DNA from: Clostridia bacterium
Lineage (GTDB): Bacteria; Bacillota; Clostridia; Christensenellales; SZUA-584
Assembly: GCA_018648645.1 (NCBI GenBank)
Contig: JABGQS010000016.1
Span: 1 to 55,128 of the forward strand
DNA: 55,128 bases
Reading direction: 5' to 3'
Shown: positions 1-55,128 of the stretch, one piece after another
How the letters are laid out: each line of letters starts with the position of its first letter
Numbering within the stretch: the first letter of the stretch is position 1
Translations under genes and position numbers: made by a program
The notes under the pieces: model-generated
Database searches by the model: none
What the model was told of the DNA's origin: nothing
The model's input: only the letters and a program-made list of their open reading frames with translations

Positions 1-42
1 GGTTCTGTTGCCTCAACAATATTAATGAGGAGGAATGTATAG

Positions 43-249
43 ATGAGACTGTTAACTTTATTGATGTACGGTGCAAAGAGATTTGTAAAGGACGAAAAAG
101 GACAGGCAATGGTCGAGTATGGATTGATTATTGCATTGGTTGCGGTGGTGCTTATTGTTGTATTGGTTGCGCTAACCGGAGGGCTTGATAGCATTTTCCA
201 AGGTACAGCAGATGTACTAAATGATCCAGGTTCCGCAGGGGGCGAATAA
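43..249 (+). CDS. flp: Flp/Fap-type type IVb pilin
   Basis: Small pilin subunit of 68 residues for a Tad (tight adherence) pilus. The N-terminus carries a short basic leader, then the type IVb processing and assembly motif KGQAMVEYGLI (G20, with the conserved Glu and Tyr about five and six residues later), followed by one hydrophobic helix at about residues 26-46. Cleavage would be expected just after the glycine. A strong GAGGAGGAA ribosome binding site precedes the ATG. It is the first gene of a tad operon whose other members follow directly, which fixes the assignment. No prepilin peptidase gene is seen in the window; it may lie upstream. Confidence 0.93.
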   Translation: MRLLTLLMYGAKRFVKDEKGQAMVEYGLIIALVAVVLIVVLVALTGGLDSIFQGTADVLNDPGSAGGE

Positions 250-256
250 TAGTTAG

Positions 257-679
257 ATGGGACTGGGTATAATGACTCGTAAATTATTTGGGAAAAAGGG
301 TCAAGCTTTAGTTGAGTTTGCGCTGATACTTCCAATTTTGATTTTGCTATTATGCGCGATCCTCGATTTTGGTTGGCTTATTGGCAATCAATTATTGGCC
401 ACTTACGGTTGCAGAGAAGGGGCACGTTATGGTGCGGTCAGAGTTACTTCGTCTGATTTTGAAAACGAAGTGACTACGAAAGTCTATGACGCGATGCCAG
501 TGTATACGTACGATGGGTTAGATATTACGGTAGAACGTACTAACCCATCGTCACCTAGGGATGGTGATGTAATCGTAAGTATCGATTATTCCTTCCGCCT
601 TCTTACACCATTTTCAGTGCTATACTTTGGCGATATGGATTATACAGCTCAAACTGAATGTACGATGAAGGCAGAATAA
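257..679 (+). CDS. tadE: TadE-family minor pseudopilin
   Basis: Protein of 140 residues with the TadE signature near its N-terminus: basic stretch, KKGQALVEFALILPIL, then a single membrane helix. TadE proteins are minor pilin-like subunits needed for Flp pilus assembly and are processed by the same prepilin peptidase. The rest of the protein is a small extracellular domain with Cys residues. Two starts are possible, ATG at 257 and ATG at 272; neither has a strong ribosome binding site, and the second leaves a shorter leader (MTRKLFGKKGQA) that looks more typical. It lies 7 bases behind the pilin gene. Confidence 0.88.
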   Translation: MGLGIMTRKLFGKKGQALVEFALILPILILLLCAILDFGWLIGNQLLATYGCREGARYGAVRVTSSDFENEVTTKVYDAMPVYTYDGLDITVERTNPSSPRDGDVIVSIDYSFRLLTPFSVLYFGDMDYTAQTECTMKAE

Positions 680-748
680 TTTATTGTACCATTTTTCAAG
701 AACGGACAATTAGGAACTTTAAACCGGGAATAATTCTGGTGAAATGAA

Positions 749-1762
749 ATGAAAAATAATAAATGGTTTAAATTGATTAGGAAAAGACGGGGTGCGGTTT
801 CGGTTATCGCTGCGTTTTCGATTATTTTCATATTGATAATAGCAGCATTTGTTATTGACTTTGGATTATCATATTTGAAGACAGCTCATATGCAAAACTC
901 AGCTGATTCTGCATCTTTAGCTGCTGCTTCATTATTGCCTGTTTCTTATAATGATACTTATGGGATACAGGATGTTAATCAAAAAGCTCTTGAGTATTTG
1001 GAGAAAAACGATATTACCGAAGAGGACTACACTATAAATGTTCAGCTGAATTTGGGTGCAAACAACTTGTATTCAAGCGTAACGGTAGATATCGACAAGC
1101 ACGAGAGGCTATACATCGCGCCGGTCATTGGAGTAACGCATTTGGATGTATCCCGAGAGGCCACGGCGCAGATCTCGCCGGCTATCGGTATCGGGAATGT
1201 TGTTCCGTTAAGCATTACAAAAGAACTCATGGATTATGCAAAAGCAACCGGGCAAACGCAGCATCTTGAACTGAAGCTTGGAGCGTCGGATATTGATGTT
1301 CTTTTTGGTGCATTTGGAGCGCTGGATTTGGACGGAACCGCCGGCGGCGGTTCGAGTTTGTACAGTGAATGGCTGGAAAATGGTTTCCAGGGGATATTGT
1401 ATGTCGGACAGCAGCTGCCTGTTGAACCCGGTAATATGTCGAATCCAACTATGGCGGCATTTACTGAGAGATATGATAGCTGCACCCACTTCCCGTCGAG
1501 CGGTGGCTGTACTATTGATCACTATGTTGAGACGTGTCCGCGCGTTGTTATAGTTCCTGTTATTACGTATATTGATTCGCACGAAATTGTGATCGAAGGT
1601 TTTTGTGCTTTTATTATTGAGGATTGCGCAGGACAGGGCGTTAACAGCATTATAACAGGGTCGTTTGTTAGGGACATTATTGTTAACGGACAAGGGTCAA
1701 TTGATGATGTGCTTGGAGGCTCAAACGACTTTGGACTGTATGCTATTACACTGATTGATTAA
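749..1762 (+). CDS. tadG: TadG-like pilus assembly protein
   Basis: Protein of 337 residues beginning with a basic leader (RKRRGAVSVIAAFSI) and one long membrane helix at about residues 15-42, followed by the TadG-type motif QNSADSASLAAASLLP, in which the pilus-assembly TadG N-terminal domain (Flp pilus TadE/TadG-like) is recognisable. The remaining 270 residues are extracellular and include a Cys-containing segment (CTHFPSSGGC, CPRV, CAF, CAG). TadG proteins are accessory pseudopilin-like components of the Tad machine. There is no von Willebrand A domain here, unlike some TadG homologues; a VWA protein is encoded separately at 7504-9819. Confidence 0.8.
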   Translation: MKNNKWFKLIRKRRGAVSVIAAFSIIFILIIAAFVIDFGLSYLKTAHMQNSADSASLAAASLLPVSYNDTYGIQDVNQKALEYLEKNDITEEDYTINVQLNLGANNLYSSVTVDIDKHERLYIAPVIGVTHLDVSREATAQISPAIGIGNVVPLSITKELMDYAKATGQTQHLELKLGASDIDVLFGAFGALDLDGTAGGGSSLYSEWLENGFQGILYVGQQLPVEPGNMSNPTMAAFTERYDSCTHFPSSGGCTIDHYVETCPRVVIVPVITYIDSHEIVIEGFCAFIIEDCAGQGVNSIITGSFVRDIIVNGQGSIDDVLGGSNDFGLYAITLID

Positions 1763-1793
1763 TGAATAATAGCCAATTGAATAAGGGGGTAAT

Positions 1794-2621
1794 ATGAGAA
1801 AAATTCGCATCATTGCCATTTTTGCAGCAATTATCACCGCTGTTCTTGTGTACTTTTTTTTATCAAATATCAACAAGCCTAATGAAGTGCAAACAGCGTC
1901 CGTTGTTACGGCAAAATATAATATTGCAGAAAATATAATCATATCGCAGGATATGCTGGAAGTGGTTGAGCTGCCGTCCGAAGCTGTCCATTCTTCTGCT
2001 GCGCAAAGTATTAGCGAGGTTGTAGGGAAGGTCAGCAACGGCATGATTGTAGAGAATGAGCAGATTATTGTGACCAAGCTTGTCGAACCCGGCGAGAGCT
2101 TTGACAGCCTTGCTTATGCGATAGAGGAAGGGCAAAGGGCATTCACTGTCGCAGTAGACGAGGTGAGCGGTGTTGCAGGGCTGCTACAACCACAGAATTC
2201 TGTGGATATTCTTCTTACCATTACGGTGGAGAAAATTGCCGAGACTGACCCTGACGAGGAAGTGGAGGATCCAATAATTGGAGAGGATACCTTATTAGAG
2301 GAGACTACCATTGTTGAAGAAAACATCATAATAAGGGAGACATATTCTGCAGAGCTTTTTCAAAACATCAAGATTCTTGCAGTTGGATTGCAGCTTAACC
2401 AGAACGTGCCGGAGGAAGAGACCGGGTACAAAACGGTGACTCTATCCGTGACGCCGGAGCAGGCGGTCAGATTAAATCTTGCCATTGCCACCGGACAAGT
2501 TCGGCTTATACTGAGGTCTCCATTGAATGATGAGGTTATTGAGATGGATATAATAACTATTGATGATTTGATAACGGAGCTGCAAGAGAATTCGCCAGGC
2601 TGGCAGGAGAATCAATCATGA
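1794..2621 (+). CDS. cpaB: CpaB/RcpC-family pilus assembly protein with SAF domain
   Basis: Protein of 275 residues with an N-terminal membrane anchor (residues about 4-22) and a SAF-type domain (about 37-98) of the Flp pilus assembly CpaB family, followed by the RcpC/CpaB C-terminal domain around residues 110-260 (AFTVAVDEVSGVAGLLQP, then SVTPEQAVRLNLA). In Gram-negative Tad systems CpaB stabilises the secretin and interacts with the pilus channel; in monoderms it is kept although no secretin exists, and probably acts at the cell wall. A good AAGGGGGTAA ribosome binding site sets the ATG. Its TGA overlaps the cpaE start (ATGA), suggesting translational coupling. Confidence 0.9.
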   Translation: MRKIRIIAIFAAIITAVLVYFFLSNINKPNEVQTASVVTAKYNIAENIIISQDMLEVVELPSEAVHSSAAQSISEVVGKVSNGMIVENEQIIVTKLVEPGESFDSLAYAIEEGQRAFTVAVDEVSGVAGLLQPQNSVDILLTITVEKIAETDPDEEVEDPIIGEDTLLEETTIVEENIIIRETYSAELFQNIKILAVGLQLNQNVPEEETGYKTVTLSVTPEQAVRLNLAIATGQVRLILRSPLNDEVIEMDIITIDDLITELQENSPGWQENQS

Positions 2622-3778
2622 GTATAAAAATAATTATTATCAGCAAACTTGAAGAGACGCGATTAAAAGTAGCAGCAGCACTGGAGAGCGAAGATATTTA
2701 TATCGCCGGTCAGTTTAAGGACGGCGCATCCGCTTTGAGCCGTATCGAGAGCGTTGATCCCGATATAGTAATAATGATGCTGGATACTGATGAGAGCGAT
2801 GTTTTTGCAACCAGCGAACGCATATATATGAACAGGCCCAGCAGCGTAGTAATGTTGATAACAAAAAATATGGACGTTGATGTTTTGCAAAGAGCCATGA
2901 AGGCCGGCATCAGGCACGTTATTCCTTGGAAGAGAGAAAGTCAATATCTAATCGAGAATGTTAGAACGGTGTACAATGAGGAGAGCTCGCACCGGGATGC
3001 TTTGAAAGGCGAGCAGAGCCTTGGGCACACCTCGAAAGTTATAACGGTGTTTGGCAGCAAAGGGGGCAGCGGGAAAACAACTATTGCAGTTAACCTTGCG
3101 GTTAATCTTGCAAAAAAGAAAAAGAAAGTTGCTTTGATTGACCTTGACTTGCAGTATGGCGATGCAAATATTTTTCTGAACCTTGAAACGAATGACACTT
3201 TAGATGAGCTGATACAAGGCTATGCAGACTTTGATATTGATACAATCCGGAATTATATGAAGACTCATTCGTCCGGCGTGCACATACTTATTGCGCCGAA
3301 AAGTCCGGAGTACGCAGAATTTATCACGAGAGAACATGTTGAAAAGCTTATTAATATAATACGACCGTATTATGATTATTTAATTATTGATGTCTCGGCG
3401 AGTTTTGACGACATCACTATATTGGCTATTGACAGCTCGAATTTGATATTGATGGTTACCGGACTTGATGTGTCCATATTAAGGAACTCTAAAATCAGCC
3501 TTAAGGTTTTAGAATCAATAAAACAAATAAGCAAAGTTAAACTGGTTATCAATCGTGATTCAAAAGGGTCGATCTCTGTTAGCGATGTGGAAAAGATACT
3601 TCAGTGTCCGATTGCGGCGGTTATCCCAAGCGATTGGAAAACGGTGGGTACCGCTTTGAATACGGGTATACCATTTGTGCAAAATGTGAAAAGAACAAGA
3701 GCGGGCGCGGCAATTGACGCTTTAACGAAAGAGGTAATAGAATTTAGACCGGTTATTGAGAAAAAAGAAGAAGAGTAG
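2618..3778 (+). CDS. cpaE: CpaE/TadZ-like ATPase with receiver-like N-terminus
   Basis: Protein of 386 residues in the CpaE/TadZ family, the polar-localisation and assembly factor of Tad pili. Residues about 1-115 form a response-regulator receiver-like domain (IIIISKLEETR, then IVIMMLDTDES) that may be a pseudo-receiver. Residues about 140-370 form a MinD/ParA-type P-loop ATPase with deviant Walker A SKGGSGKTT and the LIDLDLQYGD segment. The gene overlaps cpaB by four bases. In related systems TadZ localises at a pole before the secretion ATPase arrives and recruits it. Confidence 0.9.
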   Translation: MSIKIIIISKLEETRLKVAAALESEDIYIAGQFKDGASALSRIESVDPDIVIMMLDTDESDVFATSERIYMNRPSSVVMLITKNMDVDVLQRAMKAGIRHVIPWKRESQYLIENVRTVYNEESSHRDALKGEQSLGHTSKVITVFGSKGGSGKTTIAVNLAVNLAKKKKKVALIDLDLQYGDANIFLNLETNDTLDELIQGYADFDIDTIRNYMKTHSSGVHILIAPKSPEYAEFITREHVEKLINIIRPYYDYLIIDVSASFDDITILAIDSSNLILMVTGLDVSILRNSKISLKVLESIKQISKVKLVINRDSKGSISVSDVEKILQCPIAAVIPSDWKTVGTALNTGIPFVQNVKRTRAGAAIDALTKEVIEFRPVIEKKEEE

Positions 3779-3817
3779 TTGAGCCCACATTTATGAGAAG
3801 AGGGAAGGTAGCTGAAA

Positions 3818-5134
3818 ATGGCGCTGTTTGAACGTATAAAAAAGGACCTGGAAAGTGAGAAGGACATCGCTAATCCCGAGATAGGGTTAGATTATTTTGA
3901 TAATTTTGTTGAGGTTAAGGAGAAAGTACACAGTGAGATAATTGAAACATTCAAAACCTCTTCGGACAACCCGGGAAATAAAGTTGATAGTCAGCTTTAC
4001 AGAGACGAAATTACAAAATCTATCGAGGAGATATTAGGCAAGGAATCGATAAACGCAACGAGGTTGCAAAAAGAACGTCTTGCAAAAGAGGTTTTTAATG
4101 ATGTTGCCGGGCTTGGACCGATTGAGCCGTTGCTTGCTGATGATACGATTACCGAAATAATGGTGAACGGAGCAAAAAAGATTTATATCGAGAGACAAGG
4201 GCGTATAGAATTGTCCAATGTCGGGTTTCGAGATAATGATCATGTGTTGCAGGTTATCGACCGCATCGTGTCTTCTGTCGGGCGCCACATTGACGAATCC
4301 AGCCCGATGGTCGATGCACGTCTCAAAGATGGGTCTAGGGTGAACGCGATTATTCGGCCTGTATCTTTAGCGGGCCCGGTATTGACTATCAGGAAGTTTG
4401 CAAGAGATCCGATTACAGTAACGGATTTGGTTGATTTTGGGTCAATTACTCCGGTTATTATTAAATTTCTTGAGTGCTGCGTTAAAGCAAGGCTCAACAT
4501 CATCGTTACTGGGGGCACAGGAAGCGGAAAAACAACATTCCTGAATATATTGTCCGGATTTATTCCGGAAAGCGAAAGGATTATTACAATCGAAGATGCA
4601 GCAGAGTTGCAGCTTAGGCAAGAACATATAATTACTCTTGAAAGCCGTCCTTCAAATACAGAAGGGCACGGCAGGATTACAATAAGGGAACTGGTGCGAA
4701 ATGCACTGCGTATGCGTCCCGACAGGATGATTGTCGGCGAAGTGCGCTCGGGCGAAACGCTTGATATGCTGCAGGCGATGAATACAGGGCATGATGGCTC
4801 TATGACAACGGCACATGCGAATTCACCGCGTGATGTTATTTCAAGGCTCGAAACGATGGTGCTTATGGCGGGTATCGAGATTCCTGTTAAGGCCATTAGA
4901 CAGCAAATTTCGTCTGCACTAGATTTAATTATTCATCAGTCAAGGTTGCGTGACGGCAGCAGGAAAATTGTAAGCGTTACAGAGGTAGTTGGTATGGAAG
5001 GTGATGTAGTTACGCTTCAGGATTTGTTTATTTATAAAGGAGGCAAGCATAAGGCAACAGGTATTTATCCCGGATTTGTCGATAAACTATCGGAAGCCGG
5101 AGTTGTGTTAAATGAAACATGGTTTAAGAAATAA
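3818..5134 (+). CDS. cpaF: CpaF/TadA secretion ATPase of the Tad pilus
   Basis: Protein of 438 residues, a type II/IV secretion-system hexameric ATPase that powers Flp pilus assembly. Visible motifs are the N-terminal domain IEPLLADDTITEIMVNG, Walker A GGTGSGKTT at about residue 232, the Asp/His boxes IITIEDAAELQL, Walker B region RMIVGEVRSGE, and GHDGSMTTAHANS. Length matches the family. It lies 39 bases after cpaE with a GGAAGGTAG ribosome binding site. It would sit on the cytoplasmic face and drive TadB/TadC. Confidence 0.95.
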   Translation: MALFERIKKDLESEKDIANPEIGLDYFDNFVEVKEKVHSEIIETFKTSSDNPGNKVDSQLYRDEITKSIEEILGKESINATRLQKERLAKEVFNDVAGLGPIEPLLADDTITEIMVNGAKKIYIERQGRIELSNVGFRDNDHVLQVIDRIVSSVGRHIDESSPMVDARLKDGSRVNAIIRPVSLAGPVLTIRKFARDPITVTDLVDFGSITPVIIKFLECCVKARLNIIVTGGTGSGKTTFLNILSGFIPESERIITIEDAAELQLRQEHIITLESRPSNTEGHGRITIRELVRNALRMRPDRMIVGEVRSGETLDMLQAMNTGHDGSMTTAHANSPRDVISRLETMVLMAGIEIPVKAIRQQISSALDLIIHQSRLRDGSRKIVSVTEVVGMEGDVVTLQDLFIYKGGKHKATGIYPGFVDKLSEAGVVLNETWFKK

Positions 5135-5145
5135 GGAGATTGAAG

Positions 5146-6078
5146 ATGGTAATAGGGATTGCGGTTTTATCTGCGGTATTTATATTTTGCTTTTTTTATA
5201 TACTATTCTATCGACTGGGTATTAAAAGAATACGGGTAGATGATCGTATTAGCAAACTCATCACTAAGGAATCTGAGGTAGAGAAAGCCGACAAGGGAAA
5301 AGAGAAAAAGCGCAGAGACAAAAGAAAAAGCGGCTTTGCAAAGAAAATGGCCGCGGAACTTGAGTCAGCCGGAATTTTATTGAAGGCTGAAGAATATCTG
5401 CTTATTTGGGCAGCGTCTACGATAGTGCCTTCGCTGCTTTTTTACATAGTGGGAGGTCAGCTTTTATCGGTTGTTGCCGTGCTCTTGGTGGGCTTGATTA
5501 TACCACCTTTTCTTGTGGCCAGATCTAAAAGAAAAAGGATGAAGAAATTTGAAAAGCAGCTTGCAGATTCGATTGTTCTAATCAGCAACAGCCTAAGAGC
5601 AGGCTTTACGTTTCAGCAGGCCATGGAAAGTGTGTCCAAAGAAATGCCTGAGCCGATATCCGGCGAGTTTAGGCGCACTTTATTGGAGATACAGCTTGGC
5701 TCGGCGACGGACGAGGCAATGGAAAGAATGGTAGAGCGGACGAACAGCGCAGACGTGAGTTTGCTTATTTCTGCTGTGCTTATTCAATGGAAAGCAGGCG
5801 GAAATCTGGCCGATGTGCTTGATAATATATCCGGAACTATAAGAGAGAGGCTGAGGATAAAAGGGGAGATAAGAGTGTTGACTTCGTCAGGCAGGATGTC
5901 GGGGTTGATAATTGGGATGCTGCCGATATTCTTAGTTGTTATTTTAATGATTATAAACCCGGTATATATCACAGAGTTCTTCACAACGACTATCGGAATA
6001 ATATTGATTGTTATTGCGGTTATTATGGAATTGGCGGGTTTTATGATTATAAGAAAGATTATTAATATCAAAGTATGA
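5146..6078 (+). CDS. tadB: TadB inner-membrane platform protein
   Basis: Protein of about 310 residues with a type II secretion system F domain (around residues 130-260, motif VLISNSLRAGFTFQQAMESV) and four predicted membrane helices: one at the N-terminus, a pair at about 85-130 and a pair at the C-terminus. TadB and TadC are the platform proteins that couple the ATPase to pilin extraction. A TTG at 5140 is in frame, but the AAGGAGAT ribosome binding site at 5132-5139 is correctly spaced for the ATG at 5146, which I chose. It follows cpaF by 11 bases. Confidence 0.92.
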   Translation: MVIGIAVLSAVFIFCFFYILFYRLGIKRIRVDDRISKLITKESEVEKADKGKEKKRRDKRKSGFAKKMAAELESAGILLKAEEYLLIWAASTIVPSLLFYIVGGQLLSVVAVLLVGLIIPPFLVARSKRKRMKKFEKQLADSIVLISNSLRAGFTFQQAMESVSKEMPEPISGEFRRTLLEIQLGSATDEAMERMVERTNSADVSLLISAVLIQWKAGGNLADVLDNISGTIRERLRIKGEIRVLTSSGRMSGLIIGMLPIFLVVILMIINPVYITEFFTTTIGIILIVIAVIMELAGFMIIRKIINIKV

Positions 6079-6085
6079 GGTAATT

Positions 6086-7006
6086 ATGATTTATATCGCA
6101 TTATCGTCAGCTGTTTTAATATTTGCATGTCTGATACTGTTGCTTTCGCCTTTAACCAAGAAAAAAGAGCGGATCAATTCTAGAATTGAACGTATTTCCA
6201 ATATGTATGATAAGAAAGACAAATTTAATGATGAAATTCTTAAGAAACCTATGGGGCAGAGATTTGTAAAGCCGCTGCTAAAAAGGTTTCTAGAAGGAAT
6301 TTCTAATATATTTCCAAAACTTGATACTAAAAAATCTAAAATGGTTTTAGAAAAAGCGGGATACAAAATTCCGCCTGTAACATATAATGTTATTCTGTTC
6401 CTTGTTATTATTGCATCCGGGATGGGGTTTATGCTTCTTGCTTTTATATTAGATTCGGACGTGCTCGTCGTTGTCTTGTTTACTATTTTAGGCATGGTAT
6501 TTGGAATGCTGATTATGAAGTATATACTGCGAATTAATACGCGGCGCAGGAAGGAAGCACTTGGCCGGCAGATGCCGGAAGTCCTCGATTTGCTGAGTGT
6601 AAGTGTTGAAGCCGGGCTTGGATTTGATGCTGCTTTGCTGCATGTAATCTCAAGGATAAAAGGACCATTGACTGATGAATTGCTTGTGGCGCATAGAGAG
6701 ATTAGTATGGGCAGATCCAGAAGAGACGCTTTGGCGGCACTGGGTGAGCGCAGTGGGCTCGAATCGATGATGTCATTTACAAACGCTGTTATACAAGCAG
6801 AGAGGAAGGGACTCTCGCTGAAAAATGTATTAAATATTCAAGCAAAACAGATTAGGCAGCAGCGGCGGCAGGCTATCGAGGAAAAGGCTATGAAAGCGCC
6901 GGTGAAAATTATTGTTCCGTTAGTGGTTTTCATTTTCCCGGTTATCTTGATCGTGCTCTTAGCTCCGGCGATAATTAATATTTTGGGAATTTTAGGAGGA
7001 ATGTAG
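6086..7006 (+). CDS. tadC: TadC inner-membrane platform protein
   Basis: Protein of 306 residues and the second platform subunit of the Tad machine. It has an N-terminal membrane helix, a helix pair around residues 100-150, and a type II secretion F domain (VLDLLSVSVEAGLGFDAALLHV) followed by C-terminal helices with IIVPLVVFIFPVIL. It starts 7 bases after tadB behind a TATGAGGTAATT leader, and closes the core tad operon. The order cpaF-tadB-tadC is the standard one. Confidence 0.92.
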   Translation: MIYIALSSAVLIFACLILLLSPLTKKKERINSRIERISNMYDKKDKFNDEILKKPMGQRFVKPLLKRFLEGISNIFPKLDTKKSKMVLEKAGYKIPPVTYNVILFLVIIASGMGFMLLAFILDSDVLVVVLFTILGMVFGMLIMKYILRINTRRRKEALGRQMPEVLDLLSVSVEAGLGFDAALLHVISRIKGPLTDELLVAHREISMGRSRRDALAALGERSGLESMMSFTNAVIQAERKGLSLKNVLNIQAKQIRQQRRQAIEEKAMKAPVKIIVPLVVFIFPVILIVLLAPAIINILGILGGM

Positions 7007-7016
7007 AAAAGCAATT

Positions 7017-7355
7017 ATGAAGATGAAAATATCTGAACATGAATTTAGGATTATTGATGCCAGTACTTTTGGTAAAAGACTTGTTGGGCTCATGGGGAAA
7101 AAAGAGCTTCAAAAGGACGAGGCTATGCGGCTTATGCCGTGCTCCAGCATTCATACGTGTTTTATGAAATTTGCGATTGATGTTGTTTTTTTGGACAAAA
7201 AGAATAAGGTGGTCGACACCATTAAAAGCTTGCCGCCTTGGAAATTTAACGCGTATAGCAAGAGCGCTTATCAAGTTGTTGAGATGGCTGTGGGGGCTAT
7301 CGAAAGAGCCGGTATAAAAAAGAACATGGTAGCAAAGTTTGAGGATTTGTCCTAA
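7017..7355 (+). CDS. DUF192 family protein
   Basis: Protein of 112 residues matching the DUF192 family: RLVGLMGKKEL near residues 22-32, CSSIHTCFMKFAIDVVFLD at about 42-60, and the closing VVEMAVGAIERAGI. DUF192 proteins are small beta-rich domains, often secreted or membrane-linked, whose biochemical role is not established. Here there is no signal peptide. It starts 10 bases after tadC with AGGAGGAATG upstream, so it is probably co-transcribed with the pilus genes. DUF192 genes next to Tad or type II secretion loci recur in Firmicutes and Actinobacteria as far as I recall, which hints at an accessory role. A second in-frame ATG exists at 7023. Confidence 0.85.
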   Translation: MKMKISEHEFRIIDASTFGKRLVGLMGKKELQKDEAMRLMPCSSIHTCFMKFAIDVVFLDKKNKVVDTIKSLPPWKFNAYSKSAYQVVEMAVGAIERAGIKKNMVAKFEDLS

Positions 7356-7503
7356 CGATTAGCATAAACTATGGTCGCGGGCTATGGGCAGTAGACTAAA
7401 AAAAAAGACATTGTTATTCTCATATCGATAATTACAGGGCTTGGTACTGATAATAAATTTAGACAATAAAATTAGTGAAATTTGGCGCAAGGAAGCTGAA
7501 AAG

Positions 7504-9819
7504 ATGAAAACTGTATTTTGTGTTCTGATTGCCTTGGCATTCCTGAGTACATTTATTTTGAGCTTTGAAACTGCTCTTTCATATGACGAGGATGAGCCTG
7601 TTAGTTTTATCATTGTGATGGATGACAGTGGGTCGATGCGGGGATCGGACCCGGAAGAGTTAGCTCTTGATGGGGCAAAGCTGTTCATTGATCTGCTGCC
7701 TGCGGGCAAAGCGAACATCAGCGTTATACTTTATGGACGGGATGCCGTAACAATCGTTTCTTTGACAAGTGTTGATTCGGTAAGCAAAAAAGAGATAATT
7801 AAAAGCACACTAGTAGAAGAAATCAGCTATAGGCAGAACATGACCGACTATGGGGCTGCTCTTGATTTGGCAGTCAACAATCTGATTGAAGCAGGCTCGC
7901 AGAAAGCGGCGATTTTGTTATTTACTGACGGAAAATTATACGGTGGGGATGTTCAGGAAGTAGAAAATCAGCTGGAGGGAGCTATAAATTATTGTAAGGG
8001 CATGGGGTGGCCAATCTATACTATCGGATTGAATTTTGACGGTAGTGTTGACCGAGTTAGTCTGGAGGAAATATCACTGGGCACTGATGCGGGGGATCCA
8101 TTGATTACCGAAGAGCCGCGGGAATTGAGCGAGTTTTTCTCAGAAATATTCAAGCGATATTATAAAAATATACAGCCAAGAGAAACTGTCGAGGTAAAAG
8201 AAGGTGACGCGTTCTATAAAATCGAAATTCCGCAAATGGTTCTTGAAACCAGTATAGTAATAAATGGGGTGAGCGCTGATACGGTGACGACTCTTATGGG
8301 ACCGAGCGGTGTGGTCATAGAATTTGATAATGTGCAATATCAAAAATTTGGGGGAAAGACGTACAATGTAATCAAGCTTATTGAGCCCGTAAGCGGGGAG
8401 TGGAGCGTGCAAATTAGCGGGCTTGATTACTCAATGGATGCAATCTCGGTTCAATCTTTGAATGTAGTTGATTTACCGGTGGTTCTTGAAGTTCCGCTAG
8501 ACGAAATATATATCGGGAAGCCGGCTCTAATTGAAACATACCTGCTATATAAAGGCGAGAAAGTTACCGACGAGGATTATTATAACGGGGCTGATGCGAC
8601 AGTCTTGGTTACGAATGCTGCGACAAATGAAGTTGAATCATACCCAATGACTTTTTGCGGATCAAATCTTTGCGCAGACATTATATTTGAGGATTTTGGC
8701 GAATATATTGTAAAAGCAAATATCGTAACTCCGTATTTTGAGAGGGAAAGCGGTGAAGCGCAAATCCTAGTTACAAACCATGCGACCGAAATAAAAAAAC
8801 AGTTTGGCGAGGTTAATCTGAAAGTAGGTGCCGGTGATCAATTTGATTTATCCGACTACTTTAGTGATTCGGATAACAATATAGTGAGCTATGAAGCCCT
8901 GATGTCTGAACAAAGTGCTATAACGGCACAAATAAGACGAGACGTTTTGTATCTTGATGCAGGAGGGCAAGCAGGAAAGGTAAGCGTTATCGTATCTGCC
9001 ATTGACAGCGAAGGAGAAAAAACGGACCAGGAGTTTACTGTAGTGGTGAAGAATACTCCGACTTTAATCGAAAAACAAATTGGGGAATTGTTGCTGATAT
9101 TAGGAAAAGAATACACTTTGAAACTTGAGCAATATTTTTCTGACCCGGATGGGTTGCCTGTCACAATTCAAGTGGAGATAGAAGACAAAGTGAACTGCGT
9201 TGTGTATGAGAGCACAAACAACATGCTGTATATAAAAGGAGTTAATTCGGGAAGGGCGAGCATAAGCCTGGTCATGACAGACAGCGATAACGAAAGCGTT
9301 GAAATATCGGGGGAAGTGGTGGTAAAAACTGCGCTTGTATATTGGTTGGAGAGATTTTGGTATCTGATTGTGCTTCTTGTAGCCGTGCTCATAATAGTCG
9401 TCTTGATGTTGCGCAGAGTCAGGGGAACGATTAGAGTTCAAGTACAAATTGACGGAAACTGGCTGGAATCATATGATGTGGCAACAGGCAGCCGATATGT
9501 ACAGAGCCCTGATTTAGGGAAAAGCAAGTTCACACTAAAGGTACTTCTGGACGTGTATTCTCCTATGGCAAAGTGGTTTGACGGAAACGAGATTACAGAG
9601 TTGCTGGACACGTTTGACACTTCAAATGTAGCTGTTATCAGTCCGATTATCGGAAAAAAAGTGAAGATAACGGCGAAAAAGGACGTGAAATTAAAATATG
9701 TAAAACATGGCGGTGACGAGAAAGCGGCAAATCCATGCTACCTTAATAGCAAAGACAGCGTTACTATTGTTCTGGATGAAAGCGCTGGAGTAAATATTAA
9801 ATTAACATATTTCAGATGA
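7504..9819 (+). CDS. membrane-anchored VWA-domain protein with cadherin-like repeats
   Basis: Large secreted and anchored protein of about 771 residues. The chosen ATG at 7504 follows a CAAGGAAGC ribosome binding site and gives a clean signal peptide (about residues 1-26); a TTG at 7441 would add 21 unlikely residues. A von Willebrand A domain follows at about 34-220 with an intact MIDAS motif DDSGS at 40-44. Around 420-610 there are two similar beta-sandwich repeats with the pattern LSDYFSDSDN and LEQYFSDPDG, like cadherin-type or Ig-like modules. One membrane helix at about 618-638 leaves a cytoplasmic tail of roughly 130 residues. The gene follows the tad operon on the same strand after 148 bases. 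VWA proteins bind ligands by metal coordination, so an adhesion or pilus-linked role is plausible but inferred. Confidence 0.85.
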   Translation: MKTVFCVLIALAFLSTFILSFETALSYDEDEPVSFIIVMDDSGSMRGSDPEELALDGAKLFIDLLPAGKANISVILYGRDAVTIVSLTSVDSVSKKEIIKSTLVEEISYRQNMTDYGAALDLAVNNLIEAGSQKAAILLFTDGKLYGGDVQEVENQLEGAINYCKGMGWPIYTIGLNFDGSVDRVSLEEISLGTDAGDPLITEEPRELSEFFSEIFKRYYKNIQPRETVEVKEGDAFYKIEIPQMVLETSIVINGVSADTVTTLMGPSGVVIEFDNVQYQKFGGKTYNVIKLIEPVSGEWSVQISGLDYSMDAISVQSLNVVDLPVVLEVPLDEIYIGKPALIETYLLYKGEKVTDEDYYNGADATVLVTNAATNEVESYPMTFCGSNLCADIIFEDFGEYIVKANIVTPYFERESGEAQILVTNHATEIKKQFGEVNLKVGAGDQFDLSDYFSDSDNNIVSYEALMSEQSAITAQIRRDVLYLDAGGQAGKVSVIVSAIDSEGEKTDQEFTVVVKNTPTLIEKQIGELLLILGKEYTLKLEQYFSDPDGLPVTIQVEIEDKVNCVVYESTNNMLYIKGVNSGRASISLVMTDSDNESVEISGEVVVKTALVYWLERFWYLIVLLVAVLIIVVLMLRRVRGTIRVQVQIDGNWLESYDVATGSRYVQSPDLGKSKFTLKVLLDVYSPMAKWFDGNEITELLDTFDTSNVAVISPIIGKKVKITAKKDVKLKYVKHGGDEKAANPCYLNSKDSVTIVLDESAGVNIKLTYFR

Positions 9820-9928
9820 TTTTAGGGTTTTGCAAGGACGAGAAACGCGTCGGGAGTGTTAATCATAAGGAAAACGGTTAAGTATATAAATACAGGGTTT
9901 GGTCTTTTACATCAGGAAGAAGGAATTT

Positions 9929-9957
9929 TTGAACCACAGTTGATTTTGTGATAAAAT
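9929..9957 (+). promoter_or_regulatory. putative sigma-A promoter of cassette 1
   Basis: TTGAAC at 9929-9934 and TAAAAT at 9952-9957 are separated by 17 bases. The same layout, with clearly related flanking bases (GGAATT upstream, GATTTT and GATA in the spacer), stands upstream of the paralogous cassette at 49370-49398, which supports function. Confidence 0.55.
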
Positions 9958-9971
9958 ATTGGGGGGGATAT

Positions 9972-10505
9972 ATGAGGAAATTTTGTTTGCTGGTAATCTG
10001 CGTATGTATGTTTGGCGGATGTTCGAGCGTGGGTGTGCGCGAATCGCAGCCCGAAAGTACACAGGCGCAGCAAACGCAGTCGCAAAGCATGCAGGAGCAG
10101 GAAACGCAGCCAAAAAGCGTGTTGGCGCAAAAGCTTGAGATCTTGTCGTTTGAAGCGGTTTCGGATTATTATTCGAGAAATGTTGTGCAGGATGGTGCGA
10201 GTATAACTGAGATGCTTGTAATCGCAGATATGCGCTTTGTAAGAATTGCAATGGGCGATGATGAAGAGGAAGTGTTTGCCTATAATTATTTCAGCGATGA
10301 ATTTACTTATATGTATTTTCTTGCGGATGAGCTTGTTGTCAAAGTTGTTTACAACATCGGAGATGACAAAGTAATCGAAGATAAAGATGACTTTATTGAT
10401 TTGGTAAAAATAGAAGCTATTGAACTAAAGGAGTATTTTGAATCGCTGATGGAGACTGCTGATATCAGCGATATAGAATTGTTGAAAGGCGGAGAGAAAC
10501 AATGA
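9972..10505 (+). CDS. secreted lipoprotein of unknown function (cassette 1)
   Basis: I do not recognise the family. The start at ATG 9972 gives a short lipoprotein signal, MRKFCLLVICVCMFGGC, with the lipidated cysteine at residue 17. A Gln/Ser/Thr-rich linker with imperfect QTQ and QSM repeats (about 22-55) is followed by an acidic globular domain with SDYYSRNVVQDG, DDEEEVFAYNY and FLADELVVKVVYNIGDDK. An in-frame upstream ATG at 9948 would bury the signal and is rejected. The stop overlaps the next start (ATGA), so the two products are translationally coupled. A close paralogue lies at 49414-49917; the globular part is nearly identical while the linker here is longer. It should be tethered to the outer face of the membrane. 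Confidence 0.8.
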   Translation: MRKFCLLVICVCMFGGCSSVGVRESQPESTQAQQTQSQSMQEQETQPKSVLAQKLEILSFEAVSDYYSRNVVQDGASITEMLVIADMRFVRIAMGDDEEEVFAYNYFSDEFTYMYFLADELVVKVVYNIGDDKVIEDKDDFIDLVKIEAIELKEYFESLMETADISDIELLKGGEKQ

Positions 10506-11029
10506 ACAAAAAATTTATTGCACTGTTGATCGTGGTTATGATGCTTCTGGTACTTTTTAGCGCAGTTGCATTGGCGGACGATGAGGCGGATGGGGGAGAA
10601 CCCGGAAACGGAGATCCTCAGGAAAGAGAAGAGCGGGCAGCTGCGAGGATGGAAAAATGGCTGGAGCGAAAAGCCAAAATTGCTGAGAGGAAAGCACAGT
10701 TGGAGGCCAGAAAAGAAGCTTTCTTTGCGCTAAAAGAGCAAACGAAGCAAGAAGTGGCTGCGCAAAAGGCGCTGATAAAGGAGTTAAAAGCGTTGATTAT
10801 CGAGCAAGTTCATAGCATAAATGAGATGGAACCTCATGAGCGCAAAACGCTTAAAGGACAAATTAAGCAACTTTGGAAAGAAGTCCGTGATACGCAAAGG
10901 TATCTATGGCAGGTCCGCCAAACAGCTGTGGACAGTGCGCACGGGATTTTGGGTAAAGTGGAAGTTATCGGCAGCGGCGTGGGCGCGGAGGATCTTGAAT
11001 TAATAGAGGATTTCATGGATCAATTGTAA
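10502..11029 (+). CDS. secreted coiled-coil protein (cassette 1)
   Basis: Unrecognised protein of 175 residues. An N-terminal signal peptide (about 1-25, ending ALADD) is followed by an acidic Gly-rich linker and a long charged helical region at about 42-150 (RMEKWLERKAKIAERK, EARKEAFFALKEQTKQ, KALIKELKALIIEQ) that should form a coiled coil. The C-terminus reads GILGKVEVIGSG, then an acidic tail. It overlaps the lipoprotein gene by four bases; the two probably act together outside the membrane. The paralogue at 49914-50465 has the same architecture. With no enzymatic motif a structural or binding role is likely, but function is unknown. Confidence 0.8.
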   Translation: MNKKFIALLIVVMMLLVLFSAVALADDEADGGEPGNGDPQEREERAAARMEKWLERKAKIAERKAQLEARKEAFFALKEQTKQEVAAQKALIKELKALIIEQVHSINEMEPHERKTLKGQIKQLWKEVRDTQRYLWQVRQTAVDSAHGILGKVEVIGSGVGAEDLELIEDFMDQL

Positions 11030-11101
11030 AACTATTTACGTATCTGCTGGGGGGCGCATGTCAGAGTTTTTCTAGATATTTCTTGTGAAAGGAGAAATAA
11101 T

Positions 11102-11272
11102 ATGAAATTAACAGTACCATCAAAGATAATTTTTTGGATAAGTTTTATTCTGGCTATAGTTGCAGTATTGAGTATTATTATTGCGATACCTTTCTTGAGC
11201 GGTATAGCTGTCTGGATACTTCTTGTCGCTTACGTTTTGTTGTTCTTGGGCAATATGATTAAAGGAATGTAG
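11102..11272 (+). CDS. small two-helix membrane protein
   Basis: Open frame of 56 codons starting with ATG 11102 behind a very good ribosome binding site, GAAAGGAGAAATAAT. The product starts MKLTVPSKIIFW and consists almost entirely of two hydrophobic segments (about residues 9-30 and 34-52) and ends NMIKGM. No family is recognised. It lies 72 bases after the cassette 1 coiled-coil gene on the same strand and could be co-transcribed with it. The strong Shine-Dalgarno and clean hydrophobic pattern argue that it is real. Confidence 0.6.
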   Translation: MKLTVPSKIIFWISFILAIVAVLSIIIAIPFLSGIAVWILLVAYVLLFLGNMIKGM

Positions 11273-11457
11273 TTTCGTAATTACAAACGAATTTATCAAA
11301 AAGCCATGTTTTCACGGAGTTTACTAAGTAACAGAACATGCACCCTCAGTGTGTGCTAGTGATTTGCCGGCTTACCCGAAAGATTTGTACAAGTTGTAAT
11401 CAAGTATAGGTAGTTGCTTTTCGTTTTAAGGTATTGATAAAAAATAAGGAGGAAATT

Positions 11458-11724
11458 ATGAAAAGAAAAATTAGTAGAAGTATCAAAGGCGCAGCGGCAA
11501 TAGCAATATTATTAGGTGTTTTGGGAGCGGCCGCTGCAATTGTTCCCGCTATAGCTAATAATGAAGGCTATTTCCTCGGTATAGTTTTAAGTGTCACATT
11601 GATATTGGGTTTCTATATAATTCATGTAGTGCTACGTGGATTTGCTGTAATTGTTGAGAATTACGAGAAACCGGAATCCGAAGAGAAACCGGAACAACAA
11701 AAAAGCACTAAATCCGTTACATAG
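11458..11724 (+). CDS. small two-helix membrane protein with charged tail
   Basis: Protein of 88 residues. I chose ATG 11458 because AAGGAGGAAATT stands directly upstream; a TTG 24 bases earlier is less likely. It has a basic N-terminus (MKRKISRSIKG), two hydrophobic helices at about 10-33 and 38-63, and a Glu/Lys-rich tail. No family is recognised. The first 185 bases upstream hold no other gene. Confidence 0.65.
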   Translation: MKRKISRSIKGAAAIAILLGVLGAAAAIVPAIANNEGYFLGIVLSVTLILGFYIIHVVLRGFAVIVENYEKPESEEKPEQQKSTKSVT

Positions 11725-12036
11725 GTTTTTAAACCGATGTAAAAAAAGAGCAACCTAAAAAGCAGCTTTTCCTCATGCTATTCAATATTTTGATAAGCTT
11801 TATTAAGATATCACCAGAACTACGACAGAGCTATTAGTGATTCTCTACTGTTCTGATATTCTGTTGGAAACTTGACCACCGACATTGGTAAGATTTCGTT
11901 GAACGGGGGGAAAGACGCTGCTCAATCCAAACGGATATTTTTTGTACACGAATCCGAAGAATTCGAATATGTTGTTGGATAAAAGTATATGTGGTTTTGG
12001 CAAAAACTTTATTGCTAGGGTGACCTTGCCCCACAG
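11725..12036. other. intergenic stretch with no recognisable gene
   Basis: About 310 bases between a small membrane protein gene and the IS6 remnant. A minus-strand frame of 77 codons exists here but has no ribosome binding site and no family resemblance. It is probably debris from earlier insertion events. Confidence 0.5.
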
Positions 12037-12052
12037 GGTTCTGGTGCAAAGA
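12037..12052 (+). repeat. IS6-family left terminal inverted repeat
   Basis: GGTTCTGGTGCAAAGA closely matches the terminal repeat of IS6-family elements (GGTTCTGTTGCAAAGT in IS257/IS26 relatives) and stands at the expected distance upstream of the transposase start. No right-hand repeat is found downstream because that end was deleted. Confidence 0.7.
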
Positions 12053-12121
12053 TTCTAAACTAAACATTAATATAAGCTCCGTATGGTATAATCAAGCTAA
12101 AAACTATACGGAGTTATTAAT

Positions 12122-12631
12122 TTGACAGAGAATTTGTTTAAGTGGAGACATTTTGAGAAGGAAATAATTTTATTATGTGTAAGATGGTACTTAAAATACC
12201 CACTAAGCTATAGAGATTTGATGGAAATGATGGCGGAGAGAGAGGTAATCGTTACGCACACGACCATTATGAGATGGGTTCACAAGTATTCTCCGATATT
12301 GGATGGAAGAGTGAGAAAGCACATTAAGTTAACAAACGATTCGTGGCGAATGGACGAGACATATATAAGAATCAAGGGCAAAAATGCCTATTTATATAGA
12401 GCAGTAGACTCAACTGGGAAAACAATAGATTTCTATGTATCAGAGCGGAGAGATAAGAAGGCAGCAAAGAAGTTTTTTCACAAAGCACTAGGAGCGGAGC
12501 ATAACAGAGAGCCAAGAGTTATCACAACTGACAAGTATCCAGCAACAGAGATGGCGATACTCGAGGAGAGATATTTCGGAGAAATGAGCTGTAGGACTCA
12601 GCATCGAATGTGTCAATATTCGAATATATAG
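12122..12631 (+). pseudogene. truncated IS6-family transposase
   Basis: The frame starts at TTG 12122 and encodes an IS6-family DDE transposase of 169 residues (full length about 225-235). Recognisable are the N-terminal HTH region (YPLSYRDLMEMM), the first catalytic Asp in RMDETYIRIKG, the second in TTDKYPATE, and [12 protein letters not shown]. Right after TQHR, where the family continues toward the third catalytic Glu, the sequence changes to unrelated residues and stops. The catalytic Glu is missing, so the enzyme is dead. The break near 12598 joins it to an IS3-family fragment. Confidence 0.88.
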
Positions 12632-12717
12632 AGATGTTCTATAATCCAATGCGATTACATTCAGCATTGGGGTATAAATCGCCGATAGCGTTTGAAAAAC
12701 TACATTTTAACTCATGA
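12601..12717 (+). pseudogene. C-terminal remnant of an IS3-family transposase (orfB)
   Basis: A frame different from the IS6 transposase reads [20 protein letters not shown] and then [10 protein letters not shown] before a TGA at 12715-12717. This is the conserved C-terminus of IS3-family integrase-like transposases. No start and no catalytic core remain, so it is a fragment left by insertion and deletion, fused at about 12600 to the broken IS6 gene. Confidence 0.8.
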
Positions 12718-13145
12718 ATCTTCTCTATGTGTCCAATAAATCGGGTATAGTCCGTATCGCAGTCATCTAACTTCTTGCAGTAGCGATTAGTGAATACATA
12801 GTCTGCATTTCCCCACTCGGCAGACTGCCTTTCTCTCCACAATGATAACTCGGTTACCGTTTTCTCCTAGATGTACACTATACGGTCTTTACCTCCTTTG
12901 CCTTGGTGAACAATCACTTGTCCGGTCATCAAGTTGATGTGCTGCCATTTCAACTCAATCGCTTCTGAAATTCTCAGCCCTGTTTTAAGCAAAAATAAAC
13001 ACAGGGTTCTATTCCTGTGGCGGCAGATATATTGAGTATTAAAAACGTACAATAACTGATTTTTTTCATCCCCGGACAGGAATACAGGTAATTTCTTTGA
13101 TCGCTTCATAAAAACCCCCGATTTGAGTATAACCCCTGTTTTCAT
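12705..13145 (-). pseudogene. tyrosine recombinase (phage-type integrase) broken by in-frame TAG
   Basis: Reading from 13145 leftwards gives a tyrosine-recombinase catalytic domain: LPVFLSGDEKNQLL, then TGLRISEAIELKW with the first catalytic Arg, and HQGKGGKDRIVYI with the beta-hairpin Lys. A TAG at 12867-12869 interrupts the frame, after which the same frame continues with recognisable family sequence (LWRERQSAEWGNADYVFTNR, KKLDD). The HxxR box and catalytic Tyr are absent because the 3' end runs into the IS3 remnant. It lacks a core-binding domain as well. Confidence 0.75.
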
Positions 13146-13151
13146 ATATTA

Positions 13152-13358
13152 TCATGGGTTATAAATGATGTTTTGTATTATATGACATACTTGCGAGAAA
13201 TCCAACCGGAAATCATGGGTTATACATTTTCTCTTAATTTTCCTCTTACATGCTTTATTAAAGCTTTCTGATTCAGGGCAAAATGAGAATTCTGATCTAT
13301 AAGGGATAAGTTTCGACTTTTCCATCACTGGCAACTTTGTAAATGGGGGAGATACCAT
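13152..13358 (-). pseudogene. probable C-terminal fragment of a second tyrosine recombinase
   Basis: The minus-strand frame includes FNKACKRKIKRKCITHDFR, which resembles the stretch before the catalytic HxxR of tyrosine recombinases (FxxALKRAGI..ITPHDFRHT). The conserved His after HDFR is replaced by Leu and no catalytic Tyr is present. It lies just upstream, on the same strand, of the other recombinase remnant, as tandem integrases do. The resemblance is short, so confidence is modest. Confidence 0.4.
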
Positions 13359-13590
13359 TATTAGCTTTAGCTATCCAATAGTATATATTGTTATAGGCAA
13401 CCAAGCATCTTGAGGACGATCCTTTATTTCGTAAATCTTTGATCTATTATTTGTTTTTAAATCAAAGCGGTATAGGATTGTTCTGAAGCTACCTCTGTTA
13501 AATTCAAAAATTATATATTTCTTTGTTTCCAATATAATTGTATTATTATTTTCTCTTCAGTATCAATGTTGTGATAATTCTGTAGAAGAT
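13359..13590. other. AT-rich intergenic stretch, nothing recognised
   Basis: Between recombinase debris and the tRNA-Pro terminator. No frame with a ribosome binding site, no family resemblance and no convincing structured RNA. Confidence 0.5.
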
Positions 13591-13595
13591 GCGAA

Positions 13596-13637
13596 AAATA
13601 AAAAATGTCAAGGTTTTTGTTGCAAACCTTGACATTT
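13596..13637 (-). terminator. rho-independent terminator of tRNA-Pro
   Basis: On the minus strand AATGTCAAGGTTT pairs with AAACCTTGACATT around a short loop and is followed by a T run (TTTTTTATTTTT). It begins immediately after the CCA end of tRNA-Pro. Confidence 0.85.
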
Positions 13638-13714
<77 letters not shown>

Positions 13715-13792
13715 ACATGTTGTAGATAACTCCGTTGCAAGCAACGGCGCGTACGGTTTACTCATTGTGCCCACAAACGTTACTGCGCGATT

Positions 13793-13824
13793 GAACCACA
13801 CGAAGTGTGAACCACACGAAGTGT
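13793..13824. repeat. 16-bp tandem duplication between two tRNA genes
   Basis: GAACCACACGAAGTGT occurs twice without a gap (13793-13808 and 13809-13824). Each unit holds an imperfect palindrome (CACACGAAGTGTG). It lies within the tRNA-Thr to tRNA-Pro spacer. Confidence 0.8.
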
Positions 13825-13825
13825 G

Positions 13826-13901
13826 TGGAGCCAATGAGCGGAATTGAACCGCTGACCTGTTCATTACGAATGAACCGCTCTACCAACTGAGCTACATTGG
13901 C
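13826..13901 (-). tRNA. tRNA-Thr(CGT)
   Basis: Complete cloverleaf on the minus strand: acceptor GCCAATG with CATTGGC, D arm GCTC/GAGC, anticodon stem GTTCA/TGAAC around loop TTCGTAA (anticodon CGT), T arm GCGG TTCAATT CCGC, and encoded CCA. Transcribed together with tRNA-Pro, which lies 111 bases downstream. Confidence 0.95.
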
Positions 13902-14326
13902 ATAGCTTGATGCTTGCCGACTGAAAGAGATTATATCACAATATTTTATGTGTGCCAATATATTTTTTGCAGATTGTTTGCGCTTTTAGCAAGCAGGGAT
14001 TTTTTGGAGCGGACGGATGCCCAATTGCACGCGAATTGCGCAGTGAAGGGGCGGGGAAGGAGAAGGGGAGATTGAGTTGTCATAACTTGCCGCAATTTTG
14101 ATGTCAAGTCATGGGGGGAAGAGCCTTCGACTGTGTTCGGGATGACAAGGGGGGAAGAAGACCAGTTGGTTGCACTTGGGGTGATGCGGGCGCAGAAGGT
14201 GGGAGATATCGTTTGGGTGCCAAAAATATGACTGGACTAAGCCAAAAAATATTAGTACAATAAGAGGCAGGGAAAATAGTTAGTAATAAACGCAGAGATT
14301 GCGATTAATAAAGGAGATTTTTTTAA
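13902..14326. other. intergenic region with degenerate dispersed repeat
   Basis: About 425 bases upstream of the SDR gene. The centre (about 14110-14150) holds a decayed copy of the CCTTCGACT..CTCAGGGTGACA repeat seen elsewhere in the window (GAGCCTTCGACTGTGTTCGG, then GATGACAAGG). The final 100 bases are AT-rich and should hold the promoter of the SDR gene; no confident -35/-10 pair is called. Confidence 0.5.
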
Positions 14327-15091
14327 ATGCAGAGATTGAAAGGGAAGCGAGCAGTAATTACAGGGGCGGCGCAGGGACTTGGTGCGGCGCTGGCAGAGCG
14401 CATGACGAATGAGGGCGCTAAGGTAGTGATTGGGGACATGAATATTGTGGGTGCAAAGAAAACGGCGGACGCGCTTGAGGGTGCGGTGGCGTATGAGCTG
14501 AATGTGGCGGACTATGAGTCGTGCGAGAAGTTTATGAAAAGCGCTAATGACTATCTCGGTGGAATAGATATTTTGGTTGCGAACGCTGCGATTGTGTTCT
14601 CGGGCGCGATTGGTGAGATTGAAGCGGCAAAATGGAGCAAGGTTGTTGAGGTGAATTTGTGCGGGTTCTTTAACACTGCGAAGGCGGCTGTGGAATACAT
14701 GGACAGCGGGTCGATTATACAGATAAACAGCAAGTCGGGCAAAAAGGGCTCGTATAAGAATTCGGCGTATGCTGCAAGTAAGTTTGGCGGAATCGGGCTA
14801 GTACAGAGCTTGGCGCTGGAGCTGGCGGAGGACAACATTCGGGTGAACGCGATATGCCCGGGTAACTTGCTTGACTCGCCGCTGTGGACGAACAGCCTGT
14901 ATAAGCTGTATGCCAAAAACCAAGGAATTACCGAAGACGAAGTGAGGCAGAAGTATATCAATCAGGTGCCGTTGAAGCGCGGATGCAGCTATGAAGATGT
15001 TGCAAACATGTTGGTGTATTTGGCCAGCGAGGAAGCGACGTATATGACAGGGCAGGCCATTAACATTACCGGCGGGCAGCAAATGACTTGA
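14327..15091 (+). CDS. SDR oxidoreductase, sorbitol-6-phosphate 2-dehydrogenase-like
   Basis: Short-chain dehydrogenase of 254 residues. The Rossmann motif TGAAQGLG lies at residues 12-19, NAA at about 86-88, the catalytic Ser in INSKSG and the YxxxK in YAASK at about 149-153. The C-terminal part (ITEDEVRQKYINQVPLKRG, then GQAINITGGQQMT) matches sorbitol-6-phosphate 2-dehydrogenase (SrlD/GutD) better than generic SDRs. That enzyme converts sorbitol-6-P to fructose-6-P with NAD. No sorbitol PTS genes are beside it, so substrate is inferred from sequence. An AAAGGAG ribosome binding site precedes the ATG. Confidence 0.8.
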   Translation: MQRLKGKRAVITGAAQGLGAALAERMTNEGAKVVIGDMNIVGAKKTADALEGAVAYELNVADYESCEKFMKSANDYLGGIDILVANAAIVFSGAIGEIEAAKWSKVVEVNLCGFFNTAKAAVEYMDSGSIIQINSKSGKKGSYKNSAYAASKFGGIGLVQSLALELAEDNIRVNAICPGNLLDSPLWTNSLYKLYAKNQGITEDEVRQKYINQVPLKRGCSYEDVANMLVYLASEEATYMTGQAINITGGQQMT

Positions 15092-15160
15092 TAAGAGCGA
15101 TACGAATCGACCGGACGGAGCAATGAGATGCCGCCAGGCAGAGGAGAGCAAGGAGACGTG

Positions 15161-16135
15161 ATGAGCAAGTATACTGTTAGCAAGCCGCAGATGATGGTTG
15201 ATGCAGCGGGCGCGAGGTTTAAACCGAGGGTGATTATCGCGTGTTTGATATCTCTGGCGATATATGCTGCGTATAACATTGTGGCTACGATTATCGGGCT
15301 GGTTTATGTGGGTAGCGAGGTTTTAAAGGACCCGGGATTTTTACAGGGATCGTTTACAAAGATGCTGAGTTCATTGTATGACATTGTACTGTCACAGACG
15401 TTTATGCTGATTACGTTTTTCAGCATGGTTGTGCTTATCGGGTTTGTGATTATACAGGTGCGCGCGATTGACAGGAGAAAGCTGTATACGATCGGGATGA
15501 CGAAAAAGCGCGTTGTGCGCAGCTACTTGATTGGGATTGGCATTGGCGCGGCGCTGCTGCTTGTGATGCTTGTGCCGACGCTGATTACGGAGCGTGGCAG
15601 CATTTCGTACAATGGGTTTAGACCCATATTGATTGTTTTCTTGTTTGCGTTTATAATTCAGTCGGCAGCCGAGGAGATATTGTTCAGAGGATATTTAATG
15701 ACGGCGCTGGGCAATCGTGTGAGCACGTTTTGGGCTGTTATGATAAGCTCGGCGGTGTTTGCGCTGCTGCATTTGATAAACGGCGGTGCAACGGTGAGCT
15801 CGATTGTGCAAGTATTTTTGCTGGGCGCACTCTTTGCATTTTATGTGGTGAGGAGCGGCAACATTTGGGGCGCTTGCGGTATGCATTTTGCGTGGAACTT
15901 TGTGCAGGGGCTGTTTACCGAAATAAGAATTGCCGGTGTGTCGATGGACTATTCGATCATAAAGTTTAAAAATGTGGATTTTTATCCCGAGGTTGGCAAT
16001 TGGATTGGGAACCCGACTGACTTGATTCCCATTGCGTTGTTTTTAGTGGCAATTGCTTTGATGCTGTTTGTCGGTAAGAATCGGATTGTGGTTAAGAGGC
16101 CGCGGCAAAGCAGCGATGATACTGTTTTATCGTAA
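15161..16135 (+). CDS. CPBP-family intramembrane metalloprotease
   Basis: Polytopic protein of 324 residues belonging to the CPBP (CAAX protease and bacteriocin-processing, ABI) family. Motif 1 is EEILFRG with E171-E172 and R176, motif 2 FALLHLING, and motif 3 HFAWNFVQG; these supply the Glu/His metal-site residues within C-terminal membrane helices. I counted about eight hydrophobic segments. The ATG at 15161 follows CAAGGAGACGTG; an upstream in-frame ATG at 15128 overlaps that site and is less likely. CPBP proteases act on membrane or prenylated substrates or in bacteriocin immunity; the substrate here is unknown. Confidence 0.85.
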   Translation: MSKYTVSKPQMMVDAAGARFKPRVIIACLISLAIYAAYNIVATIIGLVYVGSEVLKDPGFLQGSFTKMLSSLYDIVLSQTFMLITFFSMVVLIGFVIIQVRAIDRRKLYTIGMTKKRVVRSYLIGIGIGAALLLVMLVPTLITERGSISYNGFRPILIVFLFAFIIQSAAEEILFRGYLMTALGNRVSTFWAVMISSAVFALLHLINGGATVSSIVQVFLLGALFAFYVVRSGNIWGACGMHFAWNFVQGLFTEIRIAGVSMDYSIIKFKNVDFYPEVGNWIGNPTDLIPIALFLVAIALMLFVGKNRIVVKRPRQSSDDTVLS

Positions 16136-16173
16136 GATAGTTGTAAACATTTTATGGCTATGAGGCGCGTTCT

Positions 16174-16202
16174 TTGACATGAGTTTTTAATGCGTGTATA
16201 AT
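16174..16202 (+). promoter_or_regulatory. consensus sigma-A promoter
   Basis: TTGACA at 16174-16179, a 17-base spacer, and TATAAT at 16197-16202, 42 bases upstream of the SH3/peptidoglycan-binding protein gene. Both hexamers match the consensus exactly. Confidence 0.85.
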
Positions 16203-16243
16203 AACAATGTAAAAAATCCTGTGGTGGAGACTGGTGTAATCTA

Positions 16244-17404
16244 ATGAAAAAGACTGTTATGTTAATACTTTTGGCTGTGGTTTTTGCAGCATCCTTTGTT
16301 CCGACAACGACAGCTAACGCAATGCCGTATTTTGAGGACGCAACCGTGATTGGCGAGGAAGTGAATATGCGGATGCGACCTTCTACCGACTCTCCTGTGA
16401 TTACGCAGCTTAATGAAGGCGCGCGAATTGGCGTGTTTTGCGAAGAGGAGCCGGGATGGTATCGAATTATATACGGAAACTATAGGGGATATATCTCCGC
16501 TGACTACGTGTTTTTACCCTCGAAAGATTATATGATTGCGCACGTGCAAGAGGGCGGACTTAATATGAGAGAAAACCCCGGTGTGTACAGCACTGTGATT
16601 ATGAAGCTGGACGAAGGCACCGGCGTTACCATTATAAACTTTTTTGGCGAATGGTACGAGATTGAGGTGCAGGTTGGTATCGGCGAGGATTCCGTTATAA
16701 AAACAGGATATGTTCACAGCGACTATTTGAAGATAAGCACGGCTGATAGAGTGACAAATATACTGAAGCAAGGTATGCAGGGAGCTGCGGTAAGAGATTT
16801 GCAGACCGAGCTTAGAAAACGAAAGTTTATGATAGCCAGAGCAACCGGGTATTACGGCGACGTGACCGTGGGCGCTGTGAAAGCGTTCCAAAAAGAGGCG
16901 GGGCTGGCGCAAGACGGTATTGTTGGCGAGCAGACGTATGAGCTGATATTCGGCGAGAACGATATCAGTACAACGGTTGCGAAGATGTTTGGAATTACCG
17001 GAGAAGTTAAGAAGTCGACGTGGGACGAGATTGCTAAAGTGTTTACCAAGGGCAAGATTGCTACGGTGACGGATGTTAAGACGGGCAAGAGCTTTAGAGT
17101 AAGACGGTTTGGCGGATGGTGGCACGCGGATGTTGAGCCATTGACGGCAGCTGATACGGCGATTATGAAGTCGATATATAACGGAACGTGGTCTTGGGAC
17201 AGGCGCGCGATATGGGTAACTGTGGGCGGCCAAACATTTGCAGCAAGCCAGAACGGTATGCCGCATTTGGCAAGCCCGACGCCGGATAACAATTTCCCCG
17301 GTCACTTCTGTATTCATTTTAACGACAGCAAGGTGCATGAGACGGGGCGAGAAGGTCCGCGTCACCAATACATGGTTGATTATGCGTACAACAGGGCGCA
17401 TTAA
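16244..17404 (+). CDS. secreted SH3b / peptidoglycan-binding protein with uncharacterised C-terminal domain
   Basis: Secreted cell-wall protein of 386 residues. Signal peptide at about 1-26 (ends TANA). Two bacterial SH3 domains follow at about 30-88 (VNMRMRPSTDSPVI) and 98-165 (LNMRENPGVYSTVI), then a PG_binding_1 domain at about 180-230 (GMQGAAVRDLQTELRKRKF, then YYGDVTVGAVKAFQKEAGL). The C-terminal 120 residues form a distinct domain with GHFCIHFNDSKVHET and RHQYMVDYA, rich in His and acidic residues; similar tails occur in other Firmicute wall proteins, and the pattern suggests a metal-dependent activity, though none is established. It has its own promoter and terminator, so it is monocistronic. 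Confidence 0.85.
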   Translation: MKKTVMLILLAVVFAASFVPTTTANAMPYFEDATVIGEEVNMRMRPSTDSPVITQLNEGARIGVFCEEEPGWYRIIYGNYRGYISADYVFLPSKDYMIAHVQEGGLNMRENPGVYSTVIMKLDEGTGVTIINFFGEWYEIEVQVGIGEDSVIKTGYVHSDYLKISTADRVTNILKQGMQGAAVRDLQTELRKRKFMIARATGYYGDVTVGAVKAFQKEAGLAQDGIVGEQTYELIFGENDISTTVAKMFGITGEVKKSTWDEIAKVFTKGKIATVTDVKTGKSFRVRRFGGWWHADVEPLTAADTAIMKSIYNGTWSWDRRAIWVTVGGQTFAASQNGMPHLASPTPDNNFPGHFCIHFNDSKVHETGREGPRHQYMVDYAYNRAH

Positions 17405-17416
17405 ACGAGATAAAGT

Positions 17417-17458
17417 GCCTTTCTTTGCGCAGGGTAATTGTGCAAAGGAAGGCTTTTT
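17417..17458 (+). terminator. rho-independent terminator
   Basis: GCCTTTCTTTGC pairs with GCAAAGGAAGGC across a 13-base loop, followed by TTTTT. It closes the SH3/peptidoglycan-binding gene. Confidence 0.85.
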
Positions 17459-17517
17459 ATATGCCAGGAAGTTGCACTGAGCATGAAAATTATACAAACG
17501 TTTAGCGGGGGTATTGA

Positions 17518-18672
17518 ATGAAGAGATCGAGTGCCATTTTGATGGCAGTTGTTGTGGGTATTATGGTTTGCGTTGTGACGGTGTTGGTGACGATTGTTAT
17601 CTTCAACAACCAGCTGAAGGGTGACGAGGATTCGCTTGCTCTGCTGCAGTTTAGTGAGCTTGAAGATTTGATTGACGATTATTATCTTTATGATTACGAT
17701 ATAAAGGATGCACAGGACGCTGCACTAAAAGCGATGGTAGCGTCGCTCGACGACCCATATACTACGTATTATACCAAGGAAGAGTTCGATGCGTTTAATC
17801 AAAGCTCGGAGGGTGAGTATGAGGGTCTTGGGATGCTGATCAGCGAAGACAAGGATACCGGAGATACTGTGATTATAAAGTTTTTCGACGGGTCTTCTGC
17901 GCAGGAAGCAGGCGTTATGGTGGGTGATGTTATCATCAACTTGGCAGGTGTGGATGTGCGGGGAATGTCGCTTGAAGAAGTTAGCTCGCTAAGCCTTGGT
18001 GAAAGCGGAACGCTGGTGAAGCTTGGCGTGCTGCGCGATGGGCAGGAGTATTACTATGAGCTGGAGAGGCGCGCGATAATAGTAGATATGCTGACGTATG
18101 AGGTGCTTGATGATAATGTCGGGTATATAAGAATATTCCAGTTTGGCGGAAATGCTTCAGTGTTGTTTGCCAAAGCTATGGGCGAGTTTGCTGACCTTGG
18201 CGTGCAGGGCGTTGTGATTGATTTGCGCGATAACCCGGGAGGGTTTATGCATGTTGTGGTGGAAATGCTGGATATGTTGCTGCCTGAGGGTACACTCGTG
18301 TATACTGAGGATAAGTATGGCAACAGGGATACGGAGTATAGCGATGCCGCCAATATCGATATGGAGTTTACGGTGATTGTGAACGGTAACACGGCTTCAG
18401 CTGCCGAGATATTTGCAGGAGCTATGCAGGATTATGATTATTGCGAGGTTGTGGGCACGACCACGTATGGCAAAGGCGTAGTGCAGGCCGTTTTGCCCAT
18501 GCCGGAATCAGGCGGCGGTGTGAAGATTACGATGTCTGAGTATTTTACGCCGGACGGGCGCAGCATACACGGGAATGGTGTGCAGCCGGATATCGTTGTG
18601 GAAGTTGATGAGAGCGGCGAGGATGTTCAGCTTAGCAAAGCGATTGAAGTGCTGCAGATGAGCATCAATTAG
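17518..18672 (+). CDS. ctpA: S41-family C-terminal processing protease (CtpA-like)
   Basis: Carboxy-terminal processing protease of 384 residues that acts outside the membrane. An N-terminal membrane anchor (about 9-31) is followed by a helical S41 region, a PDZ domain at about 95-180 (GLGMLISEDKDTGDTVIIK), and the protease core with LRDNPGGFMHVVVE, nucleophile S294 in NGNTASAAEIFAGA and general base K319 in TTYGKGVVQ. Length and order fit the family. It begins 60 bases after the preceding terminator with GCGGGGGTATTGA upstream. Confidence 0.92.
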   Translation: MKRSSAILMAVVVGIMVCVVTVLVTIVIFNNQLKGDEDSLALLQFSELEDLIDDYYLYDYDIKDAQDAALKAMVASLDDPYTTYYTKEEFDAFNQSSEGEYEGLGMLISEDKDTGDTVIIKFFDGSSAQEAGVMVGDVIINLAGVDVRGMSLEEVSSLSLGESGTLVKLGVLRDGQEYYYELERRAIIVDMLTYEVLDDNVGYIRIFQFGGNASVLFAKAMGEFADLGVQGVVIDLRDNPGGFMHVVVEMLDMLLPEGTLVYTEDKYGNRDTEYSDAANIDMEFTVIVNGNTASAAEIFAGAMQDYDYCEVVGTTTYGKGVVQAVLPMPESGGGVKITMSEYFTPDGRSIHGNGVQPDIVVEVDESGEDVQLSKAIEVLQMSIN

Positions 18673-18683
18673 CAGTTAAACTG

Positions 18684-18692
18684 TGGTATAAT
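18684..18692 (+). promoter_or_regulatory. extended -10 promoter element of trxB
   Basis: TGGTATAAT, 50 bases upstream of trxB, with no good -35. The identical nonamer stands before the kinase gene (23125), the gene at 25085 (25050) and the PQQ-like gene (30662). Confidence 0.6.
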
Positions 18693-18742
18693 ATAAAAAG
18701 ATATTGGCTACATAAATAGGAATAGACAAAGAGGAGAATGAC

Positions 18743-19657
18743 ATGTACGATGTGATTATTGTTGGGGCAGGAACAGCAGGATTGACAGCGGCGCTGTATG
18801 CGGCGAGAGCGAGTATGAAAGCGCTTGTTTTGGAGAAGATATTCCCCGGTGGGCAGATTGCGCGGGCGCATATTGTGGAGAACTATCCCGGATTCCCCGA
18901 CGGAGTGAGCGGTATTGATCTCTCTATGAAGATGAAGGAGCATGCCGAGAAGCAGGGCGCGCTCATCAAGACGGAGGATGTAATCGGGTTTGAGCTGGAT
19001 GGCTTTGTCAAAAAAATCATAACCAAAGATCAGACGTATGAAACGTGCACGGTTGTGCTTGCTATGGGTGCGAATTACCGAGAGCTTGGGCTTAGCAGAG
19101 AAAAGCAAATGGTGGGCTCGGGCGTGTCGTATTGCGCGACTTGTGACGGTGCGTTCTTTAAGCAGCGCGACGTTGCGGTGATAGGCGGCGGTGACACTGC
19201 GCTTGAGGATGCTGTATATTTGTCTAAGTTTGCAAGCAAGGTTTATGTTGTGCACAGGCGCGACGAGTTCCGCGCGCAAAAGGCGTTGGTTGCAGGGGCG
19301 AAGAAGTGCGAGAATATTGAGTTTGTATATGACAGCGTTGTGGAGAGCATCGAAGGTGAGTATGCTGTGCAAGCCTTAAAAATCAAGAACAAGAAAACGA
19401 AGGAAATCAGCGAGCTTAAAGTTGGCGGAATGTTTGTGGCGGTTGGTATTATTCCTGAGTCGCAGGACGTTAGAGACAAGGTTGTCACCGACGACTTTGG
19501 GTATATTGTGACTGACCAAGGCATGGCGACTAGCGTGAAGGGTGTGTATGCTGCGGGCGATATCGCATTAAAACCGCTAAGACAGGTTGTTACGGCGGCG
19601 GCGGACGGTGCAACGGCGATTTACTCGATACAGAATTATTTGATGGAGAATATGTAG
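18743..19657 (+). CDS. trxB: thioredoxin-disulfide reductase
   Basis: FAD and NAD(P)H-dependent thioredoxin reductase of 304 residues. The FAD-binding motif GAGTAGLTAALYAARA is at about 8-23, the redox-active pair is C131-A-T-C134, the NADPH motif GGGDTALEDA is at about 150-160, and the FAD motif GVYAAGDIA is near the C-terminus. It reduces thioredoxin in the cytoplasm. GAGGAGAATGAC sets the ATG. No thioredoxin gene is adjacent. Confidence 0.95.
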   Translation: MYDVIIVGAGTAGLTAALYAARASMKALVLEKIFPGGQIARAHIVENYPGFPDGVSGIDLSMKMKEHAEKQGALIKTEDVIGFELDGFVKKIITKDQTYETCTVVLAMGANYRELGLSREKQMVGSGVSYCATCDGAFFKQRDVAVIGGGDTALEDAVYLSKFASKVYVVHRRDEFRAQKALVAGAKKCENIEFVYDSVVESIEGEYAVQALKIKNKKTKEISELKVGGMFVAVGIIPESQDVRDKVVTDDFGYIVTDQGMATSVKGVYAAGDIALKPLRQVVTAAADGATAIYSIQNYLMENM

Positions 19658-19692
19658 TACACGGACGCATAAGGTGGGTCGATAGATAGGAC

Positions 19693-19730
19693 TATACCAA
19701 TTTGCGTATTGGTATACGCTGAGCTATAAT
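19693..19730 (+). promoter_or_regulatory. inverted repeat overlapping a promoter upstream of glmM
   Basis: TATACCAAT (19693-19701) and ATTGGTATA (19708-19716) form a perfect 9-bp inverted repeat around TTGCGT, which could serve as a -35; TATAAT follows after exactly 17 bases at 19725-19730. A repressor site or RNA hairpin are both possible. Confidence 0.5.
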
Positions 19731-19737
19731 GGTGTAG

Positions 19738-19751
19738 CTCGTGGAAACGAG
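19738..19751 (+). promoter_or_regulatory. small GNRA-loop hairpin covering part of the glmM ribosome binding site
   Basis: CTCGT-GGAA-ACGAG is a 5-bp stem with a GNRA-type tetraloop. The right arm runs into the Shine-Dalgarno sequence GAGGAG five bases before the glmM ATG, so folding could limit initiation. Confidence 0.4.
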
Positions 19752-19756
19752 GAGTT

Positions 19757-21103
19757 ATGGGAAGGTTATTTGGAACGGACGGAGTGCGTGGTATTGCCAA
19801 CGGTATGCTGACTTGCGACTTGGCGTTTAAGCTGGGGCAGGCAGGCGCGTTTGTGCTGACGAGCCAAGTACACAAAGCGCGGATACTGATTGGTAGGGAC
19901 ACGCGGATATCCGGCAACATGCTGGAAGCGGCGATGGTAGCCGGGATATGTTCTGTTGGTGCGGAGGCTGTGGTTGCGGGTGTGATTCCGACATCGGGCG
20001 TTGCGTTTTTGACACGCGATTATGAAGCGGACGCGGGCGTTGTTATAAGCGCGTCGCACAACTCGGTTGAGTATAACGGTATAAAGTTTTTTAACAGCGA
20101 AGGCAAGAAGCTGCCAGACGAGGTTGAGGACAGGATTGAGCGCATTATACTTGATGGCAGCGAGGAGATTAAGCTGCAAACAGGTATTAACATAGGGCGA
20201 AAAGTGAGCGCGGCAAAAGGGCTGGCTGAGTATAAGGAGTTTTTGATATCGGCGGCGGACACGAATTTGCGCGGGCTGAAAATTGTGCTGGACTGTGCGC
20301 ACGGGGCTGCATCGTTTGTGGGACCGAGGAGTTTTACTGAGCTTGGGGCGGAAGTGATTCCGTACTATAACACGCCGGACGGAACGAACATCAACGATTA
20401 TTGCGGAAGCACGTATCCGCAGAAGCTGACACAGCTGGTGGCGGAGCTTGGCGCGGACATGGGGTTTGCGTTTGATGGCGATGCGGACAGGCTGATTGCG
20501 GTGGATGAGCACGGCGTAATCGTGGACGGCGACGAGATTATGGCGATATGCGCGGTCGATCTGAAGAAACGCGGACTGCTGAAGCGAAACACTCTGGTTT
20601 GCACTGTGATGAGTAATCTTGGGCTCGACATCGCAATGAAGAAAAATGGCATCAAGACGGTTAAAACAAATGTCGGCGATAGGTATGTTCTTGAAGAGAT
20701 GATACGCGGCGGGTATAGCCTTGGCGGAGAGCAGTCGGGGCATATTATATTCCTTGATGACAACACGACGGGCGACGGGATATTGACGGGGCTGATGCTG
20801 GCTTCGATAGTTATGAGACGCGGAAAGTCGCTGAGTAAGCTGGCCGATGTGGTGAAGATATTGCCGCAGGTGTTGATAAACGCGAAGGTTAAGGACGAGC
20901 ATAAAGACCACATCATGGAAGATGAAGAAGTAAAGAAGCGTATCAAGAAGTTGGATAAGCATTTTCACGGAAACGGGCGTGTGCTGATTAGGCCTTCGGG
21001 CACAGAGCCGCTTGTGCGTGTGATGATTGAAGGCAAGGATAAAAAAGAAATAGAGCGTCAAGCGGTCGAAATGGTAAAACTGATTGAGAGTCGTTTGGCG
21101 TAA
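19757..21103 (+). CDS. glmM: phosphoglucosamine mutase
   Basis: Enzyme of 448 residues converting glucosamine-6-P to glucosamine-1-P for peptidoglycan precursor synthesis. It starts with the family hallmark MGRLFGTDGVRG; the phosphoserine loop reads ISASHNS with S100, the metal loop is DGDADR, the substrate loop GEQSGH, and the phosphate-binding loop RPSGTEPLVRV. The usual Pro after SASHN is Ser here, a tolerated variant. It is followed by glmS after 25 bases, placing two consecutive pathway enzymes in one operon. Confidence 0.96.
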   Translation: MGRLFGTDGVRGIANGMLTCDLAFKLGQAGAFVLTSQVHKARILIGRDTRISGNMLEAAMVAGICSVGAEAVVAGVIPTSGVAFLTRDYEADAGVVISASHNSVEYNGIKFFNSEGKKLPDEVEDRIERIILDGSEEIKLQTGINIGRKVSAAKGLAEYKEFLISAADTNLRGLKIVLDCAHGAASFVGPRSFTELGAEVIPYYNTPDGTNINDYCGSTYPQKLTQLVAELGADMGFAFDGDADRLIAVDEHGVIVDGDEIMAICAVDLKKRGLLKRNTLVCTVMSNLGLDIAMKKNGIKTVKTNVGDRYVLEEMIRGGYSLGGEQSGHIIFLDDNTTGDGILTGLMLASIVMRRGKSLSKLADVVKILPQVLINAKVKDEHKDHIMEDEEVKKRIKKLDKHFHGNGRVLIRPSGTEPLVRVMIEGKDKKEIERQAVEMVKLIESRLA

Positions 21104-21128
21104 ATAAACGCCGGAGGACTAATATAAT

Positions 21129-22946
21129 ATGTGTGGAATCGTTGGGTATGTCGGGAGCAGAGACACAGCGCAAGTGTTGATGAGCGGTCTCAGTAAGCTG
21201 GAGTACAGAGGGTATGACAGTGCGGGAATTGCGGTGGTGAAGGACGGGAGTCTTGATATCCGCAAAGCGCAGGGGCGGCTAAGCAACCTAGAAAAGATGC
21301 TTGGCGATTATGAAGCGAAAGGTGCGACGGGTATCGGGCATACGCGGTGGGCAACGCACGGTGAACCGTCGCAGCGAAACTCGCACCCGCACAGCAATTG
21401 CGCGGAGACTATCGCGGTTGTGCACAATGGAATAATTGAAAATTATATGAAATTGAAGCAGTGGTTGATTAGCGAAGGCGCGGCATTTTCGTCCGAGACG
21501 GACACGGAAGTGGTTGCGCATCTGATCAATCATTTTTATGATGGAGATCTTTTGGAAGCGGTGAGAAGCGCGATTGGCAGGATTGAAGGCTCGTATGCGC
21601 TGGGCGTGGTGAGCGAAAACCACCCCGGAACGATTATCGCGGCGAGGAAGGACAGCCCTCTGGTTGTGGGAATCGGGCAAGGCGAGAATATTATTGCTTC
21701 GGACATACCTGCACTGCTGGCTTATACACGAGATGTTATTTTCCTTGGGGACAAGGAGATTGCGATGTTGACCCGTGACAGCGTCAAGATTCATGATGAA
21801 TATGGGCGGCAGGTTGACAGGGACACTTATCATGTGGAGTGGGACGCTGAGCAAGCCGAAAAGGGCGGGTATGAGCACTTTATGATAAAGGAGATTCATG
21901 AAGAGCCGAAGGTGATGACGGACACGCTGAAAATAAAGGACGGCATGATTGACCTGTCGCAGATTGGGATTGATGAGAAGGCGATTGCGGACATAGATAA
22001 AGTGGGCATCATCGCGTGCGGAACTGCGTATCACGCGGGGATGGTCGGCAAGTATATTATAGAGGATTTGGCGCGCATACCTGTGGAGGTGGAGATTGCT
22101 TCCGAGTTTAGGTATAGAAAGCCGATTATTAAAGAAGGGCAGCTGGTGATTATTATCAGCCAGTCGGGCGAGACGGCGGACACGCTTGCGGCGATGCGCG
22201 AGGCAAAGAAGTGCGGCGCGAAGATTGCGGCGGTGGTGAATGTTGTCGGGAGCACGATTGCGCGGGAAGCGGATGCGGTATTGTATACGCACGCGGGACC
22301 CGAGATAGCGGTGGCATCGACCAAAGCGTATAATACGCAGTTGATTGCGATATATATGATTGCTTTGGAGCTGGCGCGGCTGAAAAAAAGCATAGACATG
22401 AACGAGTATACGCGGTTGGTGGATGGGCTGAGTGAAGTGCCGAAGCTGACGGAGAAGGTATTAGATACCAAAGGGCAGCTGCAAAGATTTGCTGCGAAGA
22501 ATTTCCATAAGGGCAGTGTGTTCTTTATCGGCAGGGGGCTTGATTATGTGTTGTCGATGGAAGCGTCGCTGAAGCTGAAGGAGATTTCGTATATTCACAG
22601 CGAGGCGTATGCGGCGGGCGAGCTTAAACATGGCACGATTGCGCTGATTGAGGACGGAACGCTGGTGGTGGCGATTGTGACGCAGGGCAAGCTGATAGAG
22701 AAGACTATCAGCAACATTAAGGAAGTGAAAGCGCGGGGCGCGAAGGTGTTGGCTGTGTGCTTTGAAGGAACGCAGTTGGCGGAGGATGTGGCGGATGAAG
22801 TGGTGTATCTGCCAAAGGCCGACGACGTGTTTGCGCCGATATTGACGGTAACGCCGATGCAGCTGTTTGCGTATTATATGTCGGTGGAAAAGGGCTGCGA
22901 CGTGGACAAGCCGAGGAATTTGGCGAAGAGCGTGACGGTGGAGTAG
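21129..22946 (+). CDS. glmS: glutamine-fructose-6-phosphate aminotransferase (isomerizing)
   Basis: Enzyme of 605 residues producing glucosamine-6-P from fructose-6-P and glutamine. The N-terminal glutaminase begins MCGIVGYVG with catalytic Cys after Met removal; two SIS domains follow at about 285-420 and 455-595 (SQSGETADT, then IGRGLDYVLSMEASLKLKE). The C-terminus is KPRNLAKSVTVE, standard for the family. Only 25 bases separate it from glmM, so no glmS ribozyme is present in front of it; control probably acts on glmM upstream. Confidence 0.97.
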   Translation: MCGIVGYVGSRDTAQVLMSGLSKLEYRGYDSAGIAVVKDGSLDIRKAQGRLSNLEKMLGDYEAKGATGIGHTRWATHGEPSQRNSHPHSNCAETIAVVHNGIIENYMKLKQWLISEGAAFSSETDTEVVAHLINHFYDGDLLEAVRSAIGRIEGSYALGVVSENHPGTIIAARKDSPLVVGIGQGENIIASDIPALLAYTRDVIFLGDKEIAMLTRDSVKIHDEYGRQVDRDTYHVEWDAEQAEKGGYEHFMIKEIHEEPKVMTDTLKIKDGMIDLSQIGIDEKAIADIDKVGIIACGTAYHAGMVGKYIIEDLARIPVEVEIASEFRYRKPIIKEGQLVIIISQSGETADTLAAMREAKKCGAKIAAVVNVVGSTIAREADAVLYTHAGPEIAVASTKAYNTQLIAIYMIALELARLKKSIDMNEYTRLVDGLSEVPKLTEKVLDTKGQLQRFAAKNFHKGSVFFIGRGLDYVLSMEASLKLKEISYIHSEAYAAGELKHGTIALIEDGTLVVAIVTQGKLIEKTISNIKEVKARGAKVLAVCFEGTQLAEDVADEVVYLPKADDVFAPILTVTPMQLFAYYMSVEKGCDVDKPRNLAKSVTVE

Positions 22947-22974
22947 GCTGGGGTGGGAGAGAAAGGTAAAAGGA

Positions 22975-23075
22975 GAACGTCCTTCGGACAGGTGGAGAAG
23001 GGATTCTTCTTTTCTTTAAGAAAAGAAGCAAAAGAATTAAGCTATGCCGCGCTGCGGCATAGCGGGGAGAGGATA
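22975..23075. repeat. dispersed hairpin repeat after glmS
   Basis: Contains CGTCCTTCGGACAGG, then TTCTTTTCTTTAAGAAAAGAA, then GCTATGCCGCGCTGCGGCATAGC, each an inverted repeat. The CGTCCTTCGGAC hairpin recurs at 48198-48285, 48425-48440 and 49048-49080. The first hairpin after glmS may also act as a terminator. Confidence 0.55.
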
Positions 23076-23124
23076 AGAAACCCATGATGAGCGATGCACG
23101 TGGGTTTTTTCTATGTGTGGAATA

Positions 23125-23133
23125 TGGTATAAT
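23125..23133 (+). promoter_or_regulatory. extended -10 promoter element of kinase gene
   Basis: TGGTATAAT, 71 bases upstream of the kinase start, identical to the element before trxB. Confidence 0.5.
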
Positions 23134-23203
23134 AAAACAACGGTATAAAAACTATAGTTATCAGCAAGGTAGCGACAAATAGCGAGAAAGCGAGATTAAG
23201 TAA

Positions 23204-23893
23204 ATGAAAAATAACGGCGAAATAATTCCTTTCTTAAAACAAAAGGATTACATTATGGTTAATAACGATTTAGGGGGCGGCTCTTTTGGAAAGACAGTAT
23301 TATTGCAAGACCCCTTTATTGATGAGTTGTTTGTCGCGAAGAAATATGAGCCAGAACAGGAGCAAATCAGAGAGAGATTTTATAAGAATTTTCTTGATGA
23401 AATTAAGATTCTGTATAAGCTCAACCATCCAAACGTTGTACGAATATATAATTACTATGCGTATGAGGATATCTTTACAGGTTATATATTGATGGAGTAC
23501 GTCGAGGGAAGAGACATTGGGGAATTTATCGAGGATTATGCGGGATCTCTCGATGATGTATCATTAGACAATATTTTCTTACAATTGATCGATGGATTTT
23601 GCTGTGTTGAAGAAAGCGGAATTCTTCATCGTGATATCCGGGAAGGAAATATTTTAATCGAAAAGACAGGGACAGTTAAAATTATAGATTTTGGGATAGG
23701 CAAGATTTCTGAGAAAAAGGCAGATGAGAGCGATAGCTTGGTAGCAGATATCAATCGAGCCGGGTCTGATACATTGCCGCAGGAGTATTATGACGGCACA
23801 TATACGTCCAAGACTGATATGTTTTATCTTGCAGAGTTGCTTAATCGTTTACTCAAGGAAGTTCATGTGGATTTTCTGGATTTCTCCTATTAG
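23204..23893 (+). CDS. Ser/Thr protein kinase, interrupted by TAG at codon 230
   Basis: Eukaryotic-like protein kinase catalytic domain, no transmembrane helix. Visible are the Gly-rich loop LGGGSFGKT, the ATP-binding Lys in FVAKKY, the HRD motif H142-R143-D144 in LHRDIREGNIL and D162-F163-G164 in IIDFGIG. The frame stops at TAG 23891-23893 inside the kinase domain, and the same frame then continues with the missing C-lobe (see next entry). The gene is visibly AT-rich against glmS and its neighbours, which suggests transfer. Start ATG 23204 has GAGATTAAG upstream, a weak ribosome binding site. As written the product would lack subdomain XI and may be unstable. Confidence 0.8.
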   Translation: MKNNGEIIPFLKQKDYIMVNNDLGGGSFGKTVLLQDPFIDELFVAKKYEPEQEQIRERFYKNFLDEIKILYKLNHPNVVRIYNYYAYEDIFTGYILMEYVEGRDIGEFIEDYAGSLDDVSLDNIFLQLIDGFCCVEESGILHRDIREGNILIEKTGTVKIIDFGIGKISEKKADESDSLVADINRAGSDTLPQEYYDGTYTSKTDMFYLAELLNRLLKEVHVDFLDFSY

Positions 23894-24361
23894 GATATCT
23901 TGAATAGGATGATGGAAAAACAGCCACAAAACAGATATTCAACTTTTACAGAAATTAAAGATGCGATTGGGAAACATGACTTTATAGAAATGGATATTTC
24001 CCAAAAGGATAAGGATATATATCAGGCATTCACCAATTTGGCTTATGAAGTACTTTTATCTTTTGCGGACGAGCAAAAGTTCAATTATGAAACAGGGGTG
24101 TTTATTACTAAGTTAGAAAAAGTGCTGCAAGATAATCTCTTTGAAGATGTTATTCAGAAAAATGAGGAGGTTATTAATAGTATAGTTACCGGCTCATATC
24201 ACTATAAGTCTGGAACTGAAATACATTGTTATATAGTAAAGGATTTCCTTGATTGGTTCAAGAAATCAACTTCGCAATCCAGGAAGCTAATATTAACGAA
24301 TATCATTTCTAAGCTCTCCACGATTGTAGTTATTGAAAGTGAGTCTGAAGCTCCCTTTTAG
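23894..24361 (+). pseudogene. C-terminal part of the interrupted kinase
   Basis: Directly in frame after the TAG: DILNRMMEKQPQNRYSTFTE is kinase subdomain XI with its conserved Arg, followed by a helical C-terminal domain of about 120 residues (DKDIYQAFTNLAYEVLLSF, TKLEKVLQDNLF). No further stop occurs until 24359-24361, and there is no ribosome binding site of its own. The simplest reading is one nonsense change in a formerly 385-codon gene; readthrough or a sequence error are alternatives. The C-terminal domain is not recognised. Confidence 0.7.
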
Positions 24362-24434
24362 TTGAGGGAGTATTTGCATCATGCATACAAAATTATGGGA
24401 ACACTGCAAAAAGGCTTAATGAAATGAGGGGCGA

Positions 24435-24920
24435 ATGATTAGACTGGCGAAATTGAGCGATGCAGCTGCGGTTGCGGATATCTATAACTATTACATTAAA
24501 GAGACGGTAATTACGTTTGAAGTGGAGCCGGTGAGCGCGGAGCAGATGCGGGAGCGTATCGCGAAGGTGCTGGAGCGCAAACGGTGGTTTGTGTTTGAGG
24601 AGGACGGAATAGTTGTTGGCTATGCGTATGCAGGGCAGTGGCGCGAGCGGGCAGCTTATAAGGAGACGGTGGAGACGAGCGTGTATTTGGATAAGAATGT
24701 GACAGGCAAAGGCATTGGCACCAAGCTGATGAGCTTTTTGATGGGCACTTTGAAGAAACAGGGTGTGCACGTGATTATGGCAGGTATGTCAATTCCAAAC
24801 GAGCCAAGTGCTGCTTTGCATGAGAAGCTGGGGTTCAAGAAGGTGGCGCACTTTGAAGAGGTGGGCAACAAGTTTGGTAGATGGATTGATGTTGGGTCTT
24901 GGCAGTATATTGTTGAGTGA
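24435..24920 (+). CDS. GNAT N-acetyltransferase, phosphinothricin-acetyltransferase type
   Basis: Acetyl-CoA-dependent N-acetyltransferase of 161 residues. It shows the subfamily start IRLAKLSDAAAVADIYNYYI and TFEVEPVS, the acetyl-CoA loop KNVTGKGIGTKLM (Q/RxxGxG/A-like) and NEPSAALHEKLGF. This fits the Pat/YwnH/MddA group that acetylates methionine sulfoximine, phosphinothricin or related amino acids. Substrate is inferred from family only. It stands alone between the kinase and an unknown protein. Confidence 0.88.
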   Translation: MIRLAKLSDAAAVADIYNYYIKETVITFEVEPVSAEQMRERIAKVLERKRWFVFEEDGIVVGYAYAGQWRERAAYKETVETSVYLDKNVTGKGIGTKLMSFLMGTLKKQGVHVIMAGMSIPNEPSAALHEKLGFKKVAHFEEVGNKFGRWIDVGSWQYIVE

Positions 24921-25049
24921 TTGATGTGAAGTCTCCTGCGCAGTGAAGTTTTAAAATAGCATTAAGTGTGAAACGTCGAGCGTGGAGATATCGGCGTTTT
25001 TTTGTTGCGGTAAAAAGAGCGCGGCGGATTTCTCATATTAATCTGAAAG

Positions 25050-25058
25050 TGGTATAAT
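25050..25058 (+). promoter_or_regulatory. extended -10 promoter element
   Basis: TGGTATAAT, 26 bases upstream of the gene starting at 25085; one of four identical copies in the window. Confidence 0.5.
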
Positions 25059-25084
25059 GATACCGGGAATGATGGAGGAGAGTT

Positions 25085-26047
25085 ATGAAAATGACGATTG
25101 ATTGGCTGTTGGAAAGTGACCCTTGGGTAGAGTATCGCACGAGGATTGATTTGCTTGGGCAGACGGAAAATGATGAGCCGGTGAGGAAGGCGAAAAAGGA
25201 TACATTGGCGCATCCGATGATACAGCAGTTGATTGCTGATATTGGCGAGTGGAAAAGTGAAGTAATCAGCAACCATAAGAAAGCCGGCGCATGGACGCAT
25301 AAGCTGTCGTTTTTGAACGAAGTTGGTCTGAAGGCTGATGATGATGCGGGTTTGAAAAGAGTTATTGAGCAAATTACGGAACACGTGACGGAGCAGGGCG
25401 TTCCGCAGGTGTTGGTGAATATACCAAAACGATTTGGCGGAAGCGGCGAGGACACGTGGGGATGGTCGCTGTGCGACGCACCGTTGGTGATGTTTTCGTT
25501 GATGAAAATTGGCGATTGGAATCATCGTGATGGTTTGAAGTATTTGATGAAAAATGTCCGTGAGAACGGCTGGCCGTGTTCGGTTTCGCCTGAACTTGGA
25601 AAGTTTAGAGGACCGGGTAGAAAGAGCGATCCTTGTCCTTATGCGACGCTGCTGATGTTAAAGGTACTTGCGCAAACGAGCGATTTGAAGGATAGTGAGC
25701 AAGCACACATCGGTACGGATTGTTTGCTTGAACTTTGGGAGAAGAGCAAGGACACACATCCGTATATATTTTATATGGGAACGGACTTTAGAAAGCTGAA
25801 AGCACCTTTTGTTTGGTACGATATTCTTCATGTGGCAGATGTACTTTCGCAGTTTGAGCGGGTGACAGATGATGTGCGATTTGCCGATATAGTTGCGAAG
25901 ATTACTGAAAAGAGGGATTCCGACGGCAGATATACTCCGCAGTCGCAATGGCTGTCTTGGAAAGGTTTTGAGTTTGCACAGAAGAAGCAACCTTCGGCAT
26001 GGCTCACTTTTCTTGTAATGCGGATATTGAGAAGGCTGGAGCAATAG
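25085..26047 (+). CDS. unrecognised soluble protein, possible alpha/alpha-toroid fold
   Basis: Protein of 320 residues with no signal peptide or membrane helix. The N-terminus MTIDWLLESDPWVEYRTRI is distinctive. Helical segments alternate with loops that contain paired Trp/Gly motifs (DTWGWSLCDAP, ENGWPCS, DSDGRYTPQSQWLSW), a pattern like the repeats of terpene-cyclase / prenyltransferase alpha/alpha-toroid proteins; that comparison is my inference. A DPCPYATLLMLKVL segment and KAPFVWYDILHVADVL look conserved. Function unknown. GGAGGAGAGTT precedes the ATG. Confidence 0.75.
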   Translation: MKMTIDWLLESDPWVEYRTRIDLLGQTENDEPVRKAKKDTLAHPMIQQLIADIGEWKSEVISNHKKAGAWTHKLSFLNEVGLKADDDAGLKRVIEQITEHVTEQGVPQVLVNIPKRFGGSGEDTWGWSLCDAPLVMFSLMKIGDWNHRDGLKYLMKNVRENGWPCSVSPELGKFRGPGRKSDPCPYATLLMLKVLAQTSDLKDSEQAHIGTDCLLELWEKSKDTHPYIFYMGTDFRKLKAPFVWYDILHVADVLSQFERVTDDVRFADIVAKITEKRDSDGRYTPQSQWLSWKGFEFAQKKQPSAWLTFLVMRILRRLEQ

Positions 26048-26096
26048 TCTAAAGCCACTCTGCATGATATATAAAACAAAGAACGGTGCGATAGAA

Positions 26097-26990
26097 TTAC
26101 GTTCGCAAGGCTTTGTTAAGAGCGTCATTTACGGCATCGATAATGCCGTCCGAGGTTCTTGTTGCACCCGACACGATGTCGACATCGCAGCACTGCGCTT
26201 CTATAATACGTTCGGGAATAAGCTCTACGGGCACGCCCCAGAACTTTTCCTTTTGCTCGTTGTGCTCAATTACCGTTATACTTGTAATAGCGTCGTTTTC
26301 GATTACGACCTCTACCACCAGATCCGGACCGTAACCGGTGCCCGTGCCTTGGTATGTGCCGTCGATATAGGTTGAGGGCACTGTTGATTCATCTGGAATC
26401 GGTTGCTCTGGCGCGGATGTATCAACGGCTGCAAGTACCGGCGATTCGGTGATGTCCGGCACCTGTGTTGTCGGCGAGAGGGACGGCGCATTTGAAGGCA
26501 GCTGTGCAAGATTATCCTCTTCCGACGTGTTTGCGTATTGCAGCTCTGTTTGCTCGGGCAAAGAGGCAGGCGGTTTTAGCCGTCCGGCTATCATATCGTC
26601 GAGTACGAAGCCACCAACATTAAGGATGTGAATGACAAAAATGCCGACAAAGACGACGGTCAAAACGCGATGAATTTGCATCCACCATTTCTTTAGGTTG
26701 AGTTTTTTGCGTAGCATCCAGCTTAGTCCGAGCAATATGGCGACTATCAAATTGGTCGTTCCCCAGTTTATACTTAGTAACTCGTCGCTGGAGAGAAGGC
26801 CGTGGACTAGAGCAGTTGCAATCAGCGAGAGACCGACCCACTTGTGGTGTTTACGCAGTGTGCGATTTATTTTTTGTAGAACCGGTATTTTCTTTTTTTT
26901 GTTTAGCAGTCTTAGTCCCCATATTACGATTAGTAAAAAGCCTAATATAAGTGCAATCCATGCGAAAACGATGTTGAGCCAAAGTGTCAT
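26097..26990 (-). CDS. membrane cytochrome-b-like / FMN-binding domain protein
   Basis: Protein of 297 residues on the minus strand. ATG 26990 follows GCAGGAGAGATAC; a start 45 bases further out is unlikely. Four membrane helices occupy about 1-125, with His at the helix ends (RKHHKW, TALVHGLL, MQIHRV, FVIHIL), as in di-heme cytochrome b561-like or ferric-reductase-like domains. A Pro/Ser/Thr-rich linker (about 130-205) leads to an FMN-binding domain (about 210-297) with the flavinylation motif SGATRTS, where ApbE would attach FMN to Thr. It probably moves electrons from membrane carriers to an extracellular flavin. No ApbE gene is nearby. Confidence 0.8.
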   Translation of the reverse strand: MTLWLNIVFAWIALILGFLLIVIWGLRLLNKKKKIPVLQKINRTLRKHHKWVGLSLIATALVHGLLSSDELLSINWGTTNLIVAILLGLSWMLRKKLNLKKWWMQIHRVLTVVFVGIFVIHILNVGGFVLDDMIAGRLKPPASLPEQTELQYANTSEEDNLAQLPSNAPSLSPTTQVPDITESPVLAAVDTSAPEQPIPDESTVPSTYIDGTYQGTGTGYGPDLVVEVVIENDAITSITVIEHNEQKEKFWGVPVELIPERIIEAQCCDVDIVSGATRTSDGIIDAVNDALNKALRT

Positions 26991-27182
26991 GTATCTCTCC
27001 TGCCAGTTTTGTATTGCTATATAATATAAGCACAATATTGCAGGAGTATGATAAAATTATGAACATAGTTTGAACAAAGCCTGACAATCAAAAAACCATC
27101 AAGAATTTAACAATATTGCTTGCGAAAGGACGAGCAAGTGTTATAATAGGAGTGTAGAAATAATCTTAGGAGGATATTCGTT

Positions 27183-28025
27183 ATGGAGGCATTGAAGAAA
27201 ATAATAAAAACTGCGCGAGCGGATTTTGAAAACGTTGGGTTTCTCAAGTTCCTGGTGGCAGCCGGCGTATACATATTTGCGGCGGGTGGGCTATTATGGT
27301 TGATTGCGGGATTTTTACCGTATACGGGTCCCGGGATATTCTTTGTAAGATCGTTGCTCGCTTCGAGCGGCAGGGTACTGCTGGCAGTTGGATTGCTGTT
27401 TGCGGTTGTTAAAGGAGAAGAGCTGCTGCTTATGATTTTTAGTGCGGTGATAAGCCTTGGCGCACTGGTGATGATGATAGTAGAGCTGGCTGCAAGAAAC
27501 TATTATGCAACCTTTGAATCGTGGCTCTTTATGATATTGTTTGGCGGAATTGTAGCGCTCATAATTATATTCGGCGACAAGTTTAAGCAAATGCGCGCAG
27601 ATGCAAAAGCAGCATCGCAAGCACGAGCGGCCGGGCAGGCTGCGCAGGCACAACAGGCCGGAGCACCGCCGAAGCTGATTGCGTGCCCGAACTGCGGAGG
27701 ACCGGTACCGTTTGAAGCGGCGTTTTGTCCGGCATGCGGGGCGCAGAACCCTGCACAAATGCAGCATGCACCGCCGCCTGCACCACCGGCGGCAGCAGCG
27801 GCAGCACCGGCGGCAGCAGCGACGGCAGCAGCGGCAGTACCACCGCCTGCACCTGCACCGACACCTGCACCTGCACCGACACCTGAGCCAAAAAAGACCG
27901 CAAAACCTAAGAAGGCGGCAGCGCCTAAGAAGGCGGCAGAGCCTGCAACAAAAGCGTGTGTGAACTGTGGAGAGCAGATTCCTACGGGTGCTGCTTTTTG
28001 CGGAAAGTGCGGCGCTAAGCAATAA
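27183..28025 (+). CDS. membrane protein with two zinc ribbons and an Ala/Pro-rich linker
   Basis: Protein of 280 residues. About four hydrophobic helices fill residues 24-135, followed by a cytoplasmic tail with a zinc ribbon (CPNCGG..FCPACG, about 163-182), a low-complexity Ala/Pro and then Lys/Ala-rich linker (about 190-258, with PAPTPAP and KPKKAAAPKKAA), and a second zinc ribbon (CVNCGE..FCGKCG) at the C-terminus. Double zinc ribbons on such proteins usually bind partner proteins or nucleic acid, but the role here is unknown. The GC-rich linker repeats are prone to length change. Confidence 0.75.
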   Translation: MEALKKIIKTARADFENVGFLKFLVAAGVYIFAAGGLLWLIAGFLPYTGPGIFFVRSLLASSGRVLLAVGLLFAVVKGEELLLMIFSAVISLGALVMMIVELAARNYYATFESWLFMILFGGIVALIIIFGDKFKQMRADAKAASQARAAGQAAQAQQAGAPPKLIACPNCGGPVPFEAAFCPACGAQNPAQMQHAPPPAPPAAAAAAPAAAATAAAAVPPPAPAPTPAPAPTPEPKKTAKPKKAAAPKKAAEPATKACVNCGEQIPTGAAFCGKCGAKQ

Positions 28026-28044
28026 CGAAATTGACTGAAATAAA

Positions 28045-28078
28045 AAAAGGACTGCCAGAAAAATTGGCAGTCCTTTTG
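28045..28078. terminator. bidirectional rho-independent terminator
   Basis: AAAAGGACTGCCA and TGGCAGTCCTTTT form a 13-bp stem flanked by A and T runs, located between the converging zinc-ribbon gene and cinA, and able to serve both. Confidence 0.9.
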
Positions 28079-28083
28079 CTATG

Positions 28084-29328
28084 CTATGAGCCAGTCGCGG
28101 TGAGGATTAGTGACAATGCATGAAGCGTTGCGTAGCGCTGTATGAAAGCGCGCTCGGATATGTGACCTCTGTATAGGTTGAGTTTTTTGGTGGTGGTGAG
28201 CGCATCGCTGTTGACGCTGATGTACACAAGACCGACCGGCTTTTCGTCTGTGCCGCCACCGGGGCCCGCGATGCCTGTGATGCCGATGCCGATGTCTGCG
28301 CCGCTTAGCGCGCGAACGCCTGATGCCATTTGCTGCGCGGTTTGCTCGGATACGGCGCCGTGCACAAGAAGAGTTTGGGAATCTACACCCAAAAGCTTGA
28401 TTTTCATGTCGTTAGAATATGTAACAAGACCGCAATGAAACACTTCTGACGCGCCTGCAATTGACGTGATTGCCTGCGAGAGCGCACCGCCGGTGCAGCT
28501 CTCTGCCGTGGCGAGCGTTAAGCCCTTTGCCCGAAGCGCGGTGACGACAGCGTTTTGCAGACTACCGACGTCCACGCCGTATACTGCGCTGCCAAGGCGC
28601 TGCTTGATTTGCTCGACAACCGGGTCGATGAGAGCGTCTGCTGCTTCGGCATCCTTTGCTTTGGCGCTGACACGAACTTCGAGACCGACTTGCTTTGCGT
28701 AGGGCGCGATGGTCGGGTTGGTGTATGTCGTCATTATGTCGCGAAGTTTCTCTTCTACCAAAGACTCACCGAGACCGAAGATGTTGACCTTTTGTGAGCG
28801 CAGGGTGGAGGTTTGATCCTTTTGCAAAAACGGTACGACTTTGTTTCTAAACATGGGCTTCATTTCGCCGGGAGGGCCCGGGAGCATGATTACCGTTTTG
28901 CCGCCTTGCTCGACAGCGATGCCGGGGGCAAAGCCTGTGTCGTTGAAAAACACGACAGCGCCGAGCGGAACCTCTGCCTGGAGCAGGTTGTTGGGAGTCA
29001 TCTCGCGATTGAGTGAGGCGAAAAGCGCTTCAATTTTTTCGACAGAGGGGGCGTGAAGCTCTAAGGAAAGCCCGAAGTAATCGGCGACTGTTTTTTTGGT
29101 GAGGTCGTCGTATGTTGGCCCAAGACCGCCGGTGGTGATGACGATGTCTGCGCGTGATAAGGAAAGCTCCAACGACTCGCGCAGGCGCTGCGCGTTGTCG
29201 CCGACGACAGACTGGTGGTAGATGTCGATGCCGAGAGCAGCGAGCTCTTGCGCTAAAAAGGCGCCGTTTGTGTTGACGATGTCGCCAAGCAGTATTTCTG
29301 AGCCGATTGCCAATATTTCTGCGTTCAT
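28084..29328 (-). CDS. cinA: CinA-like protein (nicotinamide-nucleotide amidase / damage-inducible)
   Basis: Protein of 414 residues, full length. The N-terminal MoaB/MogA-like domain (about 1-170) begins MNAEILAIGSEILLGDIVNT and includes TTGGLGPTYDDLT and MLPGPPGEM. The C-terminal CinA domain (about 255-410) has LATAESCTGGALSQAIT and GIAGPGGG, the nicotinamide mononucleotide deamidase active region. The protein recycles pyridine nucleotides and is often linked to competence and recA; recA is not in the window. It is transcribed alone on the minus strand. Confidence 0.93.
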   Translation of the reverse strand: MNAEILAIGSEILLGDIVNTNGAFLAQELAALGIDIYHQSVVGDNAQRLRESLELSLSRADIVITTGGLGPTYDDLTKKTVADYFGLSLELHAPSVEKIEALFASLNREMTPNNLLQAEVPLGAVVFFNDTGFAPGIAVEQGGKTVIMLPGPPGEMKPMFRNKVVPFLQKDQTSTLRSQKVNIFGLGESLVEEKLRDIMTTYTNPTIAPYAKQVGLEVRVSAKAKDAEAADALIDPVVEQIKQRLGSAVYGVDVGSLQNAVVTALRAKGLTLATAESCTGGALSQAITSIAGASEVFHCGLVTYSNDMKIKLLGVDSQTLLVHGAVSEQTAQQMASGVRALSGADIGIGITGIAGPGGGTDEKPVGLVYISVNSDALTTTKKLNLYRGHISERAFIQRYATLHALSLILTATGS

Positions 29329-29394
29329 GTTTCCTCCAATGGATGCGTTTTAGTGGTAATACTATATCATATTGCGCGGGATATTAAAACTGAT

Positions 29395-29650
29395 GACAGG
29401 AGGAGGGAAAGATTCTTCACTACGCTTGGAATGACAGGGGGGAGTGAGGGCGCATTGGTGGGCAAGCAAGCGGGCGACACGGCTCGCCCCTACGTTGGTG
29501 AATGATGGGGGAAGAGTGCGCGTTGGTGGGCGGACAAGCGGGCGGGCGAACAATGTTCGCCCCTACGTTGTAGAATGACGGGGGGGATTGAGGGTGCGTT
29601 GGTGGGCGGACAAGCGGGCGAACAATGTTCGCCCCTACATTATTGAATGA
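29395..29650. repeat. cluster of palindromic dispersed repeats (family A, three units)
   Basis: Three tandem-like units each hold a 18-19 bp palindrome followed by CTAC and a G-rich tail: variant GGGCGACACGGCTCGCCC at 29472-29489, and GGGCGAACAATGTTCGCCC at 29544-29562 and 29616-29634. Between them GGTGGGCGGACAAGCGGGCG is repeated. The left edge (29410-29445) holds a decayed CTTCACTACGCTTGGAATGACA repeat. The 440-base gap between cinA and the DUF89 gene contains no gene. Confidence 0.8.
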
Positions 29651-29771
29651 TGGGTGTGGAGGATGTAAGGAGAGCGAGAAAACTGTGCAGCACGGCTTGG
29701 GGAGGGGAGGTGGCGCGCAGTGAGAAGGTGTGGTATATTAGCAGAGGCAATGAGAAAGAGGAGACTGATAT

Positions 29772-30638
29772 ATGAGGATGACGACGGAGTGTATATTCTG
29801 TTCGCTAAAGATGATGAATAAGAACTATGCACAGTTTGAAAAAGACGGCGCGGCGCAGACGCGGTTCTTAAAGCGGGTGTGCGATGTTATTGCGCAGGCG
29901 GACGAGCAGATGTCGCCGCCTGAGATTAACAGCAGCATTATGAGGATGATTGCCGATGAAGTTGGCATTGATGATTTGTTTGAGAGTGAGAAGCGCGAGT
30001 ATAACAGCGCGATAATGGGCATGGAGGACGAGATTTGGCGGCATATTGAGCAAGCGGACGATAAGCTGTATCGTGCGCTGCAGTATGCGATGACGGGAAA
30101 CTATATAGATTTTGGAGTTACCAGCAGCGTGAGCCGTGGGAAGCTGATGGAGTTGATCGAAGCTGCGGCGGAAATTGACCTTGGCGACACGTATGAGCGG
30201 CTGGAAGCGGACTTGAGAAGCGCAAAATCGCTTGTGTATCTGCTGGACAATTGCGGCGAGATTGTTTTTGACAAGATGTGTATAAAGGAGATTATGCGGC
30301 TGTATCCGAAGCTGAAGATTACCGCGGTTGTGCGGGGGATGCCGACGTATAACGACGTGCTGATGGCGGACGCGCAGCAGACGGGGTTGACGCAAATGGT
30401 GGATGTTGTGGACAACGGCAGCGATGTGCCGGGCACGATATTGCCCGATATAAGAAAGAGCACGCGGCGCTTGATAGAGGATGCGGATGTGGTGATTGCA
30501 AAAGGCATGGGCAACTATGAGACGATGGTTGGCTGCGCTCTTAACGTGTACTATATTTTCTTGTGCAAGTGTAAGCGGTTTGAGCAGGAGTTTGGTCTGC
30601 CGCAATATAGCGGTGTGCTGGTCGGCGAGGTAGAATAA
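29772..30638 (+). CDS. DUF89 / ARMT1-like metal-dependent phosphatase
   Basis: Protein of 288 residues of the DUF89 family, metal-dependent damage-control phosphatases that act on harmful phosphometabolites. Diagnostic segments are the N-terminal Cys pair ECIFCSLK, LLDNCGEIVFD at about 155-165 with the Asp-Asn metal site, VRGMPTYNDVLMADA at about 185-200, and IAKGMGNYETM at about 250. The early CxxC class corresponds to the prokaryotic subfamily. TGGTATATT at 29731-29739 is a likely extended -10. The physiological substrate is not known for this branch. Confidence 0.85.
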   Translation: MRMTTECIFCSLKMMNKNYAQFEKDGAAQTRFLKRVCDVIAQADEQMSPPEINSSIMRMIADEVGIDDLFESEKREYNSAIMGMEDEIWRHIEQADDKLYRALQYAMTGNYIDFGVTSSVSRGKLMELIEAAAEIDLGDTYERLEADLRSAKSLVYLLDNCGEIVFDKMCIKEIMRLYPKLKITAVVRGMPTYNDVLMADAQQTGLTQMVDVVDNGSDVPGTILPDIRKSTRRLIEDADVVIAKGMGNYETMVGCALNVYYIFLCKCKRFEQEFGLPQYSGVLVGEVE

Positions 30639-30661
30639 GGCGAGCATTTACGACAAATTTG

Positions 30662-30670
30662 TGGTATAAT
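30662..30670 (+). promoter_or_regulatory. extended -10 promoter element
   Basis: TGGTATAAT, 65 bases upstream of the PQQ-like gene; same nonamer as at 18684, 23125 and 25050. Confidence 0.55.
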
Positions 30671-30735
30671 ATGTATTGGTAAAAACCTAAGTGGTTAACA
30701 TAGTGGTGAATAATTTTCCGGGGGAAGGGTACTAA

Positions 30736-32586
30736 ATGAGAAAAAGATATTATGTGAGAAAGCGCAGAAGGAGAAGGAAGGTTAAGGCGCGGTTCTTTAT
30801 ATTGATTGGCTTGGTTGCAGTTGCGCTCGCAGTTGGAATTTATTTTATTGTTGTTTGGGCAGGAAGCGAGCCGGGTACGGATGAGTCGCCAAGCGAAAAC
30901 GCTACGATGGCACCGCCGAGCGAGGAAGATATCGCGGTGACTGTTGTGACGCCAACGCCGATTCCGACACCGACATTGCCGCCGACACCGACGCCGATGC
31001 CTACGCTTTCGCCGGACTTACTGCCGCAGCAAGTTGCGGCTACGAACCCTGAAAACTTTGGGTTTGTAACTGAAATTATGGACAACGGCGAGGAAGTGGA
31101 TACGTATAACAGCGGTGTGGACATAACGTTTGGCACAGGCGCGGAGTATACTGAGCTTGAAGGTGTGACGACTTTCAGGGGGAACAACTACAGAGATGCG
31201 GCGAGCTTTGGGTTTGCCGATATTGATGTTGGCAACGAGACGCTGACGCTTATCAACACGAAGACGACAGGAAGAATAGACCGATGGGGCGGAAGCGGAT
31301 GGACAGGGCAGCCGCTGGTTGTCAAATGGACCGGCGAAGTTCTTGCAAATATGGACGATATGCTGCTTGATGATTTTAAGGGCAGAGAAGAGCTGACCGA
31401 GGTTATAATAGCTTCGCTTGACGGTAACATATACTTTATGGAGTTATCGACGGGAACAAAGACAAGAAATCCTGTATTTAGCGGAGGACCTGTGAAAGGA
31501 ACGCCGTCGCTTGACCCGCGGGGGTATCCGATAATATACGTTGGGCAGGGGCTGACCCCGAGTGGAAGCATCAACTCGTCAGCCAGCATATATTTTAGGG
31601 CGTTTAGTTTGATTGACGGCGAGCGGATAATGAGGGTGGGCGCAAGCACTGCCGATCCGTTTGCGCTTAGAGGATGGCAGGCGTATGACTCAAGCCCGCT
31701 GATTGATGCGGAGACGGACACGCTGATTTGGCCGGGTGAGAACGGCGTGATATATGTATGCAAGCTGAACACGCAGTATGACGCGGCGGCGGGCACTGTG
31801 AGTATGGATATGGACCCTGAGAAGGTGAAGTATCGCTATACCTCTACCAGAAACGATGCGATGAAACGATGGGGTATCGAAAACTCGATTGTGACGTGGC
31901 GCAACTATATGATATTTACCGACAATGCGGGTATGCTGCAATGTGTGAATTTGAACACGATGGAGCTTGTGTATGCGAACGATCTAAGCGACGACAGCGA
32001 TGTAAGCATGGTGCTGGAGGAGGATGTGGTTGCGGCGACGTTCTATCTGTACACCGGCTGTGAGTATGATGAGCTGGTGAGACCGCTTGGAAGAAGCGGA
32101 CCTGCGTATGCGCGCAAAATTGACGGGTTGACCGGCGAGATTTTATGGCAGACCGAGTTTACTGTAATTGCGACGGACAGCGTGGACGGTGGGATACTCG
32201 CATCGCCCGTGCTTGGCAAAGATGGCACGACGATGGAAGGGCTTATCATATATAACGTGACGTATGAAGTGAAGGGCGACAGCTCTACAAGCAGGTTGGT
32301 CGCGCTGGATAAGATGACGGGCGACATCGTTTGGGAGTATGATATGGATGCGGCAGGATGGTCGCCGAGCTCGCCTGTGCCTGTGTATACCGAGGACGGG
32401 CAGGGCTACATCGTGCAGTGCGATATTGACGGCGACGTGGCGTTGATACGCGTGGACGGACAAACGGCGAGCGAGGCGGCAAAGCTGAACGTGGAAGACA
32501 ACTTTGAAGCGACGCCTGTTGTGTATGAGAATATGATTGTTGTGGGAAGCAGGGATGACCATTTCTTCTATATTGAGATTGGGTAA
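30736..32586 (+). CDS. membrane-anchored PQQ-like beta-propeller protein
   Basis: Protein of 616 residues. A very basic N-terminus (MRKRYYVRKRRRRRKVK) precedes one membrane helix at about 20-42, then a Thr/Pro linker with repeated TPTP units at about 70-95, then an extracellular eight-bladed-type propeller of PQQ/quinoprotein repeats (VIIASLDGNIYFMELSTG, LVALDKMTGDIVWEYDMD, YIVQCDIDGDVALIRVDG). The signature Trp-docking and AxDxxTGxxxW motifs mark the blades. In Firmicutes such proteins are wall-associated and their ligands are mostly unknown; a dehydrogenase cofactor role is not supported by the sequence. It begins behind a GGGGGAAGGG ribosome binding site. Confidence 0.85.
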   Translation: MRKRYYVRKRRRRRKVKARFFILIGLVAVALAVGIYFIVVWAGSEPGTDESPSENATMAPPSEEDIAVTVVTPTPIPTPTLPPTPTPMPTLSPDLLPQQVAATNPENFGFVTEIMDNGEEVDTYNSGVDITFGTGAEYTELEGVTTFRGNNYRDAASFGFADIDVGNETLTLINTKTTGRIDRWGGSGWTGQPLVVKWTGEVLANMDDMLLDDFKGREELTEVIIASLDGNIYFMELSTGTKTRNPVFSGGPVKGTPSLDPRGYPIIYVGQGLTPSGSINSSASIYFRAFSLIDGERIMRVGASTADPFALRGWQAYDSSPLIDAETDTLIWPGENGVIYVCKLNTQYDAAAGTVSMDMDPEKVKYRYTSTRNDAMKRWGIENSIVTWRNYMIFTDNAGMLQCVNLNTMELVYANDLSDDSDVSMVLEEDVVAATFYLYTGCEYDELVRPLGRSGPAYARKIDGLTGEILWQTEFTVIATDSVDGGILASPVLGKDGTTMEGLIIYNVTYEVKGDSSTSRLVALDKMTGDIVWEYDMDAAGWSPSSPVPVYTEDGQGYIVQCDIDGDVALIRVDGQTASEAAKLNVEDNFEATPVVYENMIVVGSRDDHFFYIEIG

Positions 32587-32616
32587 GGAATTGGGTATGG
32601 AAATGTAAACATGATG

Positions 32617-32644
32617 AAAGACACTCTGCGGGGTGTCTTTTTTT
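32617..32644 (+). terminator. rho-independent terminator
   Basis: AAAGACAC and GTGTCTTT form an 8-bp stem followed by a T run, 30 bases after the PQQ-like gene. Confidence 0.8.
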
Positions 32645-32785
32645 GTGGAGGAATGACGGGCGGGCGGGCGGGCGATTGATGATCGCCCCTACATTGGGGG
32701 TGAGGGGTTGAAAGGATTCCTTGGAAGGCTCGGAATGACAGGCGGGCGGGCGATCGATGATCGCCCCTACATTGGGGGGAAGCGC
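32645..32785. repeat. family A palindromic dispersed repeat, two units
   Basis: GGGCGATTGATGATCGCCC at 32670-32688 and GGGCGATCGATGATCGCCC at 32748-32766, each preceded by GGGCGGGCG and followed by CTACATTGGGGG. The unit between them carries a decayed GATTCCTTGG..CTCGGAATGACA segment. The core differs from the GGGCGAACA form at 29.5 kb, but the layout is the same. Confidence 0.8.
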
Positions 32786-32811
32786 AAGCGGGTGTGATTT
32801 TAATATAAAAA

Positions 32812-32995
32812 AAGAAGGAAACTTTTTCTCTTGAAAAAAGTTGTCCTCTCATACGCTAATGTTTAGCGCATGATTCACTTTCAAAAATGCGCTTATGGAT
32901 ATGGGTTTCGCCTTGAGAGGCGACCAAAGGACTCGCGTCCTTCGGGAACCTCGCAATTTTTTGAAAAAAATTGAGTAAAACTTTTTTGGTTATAC
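32812..32995. repeat. family C dispersed repeat, about 185 bp
   Basis: Conserved edges (CTTTTTCTCTTGAAAAAAGT at the left, TTGAAAAAAATTGAGTAAAA at the right) enclose CCTCTCATAC, a hairpin GCGCTAAACATTAGC in reverse sense, TGATTCAC, GGGTTTCGCC and a variable GC-rich part. A second copy with the same edges and a different hairpin lies at 44055-44240. Confidence 0.7.
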
Positions 32996-33010
32996 TTCGT
33001 AAAATTGTGT

Positions 33011-34402
33011 TTATTCGTTTAGCATGTAGTCCATCATGGCTCTGGCCGCGTCTTTGCCTGCGCCCATAGCGAGGATGACAGTTGCTGCGCCCGTGACTGC
33101 GTCTCCGCCCGCGTATACGCCGGGGATGGAGGTTGCGCCGGTTGCTTCGTCCGTGATGATGCCGCCCCAGCTTTGTGTTTTAAGACCGGGTGTGGACTCG
33201 CGCATCAACGGGTTGGGGCTTTGACCGATGGCGACTACTACAGCGTCGAGCTCTAGGTCGTACTCGCTTCCTTCGATGGGGACGGGTCTTCGGCGACCTG
33301 AGTCGTCCGGCTCCCCAAGCTCCATTTTCTGCAAGCGCATACCCGTGACATCGCCCGCCTCGTTACCGTGAATTTCGGTTGGGTTGATTAATAGATGGAA
33401 CTCGATGCCTTCTTCTTTGGCGTGCTCGATTTCTTCGTTACGTGCCGGCATTTCTGCTTCGCTGCGACGGTAGACTATGTATACGTTGTCAGCACCGAGA
33501 CGCTTTGCACAGCGTGCCGCGTCCATTGCAACATTGCCGCCGCCGATGACTGCGAGCTTTTTATGGTGCACGATCGGTGTGTCGTGACTGGGGTACAAGT
33601 AGCCTTTCATCAGGTTGATGCGTGTTAGAAACTCGTTGGCTGAGTATACGCCGTTGAAGTTTTCGCCGGGGATGTTCATGAACCGCGGCAGACCTGCGCC
33701 TGTGCCGATGAAGATGGACGCGAAGCCCATTTCCTTGAGGTCGTCTATGTCGAGAATTTTGCCCATGACCATGTTGGTTTTAATTTCTACACCCATGTCG
33801 GTTAATGTGTCGATTTCCTTCTGAACCAACGCTTTGGGAAGCCTGAATTCGGGGATGCCGTATTTCAGCACGCCGCCCGGCGTGTGGAAAGCTTCGAAAA
33901 TGGTAACGTCTACACCTTGCTTGGCTAAATCGAGAGCGCATGTGAGACCTGCGGGTCCGCTGCCGATGACGGCTGCTTTTTTGCCGCAGTGACGTTTGCA
34001 TGTTATTGGTCCGACGCCTTCATTTATTGCGACATCGGCACAGTAGCGCTCGAGACGACCGATGGCGACAGGTTCGTGCTTGATGCCGCGCACGCAGACG
34101 ATTTCGCATTGCTCTTCTTGGGGGCATACTCTGCCGCAAATTGCGGGAAGTCCGTTGGTTTCGCGAATCTTCTTGTACGCTTCGATGTGCTTGCCCTCTG
34201 ATATGAGCTTGATGAAAGCCGGGATGTCGATCTCTACAGGGCAGCCTGCGATGCATGGTTTGTGTTTGCATTGTATGCATCGGTTTGCTTCGTTGATTGC
34301 CATTTCTTCTGTGTACCCTAGAGCCACTTCTTCAAAATTAGATGCGCGCAGTTTTGCGTCCTGCTCGGGCATTTTTGTTTTTTCCGGTTGCATGTTTGCC
34401 AT
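33011..34402 (-). CDS. nfnB: NfnB, large subunit of NADH-dependent ferredoxin:NADP oxidoreductase
   Basis: Flavoprotein of 463 residues of the glutamate-synthase small-subunit family. The N-terminal Fe-S region has CIQCKHKPCIAGCP (about 40-55) and CGRVCPQEEQCEIVC; the FAD motif GSGPAGLTCALDLAKQG is at about 147-163, and the NADPH motif GGGNVAMDAARCAKRLG at about 288-304. Paired with nfnA directly upstream (TAATG overlap) it forms NfnAB, which bifurcates electrons between NADPH, ferredoxin and NAD in anaerobes. Its annotation as glutamate synthase (gltA) alone would be misleading because no GltB large subunit is present. Confidence 0.9.
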   Translation of the reverse strand: MANMQPEKTKMPEQDAKLRASNFEEVALGYTEEMAINEANRCIQCKHKPCIAGCPVEIDIPAFIKLISEGKHIEAYKKIRETNGLPAICGRVCPQEEQCEIVCVRGIKHEPVAIGRLERYCADVAINEGVGPITCKRHCGKKAAVIGSGPAGLTCALDLAKQGVDVTIFEAFHTPGGVLKYGIPEFRLPKALVQKEIDTLTDMGVEIKTNMVMGKILDIDDLKEMGFASIFIGTGAGLPRFMNIPGENFNGVYSANEFLTRINLMKGYLYPSHDTPIVHHKKLAVIGGGNVAMDAARCAKRLGADNVYIVYRRSEAEMPARNEEIEHAKEEGIEFHLLINPTEIHGNEAGDVTGMRLQKMELGEPDDSGRRRPVPIEGSEYDLELDAVVVAIGQSPNPLMRESTPGLKTQSWGGIITDEATGATSIPGVYAGGDAVTGAATVILAMGAGKDAARAMMDYMLNE

Positions 34403-35232
34403 TAATCTACCTCACTATAAAGTCTGCACGAATCGTCTTCTTGCTTTTTGTACATTCCACTGCGTCTCATTGCTTCGTCAAAATCTACTTCGTGTCCGTC
34501 GAAGTCGGGACCGTCTATGCAAGCGAACTTTGTTTTGCCGCCGACTGTTAGCCGACAGCCGCCGCACATGCCCGTTCCGTCTATCATGGTTGAGTTCATG
34601 CTGACGATTGTTGGGATATTGTATTTCTTGGTGAGCTGTGATACGAATTTCATCATGATTATTGGCCCGATAGCGATAACGAGGTCGAATTTCTCGCCTG
34701 CGTCGATCTCTTTCTGGAGCGCGTCTGTCACAAAGCCTTGATTGCCGTTGCTCCCGTCGTCCGTTGTGATGATGACTTTATCGGATACGGCGTTTAGCTC
34801 GTCTTCAAGGATGATGAGCTGCTTGGTGCGAAAGCCTGCGATGGTGGTTACATCTATGCCGAGGCTGTGAAGCTCTTTGGTCTGCGGGTATGCGATGGCG
34901 GTACCGAGACCGCCGCCGATGACAGCCGCTTTCTTGATACCAGCGTCAAAATGGGACGCTTTGCCGAGGGGGCCTACGAAGTCTTGCAGGCTGTCGCCCT
35001 CATTTAGCTTACCGAGGCTCATCGTTGTTCGCCCGACTTCCTGAAAGATGATTGTGACTGTGCCTTTATCGGCATCGTGGTCTGCTATTGTCAGCGGGAT
35101 GCGCTCTCCCATATCGTGCACCCGAAGTATGATGAACTGACCGGGTTTTGCTTTTTTTGCGATGAGCGGGGCGTCGATTACCATTAACTTGACCTGCTCG
35201 TTTAGCGTGTGTTTCTCTAGAATCTTATACAC
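34402..35232 (-). CDS. nfnA: NfnA, small subunit of NADH-dependent ferredoxin:NADP oxidoreductase
   Basis: Protein of 276 residues of the ferredoxin-NADP reductase / dihydroorotate dehydrogenase electron-transfer subunit (PyrK-like) family. It has an N-terminal FAD-binding beta-barrel (GQFIILRVHDMGERIPLT), an NAD-binding domain (AAVIGGGLGTAIAYPQTKEL) and a C-terminal [2Fe-2S] cysteine set in GTGMCGGCRLTVGG with CIDGPDFDGHEVDFD. The stop overlaps the nfnB start by one base. Divergent from the Dabb gene. Confidence 0.9.
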   Translation of the reverse strand: MYKILEKHTLNEQVKLMVIDAPLIAKKAKPGQFIILRVHDMGERIPLTIADHDADKGTVTIIFQEVGRTTMSLGKLNEGDSLQDFVGPLGKASHFDAGIKKAAVIGGGLGTAIAYPQTKELHSLGIDVTTIAGFRTKQLIILEDELNAVSDKVIITTDDGSNGNQGFVTDALQKEIDAGEKFDLVIAIGPIIMMKFVSQLTKKYNIPTIVSMNSTMIDGTGMCGGCRLTVGGKTKFACIDGPDFDGHEVDFDEAMRRSGMYKKQEDDSCRLYSEVD

Positions 35233-35316
35233 GGAATGTCTCCTTATTATATAGATTTGTATTGTATGCTGAACTTGCCTTTGTGATTATAACATAAAAG
35301 GCTAATTTAGCAAAGT

Positions 35317-35340
35317 GCAAGTTTTGAAATGATAACTTGC
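35317..35340. promoter_or_regulatory. inverted repeat in the nfnA-Dabb divergent region
   Basis: GCAAGTT (35317-35323) and AACTTGC (35334-35340) with a 10-base spacer, in the 184-base gap between divergent genes. It could be an operator; nothing identifies the regulator. Confidence 0.3.
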
Positions 35341-35416
35341 AATATTGCCTTGTTGTTTGCACAAAGAGGGTAATCTGTGTATGATGAGAATAACAATTAA
35401 TTTAAGGAGTGAAATT

Positions 35417-35704
35417 ATGTTTAGACACGTTGTAAGTTTTAAGCTGGCTGATGATAAGAAGGACATGATGGATGAGGCGAAAAAGAGACTGTTGGCATTG
35501 AACGCGATTGATGAGGTTGTGAATATGCAAGTCGGGATTAATGAGTTTAAGTCGGAGCGCTCTTTTGATTTTGTGATCGTGGTTGACTTTAAGAACCTGG
35601 AAGATTACGAGGTGTATGACAATCATGAACTGCACAATCCTGTAAGAGATTTCATACACGAGATTATCAGCGATGCGGTGGCGGTTGATTACTTTGTAGA
35701 GTAG
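35417..35704 (+). CDS. Dabb-family (stress-responsive A/B barrel) protein
   Basis: Protein of 95 residues matching the dimeric alpha/beta-barrel (Dabb) family: start MFRHVVSFKLADD, central AIDEVVNMQVGIN, then DFVIVVDFKNLEDYEVY, and HNPVRDFIHEI. ATG 35417 follows TTAAGGAGTGAAATT; an earlier in-frame start at 35345 has no such support. Members of the family include stress-induced plant proteins and polyketide cyclases; in Firmicutes the function is unknown. Confidence 0.85.
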   Translation: MFRHVVSFKLADDKKDMMDEAKKRLLALNAIDEVVNMQVGINEFKSERSFDFVIVVDFKNLEDYEVYDNHELHNPVRDFIHEIISDAVAVDYFVE

Positions 35705-35824
35705 GAACTGCGCAGTCCGGCAATAATATAAAAAATAGTTGTTATTACAGCAATAAAAATCTTTTGTTTTTTTAAATAAAAATAAAGGTTTTTTTGCGTT
35801 TATGTCGAATTAGTTAAATGTAAG

Positions 35825-35851
35825 GTACAATTAGTACAAGTTACAGTACAA
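35825..35851 (+). promoter_or_regulatory. triple GTACAA direct repeats upstream of the BMC operon
   Basis: GTACAA occurs at 35825-35830, 35834-35839 and 35846-35851, 40-65 bases before pduL. They lie where a regulator of the BMC operon would bind, and the operon encodes a GntR/UTRA protein. No firm -35/-10 pair can be called. Confidence 0.4.
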
Positions 35852-35890
35852 GCTGTGGCTTGTTTTAGGCGGTTTAGGAAGGAATAGTGA

Positions 35891-36526
35891 ATGGATAGGT
35901 CTTGTGTACAAAGAGCAGTAACATTGAGCATTTGCAGCAGCATGGCGAAGCAGGGGCGGTATTATGTGCCTGCGGCGAGCTCTGCGCGGCATGTGCATTT
36001 GTGCCAAAAGGATATTGAAGTGCTCTTTGGCAGCGGGTATCAGCTAAGCGAGTTTAAAGCGCTGAGCCAACCGGGGCAGTTTGCGAGCAATGAGAAGATT
36101 TCACTAAAAGGAAGCCGTGGGCAGATAGACGGCATAAGGGTACTCGGGCCCGCGCGGCCGGATACGCAGGTGGAGATATCGCTGACCGATTCGTTTAAGC
36201 TGGGCGTGAAACCGATGGTTAGGATGTCGGGAAATGTGGACGGTGCACCCGGAGCAACGCTGATTGGCCCAAAAGGTCAGGTGGAGCTGGTGCAGGGCGT
36301 TTTGATCTCTGCAAGACATTTGCACATTAATGAGCAGCAGGCGGCGGAGTTTAACATGAAGGACGGAGACGTTGTTTGCCTGAAAAAAGGCGGAGAGCGT
36401 GAAACGATATTTGGCAATGTAGTGGTGAGGTGCGGCAGCGGGCACAGCCTGGAGGTGCATTTGGACACTGACGAGGCGAACGCGGCGCTATTGAAAAACG
36501 GCGATTTATTGGAAGTAATCAGATAA
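35891..36526 (+). CDS. pduL: PduL-type phosphate acyltransferase
   Basis: Phosphotransacylase of 211 residues that converts acyl-CoA and phosphate to acyl-phosphate and CoA inside microcompartments. Two PduL domains carry the zinc-binding motifs SSARHVHL (about 30-37) and ISARHLHI (about 138-145). The first 20 residues (MDRSCVQRAVTLSICSSMAK) precede the catalytic domain and could act as an encapsulation peptide. It opens the BMC operon behind GGAAGGAATAG. With PduP it closes a CoA cycle in the shell. Confidence 0.92.
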   Translation: MDRSCVQRAVTLSICSSMAKQGRYYVPAASSARHVHLCQKDIEVLFGSGYQLSEFKALSQPGQFASNEKISLKGSRGQIDGIRVLGPARPDTQVEISLTDSFKLGVKPMVRMSGNVDGAPGATLIGPKGQVELVQGVLISARHLHINEQQAAEFNMKDGDVVCLKKGGERETIFGNVVVRCGSGHSLEVHLDTDEANAALLKNGDLLEVIR

Positions 36527-36538
36527 AGGCGGACTATT

Positions 36539-37186
36539 TTGAACGAGAGTCAGATTAAACAGCTGATTAAAAGAATAGTGGAAGAAGTGCTTATCAGACT
36601 GAGCGGGTTTGGCGGATACAAAACGCTGGCGCTGATGTCTGATATGAGTGCGCATATGAGCGAAGCGTGCGAATATTTAGTGGGCAAGTCGGCTTTGGCG
36701 GCAATATTTGGCGAAGCGCAGGAGCCGGCTGACATAGACAGCAGAAGAGTGGACACGGACGAGGACAAAAGGAATTTGTTGACAGCGATGCGCAGCGCGA
36801 ACGAAGTTGTGCTGGTGGCGCCGTCGTTGACGCGGCTTTGCGCGGTGGCAAATGGAGAAGAGTGCTGCTTTGCTGCAACTGTGTTTGAAAAAGCTATATT
36901 GAATGGGAAAAAGACGACGGTTCTATTGGATTTTGTGCCACCGAAGTTTAAAAGGGGTACGCTGTTTGAAAAGGCGATAAATGCTGTGGATGCTTTACGC
37001 GACATGGGCGTGACGGTTGTGTATCTAAATGCAAAGGCGGACGAAGGGTATGCGCTGGTGACTGAGTTTGAGATAAACGAAGCAGCAAAGCGCGGTATAG
37101 AGCGGATAAAATGCGCGCCGGGCGCGATTATAACGCCGCTGGCAAGAGACGCCGCGAAGGATAAAGGAATAGCGATTGATATTTAA
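36539..37186 (+). CDS. BMC-associated flavoprotein-like protein
   Basis: Protein of 215 residues starting at TTG 36539, 12 bases after pduL (AAAGGCGGAC upstream). The N-terminal segment ESQIKQLIKRIVEEVLIRL is an amphipathic helix like BMC encapsulation peptides. The core (about 25-170) resembles HFCD-type flavoproteins (VVLVAPSLTRLCAVANGEE, then KKTTVLLDFVPPKF), and the end CAPGAIITPLARDAAKDKG recalls a motif found in other BMC-locus proteins. It is probably a cargo flavoprotein; whether it binds FMN is inference. It lacks the His common in HFCD decarboxylases at the expected place. Confidence 0.6.
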   Translation: MNESQIKQLIKRIVEEVLIRLSGFGGYKTLALMSDMSAHMSEACEYLVGKSALAAIFGEAQEPADIDSRRVDTDEDKRNLLTAMRSANEVVLVAPSLTRLCAVANGEECCFAATVFEKAILNGKKTTVLLDFVPPKFKRGTLFEKAINAVDALRDMGVTVVYLNAKADEGYALVTEFEINEAAKRGIERIKCAPGAIITPLARDAAKDKGIAIDI

Positions 37187-37198
37187 AGGAGATAGATT

Positions 37199-37513
37199 AT
37201 GATACTGGCAAGGGTGAGAGGTAATGTTGTAAGCACAACGAAATCGGACAGGCTTGAAGGACTGAAGCTGCTGCTTGTGGTGCCGATTTCGATTGATACA
37301 TTTGAAGAAAAGGGCGCGCCGTTGGTGGCGATAGACACGGTGGGCGCAGGCGAAGGCGAAGTTGTGATGTGCGTTAGCGGAAGCAGCAGCAGGCAGACGA
37401 CGCTGACGGAAAACAGACCGGCTGATCTTTCTATCATCGGGATTATTGACAGCGTGGAGCTTGGCGGCGATATGGTATTTGAGAAGTTTAGGAACGAAAG
37501 ACGGCAGGGGTAG
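37199..37513 (+). CDS. BMC-P (EutN/CcmL) vertex protein 1
   Basis: Pentameric shell vertex protein of 104 residues. It begins ILARVRGNVVSTTKSDRLEG and contains LLLVVPI, AIDTVGAGEGEVVMCVSGSS and IIGIIDSVEL, all typical of the EutN/CcmL family. It caps the vertices of the polyhedral shell. GGAGATAGATT precedes the ATG, 12 bases after the flavoprotein gene. One of three BMC-P genes in the operon; this one is the longest and has a basic tail. Confidence 0.93.
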   Translation: MILARVRGNVVSTTKSDRLEGLKLLLVVPISIDTFEEKGAPLVAIDTVGAGEGEVVMCVSGSSSRQTTLTENRPADLSIIGIIDSVELGGDMVFEKFRNERRQG

Positions 37514-37543
37514 CGATAGCAAAGGTAAGGAAGGGTTAGTATT

Positions 37544-38959
37544 ATGGAATTAACACAACAACAGATTGAACAAATTGTGAAGGATACGGTCAGCAAGCTG
37601 GCAGGGGCGAGTGGCGGCGCATTGAGCGGCAGCGCGACGAGCGGCGAGTGGCTTTGCGATACGGCCGAGCAGGCTGTGCAAAGCGCGAAACGTGCGCAGG
37701 AGCAGCTAAGCGAGATGAGTATGGAGCAACGGGGCAAGCTGATTGCTGCGATGCGAGCTGCGTCGATTGACAACGCAGAGTATTTGGCGAAAATTGCGGT
37801 GGAGGAGACGGGATACGGTATCGTTTCTAACAAGACGGCGAAGAATTTGCTGGCAGCAGAGAAAACGCCGGGCATTGAAGACTTGAACACGGGAGCGCTT
37901 TCGGGCGATTACGGACTGACGATTACCGAGATGGCACCGTATGGTGTGATTGGCTCGATAACACCGTCAACTAACCCGACATCGAGCGTTATAAATAACT
38001 CAATCAGCATGATTGCTGCCGGAAACTCGGTGGTGTATAACCCGCACCCTGCGGCAAAGAGGGCTTCGACAGAGACGATGCGCGTGCTTAACGAGGCGAT
38101 TGTTGCGGCGGGCGGACCGAATGCGCTGAACTGCACGGTGAAAGAGCCGACAATCGAGACGAGCAATATTATAATGAATCATCCTGATATAAAGATACTT
38201 TCCATAACGGGCGGAGAAGCTGTTGTGAACGTTGCTATGAAGACGGGCAAGAAAGTTATCGCAGCGGGACCCGGAAACCCACCTGTTATTGTAGATGAGA
38301 CGGCGATTATCAACGAAGCAGCAAAGGACATTGTGGATGGAGCGAGTTTTGACAACAACGTGCTGTGTATCGCGGAGAAGGAAGTGTTCGTGGTGGACAG
38401 CGTGGCGGACGCGTTGATGAGCGGTATGGAACTTAGCGGCGCTGTAAAAGTGAGCGGCGGAGATATTGAGAAAATTGTGAAGACTGTGCTTGTGCAAAAA
38501 GAAGGCAAGTACATGATTAATAGGAATTATGTAGGCAGAAGCGCTCAGGTGATACTGCGGGACAGCTGTGTTGCGTTTGACGGCACGCCGAGACTGATTA
38601 TCTGCGATGTGGATGAAAAGCATCCGCTGGTAACAACCGAGATGATGATGCCGGTGCTTGGTGTAGTGAGGGTGGCAAATGTGGACGAAGCGATAAGCAA
38701 AGCCATTATCGCGGAGGGCGGGTGTCACCATACGGCGATGATGCATTCTCAGAACGTGACTAACCTGAGCAACGCGGCAAGGGCGCTGGACACGACGATA
38801 TTCGTGAAAAACGCGCCGTCGTACGCAGGGCTTGGGTTTGAAGGCGAAGGGTATACCACGCTGACGATTGCGACACCGACCGGCGAAGGACTTACGAGCG
38901 CGAGAAGCTTTACGCGAAGCAGAAGATGTGTATTGCACGGAAACTTTAGGATTATATAA
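37544..38959 (+). CDS. pduP: CoA-acylating aldehyde dehydrogenase (PduP/EutE family)
   Basis: Enzyme of 471 residues oxidising an aldehyde to acyl-CoA with NAD. The N-terminus ELTQQQIEQIVKDTVSKLAG is an encapsulation-type amphipathic helix joined by a Gly/Ala/Ser linker. The core has SITPSTNPTSSVINNSI, the NAD-binding region and catalytic C275 in SFDNNVLCIAEKE. In this locus the likely substrate is acetaldehyde from DeoC. It is followed by a 157-base gap carrying a dispersed repeat, unusual for a BMC operon. Confidence 0.94.
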   Translation: MELTQQQIEQIVKDTVSKLAGASGGALSGSATSGEWLCDTAEQAVQSAKRAQEQLSEMSMEQRGKLIAAMRAASIDNAEYLAKIAVEETGYGIVSNKTAKNLLAAEKTPGIEDLNTGALSGDYGLTITEMAPYGVIGSITPSTNPTSSVINNSISMIAAGNSVVYNPHPAAKRASTETMRVLNEAIVAAGGPNALNCTVKEPTIETSNIIMNHPDIKILSITGGEAVVNVAMKTGKKVIAAGPGNPPVIVDETAIINEAAKDIVDGASFDNNVLCIAEKEVFVVDSVADALMSGMELSGAVKVSGGDIEKIVKTVLVQKEGKYMINRNYVGRSAQVILRDSCVAFDGTPRLIICDVDEKHPLVTTEMMMPVLGVVRVANVDEAISKAIIAEGGCHHTAMMHSQNVTNLSNAARALDTTIFVKNAPSYAGLGFEGEGYTTLTIATPTGEGLTSARSFTRSRRCVLHGNFRII

Positions 38960-38974
38960 GGTAACGAGAAGGAA

Positions 38975-39065
38975 AGATAAGACCCTTCGACTACGCTCAG
39001 GGTGACAATGTGTGGCGCAGAAGGCGGGCGAACAATGTTCGCCCCTACATCGGGGTGACAAGGGA
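38975..39065. repeat. dispersed palindromic repeats inserted within the BMC operon
   Basis: GACCCTTCGACTACGCTCAG followed by GGTGACA (38981-39007, family B) and GGGCGAACAATGTTCGCCC (39026-39044, family A) followed by CTACATCGGGGTGACAAGGG. Both repeat types also occur at other loci in this window. They lie between pduP and pduS. Confidence 0.8.
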
Positions 39066-39116
39066 TTGTCAGACGGTAAGCGATTAATGAGAGGCTATTA
39101 TAAAGAGGGAAAACGA

Positions 39117-40445
39117 ATGATCATTGACGAAAAAATTCGTGAAGCCGGGATTATCGGAGCAGGCGGGGCCGGATTTCCGACACATGTAAAAGTGAAATGC
39201 AAGGCAGAGGTCATTATAGGCAACGGTGCTGAATGTGAGCCGCTGCTGCATGTCGATCAACTGTTGATGCAGCATTATGCACCGAAGGTTGTGCGCGGCA
39301 TGGAGCTTGTTATGACGGCGACCGGGGCAAGCCGTGGCGTGATATGTCTAAAAGAGCATTATCACAAGGCGGTGGATGCGCTTAATGCGGCGATAGCAGG
39401 CAAAAGCAATATTACGCTGAAGCTGATGAAAAGCTATTATCCCGCGGGCGATGAGCAGACGATGGTTTATGACGTGATGGGCGAGGTTGTGCCGACGGCG
39501 GGACTGCCGCTGGATGTGGGCGCGGTCGTCAACAACGTGAGCACGTTTATGAGCATTGCCGATGCCGTAGATGAGAATAAGTCGGTGACGGACAAGTATG
39601 TGACGGTGGGCGGAGATGTGCAGCAACCTGTGACGCTGAAGGTGCCGATTGGCACGCCGTACAGAGCGCTGGCAGTTGCTGCCGGATTTGAAGGTAATGA
39701 AGACGATTATACGCTGGTGATTGGCGGTCCGTTGATGGGTAAGCTGTGCCATGACTGGAGCGAGACGGTGACCAAAGCGACCAGCGGGGTGCTGGTGCTG
39801 CCGAATGAACACTTTTTGGTAAAGAGCAAAACGCGTGAGGACAAGTCGGACTTGAGACTAGCTAAAGCGGTTTGCTGCCAATGCAATATGTGTACGCTGA
39901 TGTGTCCGAGAAATATGTTGGGGCTGCAAGTTGAGCCGCACAAAGCGATGCGTGCAGCGGCTATGGGCAATGCTTCGCTATTAGGAGACCCGAACGGCGT
40001 ATATTCGTGCTGTGATTGTGGACTGTGTACGTTTTATGCGTGCAACTTTGGACTTAACCCGAGCGGTATGATGCAAAAGATGAAGCAGGGGCTGAGTGCT
40101 GCGGGGTATAAGCCGGTTAAGCAGGTGAAAAGTGCGCCGAATAGTGGGATGGAGTATACGCGCGTTCCTGTGTCGCGGTTGGTTGGACGGCTGGGGCTGA
40201 GTAATTTTGACGTTCCTGCGCCGTTGGTGGACAAAGACCTGCCGATACACATTGTGCGGATATCGCTAAAGCAGCATATAGGTGCGCCGAGTGTGCCTAG
40301 CGTGAAAGCGGGCGACGAGGTTAAAAAAGGCGACATGATTGGCGAGATAAAGCAGGGAGCGCTTGGTGCAAGAGCACATGCAAGCATTGATGGCGTTGTG
40401 ACCGAAGTGACGAGCGATTATATAGAGATTAAGGCAAGAAGATAA
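39117..40445 (+). CDS. pduS: PduS-like RnfC-type flavin/Fe-S protein
   Basis: Protein of about 442 residues of the RnfC/NuoF-like SLBB family that serves as PduS (cobalamin reductase or shell-linked electron-transfer protein). The Gly-rich IIGAGGAGFPTHVKV at the N-terminus, the FMN/NADH region with GNGAECEPLLHVD, and two [4Fe-4S] sites CCQCNMCTLMCP and CCDCGLCTFYAC (about residues 262-312) are all visible. The C-terminus has a biotin/lipoyl-like barrel. ATG 39117 gives the family start; GAGGGAAAACGA precedes it, and earlier in-frame starts lie in the repeat. The neighbour is PduT-like, its usual partner. Confidence 0.9.
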   Translation: MIIDEKIREAGIIGAGGAGFPTHVKVKCKAEVIIGNGAECEPLLHVDQLLMQHYAPKVVRGMELVMTATGASRGVICLKEHYHKAVDALNAAIAGKSNITLKLMKSYYPAGDEQTMVYDVMGEVVPTAGLPLDVGAVVNNVSTFMSIADAVDENKSVTDKYVTVGGDVQQPVTLKVPIGTPYRALAVAAGFEGNEDDYTLVIGGPLMGKLCHDWSETVTKATSGVLVLPNEHFLVKSKTREDKSDLRLAKAVCCQCNMCTLMCPRNMLGLQVEPHKAMRAAAMGNASLLGDPNGVYSCCDCGLCTFYACNFGLNPSGMMQKMKQGLSAAGYKPVKQVKSAPNSGMEYTRVPVSRLVGRLGLSNFDVPAPLVDKDLPIHIVRISLKQHIGAPSVPSVKAGDEVKKGDMIGEIKQGALGARAHASIDGVVTEVTSDYIEIKARR

Positions 40446-40492
40446 AAGGAAGAAACGTTTGTGTCTGGAGAAGGAAAGGAATGGGCGTATAA

Positions 40493-41038
40493 ATGAACGC
40501 GATTGGAATGATTGAGACGAACAGCATACCGGCAGGGATTGAAGCGGGCGACGCAATGCTGAAATCGGCGAACGTGGAGCTGGTGAGCGCTATGGCTGTG
40601 TGCGCCGGCAAGTATATCGTGATGGTGAGCGGAGATGTGGCGGCGGTTAAATCGGCTGTGGCTGACGGCAAGCCCGTGGCAGGGAACTTTCTTGTGGACG
40701 ATATTGTGATACCGAACGTGGAAGACCAAGTGATTACAGCGATAGCGGCGTGCAGCGAAGTTGGAGACATGGCTGCGCTTGGTATCGTGGAGACGTATTC
40801 GCTGGCGAGCGCGGTGATTTGTGCGGACGCGGCTGTGAAGGCGGCGGATGTGTCGCTGATTGAGATACGGCTTGGGCGAGGGCTTGGCGGAAAAGCGTTT
40901 TTTACCATGAACGGGGACGTTGCGGCTGTGAAAGCTGCTGTGGAAGCTGCGAGCATTGAAGGTGAGGAGCACGGAATGATGGCAAATACGGTGGTGATAC
41001 CATCGCCGCATAAAGATATTTACAAAGCACTGTATTAG
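40493..41038 (+). CDS. pduT: BMC-T shell protein, PduT-like with pore cysteine
   Basis: Tandem-domain shell protein of 181 residues. Both halves show the BMC fold (AIGMIETNSIPAGIEAGDAM; AALGIVETYSLASAVICADA). The segment SAMAVCAGKYIVMVSGD aligns with the PduT pore segment, placing C37 where PduT's Fe-S-ligating cysteine sits. A trimer would therefore carry a [4Fe-4S] cluster in its pore and pass electrons between PduS and the outside. It follows pduS by 47 bases behind GGAAAGGAATGGG. Confidence 0.92.
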   Translation: MNAIGMIETNSIPAGIEAGDAMLKSANVELVSAMAVCAGKYIVMVSGDVAAVKSAVADGKPVAGNFLVDDIVIPNVEDQVITAIAACSEVGDMAALGIVETYSLASAVICADAAVKAADVSLIEIRLGRGLGGKAFFTMNGDVAAVKAAVEAASIEGEEHGMMANTVVIPSPHKDIYKALY

Positions 41039-41072
41039 AAATTTCAAGTAATTGGAAGGAGAGAATAAGACA

Positions 41073-41411
41073 ATGGAAGCATTAGGAATGGTTGAGACAA
41101 GAGGTTTGGTTGGCGCTATTGAAGCGGCGGACGCTATGGTGAAAGCGGCGAACGTTGTGTTGGTCGGCAAGGAGAAAGTTGGACGCGGGCTGGTCACTGT
41201 GATGGTGAGAGGCGATGTGGGCGCTGTGAAAGCGGCAGTTGATGCAGGCGCAGCGGCAGCAAAGAGAGTCGGCGAGCTGGCGAGTGTACATGTGATACCG
41301 CGTCCGCACAGCGATGTTGAAGGGATTTTACCGGCGAAGAAATTGAAGAAAGCGGCAAAACCGACTGAAAAACCGGCAGCAAAACCAGCGGCTAAGCCGG
41401 CAGATAAGTAA
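41073..41411 (+). CDS. BMC-H shell protein 1 with Arg at the pore position
   Basis: Hexameric shell protein of 112 residues. The PduA-like core ([20 protein letters not shown], then [34 protein letters not shown]) is followed by an added Lys/Pro/Ala-rich tail of about 24 residues ([17 protein letters not shown]). At the pore loop, where PduA has S40 (KIGSGL), this protein has R38 (KVGRGL). ATG 41073 follows GGAAGGAGAGAATAAGACA. The stop abuts the next gene directly. Confidence 0.94.
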
Positions 41412-41684
41412 ATGTATACGGGTAAAGTAGTGGGGAGCGTGGTTTGCACGAGCAAAGACCCTGCGCTGGAAGGTGTCAAACTGAAGCTGGTAGAAGTGAT
41501 TGAGGACGGGGTGGTCACTAAAACAATCGTGGCAACTGACGCAACACGTCAGGCGGGCGATGGAGATTTTGTGTACCTGATCGGCAGCAAGGAAGCCGGT
41601 ATGCCGTTTTTGGATCAGCATGATTTAAACCCAACGGATGCATCTATTATGGGGTTTATCGATGAATATAATGAGAACATGTAA
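41412..41684 (+). CDS. BMC-P (EutN/CcmL) vertex protein 2
   Basis: Vertex protein of 90 residues, start [20 protein letters not shown], then [12 protein letters not shown] region, [20 protein letters not shown] and SIMGFIDEY. Its ATG follows the stop of the preceding BMC-H gene without a gap (TAAATG), so it depends on translational coupling. Second of three BMC-P genes. Confidence 0.92.
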
Positions 41685-41704
41685 ATTTGAAAGGAGCAAC
41701 AAAA

Positions 41705-41980
41705 ATGGAAAAGCAAGCATTAGGAATGGTAGAAACAAAGGGATTGGTTGGAGCAGTTGAGGCAGCGGACGCTATGGTTAAGGCAGCGAACGTAACGTTA
41801 CTCGGCAAAGAGAAGATTGGCAGCGGACTTGTAACTGTGATGGTTAGAGGCGACGTTGGCGCTGTTAAAGCGGCAGTGGACGCAGGCGCAGCAGCGGCTA
41901 AGAGAGTTGGCGAGCTGGTGAGCGTGCACGTTATTCCCCGGCCTCACGAGGATGTTGAATCTATACTTCCAAATAACTAG
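41705..41980 (+). CDS. BMC-H shell protein 2 (canonical PduA-like)
   Basis: Hexameric shell protein of 91 residues, nearly identical to the core of BMC-H1 but without its tail and with the usual pore loop KIGSGL (S40 in PduA numbering). Core motifs [20 protein letters not shown] and [13 protein letters not shown] are present. GAAAGGAGCAACAAAA precedes ATG 41705. It is likely the main facet protein. Confidence 0.95.
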
Positions 41981-41994
41981 GCGAGGTTAAGAAC

Positions 41995-42285
41995 TTGAAG
42001 ATTGGCAGAGTCGTGGGCAATGTTGTGTCTACGGTTAAAAACGATACCCATTATGGGTATAAGCTATTGCTAATAGAATACATAGATGCAAAGGGCAACG
42101 CAGTCGGCGCAAGGCAGATAGCCTTTGATTGCGCGCACGCCGGGGTTGGTGACATTGTGCTTATCAACGTTGACGGGGGCGCGGCAAAGACGATGCTGGA
42201 AGACGATAAAGTGATTGCTGATTTGACCGTATGCGGAGTGCTTGACCACTTTAGCTATGACGGTGAAACTGTGCATCTCGATTAG
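41995..42285 (+). CDS. BMC-P (EutN/CcmL) vertex protein 3
   Basis: Vertex protein of 96 residues starting at TTG 41995 (GCGAGGTTAAG upstream): MKIGRVVGNVVSTVKNDTHY, LLLIEYIDAKGN, then AFDCAHAGVGDIVLINVDGG and TVCGVLDHF. The three BMC-P proteins are clearly different in sequence, so they are not a recent duplication. Ends 9 bases before deoC. Confidence 0.9.
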   Translation: MKIGRVVGNVVSTVKNDTHYGYKLLLIEYIDAKGNAVGARQIAFDCAHAGVGDIVLINVDGGAAKTMLEDDKVIADLTVCGVLDHFSYDGETVHLD

Positions 42286-42294
42286 AGGGTAGGT

Positions 42295-43059
42295 ATGGAT
42301 TTAAATAATATTGACGTGAGAGAAATTGTAGAAAAAGTAACGAAGGAAGTGTATGCGCGTATTGGCACGCAGGGCGCGGCACCGCAAAGCGCGAACTTGT
42401 CGTTTACTGGCAGCGAAGTAGCGGCGTGTCTTGAGCATTCGCTTTTGAACCCCGACATGACGCGCGAGACTATGATTGCCGGGTGCGCGGATGTGAAGAA
42501 GTATCGGTTTGGCAACGTGTGTGCGACGCCGTATTTGGTGAGCGACGCGGCGGAGGCGCTGCGTGGCAGCGGTATACCTGTGTGCGTGCCGATTGGGTTC
42601 CCACATGGGGCGGCCAGCACGGCTGCTAAGTGTACTGAAATCCGCGAGGCGATTAAAAACGGTGCGGGGGAGATGGATGCTGCGCTGCAGATTACTGCGA
42701 TAAAGTCGGGCGATTGGGACGAGGCTGAAAAAGACCTTTGCGAGATGATTGACGTTGCCGGCGGCAGAGCCAAGGTGAAAGCGATTTATGAGCAGGGGCT
42801 GTTCAGCGAAGACGAGAAGCTGAAGGTTTTGACTATGATTAAGCGCTGCGGTGCGGATTATATCAAAATCAGCAACGCGCTGACCGGCAAGAAAGCGACT
42901 GCGGAGGACGTGCAGTTTGTGCGCTCTATAGTCGGCAAGGGTATTGGCATCAAAATTGATGGCGGCGTGAAAACAGCGGCGAGCGTGAAAGAGCTGCTTG
43001 CGGCAGGCGCGGACAGAATAGGCGCGAGTGCGTCGGTGAAAATCGTTACAGAAGGATAA
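42295..43059 (+). CDS. deoC: deoxyribose-phosphate aldolase with BMC-targeting helix
   Basis: Class I aldolase of 254 residues that splits 2-deoxyribose-5-P into acetaldehyde and glyceraldehyde-3-P. The Schiff-base Lys is K191 in IKISNALTGKK, the activating Lys K220 in GIKIDGGVKT, and the acid Asp D128 in GEMDAALQI. Residues about 5-22 (NIDVREIVEKVTKEVYARIG) form an amphipathic helix and are followed by a Gly/Ala/Gln linker before the aldolase begins; this extension of about 25 residues is absent in ordinary DeoC and looks like an encapsulation peptide. It supplies the aldehyde for PduP and defines the compartment's likely substrate. Confidence 0.93.
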   Translation: MDLNNIDVREIVEKVTKEVYARIGTQGAAPQSANLSFTGSEVAACLEHSLLNPDMTRETMIAGCADVKKYRFGNVCATPYLVSDAAEALRGSGIPVCVPIGFPHGAASTAAKCTEIREAIKNGAGEMDAALQITAIKSGDWDEAEKDLCEMIDVAGGRAKVKAIYEQGLFSEDEKLKVLTMIKRCGADYIKISNALTGKKATAEDVQFVRSIVGKGIGIKIDGGVKTAASVKELLAAGADRIGASASVKIVTEG

Positions 43060-43121
43060 ACACAACACTAACATGGGCGCATGGTTTTGTGCGCACTAAA
43101 GCGGAATGTGTTTAAAAAAGA

Positions 43122-43916
43122 ATGAGGACGAGTATGGGCGCGGACGCTTTGTTGCAAAACAAACTGAATAGCAATGATGCAACCCCGCTCTATTTGCAGT
43201 TGACAGCGCAGATTAAAGATATGATTAGCTCAGGTGAGATTGAGGTCGGCAGTTTGCTGCCAAGCGAGCCTGAGATGTGTGAGAGCTTATCTATCAGCCG
43301 CAGTACCGTGAGGCAGGCGCTTGCTAACCTTGAGGCGCAGGGCTATGTAGTGAGGCGCAGGGGCAAGGGTACGTATGCTAGCAAACCGAAGATTCAGCGC
43401 AGGCTAAGCCGGCTGTGCAGCTTTACCAAGCAGATGAGTGAACTGGGGATTACATCGCAGACCAGCGTTATTGAGTTTGCGGTGGTGAGCGATGATAAAA
43501 AAACTGCGAAGTATGGGCACAAGGGCGACGCGTATAAGATTAAGCGGCTTCGCAAAACGCAGGGGATGCCGTTTATGATTGACACGGTGTATATGCCGAC
43601 GGCGATTGTGCCCGGGCTGACAAGGCGCGAGCTGGATGGGACGTCTTTGTATGATATTGTGGAGAAGAAGACGGGCAACGTGCCGTATCGTGCGACCGAG
43701 TCGTATGAGGTGGTGAAGCTGAACGCGAAGCAGCGAAAGATGCTGGAGACGGACAGTGAGACCGCTTTTTTGGTGCAGCGGGTGAGCAGGCTGATGTCGG
43801 GAGAGGTGTTTGAGGTGGCGAGCATGCTGATACGCGGGGACAGGTGTAGGCTGGAGGCGACATTGATGAGCGATACTATTGCGTTTAGCAGAACGCCGAG
43901 TTTTGCTGTGAAGTAG
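43122..43916 (+). CDS. GntR-family (HutC/UTRA) transcriptional regulator
   Basis: Regulator of 264 residues. A winged-helix GntR domain at about 20-90 (PLYLQLTAQIKDMISSGEIE, then LPSEPEMCESLSISRSTVRQ, VVRRRGKGTYA) is followed by a UTRA effector domain at about 105-255 (MPFMIDTVYMPTAIVPGL). HutC-type regulators sense small, often phosphorylated sugars. It is the last gene of the BMC operon, on the same strand, 62 bases after deoC, and probably controls it. An alternative ATG lies at 43134. Confidence 0.9.
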   Translation: MRTSMGADALLQNKLNSNDATPLYLQLTAQIKDMISSGEIEVGSLLPSEPEMCESLSISRSTVRQALANLEAQGYVVRRRGKGTYASKPKIQRRLSRLCSFTKQMSELGITSQTSVIEFAVVSDDKKTAKYGHKGDAYKIKRLRKTQGMPFMIDTVYMPTAIVPGLTRRELDGTSLYDIVEKKTGNVPYRATESYEVVKLNAKQRKMLETDSETAFLVQRVSRLMSGEVFEVASMLIRGDRCRLEATLMSDTIAFSRTPSFAVK

Positions 43917-43935
43917 GGCAGGGTTGGATAAAGCG

Positions 43936-43958
43936 GGAGCTGAGAGGCTCTTTTTTTT
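43936..43958 (+). terminator. probable terminator of the BMC operon
   Basis: GAGC-TGAGAG-GCTC followed by eight Ts, 20 bases after the regulator gene. The stem is short, so efficiency is uncertain. Confidence 0.5.
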
Positions 43959-43994
43959 GTGCGGAGAAGTAGGGGATGGTGGCTGTGGTGATTC

Positions 43995-44045
43995 GGAGCG
44001 TATCGGGGTGACAAGCGGGCGATCGATGATCGCCCCTACATTTGG
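43995..44045. repeat. family A palindromic dispersed repeat
   Basis: GGGCGATCGATGATCGCCC at 44017-44035, preceded by GGGGTGACAAGC and followed by CTACATTTGGGTGG; same core as the copy at 32748-32766. Confidence 0.8.
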
Positions 44046-44054
44046 GTGGCGACC

Positions 44055-44240
44055 AGAAGCAAAGAAACCTTTTCTCTTGAAAAAGGTTTCCTCTCATACA
44101 CTAAATCAAAGATTTAATGTATGATTCACCTTCCCAAATACGCCCGTTGGTTGGGGTTTCGCTGTCTGCGGTCAGCGATTTAGGGCGCTGCCCTAAAGAC
44201 CCGCAGTTTTTTGTAAAAAATTGAGTAAAACTTTTGTGTT
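44055..44240. repeat. family C dispersed repeat, second copy
   Basis: Edges CCTTTTCTCTTGAAAAAGGT and TTGTAAAAAATTGAGTAAAA match the copy at 32812-32995. Between them are CCTCTCATAC, a different hairpin (ACTAAATCAAAGATTTAATG), TGATTCAC, GGGTTTCGC and a GC-rich stem (GGGCGCTGCCC). Hairpins keep pairing while their sequence differs, so structure rather than sequence seems preserved. Confidence 0.75.
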
Positions 44241-44269
44241 AAAAAGCGAATAATTATTGGTAAGGTGGG

Positions 44270-44788
44270 TTATTCGGATAGTGTGAAGAAGGTGTTTTTG
44301 TATATCGTTGGGGCAGCGGCTTTCCACTTTTCGATGAAGGCTTGCGCCGAAGATTTGGAGTAGGTAACGAGGGTAAGCTCGAACACGGGGATTTGGTTTT
44401 CCAAGACTTTGAGCATGACTTTGTATTCGTTGTCGTCGATTTTGATGTAGTCGGCAAAAAGCTCTGTCTCGAGGCGAAGGTCGGCGCGGTTGGTTTCGCA
44501 GTAGTCGTCGATGGCGACGCGCCAAGAGTTGCGCAGCTCCTTCTTTAGGTAGAGCAGCGTGTTTTGACCGAGCTCTGAGATGACGTAGAAGGTGCCGTTT
44601 GGGGTTTCGCGCTGCTCGACCAGGTTGCTCGTGGTAAGCTCGAAAAGCGACTCTTTCATGTCGAAGTAATTAAGCCAGCCCTTTTCGGTGACAATGCGAA
44701 GAATCTGCAGCTCGGACAACTGGATGTTGATTGAGTTTAGCAGGTATAGTATCAGCAGTTTGTTTTGTGCTATTGGTTCTATGCGCAT
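44270..44788 (-). CDS. DUF4364 family protein
   Basis: Protein of 172 residues typical of the clostridial DUF4364 family: N-terminal winged-helix-like region (NKLLILYLLNSINIQLSELQ, TEKGWLNYFDMKESLFEL) and a C-terminal alpha/beta part. The N-terminal fold suggests DNA binding, but no function is established. It is transcribed alone on the minus strand, divergent from the QueG-like gene (124-base gap). Confidence 0.88.
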   Translation of the reverse strand: MRIEPIAQNKLLILYLLNSINIQLSELQILRIVTEKGWLNYFDMKESLFELTTSNLVEQRETPNGTFYVISELGQNTLLYLKKELRNSWRVAIDDYCETNRADLRLETELFADYIKIDDNEYKVMLKVLENQIPVFELTLVTYSKSSAQAFIEKWKAAAPTIYKNTFFTLSE

Positions 44789-44911
44789 GAGAGCCCTCCG
44801 AAATTTGTCGTGTATATCAGCTACATTATACCATAGTCTTTGTGAAAAAAAAGCAAATGTGGTATTCTTTAAAGAAAGTTCATCAATATGTTGTATTAAT
44901 GGGAGTGAAGC

Positions 44912-45604
44912 ATGATAGGTGAGATTGAAAAAGCGATGAGAGAGCTAGGCATTGATGTGTTTGGCACGAGCGACTGCGCCGATGTGGTGCGCAGTGAGTT
45001 TGAAGATACGCCTTATGCGGTGACGTTGGGTGTGAGGCTGAGCGACGCCGTGATTGGCAAGATAGAGCAAGGACCGACCAAGATGTACTTTGCGCATTAC
45101 AGGGCGGTAAACGCGATGCTGGACGCTGCTGCGACGAGGTGTGTGGTGATGCTGCAACGAGCGGGGTATAACGCGTTGGCGGTGCCGGCTTCGCAAACGA
45201 CGAACAGTGCGGGGATTTCGGGGGATTTCTCTCACAAAACGGGAGCGAGCAAAGCGGGTCTTGGGTTTGTCGGCAAGAGCGGATTGTTTGTGACAAATGC
45301 GTTTGGGCCGAGGGTTCGGTTTGCGACGGTGCTGACTGATATGGAGCTGGAGAGCGGCGAGATAAGCAAGAGCGGGTGCGGGGAGTGCAGGGCGTGTGTG
45401 AGCGCGTGTCCGTGCGGCGCGATTGTCGGAAACGAGTGGAAAAGAGGGATGGGCAGGGACGAGATTGTGGACGCGGCGCTGTGCAGCGCGCATATGAAGG
45501 AGCGATATCAGCAAATCGGCAGGGGCAGTGTGTGCGGAATATGTGTCGCGGTGTGCCCGATGTATAAAAAGAGCGGGGAAAAAGCCAAAATAGCTATTGA
45601 TTAA
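44912..45604 (+). CDS. QueG-like Fe-S protein (short epoxyqueuosine-reductase homologue)
   Basis: Protein of 230 residues. The C-terminal half carries CGECRACVSACPCGAI and CGICVAVCPMYKK, eight-cysteine clusters as in epoxyqueuosine reductase, and the N-terminal half has QTTNSAGISGDFSHKTGASK, then GLGFVGKSGLFVTNAFGPRV, as in QueG. It is much shorter than full QueG (about 380), lacking the C-terminal HEAT-like part, so it may be a reductase of another substrate. GGGAGTGAAGC precedes the ATG. Confidence 0.8.
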   Translation: MIGEIEKAMRELGIDVFGTSDCADVVRSEFEDTPYAVTLGVRLSDAVIGKIEQGPTKMYFAHYRAVNAMLDAAATRCVVMLQRAGYNALAVPASQTTNSAGISGDFSHKTGASKAGLGFVGKSGLFVTNAFGPRVRFATVLTDMELESGEISKSGCGECRACVSACPCGAIVGNEWKRGMGRDEIVDAALCSAHMKERYQQIGRGSVCGICVAVCPMYKKSGEKAKIAID

Positions 45605-45624
45605 ATCGTAGAATTGTGTATAAT
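45597..45624 (+). promoter_or_regulatory. promoter of the tRNA-Val / 6S RNA / tRNA-Gln unit
   Basis: TTGATT (45597-45602), 16-base spacer, TATAAT (45619-45624), starting inside the end of the upstream gene and 20 bases before tRNA-Val. Confidence 0.7.
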
Positions 45625-45643
45625 ATGAGTACTGGATTTTTGC

Positions 45644-45720
45644 GGGATCATAGCCCAGCTGGTTAGAGCGCTACGTTGACATCGTAGAGGTCGTTGGTTC
45701 GAGTCCAATTGATCCCACCA
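45644..45720 (+). tRNA. tRNA-Val(GAC)
   Basis: Acceptor GGGATCA/TGATCCC, anticodon stem CTACG/CGTAG with loop TTGACAT (anticodon GAC), T arm GTTGG TTCGAGT CCAAT, discriminator A and encoded CCA. The 6S RNA begins right behind it. Confidence 0.96.
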
Positions 45721-45722
45721 TA

Positions 45723-45890
45723 TCCTGCGGTGTTCGATAACGCCTTTGTTTTAAACCTACAGATTGTTTAGGGAGCTTGGAGTCTATGATTGAAGCCGTG
45801 CCCGCTTTGACGGGAAGGCCGAGAAAAATGGCAGAGCACCCACCTGTGTTAAACGCAGGTGTTAAAACTTGGCGAACGGCATCTCGGGAC
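45723..45890 (+). ncRNA. ssrS: 6S RNA (Firmicutes type)
   Basis: The stretch from CCTGCGGTGTTCG through GTTTAGGGAGCTTGG, CGGGAAGGCCGAGAAAAATG and GGCAGAGCACCCACCTG to TTGGCGAACGGCATCTCGGG matches the conserved parts of Firmicutes 6S RNA that I remember, and its ends pair. 6S RNA binds the sigma-A RNA polymerase holoenzyme and lowers transcription in stationary phase. It lies between two tRNA genes and seems to be processed from the same transcript. Boundaries are approximate. A minus-strand open frame here is an artefact. Confidence 0.85.
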
Positions 45891-45898
45891 ATATTTTT

Positions 45899-45972
45899 AG
45901 CGGAATTGTGTAATGGTAGCACATACGACTCTGACTCGTATAGTCTAGGTTCAAATCCTAGTTCCGCTGCCA
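45899..45972 (+). tRNA. tRNA-Gln(CTG)
   Basis: Acceptor AGCGGAA/TTCCGCT, D arm GTG/CAC-like, anticodon stem TACGA/TCGTA with loop CTCTGAC (anticodon CTG), T arm CTAGG TTCAAAT CCTAG, discriminator G as in other Gln tRNAs, and encoded CCA. Confidence 0.95.
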
Positions 45973-45980
45973 AAACGGAA

Positions 45981-46004
45981 AGCACCCCATGAGGGGTGCT
46001 TTTT
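45981..46004 (+). terminator. rho-independent terminator after tRNA-Gln
   Basis: AGCACCCC-ATGA-GGGGTGCT followed by TTTT, nine bases after the tRNA CCA end. Confidence 0.9.
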
Positions 46005-46010
46005 GTTTTG

Positions 46011-46150
46011 TGGAACTAGGATTTGAAGCGAGCGGTATGCGCAGCATGAAAAACGTGCCTGTGGCACGTTTTTAGCGAGGCGTCCGTGATAGGGAGCGGA
46101 GCGACCGGAGCGTGCCCGGGTTTTGTGGAGAGGGTGGGGGTTTGAAGTGA
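46011..46150. repeat. post-tRNA element with inverted copy of the tRNA-Gln T arm
   Basis: GGAACTAGGATTTGAA at 46012-46027 is the exact reverse complement of tRNA-Gln bases 45950-45965. Behind it come AAACGTGCC-TGT-GGCACGTTT (hairpin) and GGGAGCGGAGCGACCGGAGC. It occupies the space before the AAA+ gene and contains no gene. Confidence 0.6.
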
Positions 46151-46311
46151 GTGTTAGTTGACATGCAATATCTAAATTTTTCCTTGTAGCAATGTGTGCT
46201 TATATATCATGCATAAATATGGTATACTATTGACACAGTTATTAGTGACATGTATGATAATAAATCCACAAAATAAACTCAGTAATTAATTAACTAATTA
46301 AGGAGAATATA

Positions 46312-47886
46312 ATGGCTGAAATTAAAGTAATTTTCTATAAATCCTCTTCAAGGTTCTATCAGGAGATTTGTCAGCTTTGTGAAGAGGAATTTGAGAATTA
46401 TATTCATGATAATTCTTCAGATGTATTAAAACTTTCTTATAGCGAACTGCAAGAAAATCTCATAGTTTTTAAGAGGTTATTTGAAACAACTAAACGTTGG
46501 AAGAAAACCGAGTACTATTTAAATAATATTGAGATATTAAAATCTGAAATTGATTGCATTTTTGAAGTTATGGAATGCAATCAGAGATTTGAAATTCAAA
46601 CGATCGATAACGAATACTGTTATGAAAATTGTGGCTGGGGGTGTTCATTATTAAGGTCTATTCAACTAAGAAATGAATATTCTTATGGATATTATAGGCC
46701 TGATTTCTCATGGTATGATTTCGGTAGTTTTATTGATGATAGATGGGTAATTAACCATAAATTAATTACTGAAACATTAAATGAGGAGGTTGATAAGAAA
46801 CATATTAATTTATGCAGTAACTTTGATTTTGCAAGAATTCAGACCATTATTAATGATTTGCCGGAATTTGTTGTTGTTGATGATGGTGGTTCTTGGAAAT
46901 ATAAATATAGGAGTGCTCCTGTAGGCATGACCCAAACAGAGATTATTGGAATTGAACCCAAAAAAGAAGACAATAGATTCTCTCAGGGGCTAAGCATAAA
47001 TACTATGATTTCAGATGGGATAGATGATACAGAGGATAAGTCTCAAAAGTATATTCCTGATGTTACATTCGAAGATGTGGGTGGAATAGATAATATTGTG
47101 CAAGAGGTTAGGGAAGTAATCGAGCTACCAATCATTGCTAATAATATATTTGAGCATTATCATATTAAGCCGCATAAAGGCATACTGTTATATGGTCCTC
47201 CTGGTTGTGGAAAAACTCTAATTGCAAAGGCAATAGCGAACGAAATAAATGCGCACTTTGTGACAGTAAATGGACCAGAAATAATTAATAAATTTTTAGG
47301 TCAATCAGAAGCAAATTTAAGAGCCATTTTTGAAGAAGCAAAAAAGCTCACACCATCAATTATTTACTTTGATGAATTTGATTCAATCTCAGCCAGAAGG
47401 GATGCTGAACACAATCCGCTAAATACTACAATAGTGAACCAGCTTCTTACTTTGATGGATGGTATAGGTACCACTGAGGGGATATGTGTTATTGCATCGA
47501 CTAACCGAATAGATATTATTGATGAGGCAATAAAGAGACCGGGGCGTTTTGATTATAAAATTGAAGTCGAGAAACCTACTTTAGAGGGACGAAAAAAGAT
47601 TTTTCATATTCATACCGATAAAATGCCTGTGGATACCGCTTTCAACAAAGACGACTTTGTTGAAAAAAATCTTACTGGTTTATCTGGCGCAGATATAGCG
47701 TTTGTTGCAGCCGAGGCTGCATATAACTCTATTCGAAGAACAATCGATATGGATGTGATATTTCAATCTAATGACGATATTCTAATGACTGTTGACAATA
47801 TTATTGTTGACTTGGATTTTCAAAAGGCAATCAAGAAGTTAAAAACAAGTATTACTAGAAGTGAAAGTGCAAAATATAGATATTGA
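46312..47886 (+). CDS. CDC48-like AAA+ ATPase with unknown N-terminal domain
   Basis: Protein of 524 residues. The C-terminal half is a single classical AAA+ module: VTFEDVGGIDNIVQEVREVI at about 248, Walker A GPPGCGKT at 295-302, Walker B IIYFDEFD with D354-E355, sensor-1 VIASTNR and RPGRFD. The N-terminal 235 residues (EIKVIFYKSSSRFYQEICQL, YENCGWGCSLLRS) match nothing I know. The gene is much more AT-rich in codon use than its neighbours and sits just downstream of a tRNA/6S cluster, so recent acquisition is likely. TAAGGAGAATATA precedes the ATG. It could be a protein-remodelling factor of a defence or mobile system; no partner gene is adjacent. Confidence 0.85.
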   Translation: MAEIKVIFYKSSSRFYQEICQLCEEEFENYIHDNSSDVLKLSYSELQENLIVFKRLFETTKRWKKTEYYLNNIEILKSEIDCIFEVMECNQRFEIQTIDNEYCYENCGWGCSLLRSIQLRNEYSYGYYRPDFSWYDFGSFIDDRWVINHKLITETLNEEVDKKHINLCSNFDFARIQTIINDLPEFVVVDDGGSWKYKYRSAPVGMTQTEIIGIEPKKEDNRFSQGLSINTMISDGIDDTEDKSQKYIPDVTFEDVGGIDNIVQEVREVIELPIIANNIFEHYHIKPHKGILLYGPPGCGKTLIAKAIANEINAHFVTVNGPEIINKFLGQSEANLRAIFEEAKKLTPSIIYFDEFDSISARRDAEHNPLNTTIVNQLLTLMDGIGTTEGICVIASTNRIDIIDEAIKRPGRFDYKIEVEKPTLEGRKKIFHIHTDKMPVDTAFNKDDFVEKNLTGLSGADIAFVAAEAAYNSIRRTIDMDVIFQSNDDILMTVDNIIVDLDFQKAIKKLKTSITRSESAKYRY

Positions 47887-48059
47887 AGCACATTTATTTT
47901 TGTAAAAACTTAAAACGAATATATAGAACTATCTTTAGGAAACCTTATAATGCTAAACCTCCTACACAAAATTAATACTCAATCTATTAATAGCGCAATA
48001 TGTAAAAATGAATATATTCCAAATAGAAAAGCCGTAATAGTCTATCAACCGCTGCAGCT
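47887..48059. other. AT-rich intergenic tail, nothing recognised
   Basis: About 170 AT-rich bases behind the AAA+ gene, compositionally like it, before the repeat field begins at about 48060. This may be the right edge of the acquired segment. Confidence 0.4.
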
Positions 48060-48490
48060 TTTTCTATGCAAAGAAACCTGCTCGGCGATGTTGGGAGCGG
48101 GGGCGACTTTGCGGTAGTTTTGTGTGTCGGTGTCGCCTTCGGTGGAGAAGAGGAAAGAGAAGACCCTTCGACTGCGCTCAGGGTGACAAGGGGAGAGGTG
48201 AGCGTCCTGCGGACAAGAAGTGAGCGTCCTTCGGACAAGAGGGGAGCGTCCTTCGGACAAGAGGTGAGCGTCCTGCGGACAAGGGATGGCAGAATATGGT
48301 AGTTGAGAGTTTATGAGGAGTAGGTGAACAGACGGGGTAAGTTATGCAAAGGGAAGCTGCTCGCCGAGGTTGGGAACCAGACGACTTCGCGGTAGTTGCT
48401 GTGTCGGTGTCGCCTTCTGTGGAGGGGGGCGGCGTCCTTCGGACAGGAGGTGGCAATATATGGAGGTGAGAGAAACCGCTGTTTTATGGA
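48060..48490. repeat. repeat field with decayed dpaL 3' tails and a 22-bp tandem array
   Basis: Two units: one at 48062-48335 and one at 48345-48490. Each starts with a stretch resembling the 3' end of dpaL (50585-50672), for example CGGTAGTTTTGTGTGTCGGT against CGGTAGTTTTGGGAGTCGGT, then TGTCGCCTTC. The first also holds family B (48162-48188) and four tandem copies of a 22-bp unit GAGCGTCCTKCGGACAAGAR at 48198-48285, then a shared GGCAGAATATGGTAG.. segment. No gene is present. Confidence 0.7.
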
Positions 48491-48550
48491 CAGGCGGTTT
48501 CAGTTGTGATAATATACAAAAGAATTTCGATATTAAAGAAGGAGAATCGT

Positions 48551-48928
48551 ATGATTACAGCCTATATTGGAAGCAGCCTTTTCTTTTTGATTTTGGTTTT
48601 ATATATTTTGTTAGCCGCCGGTGTGCCCCTTGGTGAGCTTGCAATGGGCGGCAAGTATAAAATCATGCCGAAAAAATATCGCATTACATGTGCGATAAGT
48701 GTGTTAGTGCAGGCATTCGCCATCCTCGTACTGTTGCAGCTTGGGGGTATATTTTCAATTGGGCTGCATGAAAACACTGCAAGAATCTTAGGCTATTTCT
48801 TTGCGGCATACCTTTTTATTAATATGATCATGAATGCAAAATCAAAGAGCAAGAAGGAAAAGTTTATTATGACACCGATATCTGCGATTATTGCAGTCTG
48901 TTTTTTATATACGACAATAGTATCATAA
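48551..48928 (+). CDS. small four-helix membrane protein
   Basis: Protein of 125 residues, ATG 48551 behind GAAGGAGAATCGT. Four hydrophobic segments lie at about 2-24, 44-66, 75-92 and 104-122, with a GVPLGELAMGGKY loop after the first and a Lys-rich loop (NAKSKSKKEKF) before the last. I do not recognise the family by name. It is isolated in the repeat field. Confidence 0.7.
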   Translation: MITAYIGSSLFFLILVLYILLAAGVPLGELAMGGKYKIMPKKYRITCAISVLVQAFAILVLLQLGGIFSIGLHENTARILGYFFAAYLFINMIMNAKSKSKKEKFIMTPISAIIAVCFLYTTIVS

Positions 48929-48994
48929 GACAAATTTCATAAACGAGACAATCTGAAAAAACCAGTATGCGTATGTACGGATTTTCCGCTGCGG

Positions 48995-49300
48995 CTTTGC
49001 TATGCAAAGGGAAGCTTCTCGCCGAGGTTGGGAGCGGGGGAGCGTCCTTCGGACAAGAAGTGAGCGTCCTTCGGACAGGAAATGACAGAATATGGTAGTA
49101 GAGAGTTTTTGAGGAGTAGGTAAATAGGCGGGCTATGCTATGCAACGGAAACCTGCTTGGCGAGGTTGGGAGCGGGGGAGGTGAGATGGCGACTGCGCTT
49201 GGGGTGACGGCGGTTGTGTTTCTCGGACAAGAGGGGGGGGGTCCTTCGGACTAAGATGGCAGAATATGGAAGTAAAGGAATATTGAAGTTTGTGTGGTGT
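48995..49300. repeat. repeat field, further decayed units
   Basis: Two units at about 48998-49130 and 49138-49300, each starting GCTATGCAA(A/C)GGAAxC followed by CTCGCCGAGGTTGGGAGCGG or a close variant, then CGTCCTTCGGACAAG hairpins (two copies 22 bases apart at 49048-49080), then GACAGAATATGGTAGT or GGCAGAATATGGAAGT. They are related to the units at 48060-48490. Confidence 0.65.
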
Positions 49301-49369
49301 TTCAAACAGCGGTAAAATGGTTATATATATAAGTATTAATTTTGGCGCGTGCATTAGAAAGAGGAATTA

Positions 49370-49398
49370 TTGTGCAACGACAGATTTTTTGATATAAT
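49370..49398 (+). promoter_or_regulatory. putative sigma-A promoter of cassette 2
   Basis: TTGTGC (49370-49375), 17-base spacer, TATAAT (49393-49398). The surrounding bases parallel those of cassette 1 at 9929-9957. Confidence 0.65.
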
Positions 49399-49413
49399 AG
49401 TGAGGTGAAATAT

Positions 49414-49917
49414 ATGAGGAAGCTTTTTATAATAGTGGTTTGCATATGTATGCTTGGGGGATGCTCGAGCGTAGGTGTGCAGGGAACGCAGGTCGAAAAC
49501 ATGCCGGAGCAGGAAACGCAGCCTGAAAACGCGTTGACGCAAAAGCTTGATACCTTATCGTTTGAGACGGTTTCGGATTATTACTCGAGAAATGTTGTGC
49601 AGGATGGCGTGGAAATAACCGAAATGTTTGTAATCGAGGAAAAACGTTTTGTAAGGATTGCATTGGGCGACGATGAAGAGGAAGTGTTTGCGTATAATTA
49701 TGCCAGCGATGAGTTTACTTATCTGTACTTTCTTGCGGATGAGCTTGTTGTCAAAGTTGTTTATAACATCGGGGACGACAAAGTGATTGAAGATGAAGAT
49801 GATTTTATAGATTTGGTTAAGATAGAAGCTATTGAGTTGAAGGAGTATTTTACATCGCTGATAGAGACTGCGGATATTAGCGTTGAAGAATTATTGAAAG
49901 GCGGCGAGATATTATGA
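49414..49917 (+). CDS. secreted lipoprotein of unknown function (cassette 2)
   Basis: Paralogue of the lipoprotein at 9972-10505, 167 residues. ATG 49414 follows GAGGTGAAATAT; a GTG nine bases earlier is possible. The signal MRKLFIIVVCICMLGGC ends at the lipidated Cys17, and the linker is shorter than in cassette 1. The globular part retains SDYYSRNVVQDG, DDEEEVFAYNY and FLADELVVKVVYNIGDDK almost unchanged. Overlaps the next start by ATGA. Confidence 0.82.
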   Translation: MRKLFIIVVCICMLGGCSSVGVQGTQVENMPEQETQPENALTQKLDTLSFETVSDYYSRNVVQDGVEITEMFVIEEKRFVRIALGDDEEEVFAYNYASDEFTYLYFLADELVVKVVYNIGDDKVIEDEDDFIDLVKIEAIELKEYFTSLIETADISVEELLKGGEIL

Positions 49918-50465
49918 ACAAACGATTAGTTGCATTGTTGATTGTGGTTGTAATGCTGTTGTTCCTTTTTAGCGTACCGGCATTGGCAGACGACGACGTT
50001 GATGGGGGCGGCTCGGACACGACAGAAGACGGTGGGCCCGGAAACGGTGGACCGCCGGATAAAGCAGCCAAAGCAGCTGCGAGAATGGCAAAATGGCTGG
50101 AGAGAAAAGCTAAAATTGAAGAGAAAAAAGCGCTGATAGAGGCCAGGAAAGAAGCTTTCTTTGCACTGAAAGAGCAAACGAAGCAAGATGTGGCTGCTCA
50201 AAAGGCGCTGATTAAAGAGCAGAAAGCGTTGATTATTGAACAGATTCATAGCATAAATGAGTTAGAGCCGCACGAGCGCGATGCGCTTAGAGCGGAAATT
50301 AAGCAGCTTTGGGGAGAAGTGCGCGCGACGCAAAGGTATCTGTGGCAGGTACGCCAAACGGCCGGAGAGGGTGCACGCGAGATTTTGGGTAAAGTGGAAG
50401 TAGCGGGCAGCGGAGTTGTTGCAGAGGATCTTCAAAAAATTGAGGGTTTGATGGATCAGTTGTAA
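49914..50465 (+). CDS. secreted coiled-coil protein (cassette 2)
   Basis: Paralogue of the coiled-coil protein at 10502-11029, 183 residues. Signal peptide 1-25 (ALADD), an acidic Gly-rich linker longer than in cassette 1, then the charged helical stretch (MAKWLERKAKIEEKKALIEA, FFALKEQTKQDVAAQKALIK, then ATQRYLWQVRQTA) and the ILGKVEVAGSG end. Both coupling and architecture are preserved between the two cassettes; function unknown. A terminator follows. Confidence 0.82.
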   Translation: MNKRLVALLIVVVMLLFLFSVPALADDDVDGGGSDTTEDGGPGNGGPPDKAAKAAARMAKWLERKAKIEEKKALIEARKEAFFALKEQTKQDVAAQKALIKEQKALIIEQIHSINELEPHERDALRAEIKQLWGEVRATQRYLWQVRQTAGEGAREILGKVEVAGSGVVAEDLQKIEGLMDQL

Positions 50466-50510
50466 GGAAGCATTGATATAAACAGATACTAGAAGATGTA
50501 TATTTTCTTG

Positions 50511-50546
50511 AATCGCAATCAGCGTAAATGTTGGTTGCGATTTTTT
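50511..50546 (+). terminator. rho-independent terminator after cassette 2
   Basis: AATCGCAA pairs with TTGCGATT across a 16-base loop and is followed by TTTT. Confidence 0.8.
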
Positions 50547-50597
50547 ATGTGATGCATTGAATCAGCTGAATAACGAAAAGTGCTGTGCAAAAGAAAC

Positions 50598-51797
50598 CTA
50601 CTCGCCGAACTTGCCGTGCCAGACGACTTCGCGGTAGTTTTGGGAGTCGGTGTCGCCCTCTGTGGAGAAGAGCAGGACGGTGGAGGTGCTTTCGAGAGCT
50701 AGAGCGGTTTGGAGACCTTTGTCTGCGCGCATGACGTACTCGAGGACGCCTGTGCCTACTGCGCCCGATTCGCCTGCTGTGACGGCGGGGTCGGTGTGCA
50801 GGGGTGCGGCGAGGATGCGCATGCCGTTGGCGGTGATGATGTCGTCGATTGAGAGGAAACCTTCGGCAAAGTTTTTGATGATGTTCCACGCTACGGGGTT
50901 GGGAACGCCGCAGGAGAGACCAGCCATGATGCTGTCCATGTCGCCGGTGACGCTGTGAGCTGTGCCGTCGGCCGCCACACCCGAAGCGTAGTAGCAGTTG
51001 GCTTGGTGGGGTTCCATGATGAATATTTTGGGTAGGTTGCCCTTGTATGTGTTGGCGATGCACGCGGTCATGGCTGCGGCAAAGCTGCCAACGCCCGCTT
51101 GCAGGAACACGTGAGTTGGGATTGTGCCGTTGAGCTGATGCAAAATCTCAACAAACATGCTGGAGTAGCCTTGCATGACGTAGAGAGGGAGAAGCTCATC
51201 TTCGCTTTCGCTGGTGTCGGCGATGGCAATCCAATTGTCGTAGAGGTCGCAAAGTTCGTATACCATTTGGACACAGCCGTCGTAGTTGGTGTCGGTGACG
51301 ATGACGTTTGCGCCCAGCGCTTCGATGGCGCGCACGCGGTCGGGCACGGTGCCTTTTGGCATGTAGACGACAGCGCTTTGGTTGAACTCTTTGGCTGCCC
51401 ATGCGACTGACTTGCCGTGGTTGCCGTCGGACGCGGCCGCGAAGGTGATGTCGCCGAGCTTGGATTTGACCTCGGGTGATTTTAAGTAGTCGAAGCTGAG
51501 GTCAGCTAAGTTTTTGCCGAGCAAGCCGCTTAGACATTGGGCGACGGCGTATGAGCCGCCTAGAAGCTTGAACGCTTTTAGGTCGCCGCGCTGTGACTCG
51601 TCCTTGAGGAAGATATCGGCTATGCCCATGTCGTCCGCGAGACCTTTAAGGCTGTGCAGGGGGGTGATGTTGTATTTGTCACCCATCGATTTGTGGAACG
51701 CGTTGACTTTGGCGATTTGCTGCGCGCTGAACAATGCGGTTTTGCCGCCGGGAGTGCCCGTTTTCATTTTGTTCTGCACAAAGTTTATATATGACAT
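50598..51797 (-). CDS. dpaL: diaminopropionate ammonia-lyase
   Basis: PLP-dependent fold-type II enzyme of 399 residues that breaks 2,3-diaminopropionate into pyruvate and two ammonia. The PLP Lys is K77 in DLKAFKLLGGSYAV, the Gly-rich phosphate loop and GVGSFAAAMTA follow, and the C-terminus is LLFSTEGDTDSQNYREVVW. Length fits DpaL (YgeX). It lies 10 bases after the sialidase-like gene and is probably co-transcribed. Portions of its 3' end reappear in decayed form at 48.1-49.3 kb. Confidence 0.92.
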   Translation of the reverse strand: MSYINFVQNKMKTGTPGGKTALFSAQQIAKVNAFHKSMGDKYNITPLHSLKGLADDMGIADIFLKDESQRGDLKAFKLLGGSYAVAQCLSGLLGKNLADLSFDYLKSPEVKSKLGDITFAAASDGNHGKSVAWAAKEFNQSAVVYMPKGTVPDRVRAIEALGANVIVTDTNYDGCVQMVYELCDLYDNWIAIADTSESEDELLPLYVMQGYSSMFVEILHQLNGTIPTHVFLQAGVGSFAAAMTACIANTYKGNLPKIFIMEPHQANCYYASGVAADGTAHSVTGDMDSIMAGLSCGVPNPVAWNIIKNFAEGFLSIDDIITANGMRILAAPLHTDPAVTAGESGAVGTGVLEYVMRADKGLQTALALESTSTVLLFSTEGDTDSQNYREVVWHGKFGE

Positions 51798-51807
51798 AAT
51801 TGATTCC

Positions 51808-52920
51808 TTACTTGATATCGAATTTCATGGCGATTGTTTTGCCCTGACCGTTTTCTACCGTCCAATGCGTTGTCATTATACTGCCATCGGACAACTTTAT
51901 TGCGCCCGGCTGACCGAATTTCAAGAAAGCGAAGACGGCAGCCATGGAGGTGTCTTTGACGATTGGGGCGTCGGGCTCCCAGATTACCGACTCGGATTCG
52001 ATGTTCCATTTGCCGTCTGAAAGATCGACGATGTAGGCGTAGATGCCGGGGCGGTCGGTGCCTTTGCGCATGGCGTGCAGGGCGAGAAGTTTGTTTTCGC
52101 CGATGGCGGTAATGCCGGACGCTTGACCGAAGATGCCTGTGTCGACGGGGTCTGAAAATGTAAGTCCGTTGTCGTAGGATATGGTGTATTGGTTGTTGTA
52201 GCTTTTGCCCGTGATGAGGTCTTCGCACCACGAGATGTTGACGATGGCTCCCGATTTCTCTAGCTGGCAAATGCGCTGCTCGTATGCCGAGACGTTTTCG
52301 CCCATGTCCATTACGATGACGTCGTCACTCCACGTTTTGCCTTTATCGCTGCTGCGAAGAAGACGACCGCAGGAAGGCTCGTACCGTACGCCGTCATAAG
52401 ACTGGAAAGAGGTGATGGGTGCTGCCCAGTCGCCGTTTGCAAGAACTGTTATGGGTGCGGAGGCTTCGATGGGTCCTTTGAAAACGCTGGGGACTTTTTC
52501 AGGTTTGCTCCATGTTTTGCCGTTGTCGCTGCTTTTCGATATGATTATATCGGAGGGCTGAACGCCGCCTGTTTTTGGGTTGCCGATTGTTTGGGTTTCG
52601 TCTTTGCGAAGGTATTCGTAGCCGAGAAGAATAACATTGCCGTTGCCGACATTGGTCGGTTTCATGGAGTCGGAAGTCATGACGGCAAAGTCGCTTTTGT
52701 CGTAGAACACGGGCAGAAGCTCCCACGTTTCGCCCTTGTCGCGGCTGAGGGAAAGGCGGGTGGTACCGTTGACGCTCTCGAACGCTTCGCCGACAACGTG
52801 AGTAGCGAGAATATCGCCGTTATCGAGCTGCGTGGCGCCGGGGAAAAAACTGTGTATGCTTTTGAGCGCGGGAGTTGGGTTGGTGTAAATAACATTTTCG
52901 CCGGTCTTGATAATTTTCAT
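51808..52920 (-). CDS. cytoplasmic sialidase-fold (BNR-repeat) protein
   Basis: Protein of 370 residues with a six-bladed beta-propeller marked by Asp-box repeats SRDKGETW, SSDNGKTW, SSDKGKTW and SYDNGLTF. No signal peptide or anchor is present; ATG 52920 follows GAGGAGGAAAACA. Sialidase-superfamily members hydrolyse sialic acids or act as lyases or binding proteins; catalytic Arg triad and Tyr/Glu cannot be assigned reliably, so activity is unknown. The gene is 10 bases upstream of dpaL and coupled with it, which points to amino-sugar or amino-acid salvage, but that is inference. Confidence 0.8.
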   Translation of the reverse strand: MKIIKTGENVIYTNPTPALKSIHSFFPGATQLDNGDILATHVVGEAFESVNGTTRLSLSRDKGETWELLPVFYDKSDFAVMTSDSMKPTNVGNGNVILLGYEYLRKDETQTIGNPKTGGVQPSDIIISKSSDNGKTWSKPEKVPSVFKGPIEASAPITVLANGDWAAPITSFQSYDGVRYEPSCGRLLRSSDKGKTWSDDVIVMDMGENVSAYEQRICQLEKSGAIVNISWCEDLITGKSYNNQYTISYDNGLTFSDPVDTGIFGQASGITAIGENKLLALHAMRKGTDRPGIYAYIVDLSDGKWNIESESVIWEPDAPIVKDTSMAAVFAFLKFGQPGAIKLSDGSIMTTHWTVENGQGKTIAMKFDIK

Positions 52921-53042
52921 TGTTTTCCTCCTCGAAATGAACGCAATATGCGAGTAATTTGTGGTTTGCAATCATAATATAACACAAGCAGATGGTGTTT
53001 GAAATGGTTTTGGAGAAAAAATATAAAAATAGAAAAAAGTGC

Positions 53043-53088
53043 TTGACAAATGATGTGTTACGATGTAATATTACATTGTAATATTACA
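53043..53088 (+). promoter_or_regulatory. blaI promoter with double palindromic operator
   Basis: TTGACA at 53043-53048 and TAATAT at 53066-53071 are 17 bases apart. TGTAATATTACA, a perfect 12-bp palindrome, occurs twice at 53064-53075 and 53077-53088 with centres 13 bases apart; the first covers the -10. This is a likely BlaI autorepression site. Confidence 0.75.
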
Positions 53089-53108
53089 TAAAACGGAATT
53101 GGAGATAT

Positions 53109-53474
53109 ATGATGGTGGTAAATATCGGCGAAAGCGAATGGTATGTGATGAAAGCGCTGTGGGAAAAAAGCCCACAAAGCGGGAATGATATCGTGAAGAT
53201 TGTGAGCGCGCGTACCGATTGGTCGCAAAGCACGATATTAACGATGGTGCGGCGCTTGGTGAAAAAGCAGGCGATCGGCGTGGAGAAGCAGAGCGTGATG
53301 ATGTATTATCCGCTGGTTGAAGAGGGTGAGATTGTGCGCAGGGAAACCGATTTGTTCGTCAAGAGGGTGTACGAAGGCTCGGTCAACATGTTGATAAAAG
53401 GCTATATTGAAAGCGGAGAGCTGTCGAACGAGGAGATTGACGCGCTTAGAAAAATGCTGGAGAAAACGAAGTAG
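53109..53474 (+). CDS. blaI: BlaI/MecI-family transcriptional repressor
   Basis: Repressor of 121 residues with a winged-helix domain at about 5-75 (IGESEWYVMKALWEKSPQSG, RTDWSQSTILTMVRRLVKK) and a C-terminal dimerisation helix region. BlaI/MecI represses its own operon until the BlaR1-type sensor triggers its cleavage; the usual cleavage region lies after about residue 100 but no firm site can be seen. It is followed after 9 bases by the M56 sensor gene, as in other bla-like operons. GGAGATAT precedes the ATG. Confidence 0.93.
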   Translation: MMVVNIGESEWYVMKALWEKSPQSGNDIVKIVSARTDWSQSTILTMVRRLVKKQAIGVEKQSVMMYYPLVEEGEIVRRETDLFVKRVYEGSVNMLIKGYIESGELSNEEIDALRKMLEKTK

Positions 53475-53483
53475 GAGTTTGTC

Positions 53484-55128
53484 ATGTCGCAGATTTTTGA
53501 AACGATACTTTCTATGTCGATAGGGGCGAGTGTGTTGGCGGTGCTTGTGCTGGCTGCAAGGGCGATAATAGGGCGCAGGCAGACTGTGGTGCTGACGATA
53601 TTGTTTGCGATGCTTATTGCGAAGCTGGTTGTGCCGCTGTCCATCGAGAGCAGGATTAGTATATTTAACATTTTACCCGAAGCAGTAGCGCAGTCTGCAC
53701 AGATCGATACGATTGGTACGCCAATTGAGGATGATGCTGTAATTGCAGCGATTTCGGATGAAGGGACGAGCGCGGCGGAGCAAGGCGGCACTGTCGCGCA
53801 AGCAGATGCGGATGAAGAGACAGCAGCGGTGTTGGTGCCCGAAACGAATACAAACGGAGCTGCAGACGTAGTGCCGGCGCCCAATGGGGCTGACGCGGTG
53901 GCAATGCTTGATACATATGCAAATGAAGCGGTATTGGGAGACGGCACGGCAATTGTGCAAGCGCAGCTGAATGCAAACACGGCAGAAGTAAGCACAGATA
54001 CGAGCGGCAGAGCACCGCCCAAAGCGCCGATGTCGGCAATAGACATATTGGCAATTGTGTGGCTGGCGGGCATTGCAGTAATGGTATCGATTATCGCGGC
54101 AAGCAACATTGCGTTTATGCGAAAGGTGAGGCGGAACAGGGCGTATACATCGCCGGGGTTTGACGAGATGTTGAGTCAATGTGCGGACGATCTGCGCATA
54201 CGGCAGAAAATTGGCGCGGTGCGCATGAGCGACATTAACACTGTGGCGGTGTGCGGGATATTCCGGCCGAAGCTGTTGATATCACCACAAGTGTTTGACG
54301 CGCTGGGTGAGCAGGAGAAGCGGCACGTGATTATGCACGAGCTAGGGCACATTAAGCGCAAGGATACGCTCGTGTGCTTGATACTGACGATTGTGAATGT
54401 GCTGCATTGGTTTAATCCGCTTGTGTGGATTGCGTTTGTGCTGTTTAGAAAAGACCTTGAGATTATGTGTGACAGCAAGGTTTTGCGCGGATTGCCGAGA
54501 GCAGAGCGTAGCCGCTATGCCAATACGCTGCTGACGCTGGTGGGTAAAACGGGGACGAAACGAAATCGTCTTGCCATGGCGATGTTTATGAGCAAGGCGG
54601 GTATTAAAAGGAGAATAGCTATGATAGCTAAATATAAACGAAACAAGCCGATTGTTGTTGCGCTGGCGCTGATTTTGGCGGTGGGGATTGCGATTACGGG
54701 GTGTACGGTTGGCACGACGGATATATCAAAAATTGGAGAGTGGGAAGCTGTTGAGATCGGAGACCTAGAGCTGCTTGCATCACATACGATTGATTACAGT
54801 GATTATGTTGGTGACAAGGCACGGGTGCATAACATTAAGAAAGCGGCGGAACTGCTGAACGGTATTCGTATTGGTCCCGATGAGCAGGTGGACCTGCTGT
54901 ACACAATAGGTCCAATTACAACGGAAAACGGATGGAGGAATGCGAGCGGAGTAAGCTGGGAGACCGTAATACTGCTTCTTGGACATGAGGACACTGAAAA
55001 TGAAACGACGCTTGGTGCTGACCCGCATACTGTTCAGACGGGCGGGGGAGTAGGTTTGGTGGCGACGGCATATTGCATAGTTGGAGTAAACGCCCGTATG
55101 GATCAGGTAATTAGTGGAGATATGGAGG
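53484..55128 (+). CDS. M56-family BlaR1-like sensor metalloprotease (runs off window)
   Basis: Open frame of at least 548 codons that continues beyond the right edge. N-terminal membrane helices at about 7-24 and 36-52; an unusually long acidic Ala/Thr/Glu-rich stretch at about 67-180 (EEDDAV, ADADEETAAVLVPETNTNGA) where other family members have a short loop; a further helix at about 190-212 (PMSAIDILAIVWLAGIAVMV without line length limits); and the zincin H285-E-L-G-H289 followed by RKDLEIMCDSKVL. After about 380 a membrane helix with a lipobox-like LAVGIAITGC leads into an extracytoplasmic region (DISKIGEWEAVEIGDLELL). No penicillin-binding domain is seen in the part present, so the signal may not be a beta-lactam. 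Confidence 0.85.
   Translation, partial: MSQIFETILSMSIGASVLAVLVLAARAIIGRRQTVVLTILFAMLIAKLVVPLSIESRISIFNILPEAVAQSAQIDTIGTPIEDDAVIAAISDEGTSAAEQGGTVAQADADEETAAVLVPETNTNGAADVVPAPNGADAVAMLDTYANEAVLGDGTAIVQAQLNANTAEVSTDTSGRAPPKAPMSAIDILAIVWLAGIAVMVSIIAASNIAFMRKVRRNRAYTSPGFDEMLSQCADDLRIRQKIGAVRMSDINTVAVCGIFRPKLLISPQVFDALGEQEKRHVIMHELGHIKRKDTLVCLILTIVNVLHWFNPLVWIAFVLFRKDLEIMCDSKVLRGLPRAERSRYANTLLTLVGKTGTKRNRLAMAMFMSKAGIKRRIAMIAKYKRNKPIVVALALILAVGIAITGCTVGTTDISKIGEWEAVEIGDLELLASHTIDYSDYVGDKARVHNIKKAAELLNGIRIGPDEQVDLLYTIGPITTENGWRNASGVSWETVILLLGHEDTENETTLGADPHTVQTGGGVGLVATAYCIVGVNARMDQVISGDME

Follow-up and report, generated by a model that had tools for sequence, protein, structure and literature searches.

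Some bacterial two-component systems (TCSs) come with dedicated exported accessory or output genes. The periplasmic helical chaperones ZraP (of the ZraSR system, whose regulator ZraR is NtrC-type) and Spy are exported, have a hairpin-like build and make up the main output of their envelope TCS. In the Cpx envelope stress system of Escherichia coli, cpxP is encoded divergently from the CpxRA genes, and the lipoprotein NlpE provides a second known Cpx input. CpxP binds and inhibits CpxA, interacting with the kinase sensor (PMC4160245). In Staphylococcus aureus, SaeP and SaeQ are induced by SaeR, and their complex turns on the phosphatase activity of SaeS; the SaePQ promoter contains two regulator-binding direct-repeat sites (PMC5083920).

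The gene pair analyzed here encodes a lipoprotein (LP) and a secreted protein predicted to form a helical hairpin (CC), and occurs twice in a 55,128-nucleotide stretch of a Clostridia genome (the window). As in CpxP–CpxRA, a small exported protein, here modelled as helical, is encoded divergently from a PhoB/OmpR-type regulator and a kinase (10 of 13 pair loci, the window copies not among them). However, CC has neither the LTXXQ motif (0/11 proteins) nor a Spy/CpxP Pfam match, the hosts are Clostridia (Bacillota), and the lipoprotein partner is encoded in the same operon, whereas cpxP has no such partner gene. The likeness to SaeP/SaeQ–SaeRS lies in a Gram-positive TCS, two small auxiliary genes, one of them for a lipoprotein, and a direct-repeat promoter. 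In contrast to the secreted CC hairpin, SaeQ is a four-helix membrane protein; the sae genes form one operon instead of a divergent layout; SaeS has a short external linker where the present kinase carries an external domain of ~130 residues; and homology of LP to SaeP found no support in any Pfam or NCBIfam family model. With ZraP and Spy the pair may share an exported protein of hairpin-like build as the main output of an envelope TCS, but ZraP has no sequence match to CC, and its structure (3lay) aligns to the CC model with a Z of 9.8, a value common to dozens of unrelated hairpins. Given the lack of LTXXQ or family matches, the other partner types and the other operon form, the pair is a member of neither the CpxP nor the SaePQ system; it resembles CpxP–CpxRA and SaePQ–SaeRS in layout and is not homologous to them. 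A TCS with dedicated exported genes is a known arrangement, here built from undescribed proteins: pair and TCS would represent a Gram-positive counterpart of CpxP/SaeP-like arrangements made from unrelated components. A search of the literature outside subscription journals found no account of a comparable module from Clostridia, which is weak evidence.

Two copies of the LP–CC pair in the window

Both copies lie on the forward strand, 40 kb apart. The first comprises LP1 (9972–10505) and CC1 (10502–11029), and the second LP2 (49414–49917) and CC2 (49914–50465), with a terminator-like hairpin following CC2 at 50510–50543. LP and CC are coupled by an ATGA overlap in each pair. LP carries a lipobox (FGGC/LGGC, FGGC in LP1) with Cys17, then a variable linker, and then a nearly invariant domain (~residues 46–177 of LP1) consisting of a beta-meander and a C-terminal helix. 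The linker of LP1 is Q/T-rich and is encoded across a 30-base tandem repeat (10045–10118). CC is a protein with a Sec signal, predicted to be secreted and to fold as a helical hairpin.

Identity between the copies is 79% for LP and 75% for CC. Nei–Gojobori estimates of dN/dS for copy 1 against copy 2 are 0.21 (LP) and 0.19 (CC), and such low values mark the frames as genuine genes kept by purifying selection, as opposed to reading frames that arose by chance. Resolved by region, dN/dS of LP is 0.13 in the domain and 0.47 in signal plus linker. An earlier note made from the sequence alone had described a nearly invariant core and linkers of varying length. That note had placed two matched, ATGA-coupled pairs of a lipoprotein and a secreted helical protein here; the coordinates are correct, and the frames are confirmed as genes. 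It had also proposed a comparison of synonymous and nonsynonymous change and a search for further copies in the genome. The former revealed selection on the protein sequence (dN/dS ~0.2), and the latter, run on the genome that contains the window (2.67 Mb in 77 contigs, 95% complete), found these two copies and no third.

The homologous DNA extends from 9871 to 11029 in copy 1 and from 49314 to 50465 in copy 2 at 77% identity. The parallel flanks that had been noted therefore hold only for ~100 bases upstream, and further out the neighbors are unrelated. The stretch 749–9819 holds a Tad-type pilus cluster (TadE/G-like, CpaB, TadZ, TadA, TadB and TadC) and, behind it and immediately ahead of pair 1, the gene for a von Willebrand A protein. 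A truncated IS6-like transposase with a tyrosine-recombinase fragment lies downstream of pair 1 (12122–13145). Between the pairs are an intergenic 72-base tandem repeat of about three copies (29429–29654) and likely microcompartment genes (35891–40445; PduL-like, EutN-like, aldehyde dehydrogenase and RnfC-like). Shortly before pair 2 there is a cluster of 22-base repeats (GAGCGTCCTGCGGACA...), at 48194–48283, 49040–49085 and 49209–49245, which may have played a part in the duplication. Near the same pair, a BlaI-like repressor and a BlaR1-like M56 sensor (53109–55127) form a separate signalling system. These neighboring genes were named by eye, those of the Tad cluster from their translations.

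Neither LP nor CC reached the cut-off of any Pfam or NCBIfam family, and PDB sequence searches with the LP profile and with the kinase-sensor profile found no relative, in line with the suggestion that the two proteins belong to no described family. AlphaFold2 models were built on alignments of 11 natural members. The LP model displays eight antiparallel strands followed by helices, with pLDDT >90 for approximately residues 51–170. The CC model shows a signal peptide and a two-helix hairpin (H47–114 and H119–158) at modest confidence (pLDDT 71, pTM 0.44). Structural comparison by Foldseek and VIA placed LP nearest to a Polo box (Z 7.1) and p32/C1qBP (Z 6.6), both within the range of unrelated folds, and retrieved for CC generic helical hairpins only, with ZraP and FadA among dozens. 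No function follows from either fold, as the LP matches are not confident and the CC hairpin carries little information.

Partnership, two-component system and promoter box in relatives

The search for LP homologues covered 100 relatives, 396 genomes of the order, 391 of the class, 398 of the phylum and, in a single scan, 84,980 species genomes. The 11 LP genes studied outside the window (loci L019, L024 to L032 and L048) all come from uncultured Clostridia, and all relatives are metagenome assemblies. Occurrence is patchy, with LP in 5 of the 396 genomes of the order and in about nine genera overall. The phylum draw of 398 genomes contained LP in the window genome alone, and viral contigs, plasmids and phages gave no match, which makes a phage or plasmid module unlikely.

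A CC gene adjoins LP at all 11 outside loci, and thus at 13/13 with the window pairs, within database coverage. At L019, CC directly follows LP and runs off the contig, and the remainder is found on a contig starting with the same bases (L071). Copies lacking the partner, or lacking selection on the protein sequence, would have spoken against a module according to the earlier note; what we found was pairing throughout and low dN/dS. The gene order is LP–CC in the window pairs, L019 and L030, and CC–LP in the other nine copies (9/13). The LP tree separates the same two gene-order groups (support 87/89), and the tree of the adjacent response regulators places L019 and L030 against the rest (83/87). 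The partnership has therefore outlived a swap of gene order, and the ATGA coupling, which had been taken as conserved, is not the general feature.

The pair is divergent from genes for a response regulator and a histidine kinase at 10 of the 11 outside loci. The regulator (218 aa) is of the PhoB/OmpR type, with a receiver domain (PF00072, E 5.7e-25) and a Trans_reg_C winged-helix domain (PF00486, E 2.9e-20), and scored below every cut-off shown for equivalog models. The kinase (~433 aa) contains HisKA, HATPase_c and HAMP domains, and its external region of ~130 residues matches no known family. A profile of this N-terminal sensor part matched in 4 of the 396 genomes of the order (G008, G048, G119 and G146), exactly the strong LP genomes besides that of the window (chance overlap ~5e-9), and in the genomes searched the sensor domain was never found without LP. 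In genus g258 of the class set, genomes with one, one and two kinases carry two, one and two LP genes, respectively. The exception in linkage is G576, whose first LP locus (L048) has the TCS and whose second (L031) has none nearby. Adjacency and co-occurrence stem from a single linked locus and do not count as independent events. The kinase tree is too weak for testing co-inheritance (support 71/78) and lacks the gene-order split.

This linkage to a dedicated kinase and regulator was seen in relatives and not in the window genome. The sensor domain has no match in that genome (95% complete), and its best full-kinase matches, at 24–28%, cover the generic kinase core only; the kinase could sit in the missing 5%. 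The proposal of a two-gene functional module stands as far as the matched exported partners go, but not as a free-standing unit, since in relatives the pair adjoins a TCS and a promoter box.

That box is a 32-base element with the consensus TTTACACAATTTCACACAATTNTNACATCATT, present in 11/11 outside upstream regions and composed of three head-to-tail half-sites spaced 10–11 bases, a pattern typical for PhoB/OmpR-type regulators. When each locus was scored with a model that excluded its own group, the boxes reached 22–37 bits; of 2000 random samples per locus, none attained the score at ten loci and one did at L031. In 11/11 regions a −10-like hexamer, with A at position 2 and T at position 6, starts exactly 17 bases past the box, a distance that puts the third half-site at the −35 position, as is seen at activator-dependent promoters. 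The rest of the intergenic DNA diverges around the conserved box. L031, with no TCS beside it, has also kept the element, which fits action in trans by the TCS that G576 encodes at another place. Together with the divergent TCS in nearly all relatives, the conserved box points to signalling as the ancestral context of the pair.

Both window upstream regions, 9871–9971 for copy 1 and 49314–49413 for copy 2 (forward strand), are conserved with each other and score at background for the triple-repeat box. Each contains a −35-like hexamer 17 bases ahead of a −10: TTGAAC-17-TAAAAT at 9929–9957 in copy 1 and TTGTGC-17-TATAAT at 49370–49398 in copy 2. The promoter of its own claimed for each copy is thus present with its 17-base spacing, but the −35 of copy 2 is weak, agreeing with the consensus at 3/6 positions, and promoter-like matches of such quality barely exceed a shuffled background on consensus scoring. 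Compared with relatives, these promoters occupy the position of the regulator box; otherwise they are unremarkable.

In a genome-wide box scan of the relatives, other matches with two mismatches resembled background, and one extra perfect site was found, in G048 (G048:C3:76452–76479; L058:1501–1528). This copy has a third and apparently a fourth half-site and lies upstream of a gene whose product has a pseudopilin-like N-terminus (GFTLVEILVVIGIIAILSS), a possible second target of the regulator.

Possible roles of the pair as output, regulator or structural element

The account we favor, and regard as probable on balance, is that the ancestral pair was the main output of a dedicated TCS and perhaps also a feedback arm of it, and that the window lineage uncoupled and duplicated it. 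In this scheme, drawn from sequence comparison, the kinase would sense the state of the envelope through its ~130-residue external domain and phosphorylate the PhoB-type regulator, which would bind the three half-sites, the last of them replacing the −35 element, and switch on the LP/CC operon. LP, a lipoprotein anchored to the membrane and bearing a compact beta domain, and CC, a helical hairpin that is soluble or lies in the wall space, would form an extracytoplasmic pair. Together they would bring the envelope back to its resting state by working on it and possibly also on the kinase. The window lineage would have lost kinase and repeat but retained and duplicated the pair, whose expression may now be sensor-independent and probably constitutive, driven by promoters in which a −35-like hexamer keeps the 17-base spacing.

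Since both window copies are under purifying selection with no kinase detected, we prefer an output with a function of its own, possibly with feedback, to a role confined to kinase regulation. The simpler history would be that the window lineage lost the TCS, because L019 and L030, closest to its LP genes in both tree and gene order, carry one; the supports of the LP and regulator trees (87/89 and 83/87) are modest, and the alternative history is that the TCS recruited the pair independently. An anonymous gene pair thereby becomes a testable regulatory system with a predicted operator and a predicted regulator. The window genome would be a natural experiment in which the sensor is lost and the output is retained and doubled, a pattern that suggests the pair is useful alone and bears on whether kinase accessory proteins are mainly regulators or effectors. 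A bolder version, which we advance only tentatively, casts LP and CC as founders of two new extracytoplasmic families that jointly form a membrane-anchored co-sensor or envelope chaperone complex of a new kind under their own TCS; in the window genome, such a module would have escaped its sensor by losing the box, acquiring a −35-like hexamer with unchanged spacing and being duplicated.

Somewhat unlikely, in our judgment, is that the pair's main role is to inhibit the kinase or serve it as an accessory sensor, with regulator-driven LP and CC binding the external domain and shutting the kinase off, and the window copies being relics or recruited by another kinase. The divergent layout and apparent autoregulation do resemble the known feedback pairs SaePQ and CpxP, and the constant company of LP wherever the kinase sensor occurs fits such a role. 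However, the two window copies are under purifying selection where no such kinase was detected, and the kinase-less L031 copy persists, though G576 has a kinase elsewhere.

An independent structural role at the surface, close to the earlier note's suggestion of a membrane subunit with a filament or spacer partner, we consider improbable; the lipoprotein would anchor a CC filament or spacer, and the TCS would be a chance neighbor. The invariable pairing (13/13), the position of copy 1 after the Tad pilus gene cluster and the resemblance of the CC model to the adhesin FadA (VIA Z ~10) would fit, but that resemblance is shared by many helical hairpins and is non-specific, copy 2 lies away from pilus genes, and a TCS link at 10/13 loci with a regulator-type box at 11/11, across several families, is too regular for a chance neighbor. 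Least credible is that a single mobile or syntenic block spread in Clostridia and that common descent alone keeps LP and CC next to a TCS to which they are functionally unrelated. The sparse occurrence (5/396 genomes of the order, about nine genera in all) points to lateral transfer or recurrent loss, but the box with its fixed 17-base geometry is retained amid diverging intergenic DNA, also at L031, the gene order is swapped inside the block with the TCS link retained, and the phage, plasmid and viral collections hold no match.

CC-profile matches away from LP loci were mostly matches to the signal peptide. In the window's family, CC-like proteins of putative homology occur without LP at two loci, L009 and L082. 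At L082 (9073–10037, genome G002), an ATGA overlap joins the gene of a secreted coiled-coil protein to that of a 112-aa lipoprotein without the LP beta domain, possibly a parallel pairing of the lipoprotein-plus-coiled-coil type. The window genome itself has a comparable coiled-coil gene standing alone (G000:C20; L009:1495–2118).
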